Source: Natronosalvus caseinilyticus
GTDB taxonomy: Archaea; Halobacteriota; Halobacteria; Halobacteriales; Natrialbaceae
Direction of reading: 5' to 3'
NCBI RefSeq assembly: GCF_017357105.1
Contig: NZ_CP071596.1
Location: 372,001 to 436,000, forward strand
Length of the DNA stretch: 64,000 nucleotides
Position numbers and translations under genes: made by a program
Notes under the pieces: generated by a model
The model's database searches: none
Told to the model about the DNA's origin: nothing
What the model saw: only the letters and a program-made list of their open reading frames with translations
Shown: positions 1 through 64,000 of the stretch, piece after piece
Position numbering within the stretch: the first letter of the stretch is position 1
How the letters are laid out: each line of letters starts with the position of its first letter

Positions 1-986
1 CGGAAGAGGAACGGAAAACCGAGGACGTTGTTGACCTGATTGGGGTAGTCCGAGCGTCCGGTGGCCACGATGACCGTATCGTCACGGGCGTTTTTCGCCC
101 GTTCGTACGGGATTTCGGGATCCGGATTCGCCATCGCGAAGACGACCGGGTCCCGCTCCATCGACTGAATCATCGACTCGTCGACGATCCCGCCCACCGA
201 CAGCCCGACGAACACGTCCGCGCCGTCCATCGCGTCCGCGAGGTTGCCCCCGGGCACGTCCCGAGCGAATTCTTCTTTGTACTCGTTGATCTCGCCGCGT
301 TCGACGCGGTCGGTTGTCACGATTCCAGTCGAATCGCACATCAGAATGTTATCCTTCCGGACGCCGAGAGAGGCGTAGAACCGAGCTGTCGAGAGCGCAC
401 TCGCACCGGCGCCAGAGAAGACGACTCGCAGGTCCTCGAGGGCTTTTCCGGTGATCTCCGCCGTGTTCAGCAGCGCCGCGCCGCTGATGATGGCCGTCCC
501 GTGCTGGTCGTCGTGAAAGACGGGGACGTCCATCTCCTCGCGGAGGCGCTTCTCGATGACGAAGCAATCCGGAGAGGTGATGTCCTCTAAGTTGACGCCG
601 CCGAAGGTCGGCTCCATGGCGACGACGGCGTCCGCGAACTCGTGGGGGTCGTCGTAATCGAGTTCGATGTCGAAGACGTCGATGTCCGCGAAGCGCTTGA
701 ACAGCACGCCCTTACCCTCCATCACGGGTTTCGAGGCCTGGGCACCGATGTTTCCGAGCCCCAGCACCGCCGACCCGTTCGAGACGACGCCCACGAGGTT
801 CCCCTTCGCGGTGTAGGTGTAGGCGTCCTCGGAGTCGTCGCGAATTTCGCGACAGGGGGCGGCGACCCCCGGCGAGTATGCGAGGCTCAGGTCTCGCTGG
901 GTGTTTGTTGACTTGGTCGTCGAAATCTCGATCTTGCCCGGGGGATCCGATCGGTGGTACTCGAGCGAATCCTCGTCTAGTCCCAT
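1..986 (-). CDS. maeB: Malic enzyme (NAD(P)-dependent, decarboxylating), N-terminal part
   Basis: Oxidatively decarboxylates malate to pyruvate in the cytosol, linking the TCA cycle to pyruvate and NAD(P)H. The start ATG is at 984-986 and the frame stays open to the window edge, so about 328 N-terminal residues are present. The translation begins [12 protein letters not shown] and contains the malic-enzyme hallmarks [12 protein letters not shown] near residue 35, GLGNIG near residue 76, FGGVNLEDI (metal/substrate site) near residue 129 and [10 protein letters not shown] near residue 154, followed by the Rossmann segment [10 protein letters not shown]. Bacterial-type MaeB enzymes carry a further C-terminal phosphotransacetylase-like domain in about half the family; that part would lie outside the window and cannot be judged. 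The family call is firm, the cofactor preference is not. Confidence 0.93.
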
Positions 987-1176
987 GCCCTGATGCTTTC
1001 GCCGACGTCGATATAAAGGTGGCTGGACGTCGTTCGTGTCTCGAGCGATGCGCTGCTCGCGGTCGATCGCAGTGGCGGCGTCGAAGCAGAGGGAGATTCG
1101 ATCGTGCCCACGGCCGAATCGAGAATCGGGAATTGAAGACCAGGTAAATCAGTAGTCCTGCAGCGGGACGAGCGCG

Positions 1177-2607
1177 TCAGAGGAACAGATCCTCGTTCGG
1201 TCGGAACGCGATCACGCGCTCCTCGGTCATCTCGTGGACGGCGTACTTCGGCCCCTCGCGGCCGATACCGCTCGCCTTGCTACCCCCGTAGGGCTGGTGG
1301 TCGGCCCGGAACGTCGAGATGTCGTTGATCATAACGCCGCCGCAGTCGATGTTCGTCGCCGCCTTCAAACCGACACGGTGGTCGAACGTGAAGATGCCCG
1401 CCTGCAGGCCGTAGTCGGTGTCGTTGGCCAGCTGGATCGCGTCGTCGACGTCGTCGTATGTCTGGATCGCGAGCACGGGGGCGAACGCCTCGCGGCAGAC
1501 GACGTCCATCTCCTGGGTCGCGCCGTCGACGATGGTCGGCTCGAGGACGGCCCCGTCACGATCCCCACCAACGACGAGTTCGGCGCCCTGTTCGGTCGCA
1601 TTTGCGATCCACTCCTCGATCCGCTCGGCGTCTCCCTCGTCGATCATCGGGCCGACGTCGGTCGTTTCCTCGAGCGGGTCGCCGACGGTCAGGTCCTCGA
1701 CGCGGGCGACGAGCGCGTCAACGAGGTCGTCGTGGACCGCCTCGTGAACGAGGACGCGCTGGACGCTGATGCACATCTGGCCCGCGTAGGAGAACCCGCC
1801 GTCGATGATCCGATCCGCGGCGTCCTCGACGTCGGCGTCCTCGTGGACGATCACCGGCGAGTTGTTGCCGAGTTCGAGCGAGACCGACGCCAGGCCGGCA
1901 TTCGCGGTAACCTGCTTGCCGACGGCGCGACTGCCGGTGAACGTGTAGTGATCGACGTCATCGCTGTCGAGTAGCGCCTGGCCGACTGTCGAGCCGCTCC
2001 CGATGACGAGGTTGAGCGCGTCTCGCGGGAGTCCGGCGTCGAACAGCGTCTCCGTGAGTTTGATTGCGGTCAACGGCGTCGTCGTCGCTGGCTTCAGGAC
2101 GACGGTGTTCCCGCCGGCAAAGGCCGGCCCGAGTTTGTGCGCGACGAGGTTGAGCGGAAAGTTGAACGGCGAGATCGCTCCGATCACGCCCTTCGGGAAG
2201 CGCTTGGTGAACGCGATGCGGTTACCGTTCCCCGGTTGGGCGTCGAGTGGGATCTCCTCGCCGCCCAGGCGCTTTGCCTCCTCCGCCGAAAAGGTGAACG
2301 TGCTCACGGCGCGGCCGACCTCGCCGCGGGCCGTCCCGATCGGCTTCCCCGCCTCGGCAGCCATGACCTCGGCGAACTCGTCGGTTCGCTCCTCGATCAG
2401 CTGTGCCGTCTCCTCGAGGATGTCGGCGCGTTCGTGAGCCGGCATCTTTCTCATCGTCTCGGTCGCCTCCCTGGCGGCGGCGATGGCGTCCGCCACGTCC
2501 GCCGGCGTCGCCTTGCTCACTTCCTCGATAACGGTTCCGTCGTACTTGTTCCTGACCGGGATCGTCTCCTCGGTTTCGATCCAGTCGGATTCGATGTGTA
2601 GTGACAT
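1177..2607 (-). CDS. Aldehyde dehydrogenase (ALDH superfamily)
   Basis: NAD(P)-dependent oxidation of an aldehyde to the acid. The 476-residue protein has the expected length. Visible landmarks are the oxyanion Asn in ISPFNFP (N149), the general base in LELG (E245) and the nucleophile in GQMCISVQRV (C279). The usual GG after the catalytic Glu is NN here. The cysteine context resembles archaeal lactaldehyde/glyceraldehyde and phosphonoacetaldehyde dehydrogenases more than betaine-aldehyde enzymes. The ATG at 2607 is chosen because upstream in-frame residues do not resemble the family. A TATA-like stretch at 2696-2703 implies a leader of roughly 65 nt that contains a perfect inverted repeat (2647-2667). 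It is followed upstream by a separately encoded hydrolase on the same strand. The substrate is unknown. Confidence 0.92.
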   Translation of the reverse strand: MSLHIESDWIETEETIPVRNKYDGTVIEEVSKATPADVADAIAAAREATETMRKMPAHERADILEETAQLIEERTDEFAEVMAAEAGKPIGTARGEVGRAVSTFTFSAEEAKRLGGEEIPLDAQPGNGNRIAFTKRFPKGVIGAISPFNFPLNLVAHKLGPAFAGGNTVVLKPATTTPLTAIKLTETLFDAGLPRDALNLVIGSGSTVGQALLDSDDVDHYTFTGSRAVGKQVTANAGLASVSLELGNNSPVIVHEDADVEDAADRIIDGGFSYAGQMCISVQRVLVHEAVHDDLVDALVARVEDLTVGDPLEETTDVGPMIDEGDAERIEEWIANATEQGAELVVGGDRDGAVLEPTIVDGATQEMDVVCREAFAPVLAIQTYDDVDDAIQLANDTDYGLQAGIFTFDHRVGLKAATNIDCGGVMINDISTFRADHQPYGGSKASGIGREGPKYAVHEMTEERVIAFRPNEDLFL

Positions 2608-2646
2608 TCGGTGTACCCTCGGTGACTCGTGTCGTGCAATCGCTAC

Positions 2647-2667
2647 GTATGTGGCGTGCCCACATAC
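2647..2667. promoter_or_regulatory. Inverted repeat, candidate operator of the aldehyde dehydrogenase gene
   Basis: Perfect 8-bp arms GTATGTGG and CCACATAC are separated by 5 nt. The repeat lies 40-60 nt upstream of the start codon at 2607 and just downstream of the TATA-like stretch at 2696-2703, so it would overlap or closely follow the transcription start. This is a classic place for a repressor site. No regulator gene is adjacent. Confidence 0.5.
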
Positions 2668-2745
2668 CGCCTGCTCTAACGAGCGTCGCCTCGAGTAATA
2701 AATGCTCCCATCGACCAGTTTGCCTGGAATCGACGACGACACGAA

Positions 2746-2766
2746 ATATAGACTTAGGGTGTTTCA
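2746..2766 (-). repeat. Copy A of a 21-nt motif found four times in the window
   Basis: On the plus strand it contains CTTAGGGTGTTTCA preceded by ATATAGA. It differs at 2 of 21 positions from the copy at 9277-9297. It lies 139 nt upstream of the aldehyde dehydrogenase start, as the second copy lies 140 nt upstream of the dppB-like start. Confidence 0.45.
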
Positions 2767-2827
2767 TATTCTCGTAGACGAACGCGCGGCACGAGGTGAC
2801 GGACCAGTCACGCCCGAGCGAGCGCCG

Positions 2828-3916
2828 CTACTCGAGGTGAGCGCGCAACCAGTCGGCCGTCCGCGGTCGATACTTGTGCGGAATGTTGTTACAGACGTGA
2901 TTGCCCTCGTCGTAGAGCAGGAACTCGCCGTTGGGCGCCCGCCTGGCGATTCGTTCCGACTGGCGTGGGTGAATGATCACGTCGTTCGCGCCAGTGGCGA
3001 CGAGCGTCGGCACGGTGAGGTTCTCGATGTCTCGACTGAGCGTGAGTTGCTCGGTGATCTCGTCGACCTCGATGAGCGAGTCGGTCTTGCAGGCCCACGC
3101 GAACTGCTCGGCGAGGAGTCCGCCACCTCTCGTACTGACGGGACCGACAGTGAACGGGCCGGAGATGCCGACACAGGCGTCGATCCGATCTTCGTTGGCC
3201 GCGACGTACGGGGCGTAGAACCCGCCGAGTGAAACGCCGTAGATGCCGATCCGCGACGTGTCGACGCTGTCGGGATCTCGGCGCTCGAGTTCGTCGAGCA
3301 CGCTTCCGACGAGCGCTGGATACTCGGGCGTCATGCCCTGTTCGTGCCAGGTCTCGCCCTGGCCGGCGCCGTCGACGGCGACCGTCGCGAGCCCGCGGTC
3401 GTGGAACTCGGCGGCGTACGTCGAGAGTTCCTCCTTGATCGAGTCCAGGCCAGGGATCAGGACCACGAGCGGCGCGCCCTCGCTTCCCACCGGCGTTCGG
3501 AGGTTGGCCGGGACGTCGAACCCACCGGCGTCGTACGGCGCCTCGATGCGTTCGAACGTCGGTTCGAGCAGCTCGGCACCGCGCCTGAACACGTCGACGG
3601 CGTCCGCGTGGACGTCGCGGCTCCGGTCGTCGTCCTCGTGCCAGACGTGCGAGCCGAAGTGGTAGTACATCGCCGCCCGGGTGTAGTGATCTCCGGCGCT
3701 CTCCTCGTCCCCACGGTCGCGCGCCTCGTCGCCGAGGGTCTCGTACTCTCGACCGACGCGCTGGAAGGCACCGAGCCATTCGCTCCAGTCGTCGATTGCG
3801 GTCTCGAGTCGCGCCATGTCGTTGTAGTCGATGCCGTTCGCGACGAACCGGGGCGTCCAGTTGGTCAGCGATTCCGTGACGAACGATTCCCCTCGCTCGA
3901 GTGTCTCCTCCGACAT
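2828..3916 (-). CDS. Alpha/beta hydrolase, FrsA / 2,6-dihydropseudooxynicotine hydrolase-like
   Basis: A 362-residue soluble hydrolase. An N-terminal helical domain (about residues 1-120, with YNDMARLETAIDDW and HFGSHVW) precedes the alpha/beta-hydrolase core. The nucleophile elbow is GVSLGG with S229, the acid is D312 in ATGANDVIIHP and the base is H340 in GNHVCNN. This domain order and elbow are typical of the DUF1100/FrsA and dihydropseudooxynicotine hydrolase group, whose members cleave C-C bonds of diketones or esters. It sits between an MFS transporter and an aldehyde dehydrogenase on the same strand, which fits uptake followed by cleavage and oxidation of a carbonyl compound. The substrate is not deducible. 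Confidence 0.85.
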   Translation of the reverse strand: MSEETLERGESFVTESLTNWTPRFVANGIDYNDMARLETAIDDWSEWLGAFQRVGREYETLGDEARDRGDEESAGDHYTRAAMYYHFGSHVWHEDDDRSRDVHADAVDVFRRGAELLEPTFERIEAPYDAGGFDVPANLRTPVGSEGAPLVVLIPGLDSIKEELSTYAAEFHDRGLATVAVDGAGQGETWHEQGMTPEYPALVGSVLDELERRDPDSVDTSRIGIYGVSLGGFYAPYVAANEDRIDACVGISGPFTVGPVSTRGGGLLAEQFAWACKTDSLIEVDEITEQLTLSRDIENLTVPTLVATGANDVIIHPRQSERIARRAPNGEFLLYDEGNHVCNNIPHKYRPRTADWLRAHLE

Positions 3917-3976
3917 ACCCTACCCACTGACGTGCACCAGCAAAGTTCTATGGACGGTCACGGCCTCGGCGGCCGC

Positions 3977-5281
3977 CTAATCAGCCTCGATCGGGGATTC
4001 CCGCTCGAACCCGGTGCCGTAGCGTTGCAGGATAGCCAGCGTCAACGCGATGCAGACCGCCCCGACGCTGCCGATAACGAGAAACGCCGTCGAAAAACTG
4101 GTGTGATCGATGATGACACCGAACGCCGGCGGTGCGACGCTTCCCGCAAGCGTGATTCCGACGGTGATGACGGCGAAGTTCGTTCCGAGGTCGGCCTGTG
4201 CGGACAGTTTGTCCGTCAGTTTCGATCGGGCCGGGCCACCAAATCCGATGCTCCCGCCAGCGAGGATCACCGCGACGCCCGCCAGCAAGGGAGGCAGGAG
4301 GAACGACCCGACCACGAGTGCGGCGACGAGCAACCCGCCGTAACTCGTGAGCAGGATCGACTCCGCCGAAATCCGATCGGCGAGGTCACCGCCGACGAGG
4401 ATGATGATCGCCGTCACGACGAACATCGCGGTGTACAGCACGTTCGCAAGGCCGAGGTCGAGTCCGTACCCGTCGGTGAGCAACACGACGGCGTACGAGC
4501 GGATGCCCCAGTTCGCGATGCCGGTCACGAGCGCGAGGACCGCCAGGGCGACGATGGCGGGGGAGGTGGTCAACGACTCGAGGCCGTTGCGAACGCGTTC
4601 TCGAGCCGTCGCGTGACGTGTTTCGTCCGCTAGGGAAGCGTCGGACGAGTCGCCGCCACCGGTCTCCTCCCTGCGCGTAATCGTCGACCCGACGTACCGG
4701 CCGAAGACGAGCAAACAGAGCAGTCCGTATCCGGCGCCGAGGACGGCGGCAAAGACGAAGACGGCCCGCCAGGTGACCCCGTTGAGGCGTGTAAGCGCGA
4801 CGATGAGTGTCGGGGCCGCGGCGTAGCCGATATTTCCCGAAAAACTGTGGATGCTGAACACGCGCCCGCGGTTCTCGCTGCTGGTCGCCGCCGAGAGCAT
4901 CGGGAAGTGCGCCGGGTGGTGGGCCGCGATGCCGATGCCGAGTATCGCCTGTCCGACGAACACCCACTCGATCGTCAGCGCGAACGCGGTCACCAGGACG
5001 CCGACCGATGCCAGCCCGAGCCCCGAACATAGTGCCAGCAGTCGGCTGTGATTGTCCGACACGTAGCCGAAGGGAAGCTGGAACACCATGTTGAACGCGC
5101 CCTGCGTGCCGACGGCGAGGCCGAGCGTCGCGAGCCCCACGTCGAACTCGCCAGCGAGGATGCCGAAAATTGGCGGCAACAAGACCAGATACAGGTGATT
5201 GATCGCGTGTGACCCGCTCACGAGCGCGACCGTGAGTTCGACCTCTCGAGGGACGGACGGACGGAGCTGGCGAACGCGCAT
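3977..5281 (-). CDS. MFS transporter
   Basis: A 434-residue protein with about 12 hydrophobic segments and two MFS halves; the loop after the sixth segment (around residues 200-230) is charged. The region after TM2 reads GYVSDNHSR, a variant of the MFS motif A. N-terminal MRVRQLRPS is positively charged, consistent with a cytoplasmic N terminus. It is likely a secondary importer or exporter of an organic solute. It lies 60 nt upstream of the FrsA-like hydrolase gene on the same strand and the two may share a transcript. The substrate is unknown. Confidence 0.88.
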   Translation of the reverse strand: MRVRQLRPSVPREVELTVALVSGSHAINHLYLVLLPPIFGILAGEFDVGLATLGLAVGTQGAFNMVFQLPFGYVSDNHSRLLALCSGLGLASVGVLVTAFALTIEWVFVGQAILGIGIAAHHPAHFPMLSAATSSENRGRVFSIHSFSGNIGYAAAPTLIVALTRLNGVTWRAVFVFAAVLGAGYGLLCLLVFGRYVGSTITRREETGGGDSSDASLADETRHATARERVRNGLESLTTSPAIVALAVLALVTGIANWGIRSYAVVLLTDGYGLDLGLANVLYTAMFVVTAIIILVGGDLADRISAESILLTSYGGLLVAALVVGSFLLPPLLAGVAVILAGGSIGFGGPARSKLTDKLSAQADLGTNFAVITVGITLAGSVAPPAFGVIIDHTSFSTAFLVIGSVGAVCIALTLAILQRYGTGFERESPIEAD

Positions 5282-5375
5282 CTACGGTGTCACTCTCTGC
5301 GGGTAGAAATGAAAGTATCGCCGGTTGAGCGGCTGTGGAGATACTGATCGATCGGTCGACGGTCGTTCGATCCAA

Positions 5376-7088
5376 TCAGCAGCCGTCTGCAGTCCAGTGT
5401 TTCATATGCCAGCGAAGCCACGCTGGGTTCCACACGGGTTCCACGCAGCCGTTGTGCATGACCATCCCCTCCTCCTGAGTGAGCGCGAGCACCGCCGGAT
5501 CCTCGAAGCACTGCTGCTGCAGTTCGGTGTAGATCTCGGCTCGATCCTCCTGGTCCGGTTCGTTGGCCGCCGCCTCGATTTTGTCGAGGATGCTCGAGTC
5601 GACGTGTTCGTACGCCCTGCTGCGCGAGCCGACGGATCCGTTCTCCATGTGAATCGCCCGGTAGTACGGATCGGGGTCGGGACCCTGGGGCAGGAAGCCG
5701 TGGAACTCCATCGGGAACTGGAACTGCTCGGCGGTGTGACGCTCCGTCATCTGCGACTCCGTGATAGATTCGACTCGGATCGTGATGTTGTCGTTGAGCG
5801 CCTCGAGGTTGTCCTTGAGCAGCAAGTTGCCCTCGGAGAACTCCGGGATACCCTCATCGAAACACGTGATGGTGAACCCACCGTCCCAGTACCCTGCCTC
5901 ACGAAGGAGTTCTTCGGCTTGCTCTGGGTCGTACTCGAAGTTCGGCGCGTTCTCGTCGTAACCGAGCATTCCCTCGAAGTGGTACTGTTTCATGCGCGTC
6001 GCGTGGCCGTTCCAGATCTGTTCGATGTACGTGTCGTAGTCGAACGCGAACCCGAAGGCCCGCCGGACGTTCGGATCTTGGAAGAAGTCCGAGTCGACGG
6101 TGTCCTCGTCGGGCATATTGTCGAGGTCGTACGGAATGTCGAAGTTGAACGTGATGTGGGCCGGGTCGAACAGGGGACTGAAGAAGAACTCGGCGTTCGG
6201 CGTCCCCTCGACGTTGCTGAGTTCCGCCGCGGGCGCCTCGGCGACGAGAGCATCGCCCCGTTCGATCATCGATGCCCGGGTGCCGATCTCGGGGACCGCC
6301 TGCTGGACGATCCGATCAATGTTCGGGTACTGGTCGTCCCAGTAGTTGTCGAAGGCAATCCACTCGATGCGTTCACCCTGGTTCCACTCGCCGGCTTCGT
6401 ACGGTCCCGTCCCGGCCGTGTTCTGCACCATCCAGTCGTTCCGCTGACCCTCCTGTACGCCGCCGTTTTCCTCGACCGCCTCCTGGCTAACGACGGCCAT
6501 CGCCGGTCGCGTCACGACGTTCGTCAGGAACGGGGCGAACTGCTCAGAGAGTGTGAGGACGACCGTGTAGTCGCCGTCGGCCTCAACTGACTCGATTCGG
6601 TCCAGTTGCCCGACGTCGGGGCTGAGGCCGATCGTCTGTGCGCGCTCGATGGAGAACACTACGTCGTCAGCCGTCATTTCGCCGCCGGTGTGAAACTCGA
6701 CGCCCTCTCGCAGTGGGAACTCGTAGGTCAACCCGTCGTCGGAAACTAACCCGTTGTCGTCGGACGGAACCTCCGTCGCGAGCCACGGCTCGAGTTCGCC
6801 ACCTTCCCCAGGAAACCCGAGGAGCGTTTCGTAGGCGTTTCCGGGGAACGCGAGGAACGAGACGTCGCTCGTCGTGTCGACGACGTGTGGGTCGAGATTC
6901 TCGGGATCCTCGACGTCGACGAACGTCAGCGTACCGCCTCCACCGCCGTTACCACCATTGCCGTTGTCGCCATTACCCCCGTTGCCGCCGTTGCCGTCGC
7001 CATTCCCACCCCCGACGCAACCTGCGAGTGCGATACCACTGCCTGTGCCCACTGCTGTGAGTAACTGCCGTCGTGTCCTCTGGGACAT
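5376..7088 (-). CDS. ABC transporter substrate-binding lipoprotein, family 5 (peptide/nickel/opine type)
   Basis: Extracytoplasmic binding protein of an oligopeptide-type ABC importer. The N terminus MSQRTRRQLLTAVGTG carries a Tat-like RR motif and a lipobox LAGC, after which a Gly/Asn-rich linker leads to the mature domain, as usual for haloarchaeal anchored lipoproteins. The mature part has the SBP_bac_5 signature region, with EFHTGGEMTADDVVFSIERA near residue 130. The 570-residue length is normal. The ATG at 7088 is preferred to an in-frame GTG at 7094. It is last in the order permease, permease, binding protein on the minus strand, 103 nt after the permease gene at 7198-8121. The ligand is unknown; the family also binds heme, opines and sugars. 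Confidence 0.92.
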   Translation of the reverse strand: MSQRTRRQLLTAVGTGSGIALAGCVGGGNGDGNGGNGGNGDNGNGGNGGGGGTLTFVDVEDPENLDPHVVDTTSDVSFLAFPGNAYETLLGFPGEGGELEPWLATEVPSDDNGLVSDDGLTYEFPLREGVEFHTGGEMTADDVVFSIERAQTIGLSPDVGQLDRIESVEADGDYTVVLTLSEQFAPFLTNVVTRPAMAVVSQEAVEENGGVQEGQRNDWMVQNTAGTGPYEAGEWNQGERIEWIAFDNYWDDQYPNIDRIVQQAVPEIGTRASMIERGDALVAEAPAAELSNVEGTPNAEFFFSPLFDPAHITFNFDIPYDLDNMPDEDTVDSDFFQDPNVRRAFGFAFDYDTYIEQIWNGHATRMKQYHFEGMLGYDENAPNFEYDPEQAEELLREAGYWDGGFTITCFDEGIPEFSEGNLLLKDNLEALNDNITIRVESITESQMTERHTAEQFQFPMEFHGFLPQGPDPDPYYRAIHMENGSVGSRSRAYEHVDSSILDKIEAAANEPDQEDRAEIYTELQQQCFEDPAVLALTQEEGMVMHNGCVEPVWNPAWLRWHMKHWTADGC

Positions 7089-7197
7089 GTTCACATATGC
7101 ATATTAAATCATAATAAACGTTGCGGCGATTCGTACAGCGATAATAACTATGATTAATTGAAACGGTGTCAGAAACGGGCGATCGGGTGGCCAAGTC

Positions 7198-8121
7198 CTA
7201 TTCAGAGAGCGCGCGCGGGTCGAGGACGTCGCGGAGTCCGTCTCCAATCATGTTCCAGCCAAACGCCCACAGGAAGATCGCGATGCCCGGGAAGACCGAG
7301 GTCCACCAGCGGCCGGCGACGAGGTCACTCTGGCCGTTCGAAATCATGACGCCCCACTCGGTAATGCCCGGTTGTGCCAGGCCGATGAAGGCGAGACTGG
7401 CGGCGATCAGGACGACACGACCGAAGTAAAGCGTCGACTGGACGAAGATCGGCGGGATCGCGTTCGGTAACACGTCGCGGACGAATAGCGAGAGCTCGCT
7501 CACGCCAGCGACGCGAGCCGCGTCGACGTATTCGTTGTTCTTGACGTGGATGACCTCGCCGCGAATGATGCGCGCGTACGAGCCCCACATCATGACCATC
7601 AACGCGATCGCAATGTTCTGGTAAGCCGGCCCTACGGCGACGACGAACGCCAGCGCGAAGATCAACGGTGGAATAGCGATGAGAGCGTCGACGACCCGCA
7701 TGAGCAAGTCGTCTACCCAACCGCCGACGAACCCGGCGACGCCGCCGACGATCGTTCCGATGAACGCCGTCACCGTTACGACGGCAATCGATAATCCGAT
7801 CGACAGCCGCGATCCCCAGGCGATGCCGTAGAGAACGTCCCCCCCGGTCTGGGTGGTCCCCAGCAGATGACCCTCGGACAACGGTGGTTCCTCCGCGTTC
7901 TGCCAGTCTCGAGGCATCTGATAGGCGTCCTGTCCCTGTGCGGGGAACAGCAGCGGCGTGAACAGCGCGAGGAGGATGAAACTGACGACCACGATGACCC
8001 CGATCAGGGTCAGTGGATTCTCGATCATCTCCTCGAAGACGGACCGCACTCGGTCCATTCGCATCTCGATACTTCGTCGATCCGGCGTCCAGTTTTGTAC
8101 GATTGACATGATTGCCCCCAT
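7198..8121 (-). CDS. dppC: ABC transporter permease, DppC/OppC-like
   Basis: A 307-residue inner-membrane permease with about six membrane segments. The EAA loop is visible as EYVDAARVAGVSELSLFVRDVLPNAIPP split over residues 190-220, the contact site for the ATPase. C-terminal VLDPRALSE is typical of DppC-type proteins. The start at 8121 lies 2 nt after the stop of the upstream permease (8124), so the two are translationally close; an in-frame ATG at 8109 is an alternative. It works with the permease at 8124-9137, the binding lipoprotein at 5376 and the divergent ATPases at 9468-12111. Confidence 0.93.
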   Translation of the reverse strand: MGAIMSIVQNWTPDRRSIEMRMDRVRSVFEEMIENPLTLIGVIVVVSFILLALFTPLLFPAQGQDAYQMPRDWQNAEEPPLSEGHLLGTTQTGGDVLYGIAWGSRLSIGLSIAVVTVTAFIGTIVGGVAGFVGGWVDDLLMRVVDALIAIPPLIFALAFVVAVGPAYQNIAIALMVMMWGSYARIIRGEVIHVKNNEYVDAARVAGVSELSLFVRDVLPNAIPPIFVQSTLYFGRVVLIAASLAFIGLAQPGITEWGVMISNGQSDLVAGRWWTSVFPGIAIFLWAFGWNMIGDGLRDVLDPRALSE

Positions 8122-8123
8122 CG

Positions 8124-9137
8124 TTATTCACCCAGTTCGACCCGCGGGTCGAGATACGCGTACGTGACGTCCACGCCGAGGTTGACGAGGATCGTCGACA
8201 CCCCGACGAGCAAGATAAAGCCCATGATAGCCGGTGCGTCGCCGGCAACCGCGGCGTTAGCGACCCACCTCCCCAGCCCCGGCCAGGCGAAGACCAGTTC
8301 GACGACGACGATTCCACGCAAGAGGAACGCGAAACTCAGTCCGGCGACCGTGACGGTCGGAATCAGCGCGTTTCGACGAATGTGTTTCGCGAACACGATT
8401 CCCTCTTTGACGCCGCGAGCGCGAGCCGCGTCGGCGTACTCCTCGCGTTTCTTCTCGACAATTTCGGAGCGAAGATGGCGGGTGATCACGGCCGACTCGG
8501 CGTAACCGATCGTCAGTGCCGGGAGGAACAGGTGCCAGACGGCGTCCCAGAACGCAGCCAGGTTCGCGTTCAACAGGGCGTCGAGCGTGTAGAAGCCGGT
8601 CGGGTGCGATATCGTCGCGTAGATAGCAGGGTCGGAACGGCCGAGCGGGAACCATCCCAGGTAGACGTAGCCGACCAGGATTAACATGAGACCGGCCCAG
8701 AACTGCGGGGTCGACATGCCACCTATCGCGAGCGCACGCGAGAAGTGATCGATCCAGGTGTCCTGGTACTTGCCGGCCAGGGTCCCCAGGGTTATGCTGA
8801 TGATACCGGCCACGATGATGCCGGCGATCGCCAGTTCGAACGAGGCAGGCGCCTTCTGGAGCAACGCGGAGGTGACCGGGGCGGACGCTTCGGTTGACCA
8901 CCCCCAGTTGCCCGTGAGTATCCCTCGCATCCAGATGAGGTACTGCTTCCACAGCGGTTCGTCCAGCCCGTACATCTCTCGCGCGGCCTCGACCTGTTCC
9001 TGGCCGGAGGCGACGTTTACGTATGCTCCGATCGGCACCCCCGAGATACGGGTTAGTCCGAACGTTATCAGCGTAACGAGAAAGATTGTGGGCACGAGGT
9101 ATAGGATACGTCTGATTACGTAGTCTCGAACTTCCAT
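8124..9137 (-). CDS. dppB: ABC transporter permease, DppB/OppB-like
   Basis: A 337-residue permease that opens the minus-strand operon. The N terminus RRILYLVPTIFLVTLITFGL is the characteristic first membrane helix of DppB, and the EAA loop reads EYADAARARGVKEGIVFAKH near residue 230. The TATA box at 9164-9170 is centred 29-30 nt from the ATG, so the mRNA is probably leaderless or nearly so. That TATA box is flanked by a perfect CACCAC/GTGGTG dyad. The gene forms the pore with the adjacent DppC-like protein. Confidence 0.93.
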   Translation of the reverse strand: MEVRDYVIRRILYLVPTIFLVTLITFGLTRISGVPIGAYVNVASGQEQVEAAREMYGLDEPLWKQYLIWMRGILTGNWGWSTEASAPVTSALLQKAPASFELAIAGIIVAGIISITLGTLAGKYQDTWIDHFSRALAIGGMSTPQFWAGLMLILVGYVYLGWFPLGRSDPAIYATISHPTGFYTLDALLNANLAAFWDAVWHLFLPALTIGYAESAVITRHLRSEIVEKKREEYADAARARGVKEGIVFAKHIRRNALIPTVTVAGLSFAFLLRGIVVVELVFAWPGLGRWVANAAVAGDAPAIMGFILLVGVSTILVNLGVDVTYAYLDPRVELGE

Positions 9138-9157
9138 GTGTTAGTGGATACCATTCA

Positions 9158-9178
9158 CACCACTATAAATTTGTGGTG
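9158..9178. promoter_or_regulatory. Dyad flanking the dppB TATA box
   Basis: Arms CACCAC (9158-9163) and GTGGTG (9173-9178) are perfect complements on either side of the TATA-like CTATAAAT on the plus strand (minus-strand ATTTATAG). A protein bound here would block TBP/TFB, so the site is a candidate repressor operator for the importer operon. Confidence 0.5.
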
Positions 9179-9276
9179 CTTCGTTCGCGAGCGACGACGA
9201 GAATGGAGCGGTCGGAGGGCGGCAACGCGACTGTCTCCACCGGCCTACCCGGTACTGGTGTCGCTCGCTCATTTCG

Positions 9277-9297
9277 ATATAGGCTTAGTGTGTTTCA
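9277..9297 (-). repeat. Copy B of the 21-nt motif
   Basis: On the plus strand ATATAGG is followed by CTTAGTGTGTTTCA. It matches copy A at 19 of 21 positions and copy C (16150-16170, opposite strand) at 18 of 21. It lies 140 nt upstream of the dppB-like start. Confidence 0.45.
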
Positions 9298-9467
9298 ATC
9301 AACGAGTGTGAACGAGTAACCGGTGTTCGAGGAGAAAAGCGAGATAACATTAATAACAATTGCTCCCATCGACACCAACAGAGACCGATGACAATGATAA
9401 TGTCTAGCGTTCGTCCGAGAACCAGTGATCCACGCGCAGGCAGGGTCGTACGGTTCACCGTCCACCA

Positions 9468-10760
9468 ATGAGTACCGAAGAACGCGTTACCGGGACGGCC
9501 ACGACCGACGCCCCTAGCGAGTCGAGACCGCTGATCGGCCGCGTCGAGGATTTGCACCTGCACTTCGACACGAATCGCGGCGTCGTCAAGGCGCTCGACG
9601 GCGTGTCGTTCGACGTCTACGAGGGGGAAACGCTCGCTCTGGTCGGCGAGACCGGCTGCGGAAAAACGATCACCGCGCGAAGTTTCATGCAACTCGTTCC
9701 GACGCCTCCAGGACGATACGTCTCGGGACGAGTTCTCTTTCGAACCACCGAGGACTGCGCCGCCTGTGGGGGCACTGGCTGCGAGGAGTGTTTCGGGGAA
9801 GGGAAGGCGTTTGAAGACCTCCTCGAGCGGACTCCAGGAGAGATGCAACAGCTTCGCGGGAAGCGCATCTCCATGGTGTTCCAAGATCCGGACACCGCGC
9901 TCAATCCGTCGCTACGAATTTTCGATCAGATCGCCGAGAGCATCCTCTCTCACCACGGCGAAGAGGTGATGCGAGCGGCGGGCGTCGCCCCGGAGAACGT
10001 CAACGCCGCGATGTACTACGTCCTCGAGAACCAGTGTTCGAACGAGCGGTCGGTCGTCAAATCGCTGTTGAGCGAAATTCCGCCCCTGCGAAAACACAAG
10101 AAAGCGATCCGGGCTGAGCTCCGTGACCGTGTCGTCGAGATTCTGAACGACACCAACATTCCGAATCCCCCGGAGGTCATCAAGAAGTATCCACACGAAC
10201 TCTCCGGCGGGATGAAACAGCGTGTGATGATCGCGATGGGACTCGTTTCCAAGCCGGACCTGCTGATCTGTGACGAGCCGACGACCGCGCTCGACGTAAC
10301 GATCCAGTCGCGCGTGCTGGACCTGATGAACGACCTCAAGGAGAAGTACAACACCAGTCTCATCTACATCACGCACGACCTGACGCTCGTCGAAGACATC
10401 GCCGATCGAGTGGCCGTGATGTACGCCGGTTCGATCGCCGAGATCGGAACGGTCGATCAGGTGTACAACAACGCGATGCACCCCTACACGTGGGGGCTGC
10501 TCAACTCAATCCCGAACGAGGCGAACCTCGGCCAGGAGCTCCGGGGAATCGGCGGATCCATCCCCGATCTGACGCAGCCGCCGACTGGGTGCCGGTTCTG
10601 CACCCGTTGCCCCGAGGAGATGGACCACTGCTCGACCACGGTTCCACCAATCGTCGAACAGGAACCGGGGCACCGAGCGAGTTGTCACCTGTATCCCGAA
10701 GAGCAACACCAGGTCGTCAGGGAGGCGTACGATCCAATGGAGGAGACCGATGAGCACTAG
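9468..10760 (+). CDS. dppD: Peptide ABC transporter ATP-binding protein (OppD/DppD-like) with two CxxCxGxG motifs
   Basis: Energises the importer encoded divergently upstream. Walker A is GETGCGKT (60-67), the signature LSGGMKQR (245-252) and Walker B LLICDEPTTALD (265-276). The C-terminal oligopeptide-transporter region has C375, C378, C381 and C388 (PPTGCRFCTRCP). At 430 residues it is about 100 longer than typical DppD. One insertion, residues 97-112, reads CAACGGTGCEECFGEG, two consecutive CxxCxGxG units of the kind that bind zinc in DnaJ. A second insertion lies between the Q-loop and the signature (about 155-240). The last 11 nt overlap the start of the next ATPase gene. The ATPase assignment is firm; the role of the Cys insertion is unknown. 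Confidence 0.92.
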   Translation: MSTEERVTGTATTDAPSESRPLIGRVEDLHLHFDTNRGVVKALDGVSFDVYEGETLALVGETGCGKTITARSFMQLVPTPPGRYVSGRVLFRTTEDCAACGGTGCEECFGEGKAFEDLLERTPGEMQQLRGKRISMVFQDPDTALNPSLRIFDQIAESILSHHGEEVMRAAGVAPENVNAAMYYVLENQCSNERSVVKSLLSEIPPLRKHKKAIRAELRDRVVEILNDTNIPNPPEVIKKYPHELSGGMKQRVMIAMGLVSKPDLLICDEPTTALDVTIQSRVLDLMNDLKEKYNTSLIYITHDLTLVEDIADRVAVMYAGSIAEIGTVDQVYNNAMHPYTWGLLNSIPNEANLGQELRGIGGSIPDLTQPPTGCRFCTRCPEEMDHCSTTVPPIVEQEPGHRASCHLYPEEQHQVVREAYDPMEETDEH

Positions 10761-12111
10761 CGACCTACAGATGGACGAACGAACCGATAGCACGGAGTCG
10801 AACGTGATGGTCCTCGGGTTCGGCCTCAAGAAGTACTACCCCATCCGGGCGGGAATCCTGAACCGCCACGTCGGTGACGTACAGGCGGTCGACGGGGTCG
10901 ACCTTCGAATCGAGAGCGGGCAAACGGTCGGACTCGTCGGCGAAAGCGGGTGTGGGAAGTCGACGCTGGCCCGACTGCTGGTCAGGCTCGACGAACCGAC
11001 CGACGGCCACATCTACTTCGACGTTCCCAGCGACGTCGCCGACGAAATTACCGACCTCGAGACCGTCGACCACCGCTCCGATGCCGAACAGGACCGCCTC
11101 GAGACGCTTCGCGAGGAGTACGAGATAAATTCCCTGCGCGACGATAGACAGGCCGATTTCCGTCGCAACGCGCAGTTCGTCTTCCAGAATCCAACGTCGT
11201 CGCTGAACCCGCGCCAGTTGATCAAGGACATCGTCGCCCGGCCGCTCAAACTCCACACCGAGCTGTCGATCGACGAGCGGGAGGCTCGCGTGGTCGACTT
11301 GCTCAAGGAGGTCGGTCTGGGCGAGGACTTCATGTACCGGTACCCGCACATGCTCTCGGGCGGCCAGAAACAGCGTGTCGCGATCGCGCGGTCGCTCGCT
11401 CCGAACCCGTCGCTCGTGGTCCTCGACGAGCCGACGAGCGCGCTGGACGTGAGCGTCCAGGCGCAGATCCTCAACCTGCTTGAGGACCTGCAGGAGAAAC
11501 ACGGGTTGACGTTCCTCTGTATCACGCACGACCTCGGTGTCATCCGGCATATGGCGGACGAGATTTCCGTGATGTACCTCGGACAGATCGTGGAGCGGAC
11601 GTCGACCGATCGGCTCTTTTCGGCCCCGAAACACCCCTACACCGAGGCGCTGATCTCCTCGAGTCCGGCGATCGAGACGAACGAGGTTATCCACCTCGAG
11701 GGAGACGTTCCGGAACCGGAGAATCCGCCGACCGGGTGCCGGTTCCACACTCGGTGTCACAAGGTGGAGTCGTTCTGTGGCTGGAGCGGACGGGACCTGT
11801 ACGACCTGCTCGACCGCCACGCCGGCGAGGAGGGCGAGTTGAGACGGCTCTACGACGGGATCGAATCGACGTCGTTCGACGGCTACGAAGCCGCGTTCGA
11901 CTTCGCCGACGACGTCGACGTCGACCGGGCATACCACGTGTTGACCGGGGAATCCGACCATCTCCGTGCACACAAGCCGATGCTGTTCGACGCGATCAGG
12001 TCGGCCGACGCATCGAACCGGCAGGTAACGATCCAGTTCCAGCAGGTCGACCAGCCCGCGTTGCGTCTGGACGAGGAGAATCACGCGGTCGCGTGTTACC
12101 TCTACAAGTGA
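10750..12111 (+). CDS. dppF: Peptide ABC transporter ATP-binding protein (OppF/DppF-like), extended
   Basis: Second ATPase of the importer. Walker A is GESGCGKST (64-72), the signature LSGGQKQR near residue 201 and Walker B VVLDEPTSALD near 223. The 453-residue length exceeds the usual 320-350. Two parts account for this: an acidic insertion of about 45 residues between Walker A and the Q-loop (DVPSDVADEI onward), and about 110 residues after the Cys-containing PPTGCRFHTRC motif that match no domain I recognise. The start overlaps the preceding gene by 11 nt, so the two ATPases are translationally coupled. It is followed after 75 nt by a UspA-family gene. Confidence 0.92.
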   Translation: MSTSDLQMDERTDSTESNVMVLGFGLKKYYPIRAGILNRHVGDVQAVDGVDLRIESGQTVGLVGESGCGKSTLARLLVRLDEPTDGHIYFDVPSDVADEITDLETVDHRSDAEQDRLETLREEYEINSLRDDRQADFRRNAQFVFQNPTSSLNPRQLIKDIVARPLKLHTELSIDEREARVVDLLKEVGLGEDFMYRYPHMLSGGQKQRVAIARSLAPNPSLVVLDEPTSALDVSVQAQILNLLEDLQEKHGLTFLCITHDLGVIRHMADEISVMYLGQIVERTSTDRLFSAPKHPYTEALISSSPAIETNEVIHLEGDVPEPENPPTGCRFHTRCHKVESFCGWSGRDLYDLLDRHAGEEGELRRLYDGIESTSFDGYEAAFDFADDVDVDRAYHVLTGESDHLRAHKPMLFDAIRSADASNRQVTIQFQQVDQPALRLDEENHAVACYLYK

Positions 12112-12186
12112 CGCGTCGTCGGTCCGTCGACTGTTCCGTTCGGGATGGTCGATATCACTAAATATCTTCGGTCGGCATCGATACGT

Positions 12187-12642
12187 ATGCACCGAGCACT
12201 ACTCGTCGTCGACCCGATCGACCCGACCAAGCAGTTCGTCAAAGAGGCCGGTGAAATCGTAGACGCGGTAGGAGCCGAGCTCCTCCTCCTCCACGTCACG
12301 AGCGAATCGGAGTACAACGAGACACAGAAGGCGTTAAACGACCTCAATACCAGCGAAGGTGGCTCGTACGGCGTTTCCCAGGCCGAAGCCGGGGCGAAGC
12401 AACTCGCCGAGGAGGTCGGTCGGGACGTGTTCGGCGCCAACGGCCCGTCCTTCGAGTCCGTCGGGCGCGTCGGTGACACGTCGTCGCAGGTGCTCAAGGT
12501 AGCGGAAGACCGCGAGTGCGACCACATCTTCATCGCCGGTCGCAAACGCTCACCGAGTGGGAAGGCGATTTTCGGCGACACGGCACAGCGCGTCATCCTG
12601 AATTCGAACGTGCCCGTCACGGTGACGACGTACGAAGACTGA
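12187..12642 (+). CDS. UspA-family universal stress protein
   Basis: A 151-residue single-domain Usp. The N-terminal beta strand MHRALLVVDP and the C-terminal GRKRSPSGKAIFGDTAQRVI near residues 117-136 match the ATP-binding G-2x-G-9x-G(S/T) region of the family; here the pattern is slightly altered. The start at 12187 is chosen because a TATA-like TAAATAT at about 12159-12165 lies 25 nt upstream, giving a leaderless mRNA. It follows the peptide-transporter ATPases and is convergent with the M24-family gene. The Usp signal or partner is unknown. Confidence 0.88.
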   Translation: MHRALLVVDPIDPTKQFVKEAGEIVDAVGAELLLLHVTSESEYNETQKALNDLNTSEGGSYGVSQAEAGAKQLAEEVGRDVFGANGPSFESVGRVGDTSSQVLKVAEDRECDHIFIAGRKRSPSGKAIFGDTAQRVILNSNVPVTVTTYED

Positions 12643-12653
12643 GCACCTCCGTT

Positions 12654-13886
12654 TCAGACCCGGACGAACTCGGCCGGGTACGTCTGGAGATTTTCCGGCC
12701 CGTCCTCGCGAATGACGACGGTCGTCCCGAACTGCAGGCCGACCCGTTCGTCCGGCGTGGCGACGTTTGGCTGGACGACGATGACCTGTCCGGGTTCGAA
12801 GGTCCACGTTTCCGTGAGTGAATCGTCGATACCGGGCCAGTAGTTCGATTCCTCGACGCCGATGAAGGGGTGGCGATAGCCGCTCCCGTAACCGTGAACC
12901 AGCACGTCGTAGTTCTTGTAGGGCGAGTGCTCGAGGGGCGCCATCGCGTCGGCGACGTCCCTGGCAGTGTTTCCCGGTTGAAGGGCGTCGAGGATGCCGT
13001 CGTACGTCTCTCGAGCGACGGCGAACGCGTCGGCGTACTCGCGAGACGGTTCCGAATCGACGACGTAGGGTCGGTGAATCTGCGTCTTGTAGCCCCTGAA
13101 GCCCGCCGAAATCTCTGTGGTGACGACATCGCCCTCCTCAACCGTCCGAGCGGACGGTTGTTTCCACGGGAGTGGTTCACCCGGTCCCGCGCTCTCCTGC
13201 GGAGCCGAGGAAATAAACGTCGCACCGAGAGCCCCGCCCGCTTTCGCGCAGGCGTCGGCGAGGACGCCGGCCAGTTCTCGCTCCGTGACGCCGGGCTCGA
13301 GCGCCGTCTCGAAGGCGGTCATCGCCTCGTCCAGGAGGGTCGCCGAACGGCCGAGCACCTCGCGTTCGGCCGGACCGGTGACGCTGATGAGCCGGGTGAC
13401 GTCCGCGGTGACGTCGACGAGTTCGCCATCGAGATTGGCCTCGAACTGCATCGCGTGGTCGTGCGGGACGGAGAGGCCGTATCGGGGATCGCCGGTCGAG
13501 AGGCCGATCCGGTCGCCGTCGACGCCCGCCTCGCGAAGCCGATCGATAACCGTCCCGGCCGGGTCGGGGAGCATCGTATCGACGTCTTCGGCAACGCTGG
13601 ATTCCCGAACGTACTGAACGTGGTTGCTGATGCCGACGAGGACGGTCGTCGGCTCGTCGGGGTCCGCGAAGACGAGCAGGTACGTCGCGAACGGCGGCCG
13701 GTAGTCGAGCAGGTATCCGATCGTGTCGGCGTGGAACCCGCCGTCGCCGTAGACGACGAGCGCCTTCAGGTCGCGCTCCTCAAGGAGTTCTCGAACGGCG
13801 GCATAGCGGCGGTCGAACTCCGCGTCGTCGAAGCGCTCGTAGTAGGCCTGGCGGTCGTTCTGTTGACCCAGTCTGTATCGTGCCAT
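12654..13886 (-). CDS. M24-family (creatinase/prolidase fold) protein lacking most metal ligands
   Basis: A 410-residue protein with an N-terminal creatinase-type domain (about 20-160) and a C-terminal pita-bread domain (about 170-405). The five canonical metal ligands (Asp, Asp, His, Glu, Glu) correspond by position to E258 (TTEIS), Q269 (KTQIHR), H331 (HGYGSGY), Q372 (VQPNV) and Q385 (LQFGTT). Only the His is kept, so a dinuclear metal centre is unlikely. Metal-free creatinase is a known precedent that works through this His. The protein may therefore hydrolyse a C-N bond of a small guanidino or amide compound rather than a Xaa-Pro peptide. It lies next to a peptide/opine-type ABC importer. 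Family firm, reaction unknown. Confidence 0.85.
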   Translation of the reverse strand: MARYRLGQQNDRQAYYERFDDAEFDRRYAAVRELLEERDLKALVVYGDGGFHADTIGYLLDYRPPFATYLLVFADPDEPTTVLVGISNHVQYVRESSVAEDVDTMLPDPAGTVIDRLREAGVDGDRIGLSTGDPRYGLSVPHDHAMQFEANLDGELVDVTADVTRLISVTGPAEREVLGRSATLLDEAMTAFETALEPGVTERELAGVLADACAKAGGALGATFISSAPQESAGPGEPLPWKQPSARTVEEGDVVTTEISAGFRGYKTQIHRPYVVDSEPSREYADAFAVARETYDGILDALQPGNTARDVADAMAPLEHSPYKNYDVLVHGYGSGYRHPFIGVEESNYWPGIDDSLTETWTFEPGQVIVVQPNVATPDERVGLQFGTTVVIREDGPENLQTYPAEFVRV

Positions 13887-14033
13887 CAGGCTCGCATTCG
13901 ATTGGTCGAGGTATCAAGATACCCCTCGAGCCACCGTGGTCCGTCAGGGAGCCCGTTACTCGAGCGACGGCAGTGGCGAGAACGATCCTCGGATGAGGCA
14001 AACGGTTTTGTCGACGGCGCAAGAGTACTCGCC

Positions 14034-14840
14034 ATGGATCCGACAGCCGTCACGTCGCCCGGCCTCGGGACGATGGGGTTCGAAACGCCCGACGCCTGCA
14101 CCGAGAGCGTTCGAACCGCGATCGAACTCGGCTACCGGCACGTCGACACCGCCCAGAAGTACGGCACCGAAGCCGCCGTGGGCGCGGGAATCGAGGCGGC
14201 GAACGTTCCTCGCGAGGACCTCACAGTCGCGACGAAAATCGAGGAAACGAACCTCGCGTACGACGACGTCATCGAGACGGCCGCGGCCAGTCTGGATCGA
14301 CTCGGCCTCGAGTCGGTCGATCTGCTGTACGTCCACTGGCCCGGCGTGACCTACGATCCCGAGGAGACGCTCCCGGCGTTCGACCGCCTCGTCGACGATG
14401 GCGTCACCAACGCCGTGGGCGTCGCGAACTTCTCGTCGGACCTGCTCGCCGAAGCGCGGGAGGTTCTCGAGGTGCCGATCGTCGCCCATCAGGTCGAGAT
14501 GCATCCCCTGCTCCACCAGGAGCGACTCCACGCAGACGCCCTCGAACACGACACGACGCTGGTGGCGTACTGTCCGCTGATGCGAGGGAAGGCGTTCGAC
14601 ACGCCGGAACTGCTCGAAATCGCCGCCGACACCGGACACTCCGTCGTCGAACTCTGTCTCGGTTGGCTCGCCTCGAAGAAGGGCGTAGTGCCGATTCCGA
14701 AGGCGACCGGGGAGCACCACCTCCGGGAGAACTACGCGGCGACGGATCCGCTCTCACCATCGGTTCTCGAGCGACTGGACGCGATCGACCGCGAGCACCG
14801 CGTGGTCGATCCGCCGGAGAAAGCGCCGTGGAACCGATGA
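14034..14840 (+). CDS. Aldo/keto reductase
   Basis: NADPH-dependent carbonyl reductase of 268 residues. The catalytic tetrad is visible: D and Y in HVDTAQKYGTE, K in VATKIEE and H in YVHWPG. The cofactor-binding region VVPIPKATGEHHLREN matches the GI-PK motif. The ATG at 14034 is used because the long in-frame upstream extension is antisense to the M24 gene and has no family resemblance. Its stop overlaps the start of the next gene (ATGA), indicating translational coupling with the quinone-type reductase. Confidence 0.92.
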   Translation: MDPTAVTSPGLGTMGFETPDACTESVRTAIELGYRHVDTAQKYGTEAAVGAGIEAANVPREDLTVATKIEETNLAYDDVIETAAASLDRLGLESVDLLYVHWPGVTYDPEETLPAFDRLVDDGVTNAVGVANFSSDLLAEAREVLEVPIVAHQVEMHPLLHQERLHADALEHDTTLVAYCPLMRGKAFDTPELLEIAADTGHSVVELCLGWLASKKGVVPIPKATGEHHLRENYAATDPLSPSVLERLDAIDREHRVVDPPEKAPWNR

Positions 14841-15832
14841 CCCGGGCTATGCGAGCGATGCGCATCCACGAGTTCGGCGACGGGAGCGTCCTGCGACTCG
14901 AGGACATCGAGCGGCCGAGCCCGGACCCGACCGAGGTCCTGATCGAGGTGCGTGCTGCCGCCGTCAACCCGTTCGACGCGACCGTCCGCGAAGGACTCGT
15001 CGAACCCGACGACGGACTCCCGCACGTTCTCGGCGGGGATGCGTCGGGGGTCGTCGCCGCCGTCGGCACGGACGTCTCCGCCTTCGAGCCCGGCGACCGG
15101 GTCTTCGCCACCGGTCTCGGACTCGACCGTCCGGGCACGTACGCGGAGTACGTCGCGGTGCCCGACCACCGGGTTGCCCACCTCCCCGAAACCGTCGGCT
15201 GGTTCGAGGGCGCGGCCGCCGCCGAGCCCGTCACGACCGGGCTCCAGGCGCTCGCACGCGGCAATCTCGGGCTGGACGACGTCTGTCTGGTACAGGGGGT
15301 GACCGGCGGCGTCGGCCACGCGACTGCTCAGCTCGCCCGCGAGGCCGGCGCGTTCGTGGTCGGCACGTGTCGGGCTGGCGCGACGGACGACGCCCGACGA
15401 TTCGGCGTCGATGCGGCCGTCGATTACCGAGGCGACGATCTGGCTGATCGAATCCTCGAGGCGACCGACGGTCGGCCTGTGGACGTGGTCATGGAGACCC
15501 ACGCGGCGGCGAACGTCGCAACGGACGTCGACGTCCTCGCCGGCGGCGGGACCGTCGTCGTTTTGGGCGAGGACGGCCCGATCACAATCGAGAAACCCGT
15601 CGCCGGGGCTGCGAAGGCGAAGCAGGCCGACCTCGCCTTCAGCTCTCACATGCGAGCGACTGACCACCACGGGGAGGGGCTCGAAACGGCGGCCCGGCTG
15701 CTGGGTCGGGGCGACGTCTCGGCCGAAGTCGCCGCGACATACCCGCTCGAGGAGGCGGGCGAGGCCCAGCGCCGGTGTCTCGACGGGGGGACGGTCGGCA
15801 AGGTCGTTCTCGACGTCTCGGGGGATCGCTGA
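14837..15832 (+). CDS. Quinone oxidoreductase-type MDR (zinc-free)
   Basis: A 331-residue medium-chain reductase, probably NADPH-dependent. The N-terminal GroES-like half contains AAAVNPFDATVREG and GDRVFATGLGL. The nucleotide site is VQGVTGGVGHATAQLA near residue 152, matching the A-x-x-G-x-x-G pattern of zeta-crystallin-like quinone reductases. No structural-zinc Cys cluster is present. The start ATG overlaps the stop of the aldo/keto reductase; in-frame ATGs at 14849 and 14858 are alternatives. Likely reduces a quinone or an alpha,beta-unsaturated carbonyl. Confidence 0.9.
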   Translation: MTRAMRAMRIHEFGDGSVLRLEDIERPSPDPTEVLIEVRAAAVNPFDATVREGLVEPDDGLPHVLGGDASGVVAAVGTDVSAFEPGDRVFATGLGLDRPGTYAEYVAVPDHRVAHLPETVGWFEGAAAAEPVTTGLQALARGNLGLDDVCLVQGVTGGVGHATAQLAREAGAFVVGTCRAGATDDARRFGVDAAVDYRGDDLADRILEATDGRPVDVVMETHAAANVATDVDVLAGGGTVVVLGEDGPITIEKPVAGAAKAKQADLAFSSHMRATDHHGEGLETAARLLGRGDVSAEVAATYPLEEAGEAQRRCLDGGTVGKVVLDVSGDR

Positions 15833-15886
15833 GGCTGTCGTTCGAAGCAGAACGCTCTTTCCGCGTCCGGAGTCAGTCGAGTCACG

Positions 15887-16214
15887 ATGTGCTTTGACGT
15901 ACCGGAGGTGCTGACGTATCCGGAGAGACTCGAGCAGGAAGCCCGGTTCGGCACGGTCGAGAGCAGCAAGGCCACCTCGAACCTGTATTCACCGGTGACG
16001 GGGAGTCGTCGCCGTCAACGAGCGCCTCGTATCCGAGCCGGAACTCCTCGATAGGGACACATACGGCGAGGGATGGCTACTCGAGGTGGATTTCGAGAAC
16101 GAGCTGAAGGAGGGACCGCTCGGCCGACGAGTATTGCGAGTGAACGGAGTGAAACGCGCTAAGCCTATGTCACAGAACGTCGACGTACACCGAGTGGCAC
16201 ATCAGACGGGTTAG
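15887..16214 (+). pseudogene. gcvH: Decayed glycine cleavage system H protein gene
   Basis: The first frame reads MCFDVPEVLTYPERLEQEAR then FGTVESSKATSNLYSPVTG, and stops at a tag after a few more codons. The next frame (from about 16001) continues VVAVNERLVSEPELL, then TYGEGWLLEVDF, and ends at 16214. These are the start, the lipoyl-lysine hairpin (VES-K-A) and the C-terminal part of GcvH. Compared with the usual protein of about 125-130 residues, some 38 residues between the N-terminal strand and the lipoyl hairpin are missing, and a one-base frameshift breaks the rest. The stop overlaps the end of the convergent alcohol dehydrogenase gene. I see no other glycine-cleavage genes here, so this is a stray copy rather than part of an operon. 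Confidence 0.8.
16150..16170 (+). repeat. Copy C of the 21-nt motif
   Basis: Reads TGAAACGCGCTAAGCCTATG on the plus strand; the complement of copies A and B. It lies inside the tail of the decayed gcvH gene, 41 nt from the end of the convergent alcohol dehydrogenase gene. Confidence 0.4.
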
Positions 16215-17272
16215 AACCGGACGACGACTTTGATCGCACCGTCGTGTCGGTTCTCGAAGGTGTCGATCGCCTCGAAAAAGTCCTCGAACTCGAATTCGTG
16301 GGTGAGGATCGGATTCGTCCGAAAGTCGCGCTTCGCGAGCAGTTGCGTCACGCGGTGAGCACTGTTCGTTCCCTGGGCTTTGACGCCGTGGAGGTCGATG
16401 TCATCGGCGACGAGTTTCGAGGTCGGAATCGGGCTGGTCCCCTCGCCCGGATTCCCCAGGAGCGCGACGTTTCCGGCCGGGGCGGTCATTTCGACGGCCT
16501 CGGCGATGGTGTCGTGGCGAGCGGCGGTCTCGATCACGACGTCCGCTCCCTGTCCGTCGGTGAGTTCCATGACGCGCTCGACGGGGTCCTCCTCGGTAAC
16601 GTCGACCGTGTGATCCGCGCCGACCTCGCGGGCGACCTCGAGGCGGTCCTCGCGCGTCCCGGTCATCACCACCTCGCTCGCACCCCTGAAGTTGGCGCAC
16701 TGGACGGCGGTGAGACCGATCGCGCCCGGCCCGATAACGACGACGAAGTCCCCGGCCTGCACGTCGGCCTTCTCGACGGCGTACTGCGAACAGCCTGCGG
16801 TCGTGATCAGCGTCCCCTCGCGGAAACTCAGTTCGTCGGGGAGGTGGTGCAGATTTCGTTCGCCGATCGCACAGTAACGGGTGTATCCGCCGTCGACGGT
16901 GAACCCGTGGTGTTTGTGCCCCATCGACTCGTCGCCGTAGTTCAGACACGCGGTGTACCGGCCGACCTTGCAGTTCTTGCAGAACCCGCAGGCGTCGTGG
17001 GTCTCGTCGGCGACCCGATCCCCGACCTCGAATTTGTGCGTGTTCGGCCCGAGTGCGACGACTTCACCGGTCCACTCGTGGCCCAGGACGACGGGGTATT
17101 CTGCGCCGGGCCACCCGTGATCGCGCATCTTCAGATCAGTGCCACACACCCCGCAAGCGCGGATTCGAACGAGCACTTCTCCCGACTCGGGCTCGGGGAC
17201 AGGGACCTCCTCGATCGAGAGGTCGCCCGGTTCGTTCAGTACCGCAGCCGGCATCCTCCGCTGGCTAGCCAT
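16211..17272 (-). CDS. Zinc-dependent alcohol dehydrogenase (MDR family)
   Basis: A 353-residue MDR dehydrogenase. The catalytic zinc ligands are the Cys in ACGVCGTD (near residue 40) and His-Glu in GHEW (near 67). The structural-zinc lobe is CGFCKNCKVGRYTAC (near 96-110). The NAD(P) site reads VVIGPGAIGLTAVQ near residue 176. A TATA box at 17296-17303 is centred about 27 nt before the ATG, so the transcript is leaderless. It resembles sorbitol/threonine-type dehydrogenases. Three further MDR alcohol dehydrogenases occur in this window (18227, 27866, 33453). The substrate is unknown. Confidence 0.92.
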   Translation of the reverse strand: MASQRRMPAAVLNEPGDLSIEEVPVPEPESGEVLVRIRACGVCGTDLKMRDHGWPGAEYPVVLGHEWTGEVVALGPNTHKFEVGDRVADETHDACGFCKNCKVGRYTACLNYGDESMGHKHHGFTVDGGYTRYCAIGERNLHHLPDELSFREGTLITTAGCSQYAVEKADVQAGDFVVVIGPGAIGLTAVQCANFRGASEVVMTGTREDRLEVAREVGADHTVDVTEEDPVERVMELTDGQGADVVIETAARHDTIAEAVEMTAPAGNVALLGNPGEGTSPIPTSKLVADDIDLHGVKAQGTNSAHRVTQLLAKRDFRTNPILTHEFEFEDFFEAIDTFENRHDGAIKVVVRF

Positions 17273-17295
17273 ACGGACACCTCCGTCCGATCGGT

Positions 17296-17303
17296 CATAA
17301 ACG
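17296..17303 (-). promoter_or_regulatory. TATA box of the alcohol dehydrogenase at 17272
   Basis: Minus-strand GTTTATGA lies about 27 nt upstream of the ATG, indicating a leaderless transcript. Confidence 0.55.
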
Positions 17304-17356
17304 TGTGGTACGTGCTGACGTCCAGCGGACTACCGTGCGGCGACCGGCCGCCTGAC

Positions 17357-18133
17357 TCAGGGATACAGCCCGGCCGTCGCCTTCACGCCGCCGTCGACCG
17401 TGAGGTCCTCGCCCGTGACGTAGCTCGCGTGATCGGAGGCCAGAAAGCAACACGCGGAGGCGATGTCCGCCGGTTCCGCCAGTCGGTCGAGCGGAATTCG
17501 GTCCAGGTCGTAGAGATCGCCTTTCTCCTCGAGCAGTCGATCGATGCGCTTGACGCGGGTCATGCCGGGACTGACGGTGTTGACCGTGATCCCGTGTTCG
17601 CCGAGGGCGACCGCGAGCGACCGGGAGAGGCCGATCAGCCCGGCCTTGGTCGCCCCGTAGAGGCTCATCGCCGGGACGCCGACGTGGGCGACGACGCTCG
17701 AGATGCCGATTATCCGGGCGTCGTCGACCGACTCGTCGTCGATCACGCCGCGGGCGAATCGCTGAGAGCACGTGAACGCGGCTCGGAGGTTGACGTCGAG
17801 CATCGTCTGCGTCTCCTCGAGGGTCTGCTCGAGCGGGTCGTTCGCGAGGTTGGCCGCTGCGTTATTCACCAGCACGTCGGGCGTCCCGAGTTCGGCCCGC
17901 GGGTGCTCGAAGAGCGCGTCGATCTGCGCTTCGTCTCCGAGGTCGGTCGGCACGGCGACGGCCTTGACACCGCAGCTGCGGGCCGCCTCGGCCGTGTTCT
18001 CGATCTCGGACTCCGTTCTGGCGGTCACCACGAGGTCCGCGCCCGCGTCGGCGAACGACAGCGCGATTTCCTCGCCGATGCCGCGTCCGGCGCCGGTCAC
18101 GACTGCGGTTCGGGCGGTCAGATCGAATCCCAT
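17357..18133 (-). CDS. SDR family oxidoreductase
   Basis: A 258-residue classical short-chain dehydrogenase. The cofactor motif is TGAGRGIG (residues 14-21), followed by NNAA near residue 91, the catalytic Ser in GISSVVAHVG and the Y-x3-K in LYGATKAGL. The C-terminal YVTGEDLTVDGG is typical of the FabG/gluconate 5-dehydrogenase-like group. The ATG at 18133 is supported by a TATA box at 18155-18162, 25-26 nt upstream. It probably oxidises a secondary alcohol in the same pathway as the neighbouring MDR enzymes. Confidence 0.93.
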   Translation of the reverse strand: MGFDLTARTAVVTGAGRGIGEEIALSFADAGADLVVTARTESEIENTAEAARSCGVKAVAVPTDLGDEAQIDALFEHPRAELGTPDVLVNNAAANLANDPLEQTLEETQTMLDVNLRAAFTCSQRFARGVIDDESVDDARIIGISSVVAHVGVPAMSLYGATKAGLIGLSRSLAVALGEHGITVNTVSPGMTRVKRIDRLLEEKGDLYDLDRIPLDRLAEPADIASACCFLASDHASYVTGEDLTVDGGVKATAGLYP

Positions 18134-18154
18134 GGTCGAAGCATGGAAGGGACC

Positions 18155-18162
18155 ATAAAATA
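18155..18162 (-). promoter_or_regulatory. TATA box of the SDR gene
   Basis: ATAAAATA on the plus strand (TATTTTAT on the minus strand) is centred about 25 nt before the ATG at 18133, consistent with a leaderless mRNA. Confidence 0.55.
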
Positions 18163-18226
18163 GGTTCGCGTCGCTCGCCCTCGAGCGATAGAAAGGTTTT
18201 CGTCGCATGCCGACGAGTGACAGGAC

Positions 18227-19306
18227 ATGGCTGCGAGGAACGGCGACCAGGTACCGGAACGGATGGAGGCAGTGGTGCTCCACGGCGTCGATGACTGGTC
18301 GCTCGAGACAGTCGAGGCACCCGGATTGACCGACGTCGAGAACGTCGTCTGTCGCGTTCGTGCGACGACGATCTGTGGCTCGGATCCGAAGATGTTCGCC
18401 GGGAGGCTCCCGTGGCCGCCCGAGTATCCGTTCATTCCGGGCCACGAGTGGGCTGGGGAGGTAGTCGCGGTCGGCAAGGGCGTCCACCGCTTCGAACCCG
18501 GCGACCGCGTGTTCAGCGAGACCCACTCGGGTTGCGGATTCTGCACGCAGTGTCGCCGCGGCAACTACCAGCTCTGCGAGAACTTCGGGAACAACGAGGT
18601 CGGCCACCGCCAGATCGGCCACACCCTGAACGGCTCGTTCGCGGAGTACGTGGCCGTCCCTGAGGACCTGCTCTACCACCTCGACGACTCGATCTCCTGG
18701 CCCGCGGCGGCCCTGATCGACACGAACGCCATCGCGCTCAACTGCACCGTCCGGGGCGAGATCGATCCTGGCGACACCGTCGCCGTCTTCGGCACCGGCA
18801 TCATCGGTCTCTGCTGCGTCCAGCAGGCACAGGCCCTCGGCGCGGATCGCGTTATCGCGACGGGAAACCCCCGGAACAACGAACTGGCGGCCTCACTGGG
18901 TGCCGATCACACCGTTCCGTACGACGCCGACGTCGTCGACGAAATCCACGACCTGACCGACGGCACCGGCGTCGACGTTGCCCTCGAGGCCGTCGGCGTC
19001 GAGGAGAGCGTCCAACAGGCGATCGATGTGACCAGGGAGGACGGGACGGTCAGCCTCGACGGGATGCCGACCGACGACTACTTTCGGCTTCCCGTGGCCG
19101 ACATCGTCAAGCGCGAGATCGACGTCCGGGGCTGTCGCGCCCACTCGAACCTCGCCGAGGCGAGCGAACGGATGGTTCGAAGCGGTGCCGTCGAACTCGA
19201 CTCGCTGGTCACCCACGAGTTCCCCCTCGAGGCGTTTACCGAGGCCTACGAGACGTTCACCGGGGGCGACGACCTCGCCGTGCGGGTGGCGCTGCGTAAC
19301 GGCTGA
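18227..19306 (+). CDS. Zinc-dependent alcohol dehydrogenase (MDR family)
   Basis: A 359-residue MDR enzyme. Zinc-site motifs are TTICGSD, IPGHEW and the structural lobe CGFCTQCRRGNYQLC; the nucleotide site is VAVFGTGIIGLCCVQ. It is a close paralogue of the protein at 33453-34535. The two share DVENV, FIPGHEW, ETHSGCGFC, TGHRQIGHT or GHRQIGHT, and TVSLDG in the same order. A cupin gene follows after 52 nt on the same strand. An in-frame ATG at residue 13 (MEAVVLHG) is an alternative start that matches the N terminus of the paralogue. Confidence 0.92.
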   Translation: MAARNGDQVPERMEAVVLHGVDDWSLETVEAPGLTDVENVVCRVRATTICGSDPKMFAGRLPWPPEYPFIPGHEWAGEVVAVGKGVHRFEPGDRVFSETHSGCGFCTQCRRGNYQLCENFGNNEVGHRQIGHTLNGSFAEYVAVPEDLLYHLDDSISWPAAALIDTNAIALNCTVRGEIDPGDTVAVFGTGIIGLCCVQQAQALGADRVIATGNPRNNELAASLGADHTVPYDADVVDEIHDLTDGTGVDVALEAVGVEESVQQAIDVTREDGTVSLDGMPTDDYFRLPVADIVKREIDVRGCRAHSNLAEASERMVRSGAVELDSLVTHEFPLEAFTEAYETFTGGDDLAVRVALRNG

Positions 19307-19358
19307 CGAGTATTCTTCGATCGACGACCCACGACCAACGAATCACGAACACGAACCC

Positions 19359-19757
19359 ATGACCCGACAATTTCCCGAGATCGACCCGCAGGAACCGACC
19401 ATCGTCCAGACGGACGTCGAACTTGCCATCGCCCGCGACGGCATCGACTGGGAGGCCGGCGACGTCCTCACCCTCCCCGAGGGCGTTCGAATGAAGATCG
19501 TCAACGAGAACGACGCCGAGGCCCGGACGGACTTCTTCGTCAAATTCCCACCCGGCTACGTCGAACCTGAGCACACCCACGAGGGCGCCCACGCCTCGCT
19601 CGTCCTCGAGGGCCGAATGCTCGTGGACGGGCGCGAACTCACACCGGGCGACTACTACTACGGGCAAAACGTCCCTCACGGCCCGATGGAGTATCCCGAC
19701 GGCTGTACGATGTTCGCCTCGTTCGTCGGCGGCGACGTCGCGCACGAGGAACAGTAG
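19359..19757 (+). CDS. Cupin-domain protein
   Basis: A 132-residue single-domain cupin. Cupin motif 1 is seen as PPGYVEPEHTHEGAHASLVLEG (residues about 67-88), with two His and a Glu as metal ligands, and motif 2 as GDYYYGQNVPHGPMEYPDG. The start ATG gives a compact protein; upstream in-frame codons overlap the alcohol dehydrogenase. It may be an isomerase, a dioxygenase-like enzyme or a small-molecule sensor. It is likely co-transcribed with the alcohol dehydrogenase and convergent with the desaturase-like flavoprotein, with 11 nt between stops. Confidence 0.85.
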   Translation: MTRQFPEIDPQEPTIVQTDVELAIARDGIDWEAGDVLTLPEGVRMKIVNENDAEARTDFFVKFPPGYVEPEHTHEGAHASLVLEGRMLVDGRELTPGDYYYGQNVPHGPMEYPDGCTMFASFVGGDVAHEEQ

Positions 19758-19768
19758 GAGTAGGCGAC

Positions 19769-21346
19769 TTACTTTTTGGCGATACCGGACTCGAGCCCTG
19801 GACCCAGGTCCTCAAGCAGAACCGTCGCGCAGTTCCGTCCGGGCGCGCCGCTGACGCTCCCACCCGGGTGGGTGCAGGCACCGGTCAGGTAGAGTCCGTC
19901 GACCGGACCGCGGTAGTCCGAGAACCCGGCGGCCGGACGGCGGTCGTCGTACTGGTCTGGTGTGTAGTCCCCGCCGTGGCACGACCCGCGGTAGTTGTGC
20001 GGGTTGCGCCGCTCGAGGTCCAGTGGGCTCTCGACGTAGGAGTCGATGACAACGTCTTCGGTGAAGTTCGGGGCGTGCGTCCGGAGGTGCTCGAGCAGGG
20101 CGTCGGCGACGGCCTCCTTGCGCTCGTCCCAGGTTTCCGGGCCATCGGCGTGGTCGTACGGGAACACGCCGACGAGTTTGTAGGTGTGTTTGCCCTCCGG
20201 AGCTCGCGTGTCGTCGGCCACGGACGGGCACAGCGAGAGGATGAACGGGTCATCGAGGTGAATCTCGCCCTTCTCGAACGCGACCGTCGCGTCAAGGAGG
20301 TTCTCGACGCTGCCGACCGTCCCCATCGCGACGCTCTCGAGGTCACCGTCCTCGGTCCGATACCGAGGCGGTTCTTCGGCGGCGTAGTGGGCCGCGAACA
20401 TCGAGAGGCCGGCTTTCCAGTTTTTCACGCCATCTGCGAACGCCTCGGGGAGGTCCGCCTCGGGGATCATGTCCACGAGGTCGGTGACGTGAACCGTCGA
20501 GACCACTGCTTGGGTCGCGCGGTAGGTAGTTCCGTCGGCCGTTTCGACGCCGACGGCAGTCCCGTCCTCGACGAGAAACTCGACGACCGGCTGGTCCGTG
20601 TAGACCGTCGCACCGTGGTCGAGCAGGCACGACTCGAGTGCCTCCGGCAGCGCGGCCGACCCGCCCCTCGGGAGTACCCAGGAGTTCTTCTGACGGCCGT
20701 AGGTCAGCGAAAAGGCCCGCAATCCGCCACCAGGGCGATCGATCGGTTTGATCGTCATGAACGCCATCCACGCCAGGAACGCGCGCGTCTTGGGGTGCTC
20801 GAAGCGCCGCTCGAGGATGTCGAGCGGACTCTCGAGGCTCCGTCTGATCCACGCCTCGCCGTCCGGTGCCTTAGCGAGCGTCTCCGGAATCGTTCCCTCG
20901 GAGGGTGGCGAGTACCGCGCTCGTGTGTAGTAAGGAGCGATCTCGGCGTAGTCGTCGAGGAGATTGAGGTACGCTTGCGCGTCGGCTTCCGAGAACTTTG
21001 CGAACTCCGCGGTCGTCCGCTCGCGGTCGCGCCACATCGTGAGGCTCGTCCCGTCGTCGAAGGGAATCGTGACGACGGGGTCGGGCCTGATGTACTCGAG
21101 TCCGTAGGTATCGAACAGCTCGAGCTCGTCGTCCTTGATCGTCGGACTCGCCTGGATGAGGTTGTGGGCTGTCGAACACGAGTCGTGTTTGAATCCAGGC
21201 TGAGTCAGCTCCTCAGTGGCCGTGTCGCCGCCGATGGTCTCCTGGGCTTCGACGACACCCACGTCGAACCCGCAACGAGCGGCGTAGGCGGCGGTGATGA
21301 GACTGTTGTGTCCGGCACCTGCCACTACTATGTCGTGCGTTGGCAT
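19769..21346 (-). CDS. FAD-dependent oxidoreductase, phytoene desaturase-like (CrtI family)
   Basis: A 525-residue flavoprotein. The N terminus has the dinucleotide motif VVAGAGHNSLITAAYAAR, where the third Gly of the usual GxGxxG is Asn, as in the RPE65-unrelated CrtI-like and pyridine nucleotide-disulfide oxidoreductase-domain 2 group. The C terminus has GLYLTGACTHPGGSVSGAPG, the FAD-binding end of carotenoid desaturase relatives. It sits in a catabolic rather than a carotenoid neighbourhood (no crtB or other carotenogenic gene nearby), so an oxidation or saturation of another hydrophobic compound is as likely as a carotenoid role. A TATTTAT-like element at 21373-21378 lies about 29 nt upstream. 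Confidence 0.85.
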   Translation of the reverse strand: MPTHDIVVAGAGHNSLITAAYAARCGFDVGVVEAQETIGGDTATEELTQPGFKHDSCSTAHNLIQASPTIKDDELELFDTYGLEYIRPDPVVTIPFDDGTSLTMWRDRERTTAEFAKFSEADAQAYLNLLDDYAEIAPYYTRARYSPPSEGTIPETLAKAPDGEAWIRRSLESPLDILERRFEHPKTRAFLAWMAFMTIKPIDRPGGGLRAFSLTYGRQKNSWVLPRGGSAALPEALESCLLDHGATVYTDQPVVEFLVEDGTAVGVETADGTTYRATQAVVSTVHVTDLVDMIPEADLPEAFADGVKNWKAGLSMFAAHYAAEEPPRYRTEDGDLESVAMGTVGSVENLLDATVAFEKGEIHLDDPFILSLCPSVADDTRAPEGKHTYKLVGVFPYDHADGPETWDERKEAVADALLEHLRTHAPNFTEDVVIDSYVESPLDLERRNPHNYRGSCHGGDYTPDQYDDRRPAAGFSDYRGPVDGLYLTGACTHPGGSVSGAPGRNCATVLLEDLGPGLESGIAKK

Positions 21347-21434
21347 ACACCAGTAGTGGTCTCTGTGGTCCCATAAATCTACACCTCTCGCCAGTGACTG
21401 CAGCCTCGAGTCGAGAGAAACCGTCCCCGTCAAC

Positions 21435-21440
21435 TATAAT
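21435..21440 (+). promoter_or_regulatory. TATA box of the E1 alpha operon
   Basis: TATAAT is centred 29-30 nt before the ATG at 21467 and only 20 nt before the in-frame ATG at 21458. Other promoters in this window are centred 25-29 nt from the start, so this spacing favours 21467 as the translated start. Confidence 0.5.
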
Positions 21441-21466
21441 ACGTCGGACTGGTTGGTATGAAGTGG

Positions 21467-22441
21467 ATGGCAGAATCTACCACAGACGTGGATCAATCGC
21501 TTCTCCTCGAACGAATGGAGTTGATCCGCCGATTCGAAACGCGCGTCGGCGAGTTGTTCGCCGACAACGAGATTCCGGGGTTCGTTCACCTCTACATCGG
21601 GTCGGAGGCCGTCGCCGTCGGCGCGTGCTCCGCGCTCGAGGAGTCGGACTACATCACGAGCACCCACCGAGGGCACGGACACGCCCTCGCGAAGGGGCTG
21701 GATCCGAAGAAGATGATGGCCGAGTTGTACGGTCGGACGACCGGGTACTGTAACGGCAAGGGCGGGAGCATGCACATCGCGGACGTCGACGCCGGGATGC
21801 TCGGCGCCAACGGCATCGTCGCGGCCGGGACGCCGATTGGCGGCGGGGCGGCGTTGGCCTCCCAGATCCGCGGCGACGGCGACGTCGCCGTCTCCTTCCT
21901 CGGCGACGGTGCCACCTCCAACGGCCCGTACCACGAGGCGCTCCACCTGGCGGCGCTGTGGGACCTCCCCCAAATCTACGTCGTCGAAAATAACCACTAC
22001 GGCGAGATGACCAGTGTCCACGACCAGCACCCGGTCAGCGACCTCGTCAAGCAGGCCGACGCCTACGACGTTCCCGGCGAGATCGTCAACGGCCAGGACG
22101 TGGAGGAGATGTACGAGGCCTCCCAGGAGGCCGTCGAGCGCGCCCGTGACGGCGACGGGCCGACCGTCATCGAGGCCAAGACCTACCGGTACAAGGGCCA
22201 CTACGAGGGCGACCCACAGTGGTACAAGGAGAACGAGGACCTGCCCGACTGGCGAACGGCCGACCCGGTCGAGACCTACAGCGAGAAACTGATCGACGCG
22301 GGCGTCATCTCCGAGGACGAGTACGAGGAACTGGGCGAATCGATCGAGAAGGAACTGGACGAGGCAGTCGAGTTCGCGAAGGACTCGCCGCTGCCGGAAC
22401 CCGACGCGGCGTACGAGGGACTGTACGCGGAGGAACTCTAA
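21467..22441 (+). CDS. 2-oxo acid dehydrogenase E1 component, alpha subunit (pyruvate/acetoin type)
   Basis: Thiamine-diphosphate-dependent decarboxylation of a 2-oxo acid or cleavage of acetoin, passing the acyl group to lipoyl-E2. The 324-residue protein has the ThDP motif GDGATSNGPYHEALHLAALW running to VVENN (about residues 146-176) and the upstream HRGHGHALAKG and GGSMHIADV segments typical of AcoA/PdhA. The loop after VENN reads YGEMTSVHDQ. The ATG at 21467 is preferred over 21458 from the TATA spacing. The beta subunit starts 2 nt after the stop. No E2 gene is adjacent; the only E2 seen is the OsmC fusion at 31575. Confidence 0.92.
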   Translation: MAESTTDVDQSLLLERMELIRRFETRVGELFADNEIPGFVHLYIGSEAVAVGACSALEESDYITSTHRGHGHALAKGLDPKKMMAELYGRTTGYCNGKGGSMHIADVDAGMLGANGIVAAGTPIGGGAALASQIRGDGDVAVSFLGDGATSNGPYHEALHLAALWDLPQIYVVENNHYGEMTSVHDQHPVSDLVKQADAYDVPGEIVNGQDVEEMYEASQEAVERARDGDGPTVIEAKTYRYKGHYEGDPQWYKENEDLPDWRTADPVETYSEKLIDAGVISEDEYEELGESIEKELDEAVEFAKDSPLPEPDAAYEGLYAEEL

Positions 22442-22442
22442 C

Positions 22443-23447
22443 ATGGCAACGACACCGACCGTCGACACCGACGGCGAGACCGAGGAGATCAGCGTCACGG
22501 AAGCACTCCGTGAAGCGATGCACGAGGAGATGGCCCGCGACGAGGACGTCTTCTTGCAGGGAATCGACGTCGCCGATCGTGGCGGCAGTTTCAGCGTCTC
22601 TGAGGGATTACTCGACGAATTCGGGCCGACCCGCGTCCGGGATACCCCTATCAGCGAATCGGCCATCGTCGGCACCGGCCTCGGAGCCGCCGCCGCTGGA
22701 ATGCGCCCGGTCGTCGAGATCATGTACTCCGACTTCATGGGTGTCGCGTTCGACCAGATCATGAACCAGGTCGCGCTGATGCGCTACATGTTCGGCGGGA
22801 AACTCGACATCCCGCTGACGATCCGGACCGTCGACGGCGGCGGTTTTTCGGCGGCTGCACAGCACTCGAAGACGCTCCACTCGCTGGCAATGCACCTCTC
22901 GGGCATCCGCGTCGTTGCCGTCTCGACGCCATACGACGCCAAAGGCCTGCTCAAGAGCGCGATCCGCCACGACGACCCCGTCTTCTTCTTCGAGCACGCC
23001 AACGTCTTCAACAAGAAAGGCGAGGTACCCGTCGAGGAGTACACGGTCCCGCTCGGTGAAGCCGCCGTGCTCGAGGAGGGCGAGGACGTGACCGTCGTCG
23101 CCACCCAGGCGATGCTGTACGAGGCGATGGACGCGATGGAGCAACTTGAGGGCGACGTCGACGTCGAACTCATCAGTCCTCGCACCCTCGATCCCCTCGA
23201 CATCGACACGATTGCCGCGAGCGTCGACAAAACCGGGCGCGCGGTCGTCGTCGACGAGACGCCGCTCATGGCTGGCGCCCAGGGCGAGATCGCCGCCCAG
23301 ATCAACGAGGAAGCGTTTTGGCGACTGGACGCCCCCGTCGAGCGCGTCGGTGTGCCAAACGTCCCGATCCCGTTCAGCCCGCCGCTCGAGCAGGAAGTGA
23401 TTCCGCATAGCGGCGACATCGTGACGGCGATCCGGAACACCCTCTGA
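22443..23447 (+). CDS. 2-oxo acid dehydrogenase E1 component, beta subunit
   Basis: A 334-residue transketolase-like beta subunit that forms the heterotetrameric E1 with the preceding gene. It has EALREAMHEEMARDEDVFLQG (split here at residue 18) at the N terminus, GTGLGAAAAGMRPVVEIMYSDF near residues 77-97, and the C-terminal transketolase domain with ISPRTLDPLD and VVVDETP. It lies 2 nt after the alpha subunit and 3 nt before the amidohydrolase, so the three genes form one operon. The complex would need E2 and E3 from elsewhere in the window. Confidence 0.93.
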   Translation: MATTPTVDTDGETEEISVTEALREAMHEEMARDEDVFLQGIDVADRGGSFSVSEGLLDEFGPTRVRDTPISESAIVGTGLGAAAAGMRPVVEIMYSDFMGVAFDQIMNQVALMRYMFGGKLDIPLTIRTVDGGGFSAAAQHSKTLHSLAMHLSGIRVVAVSTPYDAKGLLKSAIRHDDPVFFFEHANVFNKKGEVPVEEYTVPLGEAAVLEEGEDVTVVATQAMLYEAMDAMEQLEGDVDVELISPRTLDPLDIDTIAASVDKTGRAVVVDETPLMAGAQGEIAAQINEEAFWRLDAPVERVGVPNVPIPFSPPLEQEVIPHSGDIVTAIRNTL

Positions 23448-23450
23448 GCA

Positions 23451-24434
23451 ATGCGAGTAGACTGCCACACCCACTTTCTGCCGTCGCCCTTCCGGGACCG
23501 CCTGCGGGAGGCCGACGGCGAGGTTCGTATCGAGCGCCGCGGCGACCAGGAGTTCGTCTGTCATACGACCGGGTCGTTCCCCCTCTTTCCCGGCTTTCGG
23601 GATCCCGAGGCGCGCCTCGAATGGATGGACGACCAGGACGTCGACACCACGCTCGCGTCCGTCTCGACGCCGAACCCGAACGAGGGGCCGATTTCGGTCG
23701 ACGAATCCAGAACCCTGGTCCGGGCGATCAACGACGGGTTCGCCGACCTGCAGGACGAGTATCCCGGCCATATCGCCGGACTCGGGACGCTTCCGCTCCG
23801 CGAACCCGACGAGGCGGTCGCCGAACTGGACCGCATCGCGGACCTCGGCCTCGCCGGCGTCGCGCTGCCGACGACCATCCGCGGCACGAAACTATCTCAC
23901 CCCGACCTCGAGCCGGTATTCAACCGACTCGACGACCTCGACCTGACCGCGGTGGTGCATCCTGGGCGAAACGAGGTGAGCCACACCTTCGAGGACGAGG
24001 AGTGGATCTTCAACCCGCTCGCCGTCTTCCCGACCGAGACAACGATCCAGGTCGCCCGGCTTATCTTCGACGGCTTCTTCGACCGTCACAACTTCGACCT
24101 CGTGGTCTATCACATGGGCGGTGCGCTCCCCTATCTCGTGGGGCGGCTCGAGCGCGGTCGCGACCAGTTCCGACCGGGTCCGGACCAGCACCCCGAACGG
24201 CCCGTCGTCGAGTACCTCCGGGAGTTCTACTACGACACCATCTCGTTTCACCCGCCGGCGATGGACCTGGCGGTGGAGACAGTCGGTGCCGAGCGCCTCC
24301 TATTCGGCACGGACTATCCATTCGGGATGGAGAAGGCCGATCAGACGCTCGACGACCTCGAGGGACTCGAGCTAGAAGACGAAGTGCGGGCGGGCGTCAT
24401 GGGCGAGACGGCGGCGACGCTCTTCGATCTCTGA
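23451..24434 (+). CDS. Metal-dependent amidohydrolase (amidohydrolase 2 / ACMSD-like)
   Basis: A 327-residue TIM-barrel enzyme. Metal ligands are visible as HTH at the N terminus (H6, H8), a His in AVVHPGRNE, a His in VVYHMGG and an Asp in FGTDYPFG. The DCHTHFLP start and these motifs match the 2-amino-3-carboxymuconate-6-semialdehyde decarboxylase/gamma-resorcylate decarboxylase group, which performs non-oxidative decarboxylation or hydrolysis. It lies 3 nt after the E1 beta gene. Co-transcription with an E1 is unusual and suggests that it supplies or removes an intermediate of the same pathway. The reaction is unknown. Confidence 0.87.
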   Translation: MRVDCHTHFLPSPFRDRLREADGEVRIERRGDQEFVCHTTGSFPLFPGFRDPEARLEWMDDQDVDTTLASVSTPNPNEGPISVDESRTLVRAINDGFADLQDEYPGHIAGLGTLPLREPDEAVAELDRIADLGLAGVALPTTIRGTKLSHPDLEPVFNRLDDLDLTAVVHPGRNEVSHTFEDEEWIFNPLAVFPTETTIQVARLIFDGFFDRHNFDLVVYHMGGALPYLVGRLERGRDQFRPGPDQHPERPVVEYLREFYYDTISFHPPAMDLAVETVGAERLLFGTDYPFGMEKADQTLDDLEGLELEDEVRAGVMGETAATLFDL

Positions 24435-24617
24435 ACCGGAGCTCCCGGCACGAGTATCAGTCGACCGTCCACCGGTCGGAGCAAGTCGATACTGTTCATC
24501 GGCTGGAACGTGTTGGTACGAGTGTTTGCGCTCGCTGAAGCCCTGAGCGAAAGCACAGTCGAGCCGTGATCAAAAAGACCTAAACTATTTTCTACGTTGG
24601 ATCGGTAGGAGGTAGCA

Positions 24618-24695
24618 ATGATGCGTCCGTCGAAGGTCTCGATGTGTGATAGAGCGATGGCCACCTCGTTCGAGGGGCCAGTTACGGGGCCATGA
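24618..24695 (+). CDS. Candidate 25-residue leader peptide upstream of the EamA transporter gene
   Basis: An ATG at 24618 is preceded by a strong Shine-Dalgarno sequence AGGAGGT at 24607-24613, which is rare in this window of mostly leaderless genes. The frame encodes MMRPSKVSMCDRAMATSFEG plus five residues. Its TGA at 24693-24695 overlaps the ATG of the EamA gene (ATGA). A TATA-like TAAACTATTTT at about 24581-24591 would start transcription just ahead of the ribosome-binding site. The arrangement suggests translational coupling or attenuation. The peptide has no recognised family. Confidence 0.4.
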   Translation: MMRPSKVSMCDRAMATSFEGPVTGP

Positions 24696-25576
24696 TCGAC
24701 GTCTACGCCCTCGCCCTGCTGACCGCGCTGCTGTGGGGATTCACGCCGATTCTCGACAAGCGGGGGATGCTCGGCGGCGGCACTCCGCTCCAGGCGTCGA
24801 TCGTCGTCGTCATCGTCGACAGCTCCGTCTACTGGATCGCTATCGCCGCGCTCTCGGGATCACGGACGCCGTTCGACGGCGTTTCCCTCCGCATCGTCGG
24901 CCTGTTCGTCGTCGCCGGCTTCGTCGGTACGGCGCTGGGGCGGCTTTCGTTGTTCTTCGGAATCGATCACCTCGGAGCCAGCATCAACAACGCCGTGTTG
25001 AGCACGCGCCCACTGTTCGCGACGATCGTCGCGGTAGCGTTTCTCGGCGAAGCTGTCTCCCTCAAGCAGGCCGTCGGCATCGTCGTCATCGTCGTTGGTC
25101 TCACGATTCTCACGACCGCACGCGGCGGCGACCTCGAGGGCTGGACCTCCTGGCACGTCGTCTTTCCGCTGGTGGGCGCCGCCGCGTTCGGCGTCTCGAA
25201 CGTCATCCGTCGGTACGGACTGACGGAATCCCCCGTAACGGCGCTCGAGGCCGTCGCGCTCAACGAGACGGCGGGATTCGTCGCGCTCGCGGCGTACGCG
25301 ATGGCGACCCAGGGACGGGACATCGTGGACCTGCCGCGCCGGTCGGCGGGCTACTACGCGGTCAGCGGCCTCTTCACCGCGGCGGCGTTCATGGCGCTGT
25401 TCGAGGCGCTCGACCGCGGCTCGGTGTCGATCGTCGATCCCCTGTACGGGACGGCGCCGCTGTTCACGACCGTCTTCGGGTACTTCCTCCTCCGGGACGT
25501 CGAGCGCGTGACCGTCGGCATCGTCGCTGGCGCCGCCACGATCGTCCTCGGTGCGGTGCTGGTGACGACGGCGTAA
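24692..25576 (+). CDS. EamA/DMT-family transporter
   Basis: A 294-residue integral membrane protein with about ten hydrophobic helices arranged as two EamA repeats (about residues 5-140 and 150-292). The second repeat ends TTVFGYFLLRDVERVTVGIVAGA (split around residue 265), the characteristic ERV/E loop of the family. Members export or import amino acids, nucleosides or metabolites. The start ATG overlaps the stop of a short leader ORF. It is downstream of the E1/amidohydrolase operon (257-nt gap) and upstream of the VOC gene. Confidence 0.9.
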   Translation: MIDVYALALLTALLWGFTPILDKRGMLGGGTPLQASIVVVIVDSSVYWIAIAALSGSRTPFDGVSLRIVGLFVVAGFVGTALGRLSLFFGIDHLGASINNAVLSTRPLFATIVAVAFLGEAVSLKQAVGIVVIVVGLTILTTARGGDLEGWTSWHVVFPLVGAAAFGVSNVIRRYGLTESPVTALEAVALNETAGFVALAAYAMATQGRDIVDLPRRSAGYYAVSGLFTAAAFMALFEALDRGSVSIVDPLYGTAPLFTTVFGYFLLRDVERVTVGIVAGAATIVLGAVLVTTA

Positions 25577-25642
25577 GCGTTCGAGCGATTCGACGATCGG
25601 GTGGTCGGAAAACGCTTTGTCGATTCGGCGTGACGCTCCGCT

Positions 25643-26260
25643 ATGGCGAACAGTGACCGCGGAAGTGACAACGGTAGTGATGGCGGTAGTAGCAGTACCA
25701 GCGACGGAATCCCTACCGCCAGGAACGTCGATCACGTCGGAATTACCGTCCCCGACCTTGAGGAAGCGATCGCATTCTTCGAGGACGCCCTCGGCTGCGA
25801 GACCATCTACCGAGCGACGCCCCCGGTCGACGACTCGGTTCAGGACTGGATGCACCGAAACCTCGGCGTTCACCCCGAATCCACGATGCGACTCGCGCGA
25901 CTCCGGTGTGGCCCTACGACGAACGTCGAACTGCTCGAGTACGACGACCCGACCCAGACCGACGAGCACCCGAAAAACAGCGACGCAGGCGCGGCCCACC
26001 TCGCGTTCTTCGTCGAGGACGTCGACGCGGCCGTCGCCTACCTCGAGGACGTTGACGGCGTCGAACTGCAGGGTGAACCGCGGTACAACGAGGAGGGCCC
26101 CGAGGAAGGGCAGGTCTTCGTCTACTTCAGAGCCCCGTGGGGACTGCAGTTAGAGCTCATATTCACGCCCGACGACGTAGGATACACGAAGTCGACCGAC
26201 GCTCGAGCGTTCGGTCCCGCGCCGGAGTGGGATGCCGAGCCGTCGTGGTCGTCCGAGTGA
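25643..26260 (+). CDS. VOC-superfamily (glyoxalase/dioxygenase fold) protein
   Basis: A 205-residue protein. The first 25 residues are a Ser/Gly/Asp-rich low-complexity tail. The VOC core starts with NVDHVGITVPDLEEAIAFFE near residue 28, a strand-helix signature that carries a His metal ligand, and ends with VYFRAPWGLQLELI near residue 160, which carries a Glu ligand. Only one pair of beta-alpha-beta-beta-beta modules is present, so it likely works as a dimer. Methylmalonyl-CoA epimerase, glyoxalase I and extradiol dioxygenases share the fold; the motifs do not decide between them. Confidence 0.85.
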   Translation: MANSDRGSDNGSDGGSSSTSDGIPTARNVDHVGITVPDLEEAIAFFEDALGCETIYRATPPVDDSVQDWMHRNLGVHPESTMRLARLRCGPTTNVELLEYDDPTQTDEHPKNSDAGAAHLAFFVEDVDAAVAYLEDVDGVELQGEPRYNEEGPEEGQVFVYFRAPWGLQLELIFTPDDVGYTKSTDARAFGPAPEWDAEPSWSSE

Positions 26261-26315
26261 TCGAGAGTCGGCCGTTCCTCGAGGTCCGCCCAGGGTCGAG
26301 CGTCTGGTCGATCGT

Positions 26316-26331
26316 CCCCCCCCCCCCCCCC
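26316..26331 (+). repeat. Homopolymer run of 16 C
   Basis: Sixteen consecutive C lie between the VOC gene (ends 26260) and the OsmC gene (starts 26388), ending 27 nt before the OsmC TATA box at 26358-26364. It could be slippage-prone and on the minus strand is a run of 16 G. Its length should be verified in reads. Confidence 0.85.
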
Positions 26332-26357
26332 TCCCTCGAGGCGAGGACCATGCAAAC

Positions 26358-26364
26358 CTATAAC
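26358..26364 (+). promoter_or_regulatory. TATA box of the osmC-like gene
   Basis: CTATAAC is centred 27 nt before the ATG at 26388, so the transcript is expected to be leaderless. Confidence 0.55.
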
Positions 26365-26387
26365 GTGGTAGCGAAGTAGACACGAAC

Positions 26388-26921
26388 ATGGCGAATTCCG
26401 AGTACCACCGGTATCCCTGGGACGGCCCCGAAGACGACGCGATAGCGGATTCGGACGACGACCTCGACGACGGACCGACCGCGACGATGGTCGCCTCGAA
26501 CGATCGAACGAACTACGTCCGCGTCCAGAACCATGCCCTGTACATCGACGAACCCGAACACCTCTCGCACTCGTTCAAGAAAGGGGGCCGAGGGGAAGCC
26601 CCGAGCGCGCTCGGCTACCTGTTGACGGCCGCGATGGGCTGTCAGGTAAACTCCCTCGAGCAGATGCTCCACAAGGCTCGGCTGACCGAGTACGAGATCG
26701 ACGCCGAGTGCACGGGCTACACGTTCCTCGAGGACGACGTCAAGCGCGTCCAGAAGATCGACCTCCGGATTACCTTGAGCGTTCCCGAGGCCGAGGAGTC
26801 GCGGGCGAACCGCTGTCTCGAGGTCTACGAGAAGGGGTGCGTCGTCGGGGAGACGCTGAAGCGAGGGATCGACCTCAAGGTCGCAAAACGCCTCGTCCTG
26901 GACGACGACGTCGCCGAGTAG
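26388..26921 (+). CDS. OsmC-family protein
   Basis: A 177-residue OsmC/Ohr-fold protein, a thiol peroxidase family that reduces organic hydroperoxides. An acidic N-terminal extension (residues 1-35) precedes the fold. The two active-site cysteines are C85 in LTAAMGCQVN and C151 in YEKGCVVGETL. The Glu that usually lies about ten residues before the first Cys in Ohr (PEELL-type) is not obvious; the segment reads APSALGYLL. It is therefore closer to the general OsmC/YhfA branch than to Ohr. A second OsmC domain occurs in this window fused to an E2 acyltransferase (31575-33290). Confidence 0.9.
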   Translation: MANSEYHRYPWDGPEDDAIADSDDDLDDGPTATMVASNDRTNYVRVQNHALYIDEPEHLSHSFKKGGRGEAPSALGYLLTAAMGCQVNSLEQMLHKARLTEYEIDAECTGYTFLEDDVKRVQKIDLRITLSVPEAEESRANRCLEVYEKGCVVGETLKRGIDLKVAKRLVLDDDVAE

Positions 26922-26940
26922 GCGACGGAAAACGTATTCT

Positions 26941-26961
26941 GTATGCCCTAAGGGTGTTTCA
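26941..26961 (-). repeat. Copy D of the 21-nt motif (weaker)
   Basis: Contains CCTAAGGGTGTTTCA and matches copy A at 16 of 21 positions. It lies between the convergent osmC-like and cyclase-family genes, 12 nt from the end of the latter. Confidence 0.3.
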
Positions 26962-26973
26962 GAGAGTCGAGAA

Positions 26974-27756
26974 TTAGAGATCTTTGAAGACGACCGTCCG
27001 GCAGAACGCCGCCTCGCCGTTGTCCCACTTCCAGGGGAACGAACCGATCGTTACGCGTTCGTTGAGCACGTCCGGGTGGTCGATGTCGCCGCCGAGGTTC
27101 TCGACCATCATCAGGTTCTCCGAGAGCGAGTTCTTGTGGACGTAGAGCCACTCGTCGTCGGGGAGCAGCTCCTCGATCGGCGCTCCGAGTTTCTCTTCCA
27201 TCTCGCCCGGCAGGTCGAGGTCCTGACGGTAGTTCCGAATCGCCGTGTTGAGTGGATGTTCGATCGCCGGCGTGTCGTTACCGACCCACGGGAAGTCCAT
27301 CTCGACCCACCAGTCGGTGAATTCCTTGTGCGGGCCGGGGTGTTTCGCGAAGTACGTGAGTTCGTTCGGGTTCTCGCCGGTCTGGAAGTACTCCTTCCAG
27401 CCGGTGTAGAGCACGAGGATGTCTCCCTTCTTGATCTCGAGGCCGGCCTCCTCGGCCGCCTCCTGGCAGTGTTCGGGTTTGATGATGTCGTACTCGCCGA
27501 CCTTGTCGGAGATGTCGAGTACGAGTCCGGTGCCGAACAGTCGGTCCATCGGAATCTCGGAGATGTCCCAGCCCTCCGGATCGAAGTGAAGCGGTGCGTC
27601 AATGTGGGTGCCGATGTGTATCGCGGTGTTGATCTTTAGCGAGTGATTGACGTCCTTGCTAAAGCGGTGTACGGCCTGTACTTCGGGATCGTCGAAGTAC
27701 GGCCACGGCCACGTATTCGCGCCCCACGGCTGATTGAGGTCGTATAATTCGACCAT
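26974..27756 (-). CDS. Cyclase-family hydrolase (kynurenine formamidase-like fold)
   Basis: A 260-residue metal hydrolase of the cyclase superfamily. The metal motif H-x-G-T-H-x-D-x-P-x-H is complete: H47, H51, D53 and H57 in HIGTHIDAPLHF. Family members hydrolyse N-formylkynurenine, isatin or other cyclic amides and lactones. The ATG at 27756 is supported by a TATA box at 27780-27787 (centre 27 nt upstream), giving a leaderless mRNA. It is flanked on the same strand by a zinc alcohol dehydrogenase gene. No other tryptophan-catabolism gene is visible, so the substrate is open. Confidence 0.87.
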   Translation of the reverse strand: MVELYDLNQPWGANTWPWPYFDDPEVQAVHRFSKDVNHSLKINTAIHIGTHIDAPLHFDPEGWDISEIPMDRLFGTGLVLDISDKVGEYDIIKPEHCQEAAEEAGLEIKKGDILVLYTGWKEYFQTGENPNELTYFAKHPGPHKEFTDWWVEMDFPWVGNDTPAIEHPLNTAIRNYRQDLDLPGEMEEKLGAPIEELLPDDEWLYVHKNSLSENLMMVENLGGDIDHPDVLNERVTIGSFPWKWDNGEAAFCRTVVFKDL

Positions 27757-27779
27757 GTCTCTCGAATCGCAATCGCCCC

Positions 27780-27787
27780 TATTAAAC
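27780..27787 (-). promoter_or_regulatory. TATA box of the cyclase-family gene
   Basis: TATTAAAC on the plus strand (GTTTAATA on the minus strand) is centred 27 nt before the ATG at 27756; leaderless transcript expected. Confidence 0.55.
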
Positions 27788-27865
27788 CTTAGCACCGTCA
27801 CAAAGTGAGGCACGCACGATAGGGCTCACGTGGCGCTTTCTGGTGTCCGAGACGGATCTGTCCGG

Positions 27866-28975
27866 TCAGTTCGTCGTGCCCGCGAGTTCCTGCTGGATTG
27901 CCGTCCGGTCGACCTCGTCCGGATCGCGGCCGGGGTACAGCATGACGCGGAATGCACCGCCCTCGCGCTCGCGGAACGCCTCGATCGCGTCCTCGAACTC
28001 CGAGAGCGCGAACCGGTGGGTGATGAGTGGGTCCACGTCGATCTGGTCGCGGGCGATCATGTCGAACCCCTCGCGGCAGATCCACTTTGGGTTCGCGACG
28101 CTCCCGTAGATGTTCTTGTGACCGACGACGATTTCTCGCAGGTCGACGTTCAGCTTCCGGCCGGGGCTCGTCGATCCGGCGAGGACGACCGAGCCCCCAC
28201 GACGCGCCATCTCGACCGCCTGGGCGCTCGCGGCCTCCGAGCCGGCGAGTTCGACGACCAGATCCGGACCGCCACCGAGCAGGTCGGTCACGTGCTCGAC
28301 GACGTCGTCGACCTCGTGGATATTGATCAGGTGATCCGGCCCCATTTCCCTCGCTGGCTCGAGGCGCTCGTCCCTGGTCCCCGTGAGGATCACGTTGTCG
28401 GCGCCCTGGTGGCGCGCGATCTGCACTGCGGCAAGGCCGATCGCACCGGGACCGATGACGACGACGTCGTCGCCGCCGCTGATCCCGGCGCGTTCGATGG
28501 CGTGGAGCGCGACCCCGGCGGTCTCGCAGAACGCCCCCTGATCGTAGTCCATGTTTTCGGGGATCACGTGCAATGCCCGCGTGTCGACGGCGACGTACTC
28601 GGCCAGACCGCCGTCGGTCGTGAAGCCGATATGGGCGTGACCGCGGTCGGTCTCCCCGTAGTGCTCACAGAGGTTGTAGAGTCCCTCCATACACCGCGGA
28701 CACTCGCCACAGCCGACGTGCGGTTCGGCGGCGACGCGGTCACCGACGTCGAGTCGGGTGACGCCCTCACCCAGATCGACGACTTCACCGGCCCACTCGT
28801 GACCGGGGATGTGCGGATACGTCGTCGCCGGGTACTCGCCGCGGAGGATTTTCAGGTCGCTGCCACAGATCGTCGTCGACTCGACTCGAACGAGCGCTTC
28901 CCCGCGCCCCGGTTCGGGCCGGTCCACGTCACGAACGTCGACTTCGTTCGGTTCCGGAAAGACTACTGCTTCCAT
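27866..28975 (-). CDS. Zinc-dependent alcohol dehydrogenase (MDR family)
   Basis: A 369-residue MDR dehydrogenase with TTICGSDLK, IPGHEW and the structural-zinc cluster CGECPRCMEGLYNLC. The nucleotide site is VVVIGPGAIGLAAVQIARHQG. The C-terminal 15-20 residues (DPDEVDRTAIQQELAGTTN) form a polar tail not seen in the three other MDR alcohol dehydrogenases of the window. A GTTAAAC element at 29008-29014 lies about 36 nt upstream, giving a leader of roughly 9 nt. It resembles L-threonine/sorbitol/galactitol-phosphate dehydrogenases. Substrate unknown. Confidence 0.92.
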   Translation of the reverse strand: MEAVVFPEPNEVDVRDVDRPEPGRGEALVRVESTTICGSDLKILRGEYPATTYPHIPGHEWAGEVVDLGEGVTRLDVGDRVAAEPHVGCGECPRCMEGLYNLCEHYGETDRGHAHIGFTTDGGLAEYVAVDTRALHVIPENMDYDQGAFCETAGVALHAIERAGISGGDDVVVIGPGAIGLAAVQIARHQGADNVILTGTRDERLEPAREMGPDHLINIHEVDDVVEHVTDLLGGGPDLVVELAGSEAASAQAVEMARRGGSVVLAGSTSPGRKLNVDLREIVVGHKNIYGSVANPKWICREGFDMIARDQIDVDPLITHRFALSEFEDAIEAFREREGGAFRVMLYPGRDPDEVDRTAIQQELAGTTN

Positions 28976-29155
28976 GGGTGTCTATCACACCCTTCTCGAG
29001 TGACACAGTTAAACGATGTCATCGTTTCGTGATAGGACGGTCTGGGCGGAAGAAGCGCTCCGGCGTGGGCAACTCTCCGACCGAACCCGGCAGTTTGCGA
29101 CCGGCTCGGACGACGGCAACGATTAAGCTATTCCGTGTCACAGTGAAACTCGAGC

Positions 29156-29410
29156 ATGGAACAGCGAGATCACCACCGATCGTCTACCACCCTCGTGGCC
29201 GACGTCGTCTCCTCGGTCGCTCAGCACGCCGGAACCGATCCCCTGGCGCTGCCGCCGCTTTACGAGTTCGTCGACGCGGATGCACTCGAACGACTCCTGA
29301 GCACTCCGGCGAACGACGTTTCGGTGACGTTCACCTACGCTGGCGTTCGCCTCGAAGTCCGGAGCGACGGTGCTGTGCGCGCGCTCTCGAGCGCTGAAGC
29401 GAGCGAGTGA
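29156..29410 (+). CDS. HalOD1 output-domain protein
   Basis: An 84-residue stand-alone halobacterial output domain 1. The core pattern STTLVADVVSSVAQHAGTDP followed by LPPLYEFVDADALERLL and a C-terminal VTFTYAGVRLEVRSDGAVRAL matches the family, which in haloarchaea is attached to response regulators or stands alone. A second copy is at 46204. The function is unknown; a role as signalling output is inferred from domain combinations in other proteins. Confidence 0.85.
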   Translation: MEQRDHHRSSTTLVADVVSSVAQHAGTDPLALPPLYEFVDADALERLLSTPANDVSVTFTYAGVRLEVRSDGAVRALSSAEASE

Positions 29411-29516
29411 CGTGATAGCCAGCAGCGACGGCTATAATCGGTCAGCGGTCGTGCCGGCGTCGAACTGGTCGAGGTGCCGGCGTCGACTCTCCTCACCGAT
29501 GAACAAACGTTATGAT

Positions 29517-29530
29517 ATAGCACGCGCTAT
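29517..29530. promoter_or_regulatory. Small dyad between TATA box and start of the aldehyde dehydrogenase gene
   Basis: ATAGC and GCTAT are separated by ACGC at 29517-29530. The sequence TATGATATAG just upstream could be the TATA box, with the ATG at 29540. A protein bound to this dyad would sit at the transcription start. Confidence 0.35.
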
Positions 29531-29539
29531 CGACCAGGT

Positions 29540-31003
29540 ATGAGCTTCGACCGAGCCTGGCAACTGTACGTCGACGGCGAGTTCGTCGAATCGGAATCCG
29601 AGAATCGAATGGACGTCGTGAACCCGGCTACGGGTGAGTCGTTCGCGACGGCGCCCGACGGAACGGCAGCGGACGCTCGAGCGGCCATCGACGCCGCCCG
29701 CGACGCGTTTGAGGAGTGGCGCTGGAGCGACCCGACGGACCGCGCCGCGCTCCTGAATCGAATCGCGGACGAAATCGCGTCTCACCGCGACGAGTTGATC
29801 GAACTCGAGACCCTGGAGAACGGCAAGCCCCTGTACCAGTCCGGAAACGACGTCGCCGCCGCCGAGAAGACGTTTCGGTACTACGCCGGCGGCGTCGACA
29901 AATTCTACGGCGACACGATGACACACACACCGGAGGAGGTGCGTCAGACCACGTACGAGCCCTACGGCGTCGTCGGCGCCATCATTCCCTGGAACTGGCC
30001 GCCGATGCACACGGCGGACTTCGTCTCCGTCGCGCTGGCGACCGGCAACACCGTCGTCCTGAAGCCGGCCCCCGACACCCCGCTGTCGTCGATTCGGATC
30101 GCGGAACTGGCTGCGGACATCGTGCCGGACGGCGTCTTCAACGTCGTCACCGGCGGCCTCGAGCCAGGAATCGAACTGACGAGTAACCCCGACGTGGACA
30201 TGGTGACGTTCACCGGGAGCGACGCCAACGGCGAGAAGGTGCTGTCGTCGACCGCGGACAACATCACGCCGACGATGATGGAACTCGGCGGCAAGAACCC
30301 CGCGCTGGTCTTCCCGGACGTCGACCTCGAGCGAACGGTCAGCGGGGTGGTCCGGAGCGCCTTTTACAACAGCGGACAGGCCTGTTCGGGGAGCGAGCGC
30401 CTGCTCGTCCACGAGGACGTCTACGACGAGTTCGTCTCATCGATGGCCGATGCGGTGTCGAGCCTGGTCGTCGGCGACGGCCGAAACGAGGACACGCAGG
30501 TCGGGCCGATGGCCAACCAGGCCCAGGAGGAGAAGGTCCTGGACGCGCTCGAGTCCGCGCGCGAGGAGGGCGCGGAGGTGCTGGCGCAGGCGGACCTCCC
30601 CGACGAGTCCGACCTCGAGAACGGCTACTGGGCGCCGCCGACACTCCTCGGAAACGCCGACCGCTCGATGGACGTCTTCCAGGAGGAGATCTTTGGCCCA
30701 GTGATCGCCGCCGTCCCGTTCACGTCCGAGGAGGAAGCGGTCGACCTCGCGAACGACGTCGACTACGGCCTCACCGGGTCGGTCTGGACCGGCAACGTGA
30801 GCCGGGCTCACCGCGTGGCGGCCCAGCTCGAGATCGGGCTCGTCGCGGTCAACAACCCCAACCGCGGCGGCCTCGGCATCCCGTTCGGCGGCTACAAGCG
30901 GAGTGGAATCGGCCGCAAGAAGGACTTCACCGAGACGATGCGCGAGTTCACCCAGCCGAAGTCAATCAGGATCGACCTCACCGACGATCACTTCGATCTA
31001 TAG
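29540..31003 (+). CDS. Aldehyde dehydrogenase (betaine/aminobutyraldehyde-like)
   Basis: A 487-residue NAD(P)-dependent aldehyde dehydrogenase. The oxyanion Asn is N152 in IIPWNWPP, the general base E248 in MELGGKNP and the nucleophile C282 in NSGQACSGSERL. C-terminal PFGGYKRSGIGRKKDFTETMREF is typical of class I/II and betaine-aldehyde dehydrogenases. It differs from the first aldehyde dehydrogenase (1177-2607), which has NN after the catalytic Glu. Its neighbours are the convergent cupin and the E2-OsmC gene, so it may oxidise an aldehyde produced by the zinc alcohol dehydrogenases. Confidence 0.93.
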   Translation: MSFDRAWQLYVDGEFVESESENRMDVVNPATGESFATAPDGTAADARAAIDAARDAFEEWRWSDPTDRAALLNRIADEIASHRDELIELETLENGKPLYQSGNDVAAAEKTFRYYAGGVDKFYGDTMTHTPEEVRQTTYEPYGVVGAIIPWNWPPMHTADFVSVALATGNTVVLKPAPDTPLSSIRIAELAADIVPDGVFNVVTGGLEPGIELTSNPDVDMVTFTGSDANGEKVLSSTADNITPTMMELGGKNPALVFPDVDLERTVSGVVRSAFYNSGQACSGSERLLVHEDVYDEFVSSMADAVSSLVVGDGRNEDTQVGPMANQAQEEKVLDALESAREEGAEVLAQADLPDESDLENGYWAPPTLLGNADRSMDVFQEEIFGPVIAAVPFTSEEEAVDLANDVDYGLTGSVWTGNVSRAHRVAAQLEIGLVAVNNPNRGGLGIPFGGYKRSGIGRKKDFTETMREFTQPKSIRIDLTDDHFDL

Positions 31004-31027
31004 GTCCGAACCCGTCGAGGTGGACGC

Positions 31028-31510
31028 TCAGTCGGCGCTCTCCGGCTTCCACGTACACTCCTCGCCGAAGAACGTGGTGTCGTGATCGCCGTTCGAGAAG
31101 TACTCGAAGACCTTCATCTGCTGGCCCTTTCGGGCGAACAGTCGGTGTCTGTCTCCCTCGCCGATCCAGGCAATCGTCCCGGCCTCGATGTCGTGTTCCT
31201 CGCCCTCGACCTCGAGGACGCCGTCACCCTCGAGGATGTAGAAGAAGTGGTCGGTTCCTTCGTGATAGTGTTCCGGACAGGCGACTTCGGGCCCGTAGGT
31301 GACGACGTCGACGAGGAGATCCCCGGCATCCGGAACGAGCCCCTTGTTGATCAGGATGTGTTTCGATCGGCCGTCGTGTTGACTGTCCATCTCGCCGGTC
31401 GCCGACTCGTGGTAAATCCTCGTACCGTCCCCCGCTTCGCGGAGGTCTTCGGCGTCGATCGCCGAGTCGGACAGGTCGCTGTGCGCGATGGAGTTCTCGG
31501 AGTCTGCCAT
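31028..31510 (-). CDS. Cupin-domain protein
   Basis: A 160-residue single cupin. Motif 1 reads YGPEVACPEHYHEGTDHFFYILEG (about residues 75-98, quoted in two overlapping parts by position), with His, His, Glu-type metal ligands, and motif 2 reads GTIAWIGEGDRHRLFARKG. The ATG at 31510 leaves a polar N-terminal tail of about 35 residues. It lies 64 nt downstream of the E2-OsmC gene on the same strand and could be co-transcribed with it. It is distinct from the shorter cupin at 19359. Function unknown: isomerase, dioxygenase or sensor. Confidence 0.83.
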   Translation of the reverse strand: MADSENSIAHSDLSDSAIDAEDLREAGDGTRIYHESATGEMDSQHDGRSKHILINKGLVPDAGDLLVDVVTYGPEVACPEHYHEGTDHFFYILEGDGVLEVEGEEHDIEAGTIAWIGEGDRHRLFARKGQQMKVFEYFSNGDHDTTFFGEECTWKPESAD

Positions 31511-31574
31511 GCATGCTGTCCTTTCACATGGGAGCACAAAAGTGTTCACGTCGCGACGACCGAAGGACGGACGT

Positions 31575-33290
31575 TCAGGACTGCTCGACGGTGATCGTCA
31601 CCGACTGTTCGAGGTCGTCGCTGACGATCCGGTTGACGTAACACGCTCGTTCGGCCGTCTGGACGACGCGCTTGACGTCGGACTCGTCGGCGGGGGAGGT
31701 GACGGTGATATCGACCTCGAGTCGTTCGATGGCGTCGTGGTCCGGTTCCGCGTCGACCTCGACCTCGACCCGATCGATCTCGACGTCGCGTCGCTCCGCG
31801 ATCGAGCCGATCATGAGCGTCAAGCAGGACGACAGACTCCCGAGGAACTGCTCGACCGGCGTCGGCGCCGTGTCGTCGCCGCCGTGATCCTCGGGTTCGT
31901 CCACGTCCCACTCGAAGCGTCGCGACTGGACGGTACCGCGCATGCTCCCGTCCGAGACCGCCCTCGCGCGACGACGCCCCTCGAGTTCGTCCGCGCGCTC
32001 CCGGAACGCGCCGGCTTGGTCCACACTCTCGCTCGAGGACCCGCCCCCGAGCGAGAGGAGGCGCGTCGGGTGCTCGAGTTCGTCCGCCAGGGCCTCGAGG
32101 AACTTCGCCGCGTCGGCCCCATCGACCGCGCGGTGATCGAACGTCAGCGAGAGGCCGAGGTGCGGTTCCACGTCGCCGTCGGCGGTCGGTTGTTGCGTGA
32201 TCGTCCCAACGCCGAGGATAGCGACCTCGGGGACGTTCAAGAGCGGGTCAAACGTCTCGACGCCGAAGTGGCCGAGATTCGTGACCGTGAACGTACCGTC
32301 CGACAGATCCTCCATGGTGAACTCCCGGCTCTGGACGCGGTCGACCAGCTCGCTGCGGGCCGCGTTGATGCCGACTAAGTCGAGTTCATCCACGTTATCG
32401 AGAACCGGCGTCACCAGTCCGTCGTCCACGTCGACGGCCACGCCGACGTTGACGTTGGCCGCGAGTTTGTGGACGCCGCCCTCGTACACGGCGTTGAACT
32501 CGGGATGGTCCCGGAGCGTCCTGGCGACGGCCTTGAGCAGGAAGTCGGTGAGCGAGACCTGTAGATCGCGATCAGCCGAGAGACTGTCCTTGAGAGCGAG
32601 GAGCGACTCGACGGACGCCGACCGGTTGAGCGTCACCTGCGGCGCCTGTTCGGCCGAGGTCGTCATCTGCCTGGCGACGGATCGACGGAGCTGTGATCCC
32701 TGGCGCTCCTCGTAGATTCCCCGACCGGCCGCAGCCGGTGTATCGGGGATGGCCGGTTCAACCGCTTCCCCGAGCGTCCCCGCCTCGACGGCGTCGATCA
32801 CGTCCCGTTCGACGACGGCCCCGTCCGGACCGCTTCCGTCCAGTGTGGCCAGCGCCGACTCGTCGACATCGAGATCGTTGTCGCGCACGTATGACCTGGC
32901 TCGAGGCGACACCTTCCCCTCGACTGCGAGCGCTGCGCCGCCACCCGCGCCCTCCGTCGTCGTAGCTGGTTCCCCGTCTGCCGGTTCTCCGTCGTCGCCC
33001 CCGCCGTCGTCGCCCTCGAGTTCTGCGAGGACGTCGTCGGGCACGCTCGCCCCTGGATCACCCACGTACGCGATCGGTGCACCGGGCTCGACCGCTTCCT
33101 CGAGGTCGACGAATCGCTCGAGCAAGACGCCGCCCTCGCGGGCTTCGACGTCGTTCGCGGTCTTTTCGGATTCGATGACGGCGATGACGTCGCCGGATTC
33201 GAACTCCTCGTCGGCGTCGACGGACCACTCGACGACGACCCCTTCCTCCATCGTCATCCCTAGCTGGGGCATGCGGACTGTGTAACCCAT
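31575..33290 (-). CDS. Dihydrolipoamide acyltransferase (E2) fused to a C-terminal OsmC domain
   Basis: A 571-residue multidomain E2. Residues 1-78 are a lipoyl domain with the lipoylation Lys in ESEKTAND (K43). Residues 79-122 form an acidic Gly/Pro linker. Residues 125-168 are a peripheral-subunit-binding domain (KVSPRARSYVRDNDLDV). Residues 197-411 are the catalytic core ending with HRAVDG (H386, D390). A short linker is followed at about 440-571 by an OsmC fold with TPVEQFLGSLSSC (E480, C489) and AERACYVNRIV (C550), the two-cysteine arrangement of OsmC/Ohr peroxidases. The reading frame is continuous with no stop or shift. E1 is at 21467-23447 and E3 at 37962-39377. The acyl substrate is unknown. 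The fusion predicts lipoyl-driven peroxide reduction in the complex. Confidence 0.9.
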   Translation of the reverse strand: MGYTVRMPQLGMTMEEGVVVEWSVDADEEFESGDVIAVIESEKTANDVEAREGGVLLERFVDLEEAVEPGAPIAYVGDPGASVPDDVLAELEGDDGGGDDGEPADGEPATTTEGAGGGAALAVEGKVSPRARSYVRDNDLDVDESALATLDGSGPDGAVVERDVIDAVEAGTLGEAVEPAIPDTPAAAGRGIYEERQGSQLRRSVARQMTTSAEQAPQVTLNRSASVESLLALKDSLSADRDLQVSLTDFLLKAVARTLRDHPEFNAVYEGGVHKLAANVNVGVAVDVDDGLVTPVLDNVDELDLVGINAARSELVDRVQSREFTMEDLSDGTFTVTNLGHFGVETFDPLLNVPEVAILGVGTITQQPTADGDVEPHLGLSLTFDHRAVDGADAAKFLEALADELEHPTRLLSLGGGSSSESVDQAGAFRERADELEGRRRARAVSDGSMRGTVQSRRFEWDVDEPEDHGGDDTAPTPVEQFLGSLSSCLTLMIGSIAERRDVEIDRVEVEVDAEPDHDAIERLEVDITVTSPADESDVKRVVQTAERACYVNRIVSDDLEQSVTITVEQS

Positions 33291-33314
33291 GGTAACACGT
33301 TAGATGCTACGGGG

Positions 33315-33324
33315 TAATATATAT
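33315..33324 (-). promoter_or_regulatory. TATA box of the E2-OsmC gene
   Basis: TAATATATAT on the plus strand is centred about 29-30 nt before the ATG at 33290. The 162-nt gap to the divergent alcohol dehydrogenase holds both promoters. Confidence 0.55.
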
Positions 33325-33422
33325 GACTGTAGCCTCAACGGAGGTTGTAGCGGCGAGCAGTCACGAGCAGCCACGATGAGTCGTCGGTACGGGATTCCTG
33401 TTGAATCGCTTCCAGCGAAACA

Positions 33423-33430
33423 ATTATAAT
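33423..33430 (+). promoter_or_regulatory. TATA box (with BRE-like element) of the alcohol dehydrogenase at 33453
   Basis: ATTATAAT preceded by GCGAAACA is centred 26-27 nt before the ATG at 33453, a textbook haloarchaeal leaderless promoter. It supports this start over an in-frame GTG at 33432. Confidence 0.6.
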
Positions 33431-33452
33431 CGTGTCTTCAGTAGCAGGGGGT

Positions 33453-34535
33453 ATGGCAGTAGAAGTAGAGGATGCCGTACCGGACAGTATGAAGGCTATC
33501 GTCCTCCACGGACCAGGCGACTGGTCGATGGAGACGATCAGTAGCCCGGAACTCGATGACGTCGAGAACGTCATCTGCAAGGTCAACGCCGCGTCCATCT
33601 GTGGCACCGATCCCAAAATCTTCGGCGGTCACGCCGAGGGCTGGCCGCCGGAGTTCCCGTTCATCCCCGGCCACGAGTGGTCCGGCGAAATCGTCGAGGT
33701 CCACGAGAACGTCTCCCGGTTCGAACCGGGCGACCGGGTCTTCGGTGAAACACACTCAGGGTGTGGCTTCTGTGAGATGTGTCGTCGCGGTCGGTACAAC
33801 CTGTGTGACAACTACGGCGACTTCGCCACCGGACACCGCCAGATCGGGCACACGATGGACGGTGCGTTCGCCGAGTATGTCTCAGTGCCAGCGGACAGCC
33901 TGTATCGCTTCGACGAGAGCCTCTCCTGGCAGGAGGCGGCGTTACTCGACGTGAACGCGATCGCGCTCCAGTGTTCGGTTCGCGGAAACGTCGACCCAGG
34001 CGATGACGTCGCCGTGATCGGAACCGGCACCGTCGGCCTGCTCTGTCTCCAGCACGCGGTCGCGATGGGCGCCGGCCAGGTCATCGCCATCGGCAGTCCG
34101 GCGCGCAACCCGCTCGCGGAGGACCTCGGGGCGGACCACACCATCTCTTACCGGGACGACGACGTGGTCGAACAGGTTCGCGACCTCACCGGCGGTACCG
34201 GCGTCGACGTGACGCTCGAGGCCGCCGGCAGCGAGGCGAGTTTTCAGCAGTCCGTCGAGATTACCCGGAAAGGTGGGACGGTGAGCCTCGACGGCATTCC
34301 CAAATCCGACTATCAGGAGGTGCAGGTCGGGGACATCGTCAAGCAGGAGATCGACTTCCGCGGCGCTCGTGCCCACGCGAACAAGGCCGAGGCCAGCGCC
34401 AGGCTGGTCGAAAACGGACAGACTGACGTCGAGTCGCTGATCACTCACGAGTTCGACTTCGAAGACTTCGAGGACGCGTTCGAGACGTTCACCGAGCGGA
34501 AGGACGGCGCCATCAAGGTCGCGCTCAACTTCTGA
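33453..34535 (+). CDS. Zinc-dependent alcohol dehydrogenase (MDR family)
   Basis: A 360-residue MDR alcohol dehydrogenase, close paralogue of the protein at 18227-19306. Zinc motifs are ASICGTDPK, IPGHEW and CGFCEMCRRGRYNLC; the cofactor site is VAVIGTGTVGLLCLQ. The leaderless promoter at 33423-33430 fixes the start. It is divergent from the E2-OsmC gene, with a shared 162-nt control region, which suggests the two are needed under the same conditions. An Lrp-type regulator follows downstream on the same strand (301 nt). Confidence 0.92.
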   Translation: MAVEVEDAVPDSMKAIVLHGPGDWSMETISSPELDDVENVICKVNAASICGTDPKIFGGHAEGWPPEFPFIPGHEWSGEIVEVHENVSRFEPGDRVFGETHSGCGFCEMCRRGRYNLCDNYGDFATGHRQIGHTMDGAFAEYVSVPADSLYRFDESLSWQEAALLDVNAIALQCSVRGNVDPGDDVAVIGTGTVGLLCLQHAVAMGAGQVIAIGSPARNPLAEDLGADHTISYRDDDVVEQVRDLTGGTGVDVTLEAAGSEASFQQSVEITRKGGTVSLDGIPKSDYQEVQVGDIVKQEIDFRGARAHANKAEASARLVENGQTDVESLITHEFDFEDFEDAFETFTERKDGAIKVALNF

Positions 34536-34836
34536 GAGAGACGGACGACCGACACGCCCAGGGCAGCAGTCGCCCACGCGGGGAGTCCGCGGATCGGTCG
34601 ACGAGGCGACCCTCGCAACGTTCCGTGCTTCGACTCAAACCACGAACCACGAACCCGGAGCCAATCGAGGACTCGTCGCGCGCGATGCACCAGGTCCAGG
34701 CGTCGAGCGGGGGTCGTACGTCGACCACCCATCTCGAGGTACCGATCGACCGAATCGTCATCGGGCCGGACGGTTAGGCACGAGACCGTGTGAAAATAAC
34801 AGGACGTTTATATCCCTACTATTCGTAGGATAGGGT
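34536..34836. other. Intergenic region before the Lrp-type regulator
   Basis: No gene was found in the first 250 nt. The last 30 nt hold the promoter and dyad of the regulator gene. Confidence 0.5.
34807..34836 (+). promoter_or_regulatory. Promoter and overlapping dyad of the Lrp-type regulator gene
   Basis: TTTATAT at 34807-34813 is centred 27 nt before the ATG at 34837, giving a leaderless mRNA. Between TATA box and start lie nested dyads: CCTAC (34815-34819) with GTAGG (34825-34829), and CCCTA (34814-34818) with TAGGG (34831-34835). A dimeric regulator bound here would cover the transcription start, as in Lrp-family autoregulation. Confidence 0.5.
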
Positions 34837-35313
34837 ATGGAATCCACTACACTCGACGAAATCGACGAAAAACTCCTGCGGCGGTTACACGAGGACGGTC
34901 GGATGCCGTACGACGCCCTGGCGGCCGAGGTCGGCCTCTCCGAATCTGAGGTCCGCGAGCGCGTCGAGGCGCTGGAAGAGGAAGGCGTTATCACGCGCTT
35001 TACGGCGCTGACCGATCCCACGAAGCTGGGCTACATCTCGGTCGCGTTCGGCATCACGACGGACCCCACCAAGACCGATAGCATCGCCCAGCAGCTCGAA
35101 GATCACAAGAACGTCTACAAGATCTGGATCCTCTCGGGTCGTCACAACATCATCATCCACTCGAGCTTCCGCGACATCACGGACTTCCAGGCGTTCAGCC
35201 ACGACATTCTCCACAACATCGACGGCATCGTTCGATACGAGTCGTCGATCGTCACCCAGTCTGCCCTCTCCGAGGGAAGCGTCGTCCTGCCGGCGGAGGA
35301 AGACCAGGAATAA
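34837..35313 (+). CDS. Lrp/AsnC-family transcriptional regulator
   Basis: A 158-residue regulator. The N-terminal winged helix (residues about 1-60) contains EIDEKLLRRLHEDGR and LAAEVGLSESEVRERVEAL, and the rest is a RAM-like ligand/oligomerisation domain with ILSGRHNIIIHSSF. It probably responds to an amino acid or small metabolite. Its promoter carries a dyad at the transcription start, suggesting autoregulation. Its place between the alcohol dehydrogenase and the SMC-like/RdfA genes makes it a candidate local regulator of the catabolic genes, but this is inference. Confidence 0.92.
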   Translation: MESTTLDEIDEKLLRRLHEDGRMPYDALAAEVGLSESEVRERVEALEEEGVITRFTALTDPTKLGYISVAFGITTDPTKTDSIAQQLEDHKNVYKIWILSGRHNIIIHSSFRDITDFQAFSHDILHNIDGIVRYESSIVTQSALSEGSVVLPAEEDQE

Positions 35314-35338
35314 CGAGTATCGACCTCGCCGTTCACGC

Positions 35339-37126
35339 TCAGGCAGCGGTAACGGGGTTCGAAACGACGGACCACTCCTGCGGATCGATCTCCCAGTCGC
35401 CGAACGACGTGTTCTCGGGGTAGGCAGTCAGCACCAGGAACGTGGTCCGTTCCTCGAGGTAGTCGACGAGCGTCCGGAGGTTCTCGTCGGCGAGTCCGCC
35501 GAGGCCGTCGAGCAGCATGACCGGGACGAGTTCGTCGACGTCGTAGGCTTCGTACCCGGCGAGCGCGGCGACGAGTCCGACGAGTTCGAGTTCGCCCTCG
35601 CTGAGCGCGTCGAGGCTCACCTCGCGACCGTCGCGGGCCACGACGAGGTCGAAGTTACCCGTCAGGTGCGCCGATTCGAAGCTCGTGTCGAACATCGACG
35701 CGACCTCGGCGATCGACTCGTCGAACGCCTCCCTGGTCTCCGCCCGAATGCGATCCTTGCGGTTGCGAAGCGACTCAATCTCCGCCGTCAACTCGTCTCG
35801 CTCCGCCTCGAGCGCGTCTCGACGGTCCACCTCGGTTCGACACGTCTCGAGTTCTTCCCGGCGGTCCGCGAGTTCACTCTCCTTGTACTTGATCTCGCTC
35901 TCGAGCGACGTGAGTCGGTCGTCGGATTCGTCGACGCGGGATTCGAGTTCCTCGACGCGCTCGATCAGGATATCGTGACGCTCGCGTGCACTCTCGAGAC
36001 TGTCCTCGCGGTCGTTGAGCGTGTCCTCGAGTCGCTGGATCTCCTGCTGGAGGTCCCGTTCGCGCCGTCGCATCCGTTTTTGCTCGTCGCGTTTTTCCTG
36101 CAGCGTCTCGACGCGGTCGCGTCGCTCGGCAACGGTCGACGCGAGGGAGTCAATCTCGTCACGGATCGCCTCGAGCCGCGTTTCGATAGCCTCGGTGTTC
36201 GTCTCCTGGCCACAAACCCAGCAGGCGTGTTCGTCGCCCATCAGTCCGTGGTCGACGTCGCTCACGAGTTCGACGCGATCCTCGTTGAGGATGCGGCTGT
36301 TGACCGAGTAGAGGGATTCGAGCAATTCCTTGTCCCGCTCGAGTTCCGAGAGCCCATCTCTCGCCTCCGCGATCTCGGTTTCGACGTCGGTCTCCTCGCC
36401 CGATTCGATCGACTCGAGCTGTTCGTATCGCTCGCTCAGCTTCTCGCGCGTGCGCTCGATCGCGTTCTCGGTTCGGTCGATGAGGTCGTCGACCTTCGCC
36501 TTTTCGCTCCGGCTCTCGCTAAGTTCCTGGCGTAACGAGCCGACGTCGTCGTTCCCACTGTCGCCCTCGGTGATGGCGTCGCGTTCCTCTCGAAGGGCGT
36601 CGAGTTCCGACTCGAGGTCCTCGATCTGTCCCTCGAGGGAGGGAACGCGGTTTCCCGCTTTCGTCGCCCGCTCGAGTTCCGATTCGACCTGCTCCCGTTC
36701 GTGTTTCAGGTTCCCGATCTTTTCGTCGATGTTCTCCAGGTCGAGTGGTTCAGTGAGGACGGCCTCAAGGTTTTCGTCGTTCCGGACCGCTCTCCGGACG
36801 GCGTTATCTTCGTCGAGAAAAGCGTAGAGTTCCGCACACCGCTGGGCGTACGCGTCGGTCAGGTACGGAGTTCCCTCGAGGCTGACCGATCGCCCCTGTC
36901 GACGGAGTTGCACGTCAACCGGCCCCTCCGTGGTCTGTAACTGAACTCGCCCGCGGGATTCGCCCTCGGTGAGCGGCCGATCGGTACCCATCGCCGTCTT
37001 GATTGCCCGAATAAAACTGGATTTTCCCTGCCAGTTCGAGGCGCGAACCGCGTTGACCCCCGGTTTGATATCAGCCTCCCCCGAGCGTATTCCCGCGATG
37101 TTTTCGATCTCCAGTGTCCATGTCAT
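35339..37126 (-). CDS. Archaea-specific SMC-related ATPase (Rad50-like, Sph3-type)
   Basis: A 595-residue ABC-type ATPase with an N-terminal head, long coiled coil and C-terminal head. Walker A is ASNWQGKS (29-36). Two coiled-coil arms (about 130-290 and 315-480) surround a zinc-hook-like CWVC near residues 302-305. The C-terminal head has LSEGELELVGLV (signature) and VMLLDGLGGL in place of Walker B, with Gly where SMC/Rad50 have the catalytic Glu. In Haloferax volcanii a gene of this kind (Sph3) is reported next to rdfA in a cell-shape locus. The same pairing is present here. A TATA-like GTATTTAA (37148-37155) lies 25 nt upstream. Confidence 0.88.
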   Translation of the reverse strand: MTWTLEIENIAGIRSGEADIKPGVNAVRASNWQGKSSFIRAIKTAMGTDRPLTEGESRGRVQLQTTEGPVDVQLRRQGRSVSLEGTPYLTDAYAQRCAELYAFLDEDNAVRRAVRNDENLEAVLTEPLDLENIDEKIGNLKHEREQVESELERATKAGNRVPSLEGQIEDLESELDALREERDAITEGDSGNDDVGSLRQELSESRSEKAKVDDLIDRTENAIERTREKLSERYEQLESIESGEETDVETEIAEARDGLSELERDKELLESLYSVNSRILNEDRVELVSDVDHGLMGDEHACWVCGQETNTEAIETRLEAIRDEIDSLASTVAERRDRVETLQEKRDEQKRMRRRERDLQQEIQRLEDTLNDREDSLESARERHDILIERVEELESRVDESDDRLTSLESEIKYKESELADRREELETCRTEVDRRDALEAERDELTAEIESLRNRKDRIRAETREAFDESIAEVASMFDTSFESAHLTGNFDLVVARDGREVSLDALSEGELELVGLVAALAGYEAYDVDELVPVMLLDGLGGLADENLRTLVDYLEERTTFLVLTAYPENTSFGDWEIDPQEWSVVSNPVTAA

Positions 37127-37248
37127 TAGTCCCTGTTTCTATCTACTCGTATTTAATGGCGATGGTGTGGCACAATGAACGGTGGTCGGCGAATGCCGGT
37201 ATCGAAGCCGCTTCGGTCGGCGAGTCGTCGGATTTCACGGCGTTTGTC

Positions 37249-37893
37249 TTATTCCGACGGGGGATCGTCGGTCATGTGTTCTCGGCAGACGTATCCCCGA
37301 TCGATCGCTTCGGTCAGCGGAATGCGAATCGGACACTCTGGACACTCGAGTTCGATCGACACCGAGACGGCCGCGCGTTCGCCCTGTCGAATCTCCCCCT
37401 TCGAGGACAGTGATCGGAGCGCGTCGTCGATCTTCGACTCCAGCTGTTCGCGAGCGATGTCGACACTGTTTCGCTCCCAGTCAGTTCGCGCCCGCTGGCG
37501 CTCCTTCTCGGCTTCGAGGCAGTCGTTGAGGTGACGTTGCATCGTACTCCAAGAGACGAACGACTTCTGGAGTTCGTCGACGGCCACGCCCTCACTTCGC
37601 AACGAATCCCGTACTTCCTCCGCGTACAGTTCGTCGTCTCCCGTGAGCGCATCGTACTCCCGGTCGAGTCGAGAGCCCCCCGTCTCGAGGCCGTGATCGT
37701 CGTAGACGCGTTTCAGTATCCGCTTGTTGAACCACTCGGTGAGCGGCCGGTACCCTTGCGCGGTCCCGCGGTCGGTCCCGGTCCAGCGAGCGACGAGGAG
37801 GTCGTCGAACGTCTCGTGTCGGGTGGACGTACCGTCGAGGTCGTATCTGTCCAGGGCGGCGCCAACCTTGCAACACGACGAATCCGTACTCAT
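37249..37893 (-). CDS. rdfA: Rod-determining factor RdfA
   Basis: A 214-residue haloarchaeal protein. The N terminus CCKVGAALDRYDLDG, then LTEWFNKRILKRVYDDHGLE, SEGVAVDELQKSFVSWSTM and QRHLNDCLEAEKER, and a C-terminal Cys-containing LECPECPIRIPLTEAIDRGYVC follow the order of the RdfA family. RdfA is reported to promote the rod shape in Haloferax volcanii. The ATG at 37893 is preferred because the preceding in-frame residues are not family-like. The SMC-like gene follows 122 nt downstream on the same strand. A DdfA-like third gene was not seen; the next upstream gene is the E3 lipoamide dehydrogenase. Confidence 0.85.
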   Translation of the reverse strand: MSTDSSCCKVGAALDRYDLDGTSTRHETFDDLLVARWTGTDRGTAQGYRPLTEWFNKRILKRVYDDHGLETGGSRLDREYDALTGDDELYAEEVRDSLRSEGVAVDELQKSFVSWSTMQRHLNDCLEAEKERQRARTDWERNSVDIAREQLESKIDDALRSLSSKGEIRQGERAAVSVSIELECPECPIRIPLTEAIDRGYVCREHMTDDPPSE

Positions 37894-37961
37894 GAGCGGC
37901 CCTTGGTGACTGCCAATCTCATATCTTTCGACTCGTCGCGAAAACAACCGCACCCCCTGAA

Positions 37962-39377
37962 CTACCGGTTGAGCGTGTGGATGGCGTGCCCCAGACCGTT
38001 TTCCGCAGCCTCCATGACCGCCTCCGAGAGCGTCGGGTGGGCGTGAATCGTTCCCCCGAGCTCCTCGAGGGTCGTTCCGGTCTCGATCGCCAGTCCGATC
38101 TCGGCGACCAGTTCCGAGGCCTCGGGACCGACGATCTGCCCGCCGAGGACGCGACTGGTCTCCGCGGCCGCGACGAGTCTGACGAACCCGTCCGACCGCC
38201 CCATCGTCAGTGCCCGGCCGCTAGCCCGGAAGGGGAACGTTCCGACTTGTGGTTCGAACCCGCTCTCTTCGGCCGCCTCTGCCGTCAGCCCGACCGTCCC
38301 GATTTCCGGGTCCGTGAACACCGCGGCGGGAATCGCCCGGTGATCGAGTCGCGAGGGCTCGCCTGCGATGACCTCGGCGGCGACCTGTCCCGCGGCGCTC
38401 GCCTCGTGTGCGAGCAACGGTTCGCCAGCGACGTCCCCGACGGCGAAGACGTGCTCGAGGTCGGTTCGAGCGCGGTCGTCGGTCTCGATGAAACCCCGGT
38501 CGGTCGTCTCCAGGCCGATGGCCTCGAGGTCGACCGTATCGGTGACCGGGGTTCGCCCGACGGCGACCAGCACCCTGTCCGCGGCGTACGTCGAGCCGTC
38601 CCCGTCCTCGGTTTCGGTTCGAACCTCGATCTCGTCCCCCGCGTCGTGCCAGTCGCTGGCCGCCTCGCCGAGGGCGAACGAGATGCCCAGTTCCTTCGCG
38701 CGACGCTTTACCGGCCGCGAGAGATCCGATTCGAAGCCGGGGAGTACGTCGTCCAACATCTCGACGACCTGGACGTCCGTACCCAGCTTCGCGAAGACGG
38801 TCGCGAGTTCCATCCCGATGTAGCCGGCGCCGACGACGACCAGCGAGTCCGGACGTTCCGAGAGCGCGAGCGCGTCTCGAGAACTCAGGATCGGCTCGTC
38901 GTCGAAGGAAAAGCCCGGGATTTCGATTGGTCTTGATCCGGTCGCGACGATCGCGTGGTCGAACGCGAGCTCGTGTTCGCCGCCGTCGGTGATCACGCGA
39001 GCGCGGTGCTCGTCTTCGAACCGGGCGAGACCGTCCACGAGTGAGACCTGGGTGGCCTTACAGAGCTTCTCGACTCCGCCGGTGAGTTGCTCGACGATGC
39101 CGCGCTTCCACGCCTGCGTTCGCTCGAGGTCGACGGTCAGGTCGGCGTCGATGCCCATTTCGGTCGCGTTTGCAGCCTCGTGCGCCGTTCCGCTGGCCTC
39201 GATCAGTGCCTTGGAGGGGATACAGCCGTAATTGAGGCAGGTCCCGCCGTATGCATCTCGCTCGACGAGCGTGACATCGAGGTCGAGTTGACCGGCACGA
39301 ATTGCGGCGACGTAGCCACCCGGGCCGGCGCCGACGATCAGTACGTCTGTCTCTGCAGGGATACCTCTTGAACCCAT
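37962..39377 (-). CDS. lpdA: Dihydrolipoyl dehydrogenase (E3)
   Basis: A 471-residue flavoprotein disulfide reductase. FAD motif GAGPGGYVAA starts near residue 17, the redox disulfide is GGTCLNYGC (C47, C52), the NAD site VVVGAGYIGMELA and the second FAD motif VFAVGDVAGEPLLAHEA. The C-terminal HAHPTLSE carries the His-Glu active-site pair. It reoxidises dihydrolipoyl groups on E2 and would also feed the OsmC domain of the E2 fusion. It is 69 nt from the RdfA start on the same strand but separated from E1 and E2 genes by 5-16 kb. Confidence 0.95.
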   Translation of the reverse strand: MGSRGIPAETDVLIVGAGPGGYVAAIRAGQLDLDVTLVERDAYGGTCLNYGCIPSKALIEASGTAHEAANATEMGIDADLTVDLERTQAWKRGIVEQLTGGVEKLCKATQVSLVDGLARFEDEHRARVITDGGEHELAFDHAIVATGSRPIEIPGFSFDDEPILSSRDALALSERPDSLVVVGAGYIGMELATVFAKLGTDVQVVEMLDDVLPGFESDLSRPVKRRAKELGISFALGEAASDWHDAGDEIEVRTETEDGDGSTYAADRVLVAVGRTPVTDTVDLEAIGLETTDRGFIETDDRARTDLEHVFAVGDVAGEPLLAHEASAAGQVAAEVIAGEPSRLDHRAIPAAVFTDPEIGTVGLTAEAAEESGFEPQVGTFPFRASGRALTMGRSDGFVRLVAAAETSRVLGGQIVGPEASELVAEIGLAIETGTTLEELGGTIHAHPTLSEAVMEAAENGLGHAIHTLNR

Positions 39378-39587
39378 GGCTCGTATTCGGTTTCTACTCT
39401 CGACGAACCGGGGATAAAGATACCTGTTACCACAGTACGTGCCAGTTCCAGAACTCGACGCGGCTGGCTGTTCGCCACCGTCATCGTCGACGCCGGTCGA
39501 ACCCCGAGGCAGCCGACCGATGATCGATTGCGCCGACCACCCGTCAGAAACATTATTTACGTGACCACCAAAGAGGTAAGACACCCA

Positions 39588-40775
39588 ATGAGCGAGCCGT
39601 CACTCGAGCAGTCGGGACTCCGGAGTATCCCCTGGGCGTCGCCGACGTTCCAGGTGATCCTGGCGACCACGCTCGTTGGCGTCATGGGCGTGTCGCTGAT
39701 CAGTCCGATCCTACCCGTCCTGCAGACGCAGTTCGACCTCACCGACGCGCAGGCTGGACTCATCATCACGGTATTCACGCTTCCCGGCATCGTCCTCGCC
39801 CCGCTGTTCGGCGCCCTCGCCGACAGAGTCGGCCGCCGCGCGATCATCGTCCCCTGTCTCGTCGGGTTCGGCGTGACCGGCGGCTCGATCGCCTTCGTCG
39901 ACGACTTCACCGCCTTGCTCGTGCTCCGGTTTCTCCAGGGCGCGACCTCGAGCGCCCTGATCGGCCTCGCCGTCACGCTGGTCGGCGACCGCTACGAGGG
40001 AACGCAACGCAACACGCTGATGGGGGTCAACCGGAGCGCGCTTTCGATCGGCGCGACGCTGTACCCGACAGTCGGCGGCGCGCTGGCGATTCTGGCCTGG
40101 TACGCGCCGTTTCTCGTCTACTTCGTCGGCGTCGGCGTCGGATTCTTCGCCCTTTACGCGCTCGAGACCCAAGCGATCGAACAGCAATCCACGGGTTTCT
40201 CCTACCTCAGGGAAGCGGTTTCGGCGTTACCGATCCGGGAGGCCATGGTGCTGTACGTCGCGGTCTTCAGTTCGATCGTGTTGCTGTACGGAGCCCTACT
40301 CACCTCCCTGCCGCTCTTGCTGAGCGACGCCTTCGCCCTGCGTCCGTTCGAAATCGGCGTGCTCCTGGCCGCCGCATCGATCACCAACGCGGCCATCGCG
40401 ACCCAGAGCGGACGGCTGACGCTCTCATTTTCGACCCGGACGCTGATCGTCACCGGCTTCTGTTGTTACGGCATTGCACTTGTCGGCATCGGACTCGCGC
40501 CCACACCGGTGTACGTGGGGGCCTCCATTCTCTTTTTCGGCGCAGGCGAGGGGCTGGCGATGCCACTGCTCGACACGGAGTTGAGCAAACTCTCCCCCGC
40601 GGGATTCCGGGCTGGCGTGATGAACGTGAGAACCAGCGTGATCCGCCTCGGACAAACTCTCGCGCCGGTGGTCTTCACGACGGTTGCCGGGTTCGTCGGC
40701 TACTCGTCGTTGCTGTTCGCCGCCGGCGTGCTCACCCTCGGCGTGACGGCAGCGGTCGTCGCGTTCACACGGTGA
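39588..40775 (+). CDS. MFS transporter
   Basis: A 395-residue major facilitator with 12 predicted helices. Motif A is clear as GALADRVGRRAI between TM2 and TM3. The N-terminal charged tail MSEPSLEQSGLRS precedes the first helix. An upstream ATTATTTA near 39552 and a GAGGT sequence 12 nt before the ATG support this start. The divergent neighbour is the E3 gene. Multidrug efflux is the commonest role of this branch, but the substrate is unknown. Confidence 0.9.
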   Translation: MSEPSLEQSGLRSIPWASPTFQVILATTLVGVMGVSLISPILPVLQTQFDLTDAQAGLIITVFTLPGIVLAPLFGALADRVGRRAIIVPCLVGFGVTGGSIAFVDDFTALLVLRFLQGATSSALIGLAVTLVGDRYEGTQRNTLMGVNRSALSIGATLYPTVGGALAILAWYAPFLVYFVGVGVGFFALYALETQAIEQQSTGFSYLREAVSALPIREAMVLYVAVFSSIVLLYGALLTSLPLLLSDAFALRPFEIGVLLAAASITNAAIATQSGRLTLSFSTRTLIVTGFCCYGIALVGIGLAPTPVYVGASILFFGAGEGLAMPLLDTELSKLSPAGFRAGVMNVRTSVIRLGQTLAPVVFTTVAGFVGYSSLLFAAGVLTLGVTAAVVAFTR

Positions 40776-41190
40776 CTGGGAAGTTCCGGACTGCGCCGGA
40801 CTCCACCTTCGCCTGGTTTAGTAATTTATCTGGTACATTACTCTTTGTTCTAGAATCCATACTATTCTACTCCCTCGAGCTCCACCGACTGTAGCGAGAG
40901 GCGGCGAGACCACGCCTCATACGCCCTATACCCCCACGAACCGACGTCTCGAGCATTGTCGTGTGAGAATGCCCCGTCCGCCCGTGGACGAGTCTCACCC
41001 GCAAGTCACGATCGTCCGTCCGTTTTCCGGTCGACTACATTCCAGCGAAAGAGCCACGACACGGGCGGGTTTGGCACATTCGCCACTTCCTCGAATGTGC
41101 GCTACCACTCGAGTAATGATATAGAAATAATAGTAATGAATCGACGGAATCCGACAACTTCACAGCATATTATTTTTTGCGATATGATCT
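40776..41190. other. Gene-free intergenic region with a hairpin
   Basis: This 415-nt gap separates the convergent MFS and JAMM genes. It is AT-rich compared with its surroundings at 40810-40880 and 41105-41190. No convincing ORF was found. A perfect inverted repeat (41074-41100) is its main feature. Confidence 0.6.
41074..41100. terminator. Hairpin between convergent genes
   Basis: Arms GCACATTCG (41074-41082) and CGAATGTGC (41092-41100) are perfect complements around a 9-nt loop. Its place between the ends of two convergent genes fits a terminator or RNA-processing signal, though archaeal termination relies mainly on T-rich tracts. Confidence 0.35.
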
Positions 41191-41727
41191 TCAAAAGCCG
41201 ACCGAGTGCTCGAGCTGCTCACGCTCGAACTGGCCGTCCTCGCCACTCGCGTCTCGCCACCGCCAGGACCTGACGACCGCATCGTCGTCGCCACCATTGC
41301 CCTCGAAACTGACGATCACGTACGACCGATCGGGCCAGGCGGCCGCCTCGGCGTCGGTCGCGCTGGGTCCTGGCGGTCCGTGCGGATGAGAGTGGTAGAA
41401 TCCGACGATGTCTTCGCCACGAGCCTCGAGTCGCTCGAAAATAGCGAGCTGTTCTTCAGGGTCTATTCGATACCGGGTTCGCGGGTCGTCGGCGACGTTC
41501 CGGGCCGGGTAGTGCGACCGAGCGTGACTCACGTCGGGGTCGAACTCGCCGCCGAGAACGCCGCAGCACTCCCCGGGAGCGCTCGCTCGAGCGGCCTCGA
41601 GGATCGCCCGTTCGATCGAACCGGGGAGGACGAGCGTCGCCGTCCTGGACGAATCCTCGCCCGGCCCTCCGCGACCGCTTTCACCGCCCCCATCTCCATC
41701 GCCGTCGCCGTCACCTCCGGCGCTCAC
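41191..41727 (-). CDS. JAMM/MPN+ domain metalloprotease-like protein
   Basis: A 178-residue protein with a C-terminal JAMM domain. The motif H-x-H-x7-S-x2-D is complete as HSHPHGPPGPSATD (H112, H114, S122, D125), and the upstream Glu is E53 in APGECCGVLGG. Archaeal JAMM proteins remove ubiquitin-like SAMP tags or process sulfur-carrier proteins. The likely start is a GTG whose last bases overlap the stop of the preceding gene (GTGA at 41724-41727). This gives a 30-residue Gly/Asp-rich N-terminal tail, so the exact start is uncertain. Translational coupling to the cobalamin-binding protein is unusual for a JAMM gene. Confidence 0.85.
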   Translation of the reverse strand: MSAGGDGDGDGDGGGESGRGGPGEDSSRTATLVLPGSIERAILEAARASAPGECCGVLGGEFDPDVSHARSHYPARNVADDPRTRYRIDPEEQLAIFERLEARGEDIVGFYHSHPHGPPGPSATDAEAAAWPDRSYVIVSFEGNGGDDDAVVRSWRWRDASGEDGQFEREQLEHSVGF

Positions 41728-42680
41728 GCGTCGACCTCGGGCCCTCGATCCAGGACCTCGAGCGGGACGGCGACGGATTCGTCCGGCGGATCCGGGAATC
41801 GGTCGGGTTGGACGATCGGGGCGAGGGCCTCGAGCGTGTCCACCAGCCTCGGGCCGGGCCGGTTGAGGTACTGGTTCCCGTCGAGCGCCCAGACGCACCC
41901 CTCGCGGACGGCGGTCAGGTCGTCCCACCCCTCCCTGTCCGTGAGATCCGTGAGGTTGGCAGCCGTCTGCTCGAGGTCGAAGCCGCACGGGGCGACGACC
42001 GCGATTTCGGGGTCGTAGGCGCGTATCTCGTCCCACGCTCGCGGCCGAGAGGGCTCGCCTACGTCGGCCAAGCCGTACCGGCCGCTGGCCCACTCGACGA
42101 GTTCGGCCGTCCAGTGCCCCGCGATCATGACGGGGTCGGTCCAGTCGAAGACAGCGACTCGCGGACGCTCATCTAGCGCGAGGTCGGCCGTTCGAGTCCG
42201 AACGGCGTCGATGCGCTCCTCGAGGGCGGCGACCGCGTCTCGAGCGCGCTCCGGAACGCCCGCCGCCTCGCCCACGCGTTCGACGTCCGCGAGCACGTCC
42301 GCGATCGAGTGCGGATCCGTCGTCAGCACCTCGGGGTCGGCCGCGATTTCCTCGAGGGCGCGTTCGACGACGACCTCGTCGACCGCACAGACGTCGCACA
42401 TCCCCTGGGTGACGACGAGGTCCGGATCGAGCGCGTCCAGGGTATCGACGGCCACGTCGTAGACGCCGTCCCCGGCGCCGTCGTCGGTCCCCGAAACGGC
42501 CTCGAGCACCTGTTCGTCGATGGCACCGCTCGAGGCGTCGGCGTCGATCCGCGAGGCCGTCACCGACGGGCAGTCCCGGACGGCGGGTGGAAAGTCACAC
42601 TCGTGAGAGACGCCGACGGGCTCGAGACCGAGGGCACAGACGATCTCGGTCGCCGAGGGAAGGGTGGTGACGATGCGCAT
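41724..42680 (-). CDS. Cobalamin-binding protein (BtuF-like, no signal peptide)
   Basis: A 318-residue periplasmic-binding-protein fold of the helical-backbone type (BtuF/FecB). It begins directly with the first domain, MRIVTTLPSATEIVCALGLE, and contains VGVSHECDFP and VVTQGMCDVC, features of the cobalamin-binding BtuF-like subgroup. No signal peptide or lipobox is present, so it is probably cytoplasmic or uses an unseen start. ATG 42680 is supported by the family N terminus; a longer ORF upstream has no family match. The stop overlaps the JAMM start (GTGA). No BtuCD-type genes are adjacent. Confidence 0.85.
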   Translation of the reverse strand: MRIVTTLPSATEIVCALGLEPVGVSHECDFPPAVRDCPSVTASRIDADASSGAIDEQVLEAVSGTDDGAGDGVYDVAVDTLDALDPDLVVTQGMCDVCAVDEVVVERALEEIAADPEVLTTDPHSIADVLADVERVGEAAGVPERARDAVAALEERIDAVRTRTADLALDERPRVAVFDWTDPVMIAGHWTAELVEWASGRYGLADVGEPSRPRAWDEIRAYDPEIAVVAPCGFDLEQTAANLTDLTDREGWDDLTAVREGCVWALDGNQYLNRPGPRLVDTLEALAPIVQPDRFPDPPDESVAVPLEVLDRGPEVDA

Positions 42681-42830
42681 AGCCAGCAGTTGTGTGCGGT
42701 GGGCCAAAAGCCCACCTGCCTCCGGCGTCCGGTCGGCGATCGCGTACCGATCGACCGTCGACGCAGGAACTGCCTGCACGGTCCGGCTACAGAGACCACC
42801 TGCACGGTCGGCCTCAGGGACCGCCTGTCG

Positions 42831-43397
42831 TCAATCGGACGACCGTTTCGATTGCGACAACAGTTCGTAATAGGCCACCGCGAGCACGGCTCGTCCGTCG
42901 CGAATCGTCCCCTCGCGGACGGACTCGAGAAACGTCTCGTAGGGCGTCGGCGACGCGCGTATACTCTCGTCGTGATCCAGTTGCTGCTCGCTTGCCGGCT
43001 CACAGCCCCGGGCCACGAAGAAGTGCATCACCGAGTCGGCGAGGCCGTTCGCGGGCTCGACGGTGACCAGCGCCTCGAGCGTCTCGGCCCGGTAGCCCGT
43101 TTCCTCGGCGAGTTCGCGACGGGCCGCGGACTCGAGGTCGTCGTCGTCGGGTTCGGTGGTCCCGACGGGTAGCCCGCGGCAGATCCGGGAGACGGCCTGG
43201 CGCCACTCCTCGATGCAGACGACCTGTCCGTCGTCGGTCAGGGGAAGGATGCAGACGCTCGCGGGTTCGGAGAGGTAATCGAAATCGGTTTCGCTGCCGT
43301 CGGGGAGCCGTACGGTCTGAGTAACGACGTCGAAGCCCGGACAGGAGTAGGCTACATCGGATTCGACGGTTTCCCAGGAGAGGGGATCAGCCGGCAT
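42831..43397 (-). CDS. Nudix hydrolase (ADP-ribose pyrophosphatase-like)
   Basis: A 188-residue Nudix protein. The box GX5EX7REUXEEXGU is recognisable around residues 80-105 as GTTEPDDDDLESAA followed by RRELAEETGYRAE. The preceding GLPVG and the following VEPANGLADSVMHFFVARG match the ADP-ribose/FAD pyrophosphatase branch. The ATG at 43397 gives the usual length. It cleaves nucleoside diphosphate derivatives and depends on Mg2+. Confidence 0.88.
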   Translation of the reverse strand: MPADPLSWETVESDVAYSCPGFDVVTQTVRLPDGSETDFDYLSEPASVCILPLTDDGQVVCIEEWRQAVSRICRGLPVGTTEPDDDDLESAARRELAEETGYRAETLEALVTVEPANGLADSVMHFFVARGCEPASEQQLDHDESIRASPTPYETFLESVREGTIRDGRAVLAVAYYELLSQSKRSSD

Positions 43398-43578
43398 ACC
43401 CGCCAGTATGGGCGTCTTGGTCAAAAGCGTCCGGTTCCGCCCCGGCTCGAATCGAGGTTGGTCGAACGGGCCGTCCTGGCCTCGTCGCTACGCCGTTGCT
43501 ACGCCGACCGTTCCACTGACGTACCCGCTCTATAACAAAGCCACAGATCGGTGAAGGTTCGTTTTCAGAGGGTGATCC

Positions 43579-43854
43579 ATGGATCAACTAACAGGCTTCC
43601 AACGCGACTTGTTGTACGTCATCGCCGGGATGGACCGTCCGTCGGGACAGCAGATTCTCGACGACATCAACGAGTACATCGATCAGCCGGTGACACACGG
43701 CCGGCTCTATCCGAACCTCGATACGCTCGTCGAACGCGAACTGGTCGAGAAGGGACAGCTCGACCGGCGGACGAACTACTACGCGCTCACCCCCAAGGGA
43801 CGGCGCGTCCTCGAGCGGCGCCAGAAGTGGGTACAGCGATACGTCGACGTCTAG
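43579..43854 (+). CDS. PadR-family transcriptional regulator
   Basis: A 91-residue single winged-helix protein: QRDLLYVIAGMDRPSGQQIL, HGRLYPNLDTLVERELVEKG and YYALTPKGRRVLERR match PadR. It lacks the C-terminal dimerisation helices of longer members, as usual in haloarchaea. A TATA-like CTATAAC lies near 43530 and a Shine-Dalgarno-like GAGGGTGATC directly precedes the ATG, so this mRNA has a leader. Target unknown. Confidence 0.88.
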   Translation: MDQLTGFQRDLLYVIAGMDRPSGQQILDDINEYIDQPVTHGRLYPNLDTLVERELVEKGQLDRRTNYYALTPKGRRVLERRQKWVQRYVDV

Positions 43855-43962
43855 GCGTCGGCGCCGGACGGTGGACACGGCCGACGGACAGGGACGCGCG
43901 ACGTGCGCCTCCCTGACCGAGTGGCGTCACGTCGGCTGACTTCTTCTGTCGAGAGTGTGGGT

Positions 43963-44946
43963 TCAGGAGTCCGATTCGCTGGTACTGTTGGTTCCGTCGG
44001 TACTATTGGTTTCATCGATACTGTTGGTTCCGTTGGATTCGTCTCCGTCGGTGTCGTCCATCCCGGCTTCGTCGGCATCGTCACCACCGTCGGAATCGTC
44101 GTCACCCGGCGCACGTTCTCCCGAATCCGGTTCCTGTTCTGGTTCCGCGTCCGACTCCTCGAGCGCCGCCGGCCCGTCCTCGGTCAGTTGCACCGCGAAC
44201 GCACGATCGGGTCGGCCGGTGTCGGTACCGGGCTCGAGGAAGCCCTCCGCGAACGCCGTGTAGGCGGTGTTCGCCTCGAGTTCGACGGTGACGGTGGCGA
44301 CGGCGTCTTCACCTCGGTCGGTACGGTCCTCGCCGCCGGTACCCGGCGTCTCTCCATCAGCCGACGTCTCCTCACCGGTCGCCGCGGGCGCCACCTCGAG
44401 GGTGTACGATCCCGACGGGAGGGCGATGTAGTTCGTCCCCCGGCCGAACCCGACGCCGCCAAATACCGCCCGTCCGCTCTCGGCGTCGCGCACGTCGACA
44501 GCCGGTGCGTCGGGGGCGGCGTGAACGAGTCGGAGTAGCGCCGATCCCGCGTCGGACAGCAACTCGACCCGGGCCGCTTCCTCCGGAGCGTCGAGGACGG
44601 CGACCGTGTAGAACGCCATTTCGACCGCGATGGATTCGTCGTAGAGGACGGTCTCCTCGTCGCCGGTCGCCGTAATCGTGACGTCGTGAGTACCCGGCTC
44701 GACGACGAAATATGGGGTCGTCCGCTCGAAAGCGATTCCCGAAACGACCGACTCCCCGTCGACGGCGACGTCGACGGCCGGCGCGTCGGGTGCGAGGTGG
44801 GTGACGCGAACGCCCGCCACCGGGACGTCCGACTCGTCTCCGTGCTCGTTCACCGCGAAGACGCGCTCGCCAACGGAACCCGCGACCTGGTTCGAGCGGC
44901 TCGTGCCCTCGAGCGACTCGAGTGCCGTGTGTCGTGTGCTGGTCAT
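43963..44946 (-). CDS. DUF4397-domain protein
   Basis: A 327-residue protein with two DUF4397 repeats: VTHLAPDAPAVDVAVDGE near residue 48 and LVHAAPDAPAVDVRDAES near 137. These beta-rich repeats usually sit in exported, Tat-secreted proteins. The N terminus MTSTRHTALESLEGTS resembles a haloarchaeal Tat signal whose RR is RH and whose hydrophobic stretch is missing, so export through Tat looks lost or the protein stays inside. The C-terminal 65 residues are Asp/Glu/Ser/Thr-rich and contain an 18-nt tandem repeat (43981-44034). It is divergent from the HTH-10 regulator gene. Confidence 0.85.
   Translation of the reverse strand: MTSTRHTALESLEGTSRSNQVAGSVGERVFAVNEHGDESDVPVAGVRVTHLAPDAPAVDVAVDGESVVSGIAFERTTPYFVVEPGTHDVTITATGDEETVLYDESIAVEMAFYTVAVLDAPEEAARVELLSDAGSALLRLVHAAPDAPAVDVRDAESGRAVFGGVGFGRGTNYIALPSGSYTLEVAPAATGEETSADGETPGTGGEDRTDRGEDAVATVTVELEANTAYTAFAEGFLEPGTDTGRPDRAFAVQLTEDGPAALEESDAEPEQEPDSGERAPGDDDSDGGDDADEAGMDDTDGDESNGTNSIDETNSTDGTNSTSESDS
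43981..44034. repeat. 18-nt tandem repeat, three units, coding
   Basis: Three units of 18 nt (starting 43981, 43999 and 44017) encode hexapeptides such as STDGTN and SIDETN on the minus strand at the C terminus of the DUF4397 protein. Confidence 0.75.
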
Positions 44947-45318
44947 GCGGCCTGAATCGTGACTGCCGACTGGATAAAGCGCCCAGTCGGTTGTGGCGCC
45001 CGTGTGTTCGATTTACTCGCGGTGAGGGCGTGTAGGGTGACGATACCGAACAGAAAGCGCACCGTACAACGATGGCGACGACGGGACGATGGACCAGAAC
45101 GCCGGACTCGACTGCCGTCGACGGCGCCACTCGCCTTTGATCAGCGACGAATATTGTCGGTCGAGTTGATACACCATTCACACTGTGTCGTCGTTTTTTC
45201 CATTGTCGGCAACACCAATCATTTTACTAATGATTTTATTTCTTACAGTCAGGAAATCCGAAGCTAAATGTTTTGGAATGGTCGTTATCCCTTTCGTAGC
45301 AGTACCCGATACGTACTC
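44947..45318. other. Divergent intergenic region with an AT-rich dyad
   Basis: This 372-nt gap separates the DUF4397 gene (minus) and the HTH-10 gene (plus). Its right half (45180-45270) is markedly AT-rich and holds a perfect dyad at 45217-45235. No gene was found. Confidence 0.5.
45217..45235. promoter_or_regulatory. Inverted repeat upstream of the HTH-10 regulator gene
   Basis: Arms AATCATT and AATGATT are perfect complements around TTACT. The dyad is 84 nt upstream of the ATG at 45319 and is a candidate operator. Confidence 0.45.
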
Positions 45319-46011
45319 ATGACGACAATCGCTGACTTCGAGATCGACGCGTCGACGGTCGCCCTCGGTGAGACCTTCGACACCCTGCCGGAGTTGACCT
45401 GTTCGGTCGAGCAGGTCATCGCGGCCGCGGATCGCGGCCTCTGGTTCGAGGGTGCCGACCGCTCGGAACTCGAGGCAGCCCTCGAGGACGACCCGACGGT
45501 CGACGACGTGGCGTTGATCGCGGCCGACAAGGCCGACGGACAACTCCTCTACGACGTGACCATGGGCGACGACGCGCTCGACGTGTTCGAGCTCATCCTC
45601 GAGGAGCGCGGCACGGTCCTGTCGGCGTCCGCGAACGAGGGCCGCTGGCACCTCCGCGTCCGGTTCATCGACCACGACGACGCGAGTCGACTCTACGATC
45701 GACTCGAGGAGAGCGAAGCGAACTCGACGCTCAAGCGACTGACCGAGCTGCGAGAGGCCCCATCGACGACGGACCGCCTCACCGAGAAACAGTACGAAAC
45801 GCTGCTCACGGCGTTCGAACAGGGCTACTTCACTATCCCGCGCGAGACGTCGATGGAGGAACTCGCCGACGAACTCGGCATCTCCCACCAGGCGCTCTCC
45901 GAGCGCTTCCGCCGTGCCTACCGGGAACTCGTCCTGACCGCGCTCAACGGGACCCATCCCACGCACCCGGAAGACGACGCCTCGAAGCCCGAACCGAACC
46001 AGCCGGCGTAG
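45319..46011 (+). CDS. HTH-10-family (bacterio-opsin activator-like) regulator
   Basis: A 230-residue regulator. The C-terminal HTH-10 domain is clear: LTEKQYETLLTAFEQGYFTI and MEELADELGISHQALSERFR, followed by RAYRELV. The N-terminal two-thirds is a BAT-like sensor domain without recognisable cofactor motifs. The ATG at 45319 is chosen because it begins the family-like MTTIADFEI. Members regulate bacteriorhodopsin, stress and metabolic genes in haloarchaea. The target here is unknown. Confidence 0.88.
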   Translation: MTTIADFEIDASTVALGETFDTLPELTCSVEQVIAAADRGLWFEGADRSELEAALEDDPTVDDVALIAADKADGQLLYDVTMGDDALDVFELILEERGTVLSASANEGRWHLRVRFIDHDDASRLYDRLEESEANSTLKRLTELREAPSTTDRLTEKQYETLLTAFEQGYFTIPRETSMEELADELGISHQALSERFRRAYRELVLTALNGTHPTHPEDDASKPEPNQPA

Positions 46012-46140
46012 CGATATCGCTGGCTGTGCTAGCTGAACCGCCTCGTCTCGAGGCCTCCAGGAAATCGTCGCCGTAATCGTCGTCGCTGCGATTGTCGTCG
46101 CAGCCGTGACTGTCGCGACAGCTGTGTCGAGACCATCCCC

Positions 46141-46147
46141 TATATAA
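46141..46147 (+). promoter_or_regulatory. TATA box upstream of the second HalOD1 gene
   Basis: TATATAA lies 60 nt before the ATG at 46204, implying a leader of about 30 nt. Just upstream, GCTGCGA and TCGCAGC form a 7-bp inverted repeat (about 46085-46105). Confidence 0.45.
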
Positions 46148-46203
46148 GCCTGTTTCGTCGTCAAAACGGCCCTTCTTCCGTTGGCGTCGTCTGTGTAGTG
46201 CTG

Positions 46204-46599
46204 ATGATACGGCCAGGAACTGAGGACGGAAACTCGAGGTCCGACACGAGCGGTCGAGGAGGTCTGGAAACGGAGTCGGCGACGACGGGCGCCGTCGAAA
46301 CGCCGGGATCCGCTGTCAGTCCGGATCACCTGAAATCGACCGCCGAGGCCCCGCTCGCCTACACGTTCGATCCGGAGGAAACGCCCGCACAGGCGATCAT
46401 CGACGCCGTCGCCGCTGCCGACGGCCGCGATCCGCTCTCGCTCCCGCCGCTCTTTGATGCGATCGATCCAGACGCACTGAACGGACTCGTGGCCCAACCC
46501 CGGTCGGGGTCAGCACGACGGTCCTGGGCGCTCTCCTTCGAGTACGGCGGCTGGCTCGTTACCGTCGACGCCAACCACCAGATCGTCCTCGAGCCGTAG
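46204..46599 (+). CDS. HalOD1 output-domain protein
   Basis: A 131-residue protein with a 55-residue polar N-terminal tail and a C-terminal HalOD1 domain: AQAIIDAVAAADGRDPLSLP, then PLFDAIDPDALNGLV and FEYGGWLVTVDANHQIVLEP. It is the second stand-alone HalOD1 in the window (first at 29156). The ATG at 46204 is preferred to an in-frame GTG at 46198. Function unknown. Confidence 0.85.
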   Translation: MIRPGTEDGNSRSDTSGRGGLETESATTGAVETPGSAVSPDHLKSTAEAPLAYTFDPEETPAQAIIDAVAAADGRDPLSLPPLFDAIDPDALNGLVAQPRSGSARRSWALSFEYGGWLVTVDANHQIVLEP

Positions 46600-46772
46600 A
46601 GAGGCCAAATTGTCATATCAGAGGGACTACTCCCGATCGTAGAGGCTGGACGATCGGGGTCGCCTTCCGCCACCGAACGGACCGGCTGACTCGAGACGAG
46701 TTTCACGTGATTTTCCCCTCGGACGGGCAAGCCCTCCTTTTTTCCCGCACAGAATCGAACGGTTATCGAAAT

Positions 46773-47561
46773 ATGTCCGGCGTTCCGGACCCTTCGGAGA
46801 TCTTTCATCGGGCGGCCGAGGAAGGGAGACGACGTCTCGAGCAGCCGTTGCTCGAACTCGCCGCGACGGGGTTCATCGCCGGGTTCACGATCGTCTTCGG
46901 TATCGTAGCGCTCGGCATCGTACACGCGGCGATCGAGCCACAGTTCGGCGACGTGGCGAGAGTCGTAGGCGCGCTCGCGTTCGGCGTGGGCGTCGTGTTA
47001 CTGGTTGTCGGTCGCGCGGAACTGTTCAGCGAGAACTTCTTCGATCCGGTCGCGGCGGCCGTCGAACGATCAGATTCGTGGCTCGTCGGACCGCTGCTTC
47101 GCCTGTGGTCGCTCACCCTCGTGTTCAATCTCGTCGGTGGTACGCTCTTCGTCCTCGTCATGTCGGTCGACGGCGCGCTGCCCCCCGGGTCGGGAGCGGC
47201 GATGAGTACGACCGCCGAAGAACTCGCTCACCGGAAGGGCGCGGGAATGTTCGCGGACGCCATAGCGGGCGGTGTTCTCGTGGCGTTGCTCTCTCACCTC
47301 CTCGTGTCCGTCGATAGCGACGGCGGTCGCATCGCCGTCGCCTATATCGTCGGGGCCCTGTTGGCCCTCGGACCGTTCGATCACGTCGTCGTCACCGTCC
47401 TGCACGTGCTCTTCGGAATGCGGTTCGGAGCGGACATCGGCGTCGCCACCCTGACATTGATAACGATCGTTTCGACGGCCGGGAACCTCGTTGGGGGACT
47501 CGGACTGGTCACGCTCAGTCACGTCGCCCAGGCCATCGGTGCCCGCGAGTCCGACACGTGA
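46773..47561 (+). CDS. Formate/nitrite transporter (FNT) family protein
   Basis: A 262-residue pentameric channel-type membrane protein with six predicted helices. GRAELFSENFFDPVAAAVER near residue 78 and the preceding FGVGVVLLVV correspond to the FNT signature after the second helix. The ATG at 46773 begins MSGVPDPSEIFHRAAEEG, a typical amphipathic FNT N terminus. Substrate candidates are formate, nitrite and hydrosulfide; haloarchaeal members of this branch are poorly characterised. Confidence 0.87.
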   Translation: MSGVPDPSEIFHRAAEEGRRRLEQPLLELAATGFIAGFTIVFGIVALGIVHAAIEPQFGDVARVVGALAFGVGVVLLVVGRAELFSENFFDPVAAAVERSDSWLVGPLLRLWSLTLVFNLVGGTLFVLVMSVDGALPPGSGAAMSTTAEELAHRKGAGMFADAIAGGVLVALLSHLLVSVDSDGGRIAVAYIVGALLALGPFDHVVVTVLHVLFGMRFGADIGVATLTLITIVSTAGNLVGGLGLVTLSHVAQAIGARESDT

Positions 47562-47692
47562 CTCCGGCGCAAGGTACCGGGGACGCCTCGCTGCACTTCT
47601 CGTATCGATGCTCGAGTAGAGGCGGTTCGACAGCACGTTCACGGGCACATATCAGGTGGTCAATTGAGGGAGGTTGAGTACGTATATCACCC

Positions 47693-48970
47693 ATGAACGT
47701 GCTCGCGGCTATCGTCGAGAGCGAGCGAGCGAACGCTGCGCTCGCATGGTCGATCGTTGCCGCGATCGTCGTCACGGCAATCGTGAGCGCTCGAGCAGGG
47801 ACGTACGTCTGGGCCGCTCTCGCGACGACGACCGCCGTTCTCGCGCTCGTCCCGACCCTGCGTCGGTGGGACCCGCTCGTGATGCTTCCGTGGGAGGTGC
47901 TGGCGCTCGCGGCGGCACCGCTGGTCGTGGGTCTGGTCGCGTCGGTTCCCATCGCAGGATTTCTCACGGTCGCCACGATCGCACTGCTCATCGCCGTGGA
48001 ACTCGATGCGTACACTTCGGTCGAAATGACGTCGCGGTTCGCCGTCTCGTTCGTCGTCCTCGTGACGATGGCCGTCGCCGGGTGCTGGGTCGTTCTCCAG
48101 TGGACCAGTGACGCCCTGCTCGGGACGGCCCATCTCACGGGGGTCGTCGACGTGATGTGGGACATCGTCTACGCGACCGCCTTCGGTGGACTCGCCGGCG
48201 TGCTCTTCGTCCTCTACTTCTTCAAGCGTGACGACGCGGGGTACGGTGATCTGACGCAGGAGCAGGACGGTGAGGGAAATCGCGACGAGAGAGGGGATCA
48301 CCGCTCCTCGAGCGAGCCAGAGACGACCGACAGCGATACCGTCCTCGGGCTTCCCAAGCGGCAGTGCTGGCAGGGTGTTAGACTGCTCCAGGGCGGGCTC
48401 GCGCTCCTCGTCGGCTACGCGGTCGTCACCGTCGACCCGGCGCTGTTCGTCAACGCCGCGCTCCCGCTCGCGCTCACCTTCGCCCCGGCCCTCGTCCGTC
48501 GAACGTCCGGCCACGAGATGGGGGCGGGACTCGCGCTCTGGATCGCCGCTGCCGCGTTCCTCCACACGGTCGGTGCGATCGGTCTGTATACGGCGTTCGG
48601 GTGGTTCGACCAGTTCACGCACACCCTCTCGGCGACGCTCGTCGCCGGCCTGGGATACGCCGTCGTCGACGCGCTCGAGCGCACCGAAAGCGACGTGGAC
48701 TTCCCCACCGAGTTTCGATTCGTGTTTCTCGTGATCTTCGTCCTCGCCTTCGGCGTCGCCTGGGAGATCCTCGAGTTCGCGGCGGGCGGCCTCGCCAGTC
48801 TCGTCGGCGGCGACGCGGTCCTCACCCAGTACGGGACGGACGACATCGCGCTCGACCTCCTGTTCAACGCTGTCGGCGCCGTCCTCGTCGGTCTCTGGGG
48901 GACCGGGTACTTCGACGGGCTCGCCCGGGTGTTCACGAATCGATTCGACGACTCCAGCGACGTCGTCTGA
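47693..48970 (+). CDS. Membrane protein of unknown function, possible YjdF/DUF2238-like C-terminal half
   Basis: A 425-residue protein with two membrane halves. Residues 1-175 hold about five helices. Residues 180-222 form a polar cytoplasmic-type loop rich in D, E and S. Residues 225-410 hold a further five or six helices, with FDQFTHTLSATLVAGLGYA, AWEILEFAAGG and DIALDLLFNAVGAVLVG, which resemble the DUF2238/YjdF pattern. The call for the C-terminal half is tentative. No catalytic or transport motif was recognised. Confidence 0.75.
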   Translation: MNVLAAIVESERANAALAWSIVAAIVVTAIVSARAGTYVWAALATTTAVLALVPTLRRWDPLVMLPWEVLALAAAPLVVGLVASVPIAGFLTVATIALLIAVELDAYTSVEMTSRFAVSFVVLVTMAVAGCWVVLQWTSDALLGTAHLTGVVDVMWDIVYATAFGGLAGVLFVLYFFKRDDAGYGDLTQEQDGEGNRDERGDHRSSSEPETTDSDTVLGLPKRQCWQGVRLLQGGLALLVGYAVVTVDPALFVNAALPLALTFAPALVRRTSGHEMGAGLALWIAAAAFLHTVGAIGLYTAFGWFDQFTHTLSATLVAGLGYAVVDALERTESDVDFPTEFRFVFLVIFVLAFGVAWEILEFAAGGLASLVGGDAVLTQYGTDDIALDLLFNAVGAVLVGLWGTGYFDGLARVFTNRFDDSSDVV

Positions 48971-49113
48971 GCCGCCTGTGGAACGCATCCCACGGGACCC
49001 TCGGTGGGCTACTCACCTCGAGTGGATCGACCCACTACCCGCTCGAGGAATCGACCAGCCAGCGTGAACCTGCTGGCTCGCCGTTTTTGTCCCTCCACGG
49101 CGTCCTTTCTCGC

Positions 49114-49383
49114 ATGGCAGACGTACCCGACATCGAAACCGTCGAGACCGAAGACGACTACATCCACGTCCGGTTTCGCGACCCCGACCAGTTCGACGAG
49201 ATTCGTACCCCCGACTGGGCGCAGAACCCGGCGGAGTCGGTCTCGGAGGGCGCGGAGGTCAGAACCGGCAACACGGAAGGCGACGATGACTGGGAGGTTC
49301 AGAGCGTCCTGATCAAGAAGTCGGTCGGCGAGGAGAAAGCGAGAGAGCAGGCGAAAGACATCGTCGAGAAGATCCAGTCCTGA
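49114..49383 (+). CDS. Small acidic haloarchaeal protein of unknown function
   Basis: An 89-residue protein, MADVPDIETVETEDDYIHVR onward, strongly acidic with a C-terminal helix EEKAREQAKDIVEKIQS. Codon use and composition are protein-like and a clean ATG follows the end of the membrane-protein gene by about 140 nt. It looks like a conserved haloarchaeal hypothetical; no function recognised. Confidence 0.75.
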   Translation: MADVPDIETVETEDDYIHVRFRDPDQFDEIRTPDWAQNPAESVSEGAEVRTGNTEGDDDWEVQSVLIKKSVGEEKAREQAKDIVEKIQS

Positions 49384-49395
49384 GGGGCGCTCGAG

Positions 49396-49413
49396 CGGTC
49401 GAGCGCTCGACCG
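49396..49413. terminator. Perfect 18-bp palindrome downstream of convergent genes
   Basis: CGGTCGAGCGCTCGACCG is its own complement. It lies 12 nt after the stop at 49383 and 93 nt before the end of the convergent flavoprotein gene, a place for a terminator-like or processing hairpin. Confidence 0.4.
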
Positions 49414-49506
49414 TTCGGATCCGCGATATTCGGAACTCGAGAACGAGACGCCGCATGACGATTCTATCGGTTTCGGACTATCGAGGGGGCACCGAGTTCA
49501 GCGACC

Positions 49507-50670
49507 TCAGGCGACGTTCCGTTCGGCGAGCGCCTCACCACGGTCGAACCGGCCGCTATCGAGCGTCGAGACGTCGACGAGAGTGGGTTCGCCATCGAGC
49601 ACGATCTCCGCGACGACCTGCCCAGTCGCCGGGGCGTGCTGGAATCCGTGTCCCGAGAAGCCCGCGGCGGTCACGAAACCGGGAATCGTCTCCTCGAGGA
49701 TCGGGTGGTGATCCGGCGTCACCGCGTACAGTCCCGCCCAGCCCCGCCTGATGCGGGTTTCCGGGCCGAAGTACTCGGCGTAGTCGGCCGCGTACTCGAC
49801 GGCGCGGGCCGCCCACTCGAGGTCCATCCCCTCGTCGAAGTGGCTCGGGTCCATCCCCGGGTCGTCGTCCTCGGGGAAGTGGCCCCCGACGAGGGCGATT
49901 CCCTCGCGTTCGGGGCGAAAGTACGACCCCGTCTCCAGATCGATGGTCAGCGGGATCGATTCCGGCATCGGCGGCGTCGGATCGACGACCGCGACCTGTC
50001 GCCGTCGCGGCGAGATGGGCAACTCGACGTCCGCCAGTTCGGCGAGTTCGCCCGCCCACGCCCCGGCGGCGTTGATCACGTAGTCCGTCTCGTGACGTTC
50101 GCGGCCATCGGGTCCCTCTACGTCGACACCCACGACTCGGCCGTCATCCAGGCGAACGTCCGTGACGGCCGTCCCCGTTCGTATCTCGACGCCCAGTTCC
50201 CGGGCCGCCGCCGCATAGCCCTGTACGGCGAGGTTCGGATCCGCCACGCCGTCGTCGGGATTGAACGTCGCGCCGACGAACGGGTCTGGGTCCAGACCGG
50301 GGCAGTGGTCGGTCGCCGCCGCCGGCGAAAGATACTCGCTCTCCGCCCCGAGACGCCGTTGCATGCGAACGTTCTTGCGGAACTCGTCGGCCGTAGGCTC
50401 GGTGCGGGCGAGAAACAGGTAGCCGTTCTTTCGAAGCCCGATGTCGACGCCGAAGGTTTCCTCGAACGCATTCCAGACGCGCTTGCTGGCGAGCGAGAGT
50501 TCGACGTTGACCGCCGTCGAGAACTGCGACCGAATCCCGCCGGCCGCACGGGCGGTACTCCCGGCGCCGAGCGATCCGCGCTCGTAGAGCGTCACGGAGG
50601 CGCCACGCTCGGCCAGATAGTGTGCCGACGAGAGGCCGACGATGCCCCCACCGACGACGACTACGTCCAT
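49507..50670 (-). CDS. FAD-dependent oxidoreductase, DAO family (sarcosine/glycine oxidase-like)
   Basis: A 387-residue flavoenzyme. The N-terminal VVVGGGIVGLSSAHYLAERG is the FAD-binding motif. The substrate-domain signature GWAGLYAVTPDHHPILEE and the C-terminal GFSGHGFQHAPATGQVVAE are those of sarcosine oxidase beta/glycine oxidase-like DAO proteins. It likely deaminates or demethylates an amino acid. It is divergent from the ornithine cyclodeaminase-family gene, which fits amino-acid turnover, and near the branched-chain-type ABC importer. Confidence 0.9.
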   Translation of the reverse strand: MDVVVVGGGIVGLSSAHYLAERGASVTLYERGSLGAGSTARAAGGIRSQFSTAVNVELSLASKRVWNAFEETFGVDIGLRKNGYLFLARTEPTADEFRKNVRMQRRLGAESEYLSPAAATDHCPGLDPDPFVGATFNPDDGVADPNLAVQGYAAAARELGVEIRTGTAVTDVRLDDGRVVGVDVEGPDGRERHETDYVINAAGAWAGELAELADVELPISPRRRQVAVVDPTPPMPESIPLTIDLETGSYFRPEREGIALVGGHFPEDDDPGMDPSHFDEGMDLEWAARAVEYAADYAEYFGPETRIRRGWAGLYAVTPDHHPILEETIPGFVTAAGFSGHGFQHAPATGQVVAEIVLDGEPTLVDVSTLDSGRFDRGEALAERNVA

Positions 50671-50777
50671 GCCCCTCCATCGGCCCCGGGGAGCATAATC
50701 GTTCGCCGACTCGAGGCACCCGCCGATTCGGATGGCCCGTAACCAAAAGCTAAGTCCGAAGACGGCGATGGCCGCCC

Positions 50778-51749
50778 ATGGTACTCGTCCTCTCCGAAGC
50801 AGCGGTCGAGGAGACGCTCGACCTCGCCGACCTCGTCGACGTGGTCGGGGACGCGCTCGTCAAACAGGCCGCGGGTGACGTCGAACGGCCCGACAGACCG
50901 CACTTCCCCGTCGGCTCGGGGCTCGAGGGGGACGAACCGCTGGGAACCGCGATCGCGATGCCCGCCTACGTCCACGGCGACGACCAGTACGCGACGAAAC
51001 TCGTCGGGGTCCACGAGGGAAACGCAGACCGGGGGCTACCGACGATTCACGCACAGATCGTCCTCACGGACGCCCGGACCGGTGTTCCCGAGGCATTTAT
51101 GGGCGGGACGACCATCACGAACGCCAGAACGGGCTGTCTCGGCGCGCTTGCAGTCCGCGAACTCGCCCTCGATGCAATCACGCTCGGCGTCGTCGGCGCG
51201 GGCGCGCAGGCGCGCTGGCAGACCCGGGCCATCGAGACGGTCGCCTCGCTCGAGGACGTGCGAATCTACTCGCCGAGTGCGTCCCGGGACGCCTGCGCCG
51301 CCGATCTGAGCGACGAGGGGATTCCGGCTCGAGCGGTCGACACCCCGGCGGCCGCCGTCGACGGAGCCGACGTGGTCGTGACCGCGACGACCGCCACCGC
51401 ACCGGTGTTCCCGGCCGACGCGCTCGAGCCGGGCGCGCTCGTCGTCGCCGTCGGCGCGTTCACCGCCGAGATGCAGGAGGTCGAGCCAGCCGTTCTCGAG
51501 AGCGCCGGTGCGGTGTTCGCCGACGTCCCGTCCGAGGTCGCCGAAACGGGTGACGTCCTCGCCACCAGCCTCGGCGCCGAGGACCTCGTGGCGCTCGGCG
51601 AACTGGTCGCCGACGGCTACGAGCGTCGATCCCCGGACGAGGTGATCGTCGTCGACAGCGTCGGTTCCGCGACGCTCGACGCGGCCGCGGGGGCGACGGT
51701 CTACCGGCGGGCGCTGGAGCGCGGTGCCGGAACGGAGATTTCGCTGTGA
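50778..51749 (+). CDS. Ornithine cyclodeaminase / mu-crystallin family protein
   Basis: A 323-residue NAD(P)-binding enzyme. The Rossmann motif is GVVGAGAQARWQTRAIETVA near residue 140, followed by RIYSPSASRDACA-like residues and TATTATAPVFPADALEPGAL, all typical of the family (ornithine cyclodeaminase, alanine dehydrogenase, ketimine reductase). Together with the divergent DAO flavoprotein it points to amino-acid or imine metabolism. The exact substrate is unknown. Confidence 0.9.
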   Translation: MVLVLSEAAVEETLDLADLVDVVGDALVKQAAGDVERPDRPHFPVGSGLEGDEPLGTAIAMPAYVHGDDQYATKLVGVHEGNADRGLPTIHAQIVLTDARTGVPEAFMGGTTITNARTGCLGALAVRELALDAITLGVVGAGAQARWQTRAIETVASLEDVRIYSPSASRDACAADLSDEGIPARAVDTPAAAVDGADVVVTATTATAPVFPADALEPGALVVAVGAFTAEMQEVEPAVLESAGAVFADVPSEVAETGDVLATSLGAEDLVALGELVADGYERRSPDEVIVVDSVGSATLDAAAGATVYRRALERGAGTEISL

Positions 51750-51776
51750 CGCGTCTCGCGTTGCAGCCGGCGAGGA

Positions 51777-51785
51777 GGGGGGGGG
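51777..51785 (+). repeat. Run of nine G after the cyclodeaminase-family gene
   Basis: Nine consecutive G lie 28 nt after the stop. Much shorter than the C run at 26316 and listed only as a second homopolymer. Confidence 0.8.
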
Positions 51786-51864
51786 TGATCGCCGAAAGGA
51801 ACCGGTGCTCGAGCAACGACGACTCGAGCGACACCACCTGAGCAATGACGACTCGAACGTCTCG

Positions 51865-52569
51865 CTACCCGCCGAGGAACTGTCGCCGGACCTCGGGATC
51901 GTTCAACAGCACCTCGCCCTCGTCGACGTACCGGTTCTCCCCCTGAGCGAGGACGTAGCCGCGATCACAGCGGCGAAGCGCCGTCTTCGCGTTCTGTTCG
52001 ACGATGAGGATCGTGACGCCGCGGTCGTTGATCGCGTCGATGTGGTCGAACATCTCGTCGACGAGATCCGGGGCGAGCCCCGCCGACGGCTCGTCGAGCA
52101 ACAGCAGGGGCGGGTCGGGGATCAGCGCCCGCGCCATCGCGAGCATCTGTTGCTGGCCGCCCGAGAGGTTCCCCGCCCGCAGGTCGAGCCGTTCCTCGAG
52201 GATCGGGAACTGCTCGAGGACCGCCGCCAGCCGATCGTCCGGGAGGTCGCCCAGCAGGTACGCGCCGATGCGGAGGTTTTCCTCGACCGTCAGCGACGGA
52301 AAGACGTTCTCGGTCTGGGGAACGTAGCCGACGCCGCGGTCGATGATCGCCTGTGGCTCCAGTCCGGCGACGGTCTCGCCGTCGAATCGAATGTCCCCGC
52401 CCATGTGCGTCGCCAGCCCGACGATGGCCTTCATCGCGGTGGATTTCCCCGCGCCGTTGGGACCGACGATGGCGACGTACTCGCCGTCGTCGACGTGGAG
52501 ATCCATCCCGTACAGCACCTGTAGCTCGCCGTAGCCCGCGTCCAGGTCGGTGAGTTCGAGCAGGCTCAT
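51865..52569 (-). CDS. livF: Branched-chain amino-acid-type ABC transporter ATP-binding protein LivF
   Basis: A 234-residue ATPase. Walker A is GPNGAGKST near residue 37, the signature LSGGQQQM and Walker B LLLLDEPSAG. Short length and the C-terminal YVLAQGENRYVDEGEVLL fit LivF. The ATG at 52569 gives the family N terminus MSLLELTDLDAGYG. It is the last gene of the liv cluster and is separated from livG by 150 nt of repetitive DNA, unlike the overlapping genes upstream. Confidence 0.94.
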   Translation of the reverse strand: MSLLELTDLDAGYGELQVLYGMDLHVDDGEYVAIVGPNGAGKSTAMKAIVGLATHMGGDIRFDGETVAGLEPQAIIDRGVGYVPQTENVFPSLTVEENLRIGAYLLGDLPDDRLAAVLEQFPILEERLDLRAGNLSGGQQQMLAMARALIPDPPLLLLDEPSAGLAPDLVDEMFDHIDAINDRGVTILIVEQNAKTALRRCDRGYVLAQGENRYVDEGEVLLNDPEVRRQFLGG

Positions 52570-52603
52570 CGGCCACCCCGTCCTCGTCGCGTGCCGTTCG
52601 ACT

Positions 52604-52675
52604 CGCCTCGTCTGCACGAATCGGCTCGTTCATTCAACCCGTTTCGTCCGCTCGATTCGCCTCGTCCACTCGAGC
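52604..52675. repeat. 18-nt degenerate tandem repeats between livF and livG
   Basis: Four contiguous 18-nt units begin at 52604, 52622, 52640 and 52658. Each contains a CTCGT- or TTCGT-like core at the same offset. A fifth, poorer unit follows. The period of 6 codons leaves an open plus-strand frame, but no promoter or family is seen, so it is treated as non-coding. Confidence 0.6.
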
Positions 52676-52719
52676 CGTCCTGGCTGGATAGTGTCTCGTT
52701 CATCGCATCACCTCGTAGC

Positions 52720-53475
52720 TCATCCGCCCAGATAGGCATCGATGACCTCCTCGTGTTCCATGATCTCCGCCGGCGTCCCGGTCGCGAGAACCCGCCCGTC
52801 CGCGAGGACGACCAGGCGGTCGACCAGTTCGGTCAGCGTCTCCAGTTCGTGCTCGATGACGAGCAGCGTGAGACCGTCCTCGTTGAGCGCCTCGATGTGC
52901 GCGACGATCTCCTTCGTCAACGACGGATTGACGCCCGCGAACGGCTCGTCGAGCATGAGCATCTTCGGCTCGAGCATCAGCGATCGGGCGAGTTCGAGGA
53001 GTTTGCGCTGGCCCCCGGAGAGGGTGCCGGCGTACTCGTCGGCCATCGTCTCGAGGTCGAACACCTCGAGGAGTTCGAGCGCCCGTCGCCGGGCCTCGGC
53101 TTCGCGACGTTCGCTCGCGTCCGTCCGGCCGACGGCGTGCCAGGCCCGCTCACCGGGGTGGTCGAGCGCCGGGAGGAGGACGTTCTCCTCGACGGTCAGC
53201 GTCTCCAGTTCGCGGGTTCGCTGGAAGGTCCGGACGAGGCCCCGCCGCGCGAGGGCGTGGGGCGGAAGCGTCGTGACGTCCTCCCCGTCGAACGTGACGG
53301 TGCCGGCGTCGCTCTCGATGACGCTCGAGAGGCAGTTGAACGTGGTCGTCTTCCCGGCGCCGTTCGGGCCGATCATGCCGACGATCTCACCCGCCTGGAC
53401 CTCGAAGGTGACGCCGTCGACGGCGACGAGACTGCCGAACGACCGGCGAATGTCCTCGACGGCGAGCAGCGTCAC
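52720..53475 (-). CDS. livG: Branched-chain amino-acid-type ABC transporter ATP-binding protein LivG
   Basis: A 251-residue ATPase. Walker A GPNGAGKTT near residue 36, signature LSGGQRKL and Walker B LMLDEPFAGVNP; the last is the LivG-type wording. C-terminal GTPAEIMEHEEVIDAYLGG is also typical. Its start overlaps the stop of livM by 4 nt, so the genes are translationally coupled. Confidence 0.94.
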   Translation of the reverse strand: MTLLAVEDIRRSFGSLVAVDGVTFEVQAGEIVGMIGPNGAGKTTTFNCLSSVIESDAGTVTFDGEDVTTLPPHALARRGLVRTFQRTRELETLTVEENVLLPALDHPGERAWHAVGRTDASERREAEARRRALELLEVFDLETMADEYAGTLSGGQRKLLELARSLMLEPKMLMLDEPFAGVNPSLTKEIVAHIEALNEDGLTLLVIEHELETLTELVDRLVVLADGRVLATGTPAEIMEHEEVIDAYLGG

Positions 53476-54521
53476 GACTCCACCCCCAGCCTGTCGGCGT
53501 CGCCCCAGAGACCCTCCGGGCGGTACCTGATGATGAGCATCAACAGGAGCCCGACGAACATCAGCCGGATCGAGGCGAACTGGTCCTGGGTGATGAACGG
53601 AATCGCGTCGTTGAAAAAGCGCGTCAGTAGCTGAAAGCCCATGATGATCGCGAGCCCGCCGATGACGCCGCGGTCGTTACCCGCTCCGCCGATGAGCATC
53701 CCGACCCAGACGATGACGGTCACGTCGATGGTGAAGAAACCCTCCGCGGCGGCGCCGTTGTAGAAGACCAGCAGCGCACCCGCCAGTCCCGCTATCGCGG
53801 CGCCGTAGACGAACACGGCGACCTTGTACCGGAACACGCGCTTGCCGAGCGTCTCGGTCACCTGGTCGTCGGCGCGAATCGCGCGGAGGACGCGCCCGTA
53901 CGGCGAGGCCGACAGCCGGCGGAAGACGCCGTAGAAGACCACCGCGAGCGCCGCGAAGACGATGATCGTCGACACGAGCGCCGCGCCGCCGCCGACGTCG
54001 GTGGTCCCGGCGATCGGCCGCGGCACGCTGGTGAGGCCGACCGTTCCGCCGGTCACGTCGCGGAACGCGACGATCAACCCGTGGACGATTTCGGCGACGG
54101 CCAGCGTGACGATGGCCAGGAAGTCGTCGCGAAGCCTGAGCGTCGAGACGCCGATCAAGACGCCGAGTGCGGCCGCGGCGAGGACGGCGGCGACCACCCC
54201 GACCGGCCACGGAAACCCGAGCCCGACGGCCTGGAACGGATCGTTCGCGGTCAGAATTGCTGCGGCGTAACCGCCGACAGCGAAGAAGGCGACCGGGCCG
54301 AAGTTGACCAGTCCCGCGTGGCCGAACTGGAGGTTCAACCCGACCAGGATCATCGCGTACAGGAAGAAGAGGACGCCGACTTCGAAGAAGACGAACGAGC
54401 CGCTCGGCGGCTGGACGAAGAGCGGACTCAGCACGAACACTATCGAGAGCACCAGCAACGCGAGTCCGACGTGGACTGCGTCGATCGGCAGGTTCTCGAG
54501 TCGGGTCGTCGGAGCGCTCAC
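53472..54521 (-). CDS. livM: Branched-chain amino-acid-type ABC transporter permease LivM
   Basis: A 349-residue permease with 8-10 helices. LNLQFGHAGLVNFGPVAFFA near residue 64 and the ATPase-contact region NDRGVIGGLAIIMGFQLL near residue 290 match LivM. It overlaps livH by 4 nt upstream and livG by 4 nt downstream. It forms the pore with LivH. Confidence 0.94.
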   Translation of the reverse strand: MSAPTTRLENLPIDAVHVGLALLVLSIVFVLSPLFVQPPSGSFVFFEVGVLFFLYAMILVGLNLQFGHAGLVNFGPVAFFAVGGYAAAILTANDPFQAVGLGFPWPVGVVAAVLAAAALGVLIGVSTLRLRDDFLAIVTLAVAEIVHGLIVAFRDVTGGTVGLTSVPRPIAGTTDVGGGAALVSTIIVFAALAVVFYGVFRRLSASPYGRVLRAIRADDQVTETLGKRVFRYKVAVFVYGAAIAGLAGALLVFYNGAAAEGFFTIDVTVIVWVGMLIGGAGNDRGVIGGLAIIMGFQLLTRFFNDAIPFITQDQFASIRLMFVGLLLMLIIRYRPEGLWGDADRLGVES

Positions 54522-55402
54522 GACGTCCGCACCTCCGCGTTGACGAGGCCGCCGGGACGAACGAGCAAGACGACGATGAGGACGACGAACGCCATGGTCG
54601 CGTTGAGTTCCGTCAGCCCGGACGGGAGAAACGCGACGGAGACGGTGATACCGATACCAAGCAGGTACGATCCGACGATCGCCCCGTAGGGACTGCCCGC
54701 GCCGCCGAGGATGGCAGCGGTGATGATCAACAGGAGTTGTCCGAAGCCCACGTTGGGGTTGGCCGACTGCGAGACGGCGAGCATGACGCCCGCGACGCCC
54801 GCGAGTCCAGACGCGGCGAGCCAGACCGCGTTTCTGATTCGACGGGTGTCGATCCCGGAGACCAGCGCGAGGTCCTCGTTGTCCGAGGTCGCGCGCATCG
54901 CGATGCCGAGCATCGTCCGGCTGAGAAAGACGTGGAGGACGACGACGGCGACGAGCGTCACGCCGATGATGAACAGCTGTTGACTCGTGACGAAGAAGCC
55001 CCAGTCGTCGAAGCGGTACGTTGTGACGTCTCGTGGAAGGGTCCGACGCGACGGTCCCGCGATCACCCGGAACCCGTTGCGCAAGACCAGACCCAGCCCG
55101 ATGGACATCAATAGCAACGGGACTGCGCCCGCCTCGTTCATGGGTTCGAACGTGACGCGGGCGATGACCCAGCCGACGATTGCCGTGATCGCCAGGGCGA
55201 CGACGACGGCCACCGGGATCGAGAGCCCGCCGAATACGACCGCGAGATACCCGACGAACGCCCCGACCGTGATGAACTCGCCGTGGGCGAAGTTGATCAT
55301 GTTGACGAGGCCGTACACCAGCGTAAACCCGATCGCGCCGAGTGCGATGTACGAACCGATAACCAGACCGAAGATGATCTCCTGTGCGAGTGGAATTTCC
55401 AT
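54518..55402 (-). CDS. livH: Branched-chain amino-acid-type ABC transporter permease LivH
   Basis: A 294-residue permease. GFTLVYGLVNMINFAHGEFI near residue 25 and GAGSPYGAIVGSYLLGI near 235 are LivH hallmarks. It starts 18 nt after the binding-protein gene and overlaps livM by 4 nt. The substrate of the system is set by the binding protein and may be a branched-chain amino acid, urea, an amide or an aromatic acid. Confidence 0.94.
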   Translation of the reverse strand: MEIPLAQEIIFGLVIGSYIALGAIGFTLVYGLVNMINFAHGEFITVGAFVGYLAVVFGGLSIPVAVVVALAITAIVGWVIARVTFEPMNEAGAVPLLLMSIGLGLVLRNGFRVIAGPSRRTLPRDVTTYRFDDWGFFVTSQQLFIIGVTLVAVVVLHVFLSRTMLGIAMRATSDNEDLALVSGIDTRRIRNAVWLAASGLAGVAGVMLAVSQSANPNVGFGQLLLIITAAILGGAGSPYGAIVGSYLLGIGITVSVAFLPSGLTELNATMAFVVLIVVLLVRPGGLVNAEVRTS

Positions 55403-55420
55403 AGATAGTTCTACGACTCG

Positions 55421-56785
55421 TCAGTACTCGTCGATCTCGTCCTGCAGGTCGTCGCCGCTGATAGTGAACTCCGTCTCGAAGCCGTCGGGCGTCACCCGCT
55501 CGACGACCACGTCCCCCCAGACGTTTCCGTGTTCGGTGAAATCACAGTCGGTCACGGCACCCTCGTAGTTGATTTTGTCGCCGTTGTCGAGCGCGTCCTT
55601 TCCCTCGGCGAACGTCGTCACGGTCGTTCCGTCGGGGCGAGACACCGCGCCGATACTCTGCTGAATAGCCTCGTGAGACGTCTCGCCAGCGTGGTGAATC
55701 GCCAGCGCGATGATGTTCGTCGCGTCGTAGGCCGCGACCGCCCAGGGGTGAAGTCCTTCGTCGCTCACCTCCTCGTAGCTCGAGAGGAACTGGTCGTAGT
55801 TCGGCCCCTCCGTACTGCCGGCGGCGATCCAGGCGCCTTCGGCCTGTTCGCCGACTTCGTCGATGAGGGAGTCGTCCCGGAGGCCGTCTTCCATCAGCAA
55901 CTGCCCGCCGTAGCCGCCGTCCTCCCAGTTGCGGAGGATCGTGATCGCGTCCTCGAGGGCGAACGACAGCGCCCACGCGTCGAAGTCGTTGCTGAACAGT
56001 TCGTTCAACTGGCTCTGGTAGGACGACTGGCCCTCGTCAGCCGAGATGACCTCGACGATTTCGCCGCCGAGTTCCTCGTACCAGCTGGTGAACTGCCGCG
56101 TCCAGCCCTCCTCGCCGGCGCTCGTGGCGCTGAGGATGCCCATTCGTTCGACGCCGGCCTGGTCGATCATCGCCTCCGCGGCGCCTGCCGTGTGGACCGT
56201 GTCGCCGATGACGGTTCGCCAGAGCCACTCGTCGTCGTCCGTCTCGTCGGTTCCCTTGTCCCCGCCTCTGGTGTCGAGGTACGTCGAGCCCGGCCACGGC
56301 GTGATGATCGGGACTTGCTGTTCCTGGATGAACTCCCAGAGCGGTTCGATCTCGCTCGAGTACAGGCCGTTGATGGCGGCGACACCGTCGCTGTCGATGA
56401 ACTGCCTGAGCACCTCGCGAGCCTGTTGGGGGTCGACCGTGGTGTCCTGGCGATTGACCTCGAACTCGGCATCGAGCGGCCCGCCAGCGTCGTTGATCTG
56501 CTGTACCGCCAGATCCGTCGCGTCGGAGGCTGCCGGTTGCAGGAAGTCCCACGTGCCGGTCAACGACCCCGGCTGTCCAACCACGACGGTGTCGGGCGAC
56601 TCGCCGTTGCCGCCGTTGCTGTCGTTGTCGCCGTTACCCCCGTTACCACCGTTCCCGCCGTTGCCACCGTTCCCGTCGCCTTCGGTCCCGATACAGCCTG
56701 CCAGAGTGATTGTCGTCAGTGCACCCGTTCCAGTGACCTTCAGAAAGGTTCGGCGATCGGTCCCGACTGTTTCCTTGCGTGACAT
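55421..56785 (-). CDS. ABC transporter substrate-binding lipoprotein, family 6 (LivK/AmiC-like)
   Basis: A 454-residue extracytoplasmic binding protein. The N terminus has a Tat motif (TDRRTFLKVTG, residues 8-18) and lipobox LAGC, then a Gly/Asn-rich linker of about 35 residues (residues 35-65) and a type I periplasmic-binding fold with VVGQPGSLTGTWDFLQPAAS. The ATG at 56785 is chosen because it places the Tat motif at the usual distance. It opens the liv operon. Ligand unknown. Confidence 0.93.
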   Translation of the reverse strand: MSRKETVGTDRRTFLKVTGTGALTTITLAGCIGTEGDGNGGNGGNGGNGGNGDNDSNGGNGESPDTVVVGQPGSLTGTWDFLQPAASDATDLAVQQINDAGGPLDAEFEVNRQDTTVDPQQAREVLRQFIDSDGVAAINGLYSSEIEPLWEFIQEQQVPIITPWPGSTYLDTRGGDKGTDETDDDEWLWRTVIGDTVHTAGAAEAMIDQAGVERMGILSATSAGEEGWTRQFTSWYEELGGEIVEVISADEGQSSYQSQLNELFSNDFDAWALSFALEDAITILRNWEDGGYGGQLLMEDGLRDDSLIDEVGEQAEGAWIAAGSTEGPNYDQFLSSYEEVSDEGLHPWAVAAYDATNIIALAIHHAGETSHEAIQQSIGAVSRPDGTTVTTFAEGKDALDNGDKINYEGAVTDCDFTEHGNVWGDVVVERVTPDGFETEFTISGDDLQDEIDEY

Positions 56786-56977
56786 TCTTTCACACCCTCT
56801 CTGGTGCGTATCGATACCAGGCAAGCATAAAAGTATTGCTCAGAGTAATTCGCCCGACAGGACAGCGACCGCAGCGCCCGGGTCGGCGTTACCGTTCCTC
56901 GTCAGGCAGATCACCGACGGTGAGCGCGGGAGTTCGAACCTTCGCCTCGTCGTCGACTCCTGCACCTCGAGTACCTC

Positions 56978-56995
56978 GCGGCGCGCACGCGCCGC
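56978..56995. terminator. GC-rich hairpin downstream of tRNA-Pro
   Basis: Arms GCGGCGCG (56978-56985) and CGCGCCGC (56988-56995) pair perfectly around CA. On the minus strand it follows the tRNA by 28 nt, so it could act in 3' processing or termination of the tRNA transcript. Confidence 0.35.
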
Positions 56996-57023
56996 TCGGC
57001 GGTTTGACGTGCGGGAGTAGTAT

Positions 57024-57095
57024 GGGCCGGCTCAGATTCGAACTGAGGTTACGGCCACCCGAAGGCCGAAGGATACCAAGCTACCCCACCGGCCC
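57024..57095 (-). tRNA. tRNA-Pro (anticodon CGG)
   Basis: On the minus strand the 72 nt fold as a tRNA. The acceptor stem is GGGCCGG with CCGGCCC, the anticodon stem CGGCC with GGCCG around the loop TTCGGGT (anticodon CGG at its centre), and the T arm CTCAG-TTCGAAT-CTGAG. CCA is not encoded, as usual in archaea. No intron is apparent. The neighbours are the liv operon and the kinase gene. Confidence 0.92.
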
Positions 57096-57153
57096 GCACT
57101 CGAGTCGAGGCCCGCCGACAGTTTAACGTTTGCGAATGGGTTGCGGAACCGAC

Positions 57154-57678
57154 TCAGGAAACCCGTGCCTCGAGCGTCTCGCAGATCGCGGACAGCTGAC
57201 GACGGGTCTCCGCCAGCGAACCGGAGTTGTCCACCCGGTGGTGGGGCTCCTCGGGTGGTTCGAACTCCGACTCGAGGAGTTCGTAGACGGCGAAGTCGGC
57301 GTCGCTTTCGTCGCCCTCACGTTCCGCGATGCGCGTGCGAACGACGGCCGTGTCACACTCGACGCGGACGAGTTCGAACCGGGCGTCGACGTCGTCGGCG
57401 ACCGCCCGCGCTCGCTCGCGGAGCGGTTTCCGGCGGAAGGTCCCGTCGACGACCGCGACGCCGTCGCGCTCGAGCGCCCTGGCCGCGCGAGCGAGCGTCG
57501 CCTCGTAGGTCGCCTGCGTCTCCGTCTCGGTGTACTCCGGGTCGGAGAACCGATCCTTGCGTACGACGTCGGTGCGGACGAGGTCGGCCTCGAGCCGGGC
57601 CGCGAGGTCCGACGCGACGGTCGTTTTTCCGGTGCCGGGGAGCCCGCAGACGACGACGAGACGCTTCCGTTCGGACAT
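57154..57678 (-). CDS. P-loop kinase-like ATPase
   Basis: A 174-residue nucleoside/tRNA-kinase-like protein. Walker A is GLPGTGKTT (residues 12-20), followed by RTDVVRKDRF and VVDGTFRRKPLRERA, a pattern of the AAA_33 family, which includes polynucleotide kinase-like and phosphoseryl-tRNA kinase-like enzymes. The ATG at 57678 gives MSERKRLVVVCG. It lies between tRNA-Pro and trmY, which makes a role in RNA metabolism plausible but unproven. Confidence 0.85.
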   Translation of the reverse strand: MSERKRLVVVCGLPGTGKTTVASDLAARLEADLVRTDVVRKDRFSDPEYTETETQATYEATLARAARALERDGVAVVDGTFRRKPLRERARAVADDVDARFELVRVECDTAVVRTRIAEREGDESDADFAVYELLESEFEPPEEPHHRVDNSGSLAETRRQLSAICETLEARVS

Positions 57679-57775
57679 TTCGGGTTCGATGAGTGAATGG
57701 GACGGTGGGGGTTTGGCCTTTGCGCTTCGATTCGGTTCGTGCGAGCGGGGCGTTCGCGACGACTCGTTCCGGACC

Positions 57776-58384
57776 TCAGACCCGCTCGTAGCCCTCGGTA
57801 TCGAGGTAGTGGTGCGCGACGGTGATTGCCTGGTCAGCGTGGAGCAGCGTCGGCCCGAGTCGGAGCCGTCGGTCGGCCGCCTCGGCGAGCAGGTCGGCTT
57901 CCTCCTCGGTGAAGTCGTGATGATCCGAGAGGACGAAGGTGGGGTCGGCGAGCGATTGTGGATCGGCGTCGACGATAGAATCGCCGTCCTCGTGCAGTTG
58001 AACGATGGGGCCTCGAGCGTCCTCGGCGACCGCCTCGAGCGTCTCGGCGAACCCGCGTCGATAGAGTTCGACGCCGGGACTCGGCTCGGCGGGCAGCGCA
58101 CCGATGGCCTCCTCGCGGTGCTCGAGGGCCGTCCGGACCAGCGCGGCGGTGCTTCGTTCGTCGGGGTTGAGGTTCCGGAGGTCGCGCCCGTCGAAGGTGA
58201 TCGTGTAGGTGTCCTGGACGACGAGGTGGACCTGGACGTCGGTTCGGATGCCGTGTGAGGTGACGAACGAGGCGGTGATCGACCGGCAGAGGGCGTCGAG
58301 TCGGCCGGCGCCGCCGGCGAGGTCGTCGAGCGAGAAGTCGGCGTCGGTGGGGACGTCGTGGGCGATGAGGACGAACTGGCGCAT
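57776..58384 (-). CDS. trmY: tRNA (pseudouridine(54)-N(1))-methyltransferase TrmY
   Basis: A 202-residue SPOUT-class methyltransferase. MRQFVLIAHDVPTDADFSLD, LAGGAGRLDALCRSI and the C-terminal FVLSDHHDFTEEEADLL with LRLGPTLLHADQAITVAHHY match archaeal TrmY (SAM-binding trefoil knot). It makes N1-methylpseudouridine at position 54 in tRNA, using S-adenosylmethionine. The ATG at 58384 begins the family motif. Confidence 0.93.
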   Translation of the reverse strand: MRQFVLIAHDVPTDADFSLDDLAGGAGRLDALCRSITASFVTSHGIRTDVQVHLVVQDTYTITFDGRDLRNLNPDERSTAALVRTALEHREEAIGALPAEPSPGVELYRRGFAETLEAVAEDARGPIVQLHEDGDSIVDADPQSLADPTFVLSDHHDFTEEEADLLAEAADRRLRLGPTLLHADQAITVAHHYLDTEGYERV

Positions 58385-58494
58385 GCGGATACTCGACACT
58401 CGAGGCGCCTCGCGTGTATGGGTATCGATCGCCAGGCTTCCCCGGTCGACAGGTTGTCTGGTCACATCAGGTCGGCAGGTTGCCGAACCTCGCC

Positions 58495-59373
58495 TCAGTC
58501 GTACAGCGTCGCACCCTGCCCCACCCGGGTCTGATAGGCACGACTCTCGACGCCCGCGTCGTCGAACGTCTCGAGCATCGCGTCGGCCACCGCCCGCTGG
58601 TCGCCGGCCCGACAGACCGCCAGCAGGGACGGGCCGGCGCCGCTGACCGTCACGCCCGTCGCGCCGGCCTCGAGGGCCGCCGCCCTGACGTCGTCGTAGC
58701 CGTCGATCAGGGCCGCTCGAGCGGGCGTGACCACAGGGTCGTCCATCCCCCGCCCGACGAGGTCGGGATCGTTGCGCGTCATCCCGATGGCGAGCGTCGC
58801 CGCGTTGCCCACGGTTTCGGTGACGGCCGCTCGCGACGTCGACGAGGGGACGACCTCGCGGGCGTCACGCGTCGAAACCACGGTTTCGGGGAGACAGGCG
58901 ACCAGCGAGAGCGACGCGTCGACCTGCGTGATGCCGTTCTCGGTGACGACGGTGAACCCGCCCAGCAACGACGGGGCGACGTTGTCGGCGTGAGCCTCCC
59001 CGGAGACGAGCGCCTCACCTTCGGCGGCCGCCGAGACGAGGTCCGTTCGACTGTGTCCGAGGTCGTAGAGGGCGTTCAACGCGAGGGCGGCACCGGCGGC
59101 ACTCGCGGCCGAGGAACCGAGCCCCGACGACGGGCGGACGCCCTTGTCGATGTGGATGTGGGCGGTCACCCCGAGCGCCTCCGCGACCGCCCCGACGGTG
59201 TTCGACTTCGGATCTTCCGGGATGTAGGTGCTGCCGGCGCCGGTGACGGAGATCGAGGTCTCCTCGGCGCACTCGACGCGCACGACGTCCGCGGGTGTCT
59301 CGAGTGCGAGGCCGAACACGTCGTAGCCACTGCCGAGGTTCGCGCTCGTCGCGGGCGCTCGCACGGTTCGCAT
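58495..59373 (-). CDS. thrB: Homoserine kinase
   Basis: A 292-residue GHMP kinase. It phosphorylates homoserine in threonine biosynthesis. The ATP-binding motif is PSSGLGSSAAS (residues 81-91), the N terminus RAPATSANLGSGYDVFGLA and the C-terminal glycine loop VSGAGPSLLAVC. ATG 59373 starts MRTVRAPATS. It lies 110 nt from trmY on the same strand; no other threonine gene is adjacent. Confidence 0.95.
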   Translation of the reverse strand: MRTVRAPATSANLGSGYDVFGLALETPADVVRVECAEETSISVTGAGSTYIPEDPKSNTVGAVAEALGVTAHIHIDKGVRPSSGLGSSAASAAGAALALNALYDLGHSRTDLVSAAAEGEALVSGEAHADNVAPSLLGGFTVVTENGITQVDASLSLVACLPETVVSTRDAREVVPSSTSRAAVTETVGNAATLAIGMTRNDPDLVGRGMDDPVVTPARAALIDGYDDVRAAALEAGATGVTVSGAGPSLLAVCRAGDQRAVADAMLETFDDAGVESRAYQTRVGQGATLYD

Positions 59374-59541
59374 GCCGTGTCGTACCCACAGCGGCGGCAA
59401 AAAGGTAGCGAAGCGCGCGATGATCGCCGCCCGGGCTGTGAGCCGGTCGGCACCTATCGGTGGCTACCGGTCCGGAGTCAGCCGGCACCTATCGGGAACT
59501 ATCGGACCGCCTGAAAGCGGGTTCGCTCCGCCGCGAACCCA

Positions 59542-59655
59542 CTAGCGTTGCTCGCCGAGTCGTCGAAAGTGGACGTGCAGAGAGAGTCCCGCGAGCCCGA
59601 TCGCGATCAAGATGGCGTAGATCACGACCTCGAGTACGGCTGGGAGAGGGTCCAT
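59542..59655 (-). CDS. Small single-helix membrane protein (37 residues)
   Basis: The ATG at 59655 opens a 37-codon frame, MDPLPAVLEVVIYAILIAIG and then LAGLSLHVHFRRLGEQR, with one clear membrane helix and a basic C-terminal tail. The frame has haloarchaeal codon use and fits between the MFS (ends 59730) and thrB genes with no overlap. It is too short to be certain and I recognise no family. Confidence 0.5.
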   Translation of the reverse strand: MDPLPAVLEVVIYAILIAIGLAGLSLHVHFRRLGEQR

Positions 59656-59729
59656 CACCAAACACTTGCGACCTGGGTGGTACAATCCCACGGCTGGATA
59701 TGTGTACGCCTCAAGTCCCCCAGTCGGCG

Positions 59730-61052
59730 CTACCCGTCGGTCGGTTCGCCGCGTTCGTCCTGCTCGTCGATACGGTCGACCTCGAGCGTCTCCTCGACCT
59801 GCGTTACGACGAGTACCGCACCGACTGCAGCGATTGCGCCGCCGAAGAGAAACGGCACCCGAAAGCCGTAGCCGACGAGCGTCCCGGAGGCGAAGGGGCC
59901 GAGAGCGATGCCGAATCCGAAGGCCATCGTCAGCACCGACAGTTTCGTCCCGGACTCGCCCGCACCCGCGAGGTCGCCCGCCAGCGCGAGCGAGGGGGCG
60001 AACACCATCGCGCCGGCGACGCCCTGGGCCAGTCTGGCGAGGAACATCGTCTCGGGGGTGAACGCGTACCCCTGCACGATCGTCGTCGGAATCAACAGCA
60101 CCATGCCGGCGACGATGAACGGTCGCCGCCCGAACCGGTCGCTGGCCCGGCCGATCGGCGTCTGGAGGAGGATCTGCGCGATCACGAAGCCGGCGAACTG
60201 GAGCCCGAACCAGGTCGATCCCTGCTCGAGGCGGGCGTTGATCTGGGGCTGAAGCGTCGCGAACAGGGCGATCGAGCCCGCGAGAAAGAGCGTCGCGACA
60301 CCGAGGGTGAAGACCGGGTCGAGGAGGTGACGGCCCGATCGGTCGAGGGCGGCGATGGAGAGGTCCGACCCCGCGTCCGCCACCGTCGACTCGGGATCGG
60401 AGACCAGGACGGTGACCAGCAGGTAGCTCACCGCCGCGGTGACCGTCGCGACGTAGAAGGCCGCGTCGAACCCGTTGACGGCGACTCCGAGGCCGTTCGT
60501 CCCGGGGACCGATAGCGCGTACGGACCTGCACTGACGACCGCCCCGGCGGCGACTGGACCGGCGCCGAAACCGATCAGCCGAAAGGTGTTGTAGACGCCC
60601 ATGTTGCCGCCTCGATCCCGCGTGGTCGCGAGTTCGTTCACGAGCGCGATCGACGTCGGGACGATGAAGGCGACGCTCACGCCCTGCAGGCCGCGAATCA
60701 GGAACAGCTGCGCGTACGTGTCGGCGAAGACGTACGCCAGGTTGGTCACGGCCAATCCGGCGAGGCCGACCAGGATGAAGGCCTTTCGCTTGCCCGTTCG
60801 GTCGGAGTACCGCCCGGTGAACGGCTGGGCGCTGCTGTTGAGAAAACCGTACAGCGAGAGGATCGTGCCGATGACGACGGCCTCCTCGAGGCCGAAGGCG
60901 TTCCCGCCGACCAGGTCGCTGCCGACGTACAGCGGGATGACGATGATCAGAAACGAGTTGCCGACACCGTCGGCCATCCGGGCGAACGCGAGCGCCATGA
61001 CTCGCCGGTCGACGCGAAAGAGCGCGAGGAAGCGACCGACGATCGATAGCAT
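59730..61052 (-). CDS. MFS transporter
   Basis: A 440-residue major facilitator with 12 helices. Motif A is seen as GRYSDRTGKRKAF after TM2 and a second as GRASDRFGRRPFI after TM8. The N terminus begins in a short cytosolic segment, MLSIVGRFLALFRVDRR. It may be a drug or metabolite exporter. It lies 75 nt upstream of the small membrane protein gene on the same strand. Confidence 0.9.
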   Translation of the reverse strand: MLSIVGRFLALFRVDRRVMALAFARMADGVGNSFLIIVIPLYVGSDLVGGNAFGLEEAVVIGTILSLYGFLNSSAQPFTGRYSDRTGKRKAFILVGLAGLAVTNLAYVFADTYAQLFLIRGLQGVSVAFIVPTSIALVNELATTRDRGGNMGVYNTFRLIGFGAGPVAAGAVVSAGPYALSVPGTNGLGVAVNGFDAAFYVATVTAAVSYLLVTVLVSDPESTVADAGSDLSIAALDRSGRHLLDPVFTLGVATLFLAGSIALFATLQPQINARLEQGSTWFGLQFAGFVIAQILLQTPIGRASDRFGRRPFIVAGMVLLIPTTIVQGYAFTPETMFLARLAQGVAGAMVFAPSLALAGDLAGAGESGTKLSVLTMAFGFGIALGPFASGTLVGYGFRVPFLFGGAIAAVGAVLVVTQVEETLEVDRIDEQDERGEPTDG

Positions 61053-61192
61053 GCCCCCACCTCCAAGGTACAGCCGAGTAATCGTTCCGGAACCGGGTTC
61101 GCTTTCTGGAATGGGGTGCTCTCGAGTCCGTGCTCATCTCGGGAGCGGTCGAGAACCAAAACGGCTACTCGCTGGCGGACGAATCCCCGCGT

Positions 61193-61603
61193 ATGATCTC
61201 TCGAGAGAGTCGCGTCTTACTGGGGTCGATGGCGCTCGTCGCCGTCGTCATCCTCGGGCTGGACCTCGTGACGGACGCACTCGGATTGCCTCGCTGGTCG
61301 AGTCCGCTCTTTGGCTTCCTGGTGATCGTCGGACTCGGCGTCGCCGCGCCCCAACTGTACCTCGCGCGCACCGACGACGACCGATCCCCCCTCACCCGGC
61401 TACGTATCGTGGTCTTCCTGACCGTCGTCTTCGGGTTCCTGTTCGTGGGGGGTTCCCAGGGACTCGAGCGACTGGCGATCGTCGGCCTCACTGCCCTCAC
61501 CGTCGTCGGCTGGTTCGGCTACGAGTTCCTGGTCGCGTATCGCGCCGCGAAGGAGGACCCCTCCCGCCTCCCCGACGTCGACGACGGGCCGGGGAGTCCC
61601 TGA
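61193..61603 (+). CDS. Membrane protein of unknown function (about four helices)
   Basis: A 136-residue protein with about four predicted membrane segments (around residues 8-30, 38-58, 75-95 and 98-118) and a polar tail DPSRLPDVDDGPGSP. The ATG at 61193 is chosen over the longer ORF start. No conserved motif recognised. Confidence 0.75.
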   Translation: MISRESRVLLGSMALVAVVILGLDLVTDALGLPRWSSPLFGFLVIVGLGVAAPQLYLARTDDDRSPLTRLRIVVFLTVVFGFLFVGGSQGLERLAIVGLTALTVVGWFGYEFLVAYRAAKEDPSRLPDVDDGPGSP

Positions 61604-61643
61604 GTACGGAAGGCATACCCGTCCGGCGGGCCAATCGGCGGCT

Positions 61644-62255
61644 ATGACGACCGACGACCCTGACCCTGGCTCCGCGAGCGACCGCGGAGCCGCCACCGAC
61701 GTCGACCGCGAGGAGTACCGCCGGGCGCTCGAGGAAAAACGCGCCGAGAAGGACCGATTCTTCGGCGATCACCCCCAGTCGCCGATCCCACCCGAAGACC
61801 GCGAGGGCTTCGACGGTCTCGCGTACTTCGAACCGGACCTCGAGTACCGGGTGACGGCGACGGTCGAGCTCGAGGCCGACCCCGTCGCGATGGAAACGAC
61901 CGCGGGACGCGAAGTGCGATACCTCCGGGTCGCCACCCTCGCGTTCGACCTCGAGCGCGCGGATTCGGACCTCGCGGGGGGACGGTACGAACTCGCCGCC
62001 TACAGTCAGGACGGAAGCACCGACGAACTGTTCGTCCCGTTCCGGGACAAGACGACGGGACAGCAGAGTTACCGCGGCGGCCGGTACATGGAACTCGAGG
62101 TCGACGGCGACCTCGAGGACGGCCAGGACCTCGTCGTCGACTTCAACCTCGCGTACTCACCGTTCTGTGCGTTCAGCGAGACGTTCGACTGCCCGCTCCC
62201 GCCCGAGGAGAACTGGCTCGAGGTGGCGATTCCGGCGGGAGAGAAGGCGTACTGA
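61644..62255 (+). CDS. DUF1684-family protein
   Basis: A 203-residue protein of the DUF1684 family. The N-terminal helix REEYRRALEEKRAEKDRFFG is followed by HPQSPIPPEDREGFDGLAYF and the C-terminal Cys-containing LAYSPFCAFSETFDCPLPP, then EENWLEVAIPAGEK. These features and the length fit the family. Members are soluble, of unknown function, and the paired cysteines suggest a metal or redox role. Confidence 0.85.
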   Translation: MTTDDPDPGSASDRGAATDVDREEYRRALEEKRAEKDRFFGDHPQSPIPPEDREGFDGLAYFEPDLEYRVTATVELEADPVAMETTAGREVRYLRVATLAFDLERADSDLAGGRYELAAYSQDGSTDELFVPFRDKTTGQQSYRGGRYMELEVDGDLEDGQDLVVDFNLAYSPFCAFSETFDCPLPPEENWLEVAIPAGEKAY

Positions 62256-62315
62256 GGGGCCAGGAGAAAGCATCCTGAGCAGCGAGGAAACCGTACTGAG
62301 CGGGAATCGAGAGCG

Positions 62316-62996
62316 TCAGGGCGCGACGCCCACCGTCAGGAGCGTCCCGTACTCCCGGTACCGTTCGACCATAGCCTCGCGCGTCTCCCAGTCGTCGGTG
62401 GGGAAGGCGCTCTCGTCCGGGATCTCGGTCTCGCGATCCGGAATCGAATCCTGCTCGGCGACGTACAACCCCGCCTCTTGGAAGGCCTCCCGGTACTGGT
62501 CGCGACTCCAGCGGGTCATCTCGACCGAGATGGTGTCCTGCCAGCCGTGTGAGTGGACGTTCTCCTCGTAGTAGTTGACGGCGCAGTAGAAGGTCCCGCC
62601 CGGGCGAAGCACCCGGGCGACTTCCGCGAGCGCCTCGTGGGGGTCGGCGGCGTAGTAGAACGCCTCCATCGTCCAGACGTGGTCGACGCTGTCGTCGGCG
62701 AACGGGAGAGAGCCGAAGTCGCCGACGACGTAGCCGACGCGCGAATCGTCGGTGTAGCTCGCGGCGTTGCGGGCCATCTCGGGCGCCCCGTCGAGCCCGT
62801 AGACGGCTCCAGCGTCGTTCGTCTCCCGGAGGGCGCGTCCGGCGTAGCCGCTGCCACACCCCAGGTCGAGTACTGTGTCGCCCGCTTCGACCGGCATCCG
62901 CGCGAGCGCGTGTTTCGCCGTGTGCCAGTGGCGCGCCTCCATCCCCTTATCGCGGCCGTCGGCCGCCCACTCGTCGAACTCCTCGCGAACGCTCAT
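62316..62996 (-). CDS. Class I SAM-dependent methyltransferase
   Basis: A 226-residue methyltransferase. Motif I is VLDLGCGSGYAGRALRE near residue 41, followed by YGLDGAPEMARNA and GSLPFADDSVDHVWTMEAFY. The Methyltransf_11 class is clear; the substrate is not. A perfect inverted repeat (63065-63086) lies about 70 nt upstream of the start. Confidence 0.9.
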   Translation of the reverse strand: MSVREEFDEWAADGRDKGMEARHWHTAKHALARMPVEAGDTVLDLGCGSGYAGRALRETNDAGAVYGLDGAPEMARNAASYTDDSRVGYVVGDFGSLPFADDSVDHVWTMEAFYYAADPHEALAEVARVLRPGGTFYCAVNYYEENVHSHGWQDTISVEMTRWSRDQYREAFQEAGLYVAEQDSIPDRETEIPDESAFPTDDWETREAMVERYREYGTLLTVGVAP

Positions 62997-63064
62997 GCGC
63001 CTACTCGAGCGCGAGTGTGGGAAGAATTTTCGTTTCGCGACGGGCGCGAGGCGCGACCAACACG

Positions 63065-63086
63065 TTTTTTAGGACGGCCTAAAAAA
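63065..63086. promoter_or_regulatory. Inverted repeat resembling an iron-regulator (DtxR/Idr-type) operator
   Basis: Arms TTTTTTAGG and CCTAAAAAA are perfect complements around ACGG. The TTAGG/CCTAA core and spacing resemble DtxR/IdeR-type boxes used by haloarchaeal iron regulators. It lies 69 nt upstream of the methyltransferase start (62996, minus) and 195 nt upstream of the 63281 gene (plus). Confidence 0.45.
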
Positions 63087-63280
63087 GAACTGGTGGAGGG
63101 ACCCAGTACAGCCGAACCCGTGGGCATCGGGTGCGCGTCGGCCGTCCATCGAAGCCCTCCGTTCTGTCCCATTTCGTCCAACGGAGACCACCGGGTACGT
63201 CGGACCGGTCGGAAGTCGGAAACCGACCGCCGACGCACATCCGCATCCTTAAGTCAATCCCGGAACTTGTTCACGCCAGT

Positions 63281-63859
63281 ATGGAGTACGCGCTCGAAAT
63301 CGAGGGGACGCCAGAGACCGTACCAGGGGGGACGGGGATTCTCCTCCTGCACCCGAGCACCGGCGAAACCGACCGCATCGACACCGACTTCCTGAAGACC
63401 GACACCGATTCGTTCCTCGTCATCTCGACGCGAACCACCGCTCGTGAGGTCACCCAGAAACTCGAGTACTACGACGTCGACGAGTCCCGCGCCGTCATCC
63501 TCGACACGCTGAGCATCGAGCGAGGCTACTCCCGGCGCTCGAGCGACGACGTCCACTACGTCGCCGCCCCCGACGACGTCGACGGCATCGTTCGCCAGGT
63601 CGAGCGCTTCCTCGAGGAAAACGACGGAAAGGTACGGCTGAGTTTCGACTCGGTTACCGAACTCGCCTACTACGCCGGCGAAGACGCCGCCCTCGAGACC
63701 GTCGAACGGCTGGTGGGATTGCTCGAGGAACACGACGCCGTCGGCCTGTTTCACCTCTCCGAGGAGGTCCACGACGCCGACGTCGTCGATCAGTTCCGAG
63801 AGCTGTTCGCCGGGATCGTCGACCTGGACGAGGACGGGACCGTCACGGCGGAGTTCTGA
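63281..63859 (+). CDS. RecA/KaiC-like haloarchaeal protein of unknown function (DUF7090-like)
   Basis: A 192-residue soluble protein. MEYALEIEGTPETVPGGTGI begins a RecA-like fold in which the Walker A region (VPGGTGILLLH) is degenerate, and DSFLVISTRTTAREVTQKLE, RAVILDTLSIERGYS and VGLFHLSEEVHDAD follow the order seen in the haloarchaeal HTR-like/DUF7504-type proteins. ATP binding is doubtful. Likely regulatory. Confidence 0.75.
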   Translation: MEYALEIEGTPETVPGGTGILLLHPSTGETDRIDTDFLKTDTDSFLVISTRTTAREVTQKLEYYDVDESRAVILDTLSIERGYSRRSSDDVHYVAAPDDVDGIVRQVERFLEENDGKVRLSFDSVTELAYYAGEDAALETVERLVGLLEEHDAVGLFHLSEEVHDADVVDQFRELFAGIVDLDEDGTVTAEF

Positions 63860-63917
63860 ACGGCGGTTCGCGAGCGCGGGTCTGTATTCGAACTTCGAAC
63901 ACTCACAACTCGAGGAG

Positions 63918-64000
63918 TTACGCTCCCTCGAGCGCCGCGAACGTCTTCTCGGCCCACCGGACCGCGTAGGACGGGCCGTGGTCGCGGTAGGCGCTCGTGT
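63918..64000 (-). CDS. 3' end of an unidentified gene (partial)
   Basis: A minus-strand frame open to the window edge ends with TSAYRDHGPSYAVRWAEKTF and AALEGA before the stop at 63918-63920. The composition is protein-like. The family cannot be identified from these 26 residues. Confidence 0.6.
   Translation of the reverse strand, partial: TSAYRDHGPSYAVRWAEKTFAALEGA

Follow-up and report, generated by a model that had tools for sequence, protein, structure and literature searches.

The window, by which we mean the whole 64,000-nucleotide stretch analyzed here, carries on its minus strand an open reading frame of 410 amino acids encoding a protein of the M24 type (Table 1). The protein matches the Pfam domains Peptidase_M24 (PF00557; E 8.6e-25, 88.2 bits against a gathering cut-off of 23) and Creatinase_N (PF01321; E 4.2e-5, 24.5 bits against a gathering cut-off of 22). 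In addition to the neighbors listed in Table 1, further catabolic genes lie around it, namely an aldehyde dehydrogenase, an aldo/keto reductase, zinc dehydrogenases, an SDR, a cupin and a PF04199 cyclase. We take the alpha/beta hydrolase among the neighbors to be a retro-Claisen-type C-C hydrolase. The hydrolases, importer and oxidoreductases nearby point to a breakdown step for an imported small molecule. We found no named pathway that matches the gene neighborhood of the window. A creatine or ectoine pathway is unsupported by this context, and the neighbors differ from the ectoine-use genes given in PMC5924519.

The window also encodes an E2 dihydrolipoamide acyltransferase with a C-terminal OsmC-like match at residues 441-568 (NF041052, 78.5 bits, below the cut-off of 95). 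SMC-related and RdfA-like genes, named by eye, lie within the catabolic island both here and at L037:6756-9287, and are common to the window and a Halorubrum contig (47% and 45%, respectively).

Table 1. Genes and codons of interest, in window coordinates.
Feature	Position	Strand	Remark
Alpha/beta hydrolase, 2,6-dihydroxypseudooxynicotine hydrolase-like	2828..3916	-	best solved match 2jbw, E 3e-33
Peptide/opine-type ABC substrate-binding protein, DppA-like	5376..7094	-	named by eye
Two ABC permeases, DppC/DppB-like	7198..9137	-	named by eye
Two ABC ATPases, DppD/DppF-like	9468..12111	+	named by eye
M24 gene	12654..13886	-	
G387 codon, second Glu-ligand column	12726..12728	-	alignments
Q372 codon, first Glu-ligand column	12771..12773	-	alignments
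H331 codon, ligand-His column or His four residues ahead	12894..12896	-	alignments differ
Q269 codon, second Asp-ligand column	13080..13082	-	no variation in 43 rows
E258 codon, first Asp-ligand column	13113..13115	-	aligns with Glu255 of EutD/DoeA 6twk
W241 codon, M24 catalytic-His column	13164..13166	-	alignments
FAD-dependent CrtI/CrtO-type oxidoreductase	19769..21433	-	homologue 51% in Actinomycetota-group contig L079
2-oxo acid dehydrogenase E1 alpha and E1 beta	21458..23447	+	recur near relatives
PF04909 amidohydrolase	23451..24434	+	homologues recur near family members
E2 dihydrolipoamide acyltransferase	31575..33290		
SMC-related and RdfA-like genes	35339..37953		named by eye

Predicted fold of the M24 protein

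In sequence, the closest solved relatives of the M24 protein are prolidases (1pv9, phmmer E 8.1e-14). An AlphaFold2 model built from 12 aligned sequences has a mean pLDDT of 88.1 and a pTM of 0.86, with pLDDT falling below 50 at residues 347-353, and matches M24 structures of the pita-bread fold across residues 11-410. The creatinase/prolidase-type (M24) fold is thus predicted to be whole over the full length of the protein, in agreement with the first-pass annotation, which had called the fold intact.

The model was ranked against solved structures with two programs. VIA-align places EutD on top (6yo9, rmsd 2.6 over 363 residues; 6twk, rmsd 2.5 over 362 residues; both Z 38.2), followed by the prolidase 3q6d (Z 36.3); creatinase (1chm, Z 35.2; 7yto, Z 34.8), the lyase DddP (4b28, Z 32.1; 4rzy, Z 32.2) and the N-domains of SPT16 (Z 29.5 to 30.6) score lower. 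Foldseek ranks the prolidase-type aminopeptidase 5cnx first (E 3.7e-25) and EutD (6twk) eighth. As far as the model goes, EutD is the nearest solved structure by a modest margin and in one of the two rankings.

Replacement of metal ligands and catalytic histidine

In textbooks the M24 fold serves as the scaffold of dinuclear metal peptidases; its ligand columns and catalytic-His column face one common pocket. We located these columns in the M24 protein using the best five structure-sequence alignments (1pv9, 3q6d, 5cnx, 1wy2 and 5cdl), MAFFT alignments and eight profile-profile runs against dipeptidase rows. The three kinds of alignment, including all eight profile runs, put E258 and Q269 at the first and second Asp-ligand columns and Q372 and G387 at the first and second Glu-ligand columns. 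The first-pass annotation had listed E258, Q269, Q372 and Q385 as the replaced ligands. The first three assignments hold, but Q385 aligns with a peptidase Arg two residues ahead of the last Glu ligand in the five structure-sequence alignments, in MAFFT and in 8/8 profile runs, and is rejected as a ligand position in favor of G387. The altered ligand columns accordingly contain Glu, Gln, Gln and Gly, in place of the three Gln proposed before. Q385 nevertheless goes together with Q372: it is present in 27 of the 33 family rows with Q372 and in none of the nine with E372.

The fifth ligand is less settled. H331, which had been read as the only ligand to remain, occupies the ligand-His column in the MAFFT alignments and in four of the eight profile runs, while the other four runs and the 1pv9 alignments equate it with a His four residues ahead of the ligand; in this region the remaining pairwise structure-sequence alignments scatter. 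Because the alignments disagree on H331, the ligands replaced number four or five of five, and all five may be gone from the protein. A further change, absent from the earlier annotation, concerns the catalytic His that precedes the GD motif in M24 metallopeptidases: structure-sequence, MAFFT and profile alignments give W241 in this column. Where a metallopeptidase of the fold has D-D-H-E-E, the protein therefore has E, Q, H or none, Q and G. From one Glu, two Gln, a Gly and perhaps a His no dinuclear site can be formed, which argues for metal-free action.

A family with a fixed Glu-Gln pair

Relatives were collected by searching 391 Halobacteria genomes, plasmid records and genome contigs, and then further genomes from those groups in which the contig scan had found members. 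From 45 family rows the partial L055 and L061 were excluded, leaving 43 near-full-length rows, the window among them, which were recruited by sequence or profile and not by signature, with the profile itself containing the signature, and which include several near-copies (L028 of L027; L030, L031, L032 and L064 of one another). Nine of the 410 window positions are invariant across these rows: E23, R27, E174, G199, R247, E258, Y266, Q269 and P340. E258 and Q269 are thus found together in 43/43 rows, against a mean column conservation of 0.51 (41 of the 43 rows). Column 387 is nearly as uniform (Gly 42, Ala 1), whereas the other columns of the pocket vary: column 331 has His in 37 rows and Gln in six, all of the Binatia type; column 372 has Gln in 33, Glu in nine and Lys in one; and column 241 has W (13), R (12), A (6), S (6), N (3), Q (2) or E (1), with His in 0/43. 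Judged by this alignment, the two former Asp-ligand positions, in their altered form, rank among the most constrained of the family.

This pattern bears on two other ways of reading the protein. The loss of metal ligands is what a functionless, decaying prolidase paralogue would present. Identical residues are, however, kept across archaea and bacteria in the 43 rows, no internal stop occurs in any of the 45 family rows and synteny is kept with a Halorubrum contig (see below), so that we regard decay, contradicted by the conservation of E258 and Q269, as exceedingly improbable. The earlier view of a uniform change rather than random decay is borne out in this respect, and retention of the pair in other archaea and bacteria suggests that the gene probably encodes a different small-molecule enzyme. 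It could alternatively encode a metalloenzyme with one metal on E258, H331 and Q372 or E372. The prevalence of His at 331 and the nine rows with Glu at 372 make such a reduced site conceivable in some rows, and a single weakly held metal may be present, above all where 372 is Glu. On the other side, the ligand columns of the window protein retain no more than a single Glu and a single His, the latter perhaps not the ligand one, and the six Binatia-type rows have Gln at 331. We consider a metalloenzyme of this kind improbable.

The family was found in Halobacteria, Binatia, Actinomycetota and Proteobacteria and is not purely haloarchaeal, contrary to what the protein had first been taken for. 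Its genes are rare and scattered. At least 6/391 Halobacteria genomes have a gene with the E258-Q269 pair (E-Q gene; four candidates scored per genome, E 1e-20); at least 7/391 matched in this search, and one of these, G043 (L015), is D-D-H-E-E and was set aside, as was L034. At E 1e-70 and counting the seed, family genes are present in 9/58 genomes of the class to which the Binatia genome belongs, in 7/246 of the phylum that includes the Actinomycetota genome and in 1/229, the seed itself, of the class that includes the Burkholderiaceae genome. Plasmid relatives were drawn from 8 of 226 matching plasmid records, plus one from another search. A Proteus mirabilis record of 4.08 Mb that is classed as a plasmid (L040, NZ_OL790811.1) contains a divergent M24 gene with E, Q, H, E and G at columns 258, 269, 331, 372 and 387.

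Comparison with characterized M24 proteins

The ectoine hydrolase EutD/DoeA (6twj, 6twk and 6yo9), a metal-free enzyme, resembles the M24 protein in fold over almost its full length, and its other ligand columns are changed too. Its Glu255 (counted along 6twk_A) shares a column with E258; in a 2020 paper on the EutD structure this residue is reportedly part of a covalent intermediate. The two differ at the catalytic-His column, where EutD has His238 (counted along 6twk_A) and the M24 protein W241. Since the pocket His of prolidase and EutD is absent, the full chemistry cannot be shared, and with W, R, A, S, N, Q or E in that column across the family, the EutD mechanism is not transferable whole. 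A EutD-like paralogue in the same genome makes the difference explicit, with His, Glu, Pro, Ile and Ser at columns 241, 258, 269, 372 and 387 against W, E, Q, Q and G in the M24 protein; at column 331 it has Tyr by MAFFT and a gap by profile alignment.

In a maximum-likelihood tree of 52 rows, in which two EutD-like rows stand for EutD in place of the solved EutD sequences, a branch with support 99/96 parts 42 family rows from 10 EutD-like, dipeptidase and other rows (own_L008, L055, L034, L028 and L061 were left out and own_L007 was removed before alignment). The M24 protein scores far below the NCBIfam cut-offs for ectoine hydrolase (TIGR02993, 31.8 bits against 613; NF038259, 64.6 against 575) and for DddP (37.5 against 600), and no NCBIfam cut-off was reached by it or by the seven family rows also scored. 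We reject orthology with EutD on these scores and the tree. Three rhizobial plasmid proteins of the Xaa-Pro peptidase family (L041, L042 and L044) share with the family a Glu at the first ligand column, but carry Gly, Ala or Thr where the family has Q269 and cluster with the EutD-like rows (99/97).

Creatinase, another non-peptidase of the M24 fold, has the same fold and belongs to the same length class. It presumably depends on His232 in the column that holds the His of prolidase and EutD and, in the M24 protein, W241; none of the 43 family rows has His in this column. The first-pass annotation had proposed a metal-free hydrolase like creatinase. The metal-free part is consistent with the loss of the dinuclear site and with EutD as nearest solved structure; the likeness to creatinase finds no support in W241, at the column presumed for His232, or in the lower Z of creatinase (35.2 against 38.2 for EutD). 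Prolidase, PepQ and aminopeptidase P (1pv9, 3q6d and 5cnx) have the same fold and the highest sequence similarity, and differ from the M24 protein in that the latter has replaced the catalytic His together with all, or all but one, of the five ligands.

The fold also hosts proteins that do not hydrolyze, or do not catalyze at all. The M24 domains of SPT16 and EBP1 bind a ligand or partner and are non-catalytic, and the M24 protein could likewise be a pseudoenzyme, with a pocket that binds a ligand or partner and regulates or scaffolds the neighboring pathway. The joint loss of metal ligands and catalytic His would fit, as would the match of the model to the SPT16 N-domains, with which the likeness is one of fold. 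Yet E258 and Q269 belong to the nine invariant positions of a family of otherwise middling column conservation, and the genes lie amid those of small-molecule catabolic enzymes and have no one constant partner, which makes a pseudoenzyme, in our judgment, rather unlikely. A lyase, hydratase or isomerase with E258 as base, in place of a hydrolase, also comes into question. The C-C-hydrolase-like gene and redox enzymes among the neighbors are compatible with it, as is the match of the model to DddP. According to PMC4108388, the DMSP lyase DddP is built on the M24 fold and carries out beta-elimination, but its metal-binding residues are invariant, whereas the M24 protein has replaced them. As a direct sign of elimination chemistry is also absent from our data, we hold this reading to be unlikely.

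Our search of the literature on EutD and creatinase, the EutD covalent intermediate, the gene pair, M24 pseudoenzymes and metal-independent pita-bread enzymes found no such family among the papers listed.

Two other types of M24 gene were noted. Haloarchaeal EutD-like genes occur at L020 / L113:8617-9795 (G000:C1, about 850.6-851.8 kb) and at L043:8001-9152; the L020 protein scores 456 bits to TIGR02993 (cut-off 613), and a rough gene list of the L113 surroundings contains no obvious ectoine-use genes by eye. In PMC5924519, ectoine consumers are reported from Proteobacteria only. A second M24 type, D-C-H-E-E, with Cys at the second Asp column, is present at four loci of the Actinomycetota group where E-Q genes are found as well (L077:14590-15936, L079:6214-7626, L080:1243-2481 and L095:2-1474) and elsewhere in the genome of the window (L005). 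The L077 copy scores 126 bits to the DddP model (cut-off 600).

Recurrence of the gene neighborhood

Extensive synteny exists with the Halorubrum contig, which derives from a metagenome bin. Its genes are identical to those of the window at 50% (M24), 63% (alpha/beta hydrolase), 71% (aldehyde dehydrogenase), 79% (one zinc dehydrogenase), 72% (E1 alpha), 68% (cupin), 52% and 68% (amidohydrolases) and 42-59% (five importer genes). QOR, SDR, ALDH and ADH genes are among those shared, and the contig has a second E-Q gene (L016, 41%).

The association with the alpha/beta hydrolase was assessed across genomes. A homologue (E <= 1e-20) is present in 17 of the 24 genomes with family genes. In 9/15 non-Binatia genomes it and a family gene are no more than 10 kb apart, whereas copy number and genome size would predict about 0.09 such genomes. 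Both the 10-kb limit and the omission of the nine Binatia-class genomes were picked post hoc (all genomes, 9/24). In the nine non-Binatia genomes with such a pair the two genes are 16 to 9365 bases apart, and in three of them (G856, G289 and G668) 16 to 92 bases. None of the nine Binatia-class genomes has the hydrolase near the family gene. Among Halobacteria, at least 5/391 genomes have the hydrolase (five candidates scored per genome), and three of these five are among the six with E-Q genes (hypergeometric P 2e-5); in G173 and G239, which have the hydrolase, no E-Q M24 gene lies in the surrounding 20 kb.

Other neighbors recur as well. E1 alpha and beta are found again in L033 and L096 and E1 alpha alone in L038; PF04909 homologues lie near family genes in many loci, including L018, L032, L033, L086 and L093; and Dpp-type importers reappear in L038, L077 and L080, with weaker permease matches (35-36%) in L086 and L093. 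By rough gene calls, L030, L035, L039 and L087 have few or none of the window-type neighbors; such calls overlook some genes, among them the L035 C-C hydrolase, which was recovered by a separate homologue search. The catabolic company of the family genes is variable across genomes.

Proposed function

For the M24 protein we infer metal-free catalysis by E258, C-N chemistry and a class of substrate as follows. The family would have abandoned its catalytic His along with the dinuclear metal centre while keeping the fixed E258-Q269 pair in the old ligand pocket; as a rule its members also have Gln or Glu at 372 and a His that occupies the ligand-His position or lies close to it. As the invariant carboxylate at the place of EutD Glu255, E258 is the best candidate for the key catalytic residue, either a nucleophile or an acid/base, by analogy with the role of Glu255 in EutD/DoeA. 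Q269, H331 and Q372 may orient the substrate or a water. Most likely, a C-N bond would be opened or cleaved in a cyclic amide or cyclic amidine or in an N-acyl compound. The substrate would enter via the ABC importer, and the dehydrogenases, the presumed retro-Claisen-type C-C hydrolase and the amidohydrolases would be the partners in the pathway.

We rate the parts of this proposal separately. That the M24 protein is an enzyme without a dinuclear metal site, using E258, is moderately probable. That it is specifically a C-N hydrolase, perhaps a EutD-like one, falls somewhat short of an even prospect; C-N hydrolysis, which had been suggested before, is plausible. Taken together, a metal-independent small-molecule enzyme of an M24-fold family, using E258 and most likely acting on C-N bonds, is a proposal that we see as evenly poised. 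The family is best called a new family in the M24 fold, kin to the metal-free kind represented by EutD and creatinase. More tentatively, and with doubt prevailing, it might be a further class of metal-free M24 enzymes beside these two, one that has also lost the catalytic His retained by those two, has a Glu-Gln pair in the metal pocket and performs a ring-opening or a C-N or C-C step in an undescribed catabolic pathway of haloarchaea, Actinomycetota and Proteobacteria, with more members in Binatia.

Relatives are annotated as Xaa-Pro peptidase or M24 metallopeptidase, and if the metal site is replaced by the Glu-Gln pair they would be misnamed. The family would then offer a clean example of one active site remade for metal-free chemistry and a pointer to an unassigned catabolic pathway with a recognizable gene set.

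Two more loci deserve mention. In L096, a creatininase-family gene (PF02633, E 2.2e-56; L096:2074-2829) lies near E1 alpha and beta and a truncated E-Q gene. On a Sphingobium plasmid, an M24 gene (L097:12001-13135; 32% to L056, in two pieces) comes after genes for a flavin reductase, a cupin, a fumarylacetoacetate hydrolase and a class II aldolase.

Follow-up and report, generated by a model that had tools for sequence, protein, structure and literature searches.

One gene in the window analysed here, a 64,000-nucleotide stretch of the Natronosalvus caseinilyticus genome, encodes an E2 acyltransferase continued in the same frame by an OsmC-fold domain, and this E2-OsmC fusion is real, old and conserved. 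We propose, at slightly below an even chance, that the gene specifies the core E2 protein of a haloarchaeal dehydrogenase complex of the 2-oxoacid/acetoin type, in which a C-terminal cysteine pair of the YhfA-type OsmC kind would exchange electrons with the lipoyl arm.

Domain architecture of the fusion gene

The single 571-codon frame announced in a preliminary description of this DNA is indeed open and ATG-started; it lies on the minus strand, and reading of 31575-33290 on the plus strand meets several stops. Pfam recovered all four of the domains that had been claimed for the protein (lipoyl, subunit-binding, catalytic core and OsmC), each above its cut-off, and the translation places K43, H386, D390, C489 and C550 exactly where they had been assigned.

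31575..33290, minus strand: E2-OsmC fusion gene, single open frame of 571 codons with an ATG start, four Pfam domains in one protein
33066..33281, minus strand: lipoyl domain, residues 4-75, Pfam PF00364 (Biotin_lipoyl), 44.4 bits
33162-33164, minus strand: lipoyl lysine K43, within the lipoyl domain
32799..32912, minus strand: peripheral subunit (E3/E1)-binding domain, residues 127-164, PF02817 (E3_binding), 26.1 bits (cut-off 23.7)
32055..32708, minus strand: E2 acyltransferase core, residues 195-412, PF00198 (2-oxoacid_dh), 216 bits, H386/D390 in DHRAVDG
31974..32051, minus strand: flexible linker from core to OsmC, residues 414-439, pLDDT below 50 over 414-439
31581..31973, minus strand: OsmC-fold domain, YhfA-like by its residues, residues 440-570, PF02566 match at 471-557, 64 bits (cut-off 27.5)
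31824-31826, minus strand: C489, the Cp of the OsmC domain
31641-31643, minus strand: C550, the Cr of the OsmC domain

The protein has what identifies an E2, namely a lipoyl domain with its lysine, a subunit-binding domain, a core with the DHRxxDG motif, and E1 and E3 genes nearby. The linker between core and OsmC varies in length across homologues. An AlphaFold model of the full-length fusion (pLDDT 60, pTM 0.36) is too weak for placing an OsmC dimer on the core.

Conservation and distribution of the fusion

Among 392 Halobacteriales genomes searched, at least 42, from several families, share this continuous frame, which is present in at least 43 copies; both figures are lower bounds counted among the matches listed. 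Close relatives of the fused OsmC domain were found on 20 named genome contigs, for the most part attached to an E2. Carriers known by name are, among others, Natronococcus, Natronorubrum, Natrinema, Haloterrigena sp. H1, Halobiforma haloterrestris and Natrarchaeobius chitinivorans. We aligned 41 fusions, comprising the window protein and 40 others that are 37-52% identical to it. Both OsmC cysteines are invariant (C489 and C550, 41/41 each) and their spacing ranges from 61 to 65. The E2 catalytic histidine (H386) is likewise present in 41/41 and the lipoyl lysine in 40/40, while the D390 position holds D in 38 of the 41 and N in three. In close pairs, ratios taken from computed dN and dS are 0.06-0.27 in the E2 core and 0.08-0.31 in OsmC; purifying selection on OsmC is of about the same strength as on the core.

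Among the findings that the preliminary description said would refute its proposal were a missed stop or frameshift at about residues 411-440 and loss of the cysteines in homologues; both were looked for and neither was found, either in the frames of the Halobacteriales genomes or in the aligned fusions. An error of sequencing or assembly, or an accidental read-through from one gene into the next, is ruled out as the origin of the fusion, since at least 42 genomes from several families show the frame; selection acting on both the E2 and OsmC parts also speaks against it, and we give this explanation a vanishingly small probability. A shared frame, an invariant cysteine pair and purifying selection together establish that the fusion is real.

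Among plasmid records, 659 match the E2; a coverage of 80% or more of the query is reached by one, an Enterococcus gilvus sequence that spans residues 1-469 and ends before the OsmC cysteines. A 197-genome sample of the phylum gave three matches, all in the window's own family; the 20 listed non-matching genomes belong to the same order. A text search confined to the open-access literature returned no description of an E2-OsmC protein, and the novelty of the fusion is therefore provisional. The SPRAR subunit-binding motif occurs twice in 19 of the 41 aligned fused E2s, in which the subunit-binding domain is probably duplicated; the window protein has a single copy.

The fused OsmC domain resembles YhfA

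The C-terminal domain has an OsmC fold with a peroxidatic and a resolving cysteine, as indicated by PF02566 and by Foldseek matches to OsmC and Ohr. It had been described as an Ohr-type peroxidase with E480 as catalytic glutamate, and neither label is supported by the alignment. In Ohr and OsmC the catalytic glutamate lies ten residues before Cp (NPEQLF...C); this position is Val479 in the window protein, and V (39/41) or P (2/41) among the aligned fusions. E480 falls at Cp-9, where the D/E of the fused family shares the register of E. coli YhfA (SPMEMVLMAAGGC), and its assignment as the Ohr glutamate is rejected. The alignment also reveals no conserved arginine corresponding to Ohr Arg19, and the Ohr NCBIfam model TIGR03561 scores 26.8 bits, below its cut-off of 88.85.

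YhfA keeps both cysteines and lacks the arginine and glutamate (PMC8945050), and is excepted from the proven peroxidases of the family (PMC4069020). Alignment with E. coli YhfA shows this combination, two cysteines without the Arg/Glu pair, in the fused domain as well. The best PDB fold match, obtained with an AlphaFold model of the OsmC domain (mean pLDDT 69, with the first 45 residues unreliable), is 1ml8; we take this entry to be E. coli YhfA because it is titled 'hypothetical protein (crp region)' and yhfA adjoins crp. By sequence, the second-best PDB match is 9wo1, a protein of 400 residues that ends in an OsmC domain, a layout that we tentatively identify as that of an OsmC-esterase. The OsmC tree resolves no sister group of the fused clade, be it E. 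coli YhfA or another. Judged by its residues and by the best fold match to its model, the fused domain is YhfA-like, and we regard it as a putative redox domain, not a proven peroxidase. The best NCBIfam family is NF041052, 'OsmC-related (seleno)protein', which 16 of 16 tested family members match and for which the window protein scores below the 95-bit cut-off (78.5 bits for the full protein, 83.4 for the domain alone). OsmC-like selenoproteins with the redox motif UXXT are known (PMC1088965), and together with the NF041052 matches they point to redox chemistry.

A narrower version of our proposal, overlapping with it in probability, holds that a genuine organic hydroperoxidase, Ohr-like and lipoyl-dependent, has been added to an E2. 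The OsmC fold, the invariance of both catalytic cysteines and the documented E2/E3-driven activity of Ohr in bacteria (PMC4486171) would fit such an enzyme; the absent Ohr arginine and glutamate, the low score with the Ohr model and the YhfA-like residues and best fold match would not. The OsmC domain of the OsmC-esterase EstRM, which has both cysteines, showed no peroxidase activity with DTT (PMC5113044). Given the missing Arg/Glu pair and the inactive esterase domain, we have lowered this version to unlikely.

Genomic context

Likely partners of the fused E2 are encoded on both sides of it, at 8 kb (E1 alpha and beta) and 4.7 kb (E3, on the same strand).

21458..22441, plus strand: E1 alpha, likely partner, Pfam E1_dh, 297.9 bits
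22443..23447, plus strand: E1 beta, likely partner, Pfam Transket_pyr and Transketolase_C, NF006667 328.8 bits (cut-off 321)
26388..26921, plus strand: stand-alone OsmC-family gene, PF02566 50.2 bits, outside the fused clade in the tree (O_L004)
37962..39584, minus strand: E3 dihydrolipoyl dehydrogenase, likely partner, TIGR01350 512.9 bits (cut-off 408.8)

The best model for the E1 alpha of the window is of the pyruvate dehydrogenase type and scores below its cut-off. In the tree, long branches connect the stand-alone OsmC gene with E. coli YhfA; the gene is probably just a neighbour of the fusion.

E1 genes lie near 38 of the 41 fused E2s, and a gene of NAD-kinase fold adjoins 31. We read the latter as AcoX because its bacterial homologue shares an operon with the genes for both E1 subunits, alpha and beta, and for the E2 of acetoin dehydrogenase. 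AcoX is present in 75 of the 392 genomes of the order, 34 of which also have the fusion, and none was found in the window's own genome. Since most fused E2s stand beside E1 and an AcoX-like gene, their complex looks acetoin-dehydrogenase-like, though the genome of the window lacks AcoX. This 4.2-Mb genome, of which the window spans 372001-436000, has two E2 cores (the fusion and an unfused one at 794377), two close E3 genes that are 69% identical, one of them in the window, and five E1-alpha genes; with five E1-alpha genes for two E2 cores, an E2 protein may serve more than one E1. At 19 of the 41 loci, for example L073:11412-14353, the fused E2 has as its neighbour a two-subunit 2-oxoacid:ferredoxin oxidoreductase (POR_N/POR and TPP_enzyme_C).

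Split, mini and degenerate forms

Fused, split and mini OsmC domains form one clade in the OsmC tree (86/78, 88% of bootstraps), and on the E2-core tree the fused label requires at least four changes. The single OsmC clade makes one fusion origin with later losses, or domain swapping, likelier than many separate fusions. In the split form, found in four genomes (L151, L208, L209 and L210, the last being the same contig as L080 and counted once), a stand-alone OsmC that is a close relative of the fused domain lies divergently beside E1a-E1b-AcoX-E2, and the E2 has lost its catalytic histidine (DARAIGG). This arrangement is evidence that OsmC and the complex are functionally linked even where they are not fused. 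A different and more distant stand-alone OsmC (L227:12817-13230, minus strand, 66 bits) is found beside E1a-E1b-AcoX and an active unfused E2.

In the mini form the E2 core is gone and a lipoyl-like domain without the lysine is joined directly to an intact OsmC that keeps the cysteine pair.

L088:9392-10411: mini protein
L097:9653-10405: mini protein
L152:9492-10244: mini protein
L153:9540-10274: mini protein
L154:1040-2341: mini protein

Minis arise in about four places of the OsmC tree, their OsmC part is under stronger constraint than the lipoyl part, and no E1 or AcoX was found near them in the stretches read. Their existence suggests that a lipoyl arm in cis is not indispensable to OsmC function.

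Further AcoX-linked E2-like proteins (L211-L225) combine a degenerate catalytic motif with a lipoyl ESEKS motif that is mostly kept; no OsmC was found in the flanks read, about 10 kb to either side of them. Across all the His-less AcoX-linked proteins (L208-L225, L151 and L080) the catalytic motif reads YDTRAI, YDSRAV or DARAIGG, ESEKS is again mostly kept, and the acyltransferase looks dead. Two genes beside E1 alpha, L224:12917-14530 and L225:9332-10948 (both minus strand), encode an alpha/beta hydrolase (Abhydrolase_3) and a lipoyl domain in one protein, in L224 also with an E3-binding domain, an architecture that resembles bacterial AcoC.

These rearrangements bear on two other possible roles of the OsmC domain. 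One of its cysteines might take the acyl group off acyl-lipoyl, as a thioesterase or acyl-editing device that offers a CoA-independent outlet. Pairwise shuffling of the modules involved, as lipoyl with alpha/beta hydrolase in AcoX clusters (L224/L225), alpha/beta hydrolase with OsmC in OsmC-esterases (PMC5113044) and lipoyl-E2 with OsmC, is consistent with such a role, as is the loss of the catalytic histidine in some AcoX-linked E2s (L208-L224). We consider it rather improbable. Against it, the invariant cysteine pair, spaced as in redox OsmC proteins, and selenocysteine in a related OsmC-like family (PMC1088965) point to redox chemistry, and the fused E2s keep an active acyltransferase motif. 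The domain might otherwise be mainly structural or sensory and turn over no substrate itself, either dimerising where the core has its two-fold axes or serving as a redox switch for E2 or E1. OsmC proteins do act as homodimers (PMC8945050), the linker is short and flexible, and assays of the OsmC domain of an OsmC-esterase detected no activity (PMC5113044); but the cysteine pair is invariant, and split and mini versions keep OsmC without an E2 core, hence it would not be only a core-assembly element. This role, too, strikes us as quite unlikely.

Proposed electron transfer between lipoyl arm and OsmC

Exchange of electrons between the lipoyl arm and the OsmC cysteine pair remains our preferred reading. 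The arm would be reduced in the E1/E2 reaction, or else by NADH through E3, and could reach the OsmC domain, of its own E2 chain or of one next to it, over the flexible linker. The reduced arm would then reduce the C489-C550 disulfide, the cysteine pair would in turn reduce a small oxidant (an organic peroxide, a peracid from E1 and oxygen, or another electrophile), and E3 would reset the arm afterwards. As the domain lacks the Ohr Arg/Glu pair, oxidants other than organic hydroperoxides are conceivable. In favour of this scheme are the conservation of the cysteine pair (41/41), lipoyl lysine (40/40) and E2 histidine (41/41), purifying selection on OsmC, the E1/AcoX neighbours, the presence of OsmC beside E1a-E1b-AcoX-E2 even when unfused, and the redox chemistry suggested by NF041052 and the UXXT selenoproteins. 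It also agrees with precedent, for the preliminary description was right that Ohr proteins are reduced by lipoyl groups: the best reductant of Corynebacterium glutamicum Ohr is lipoylated E2 with E3 (Lpd/SucB; PMC4486171), and work on Xylella fastidiosa Ohr with lipoyl-E2/E3 as reductant is cited in PMC8945050. Against it count the missing catalytic Arg/Glu of Ohr/OsmC, the lack of peroxidase activity of the EstRM OsmC domain with DTT despite both cysteines (PMC5113044), and the minis, which keep the OsmC cysteine pair without lipoyl lysine or E2 core, so that an arm in cis is not always needed.

In a more radical variant, the fused and split AcoX-linked complexes would be self-contained lipoyl-linked oxidoreductases, in which E1 loads the arm, OsmC instead of E3/NAD takes the electrons or the acyl group, and acyl transfer to CoA has become dispensable in some members. 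We think this improbable; if true, it would explain why His-less E2s retain a lipoyl lysine, four of them with a split OsmC next door.

The YhfA branch of the OsmC family, which has no assigned function, gains a concrete partner in a covalently attached lipoyl arm, and the reductant and substrate of YhfA-type proteins become a question testable with one purified protein and its E3. Here a redox domain, if such it is, is physically tied to a 2-oxoacid dehydrogenase E2, where in the literature searched only separate proteins exchanged electrons. Provisionally, the new aspect is an E2 with a newly appended domain, OsmC. The splits, dead-looking cores and lysine-less minis further point to repeated remodelling of E2 within one archaeal order.

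Comparison with known systems

In the Mycobacterium tuberculosis DlaT/Lpd/AhpD/AhpC peroxidase, an E2 and E3 of central metabolism feed a peroxidase, a parallel to the scheme above, but through four separate proteins and with AhpC/AhpD in place of OsmC. The Ohr/OsmC lipoyl-dependent peroxidases of C. glutamicum (PMC4486171) and X. fastidiosa (PMC8945050) share with the fusion the OsmC fold, two cysteines and electrons expected from lipoyl-E2/E3; they are separate proteins, whereas the fusion, known from its sequence, joins the parts and lacks the Ohr Arg/Glu. E. coli YhfA (PDB 1ml8) has the same two cysteines, no Arg/Glu and D/E at Cp-9, and is the best fold match, but it stands alone, and the tree resolves no specific sister relationship between it and the fused clade. 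OsmC-esterases such as EstRM (alpha/beta hydrolase-OsmC; PMC5113044) differ in having a serine esterase in place of the E2 and no lipoyl domain. AcoX acetoin dehydrogenase complexes, exemplified by Paraburkholderia (L119), likewise group E1a, E1b, an AcoX-like NAD-kinase-fold gene and E2 in one cluster; their bacterial E2 is not fused to OsmC, and the genome of the window is without AcoX.
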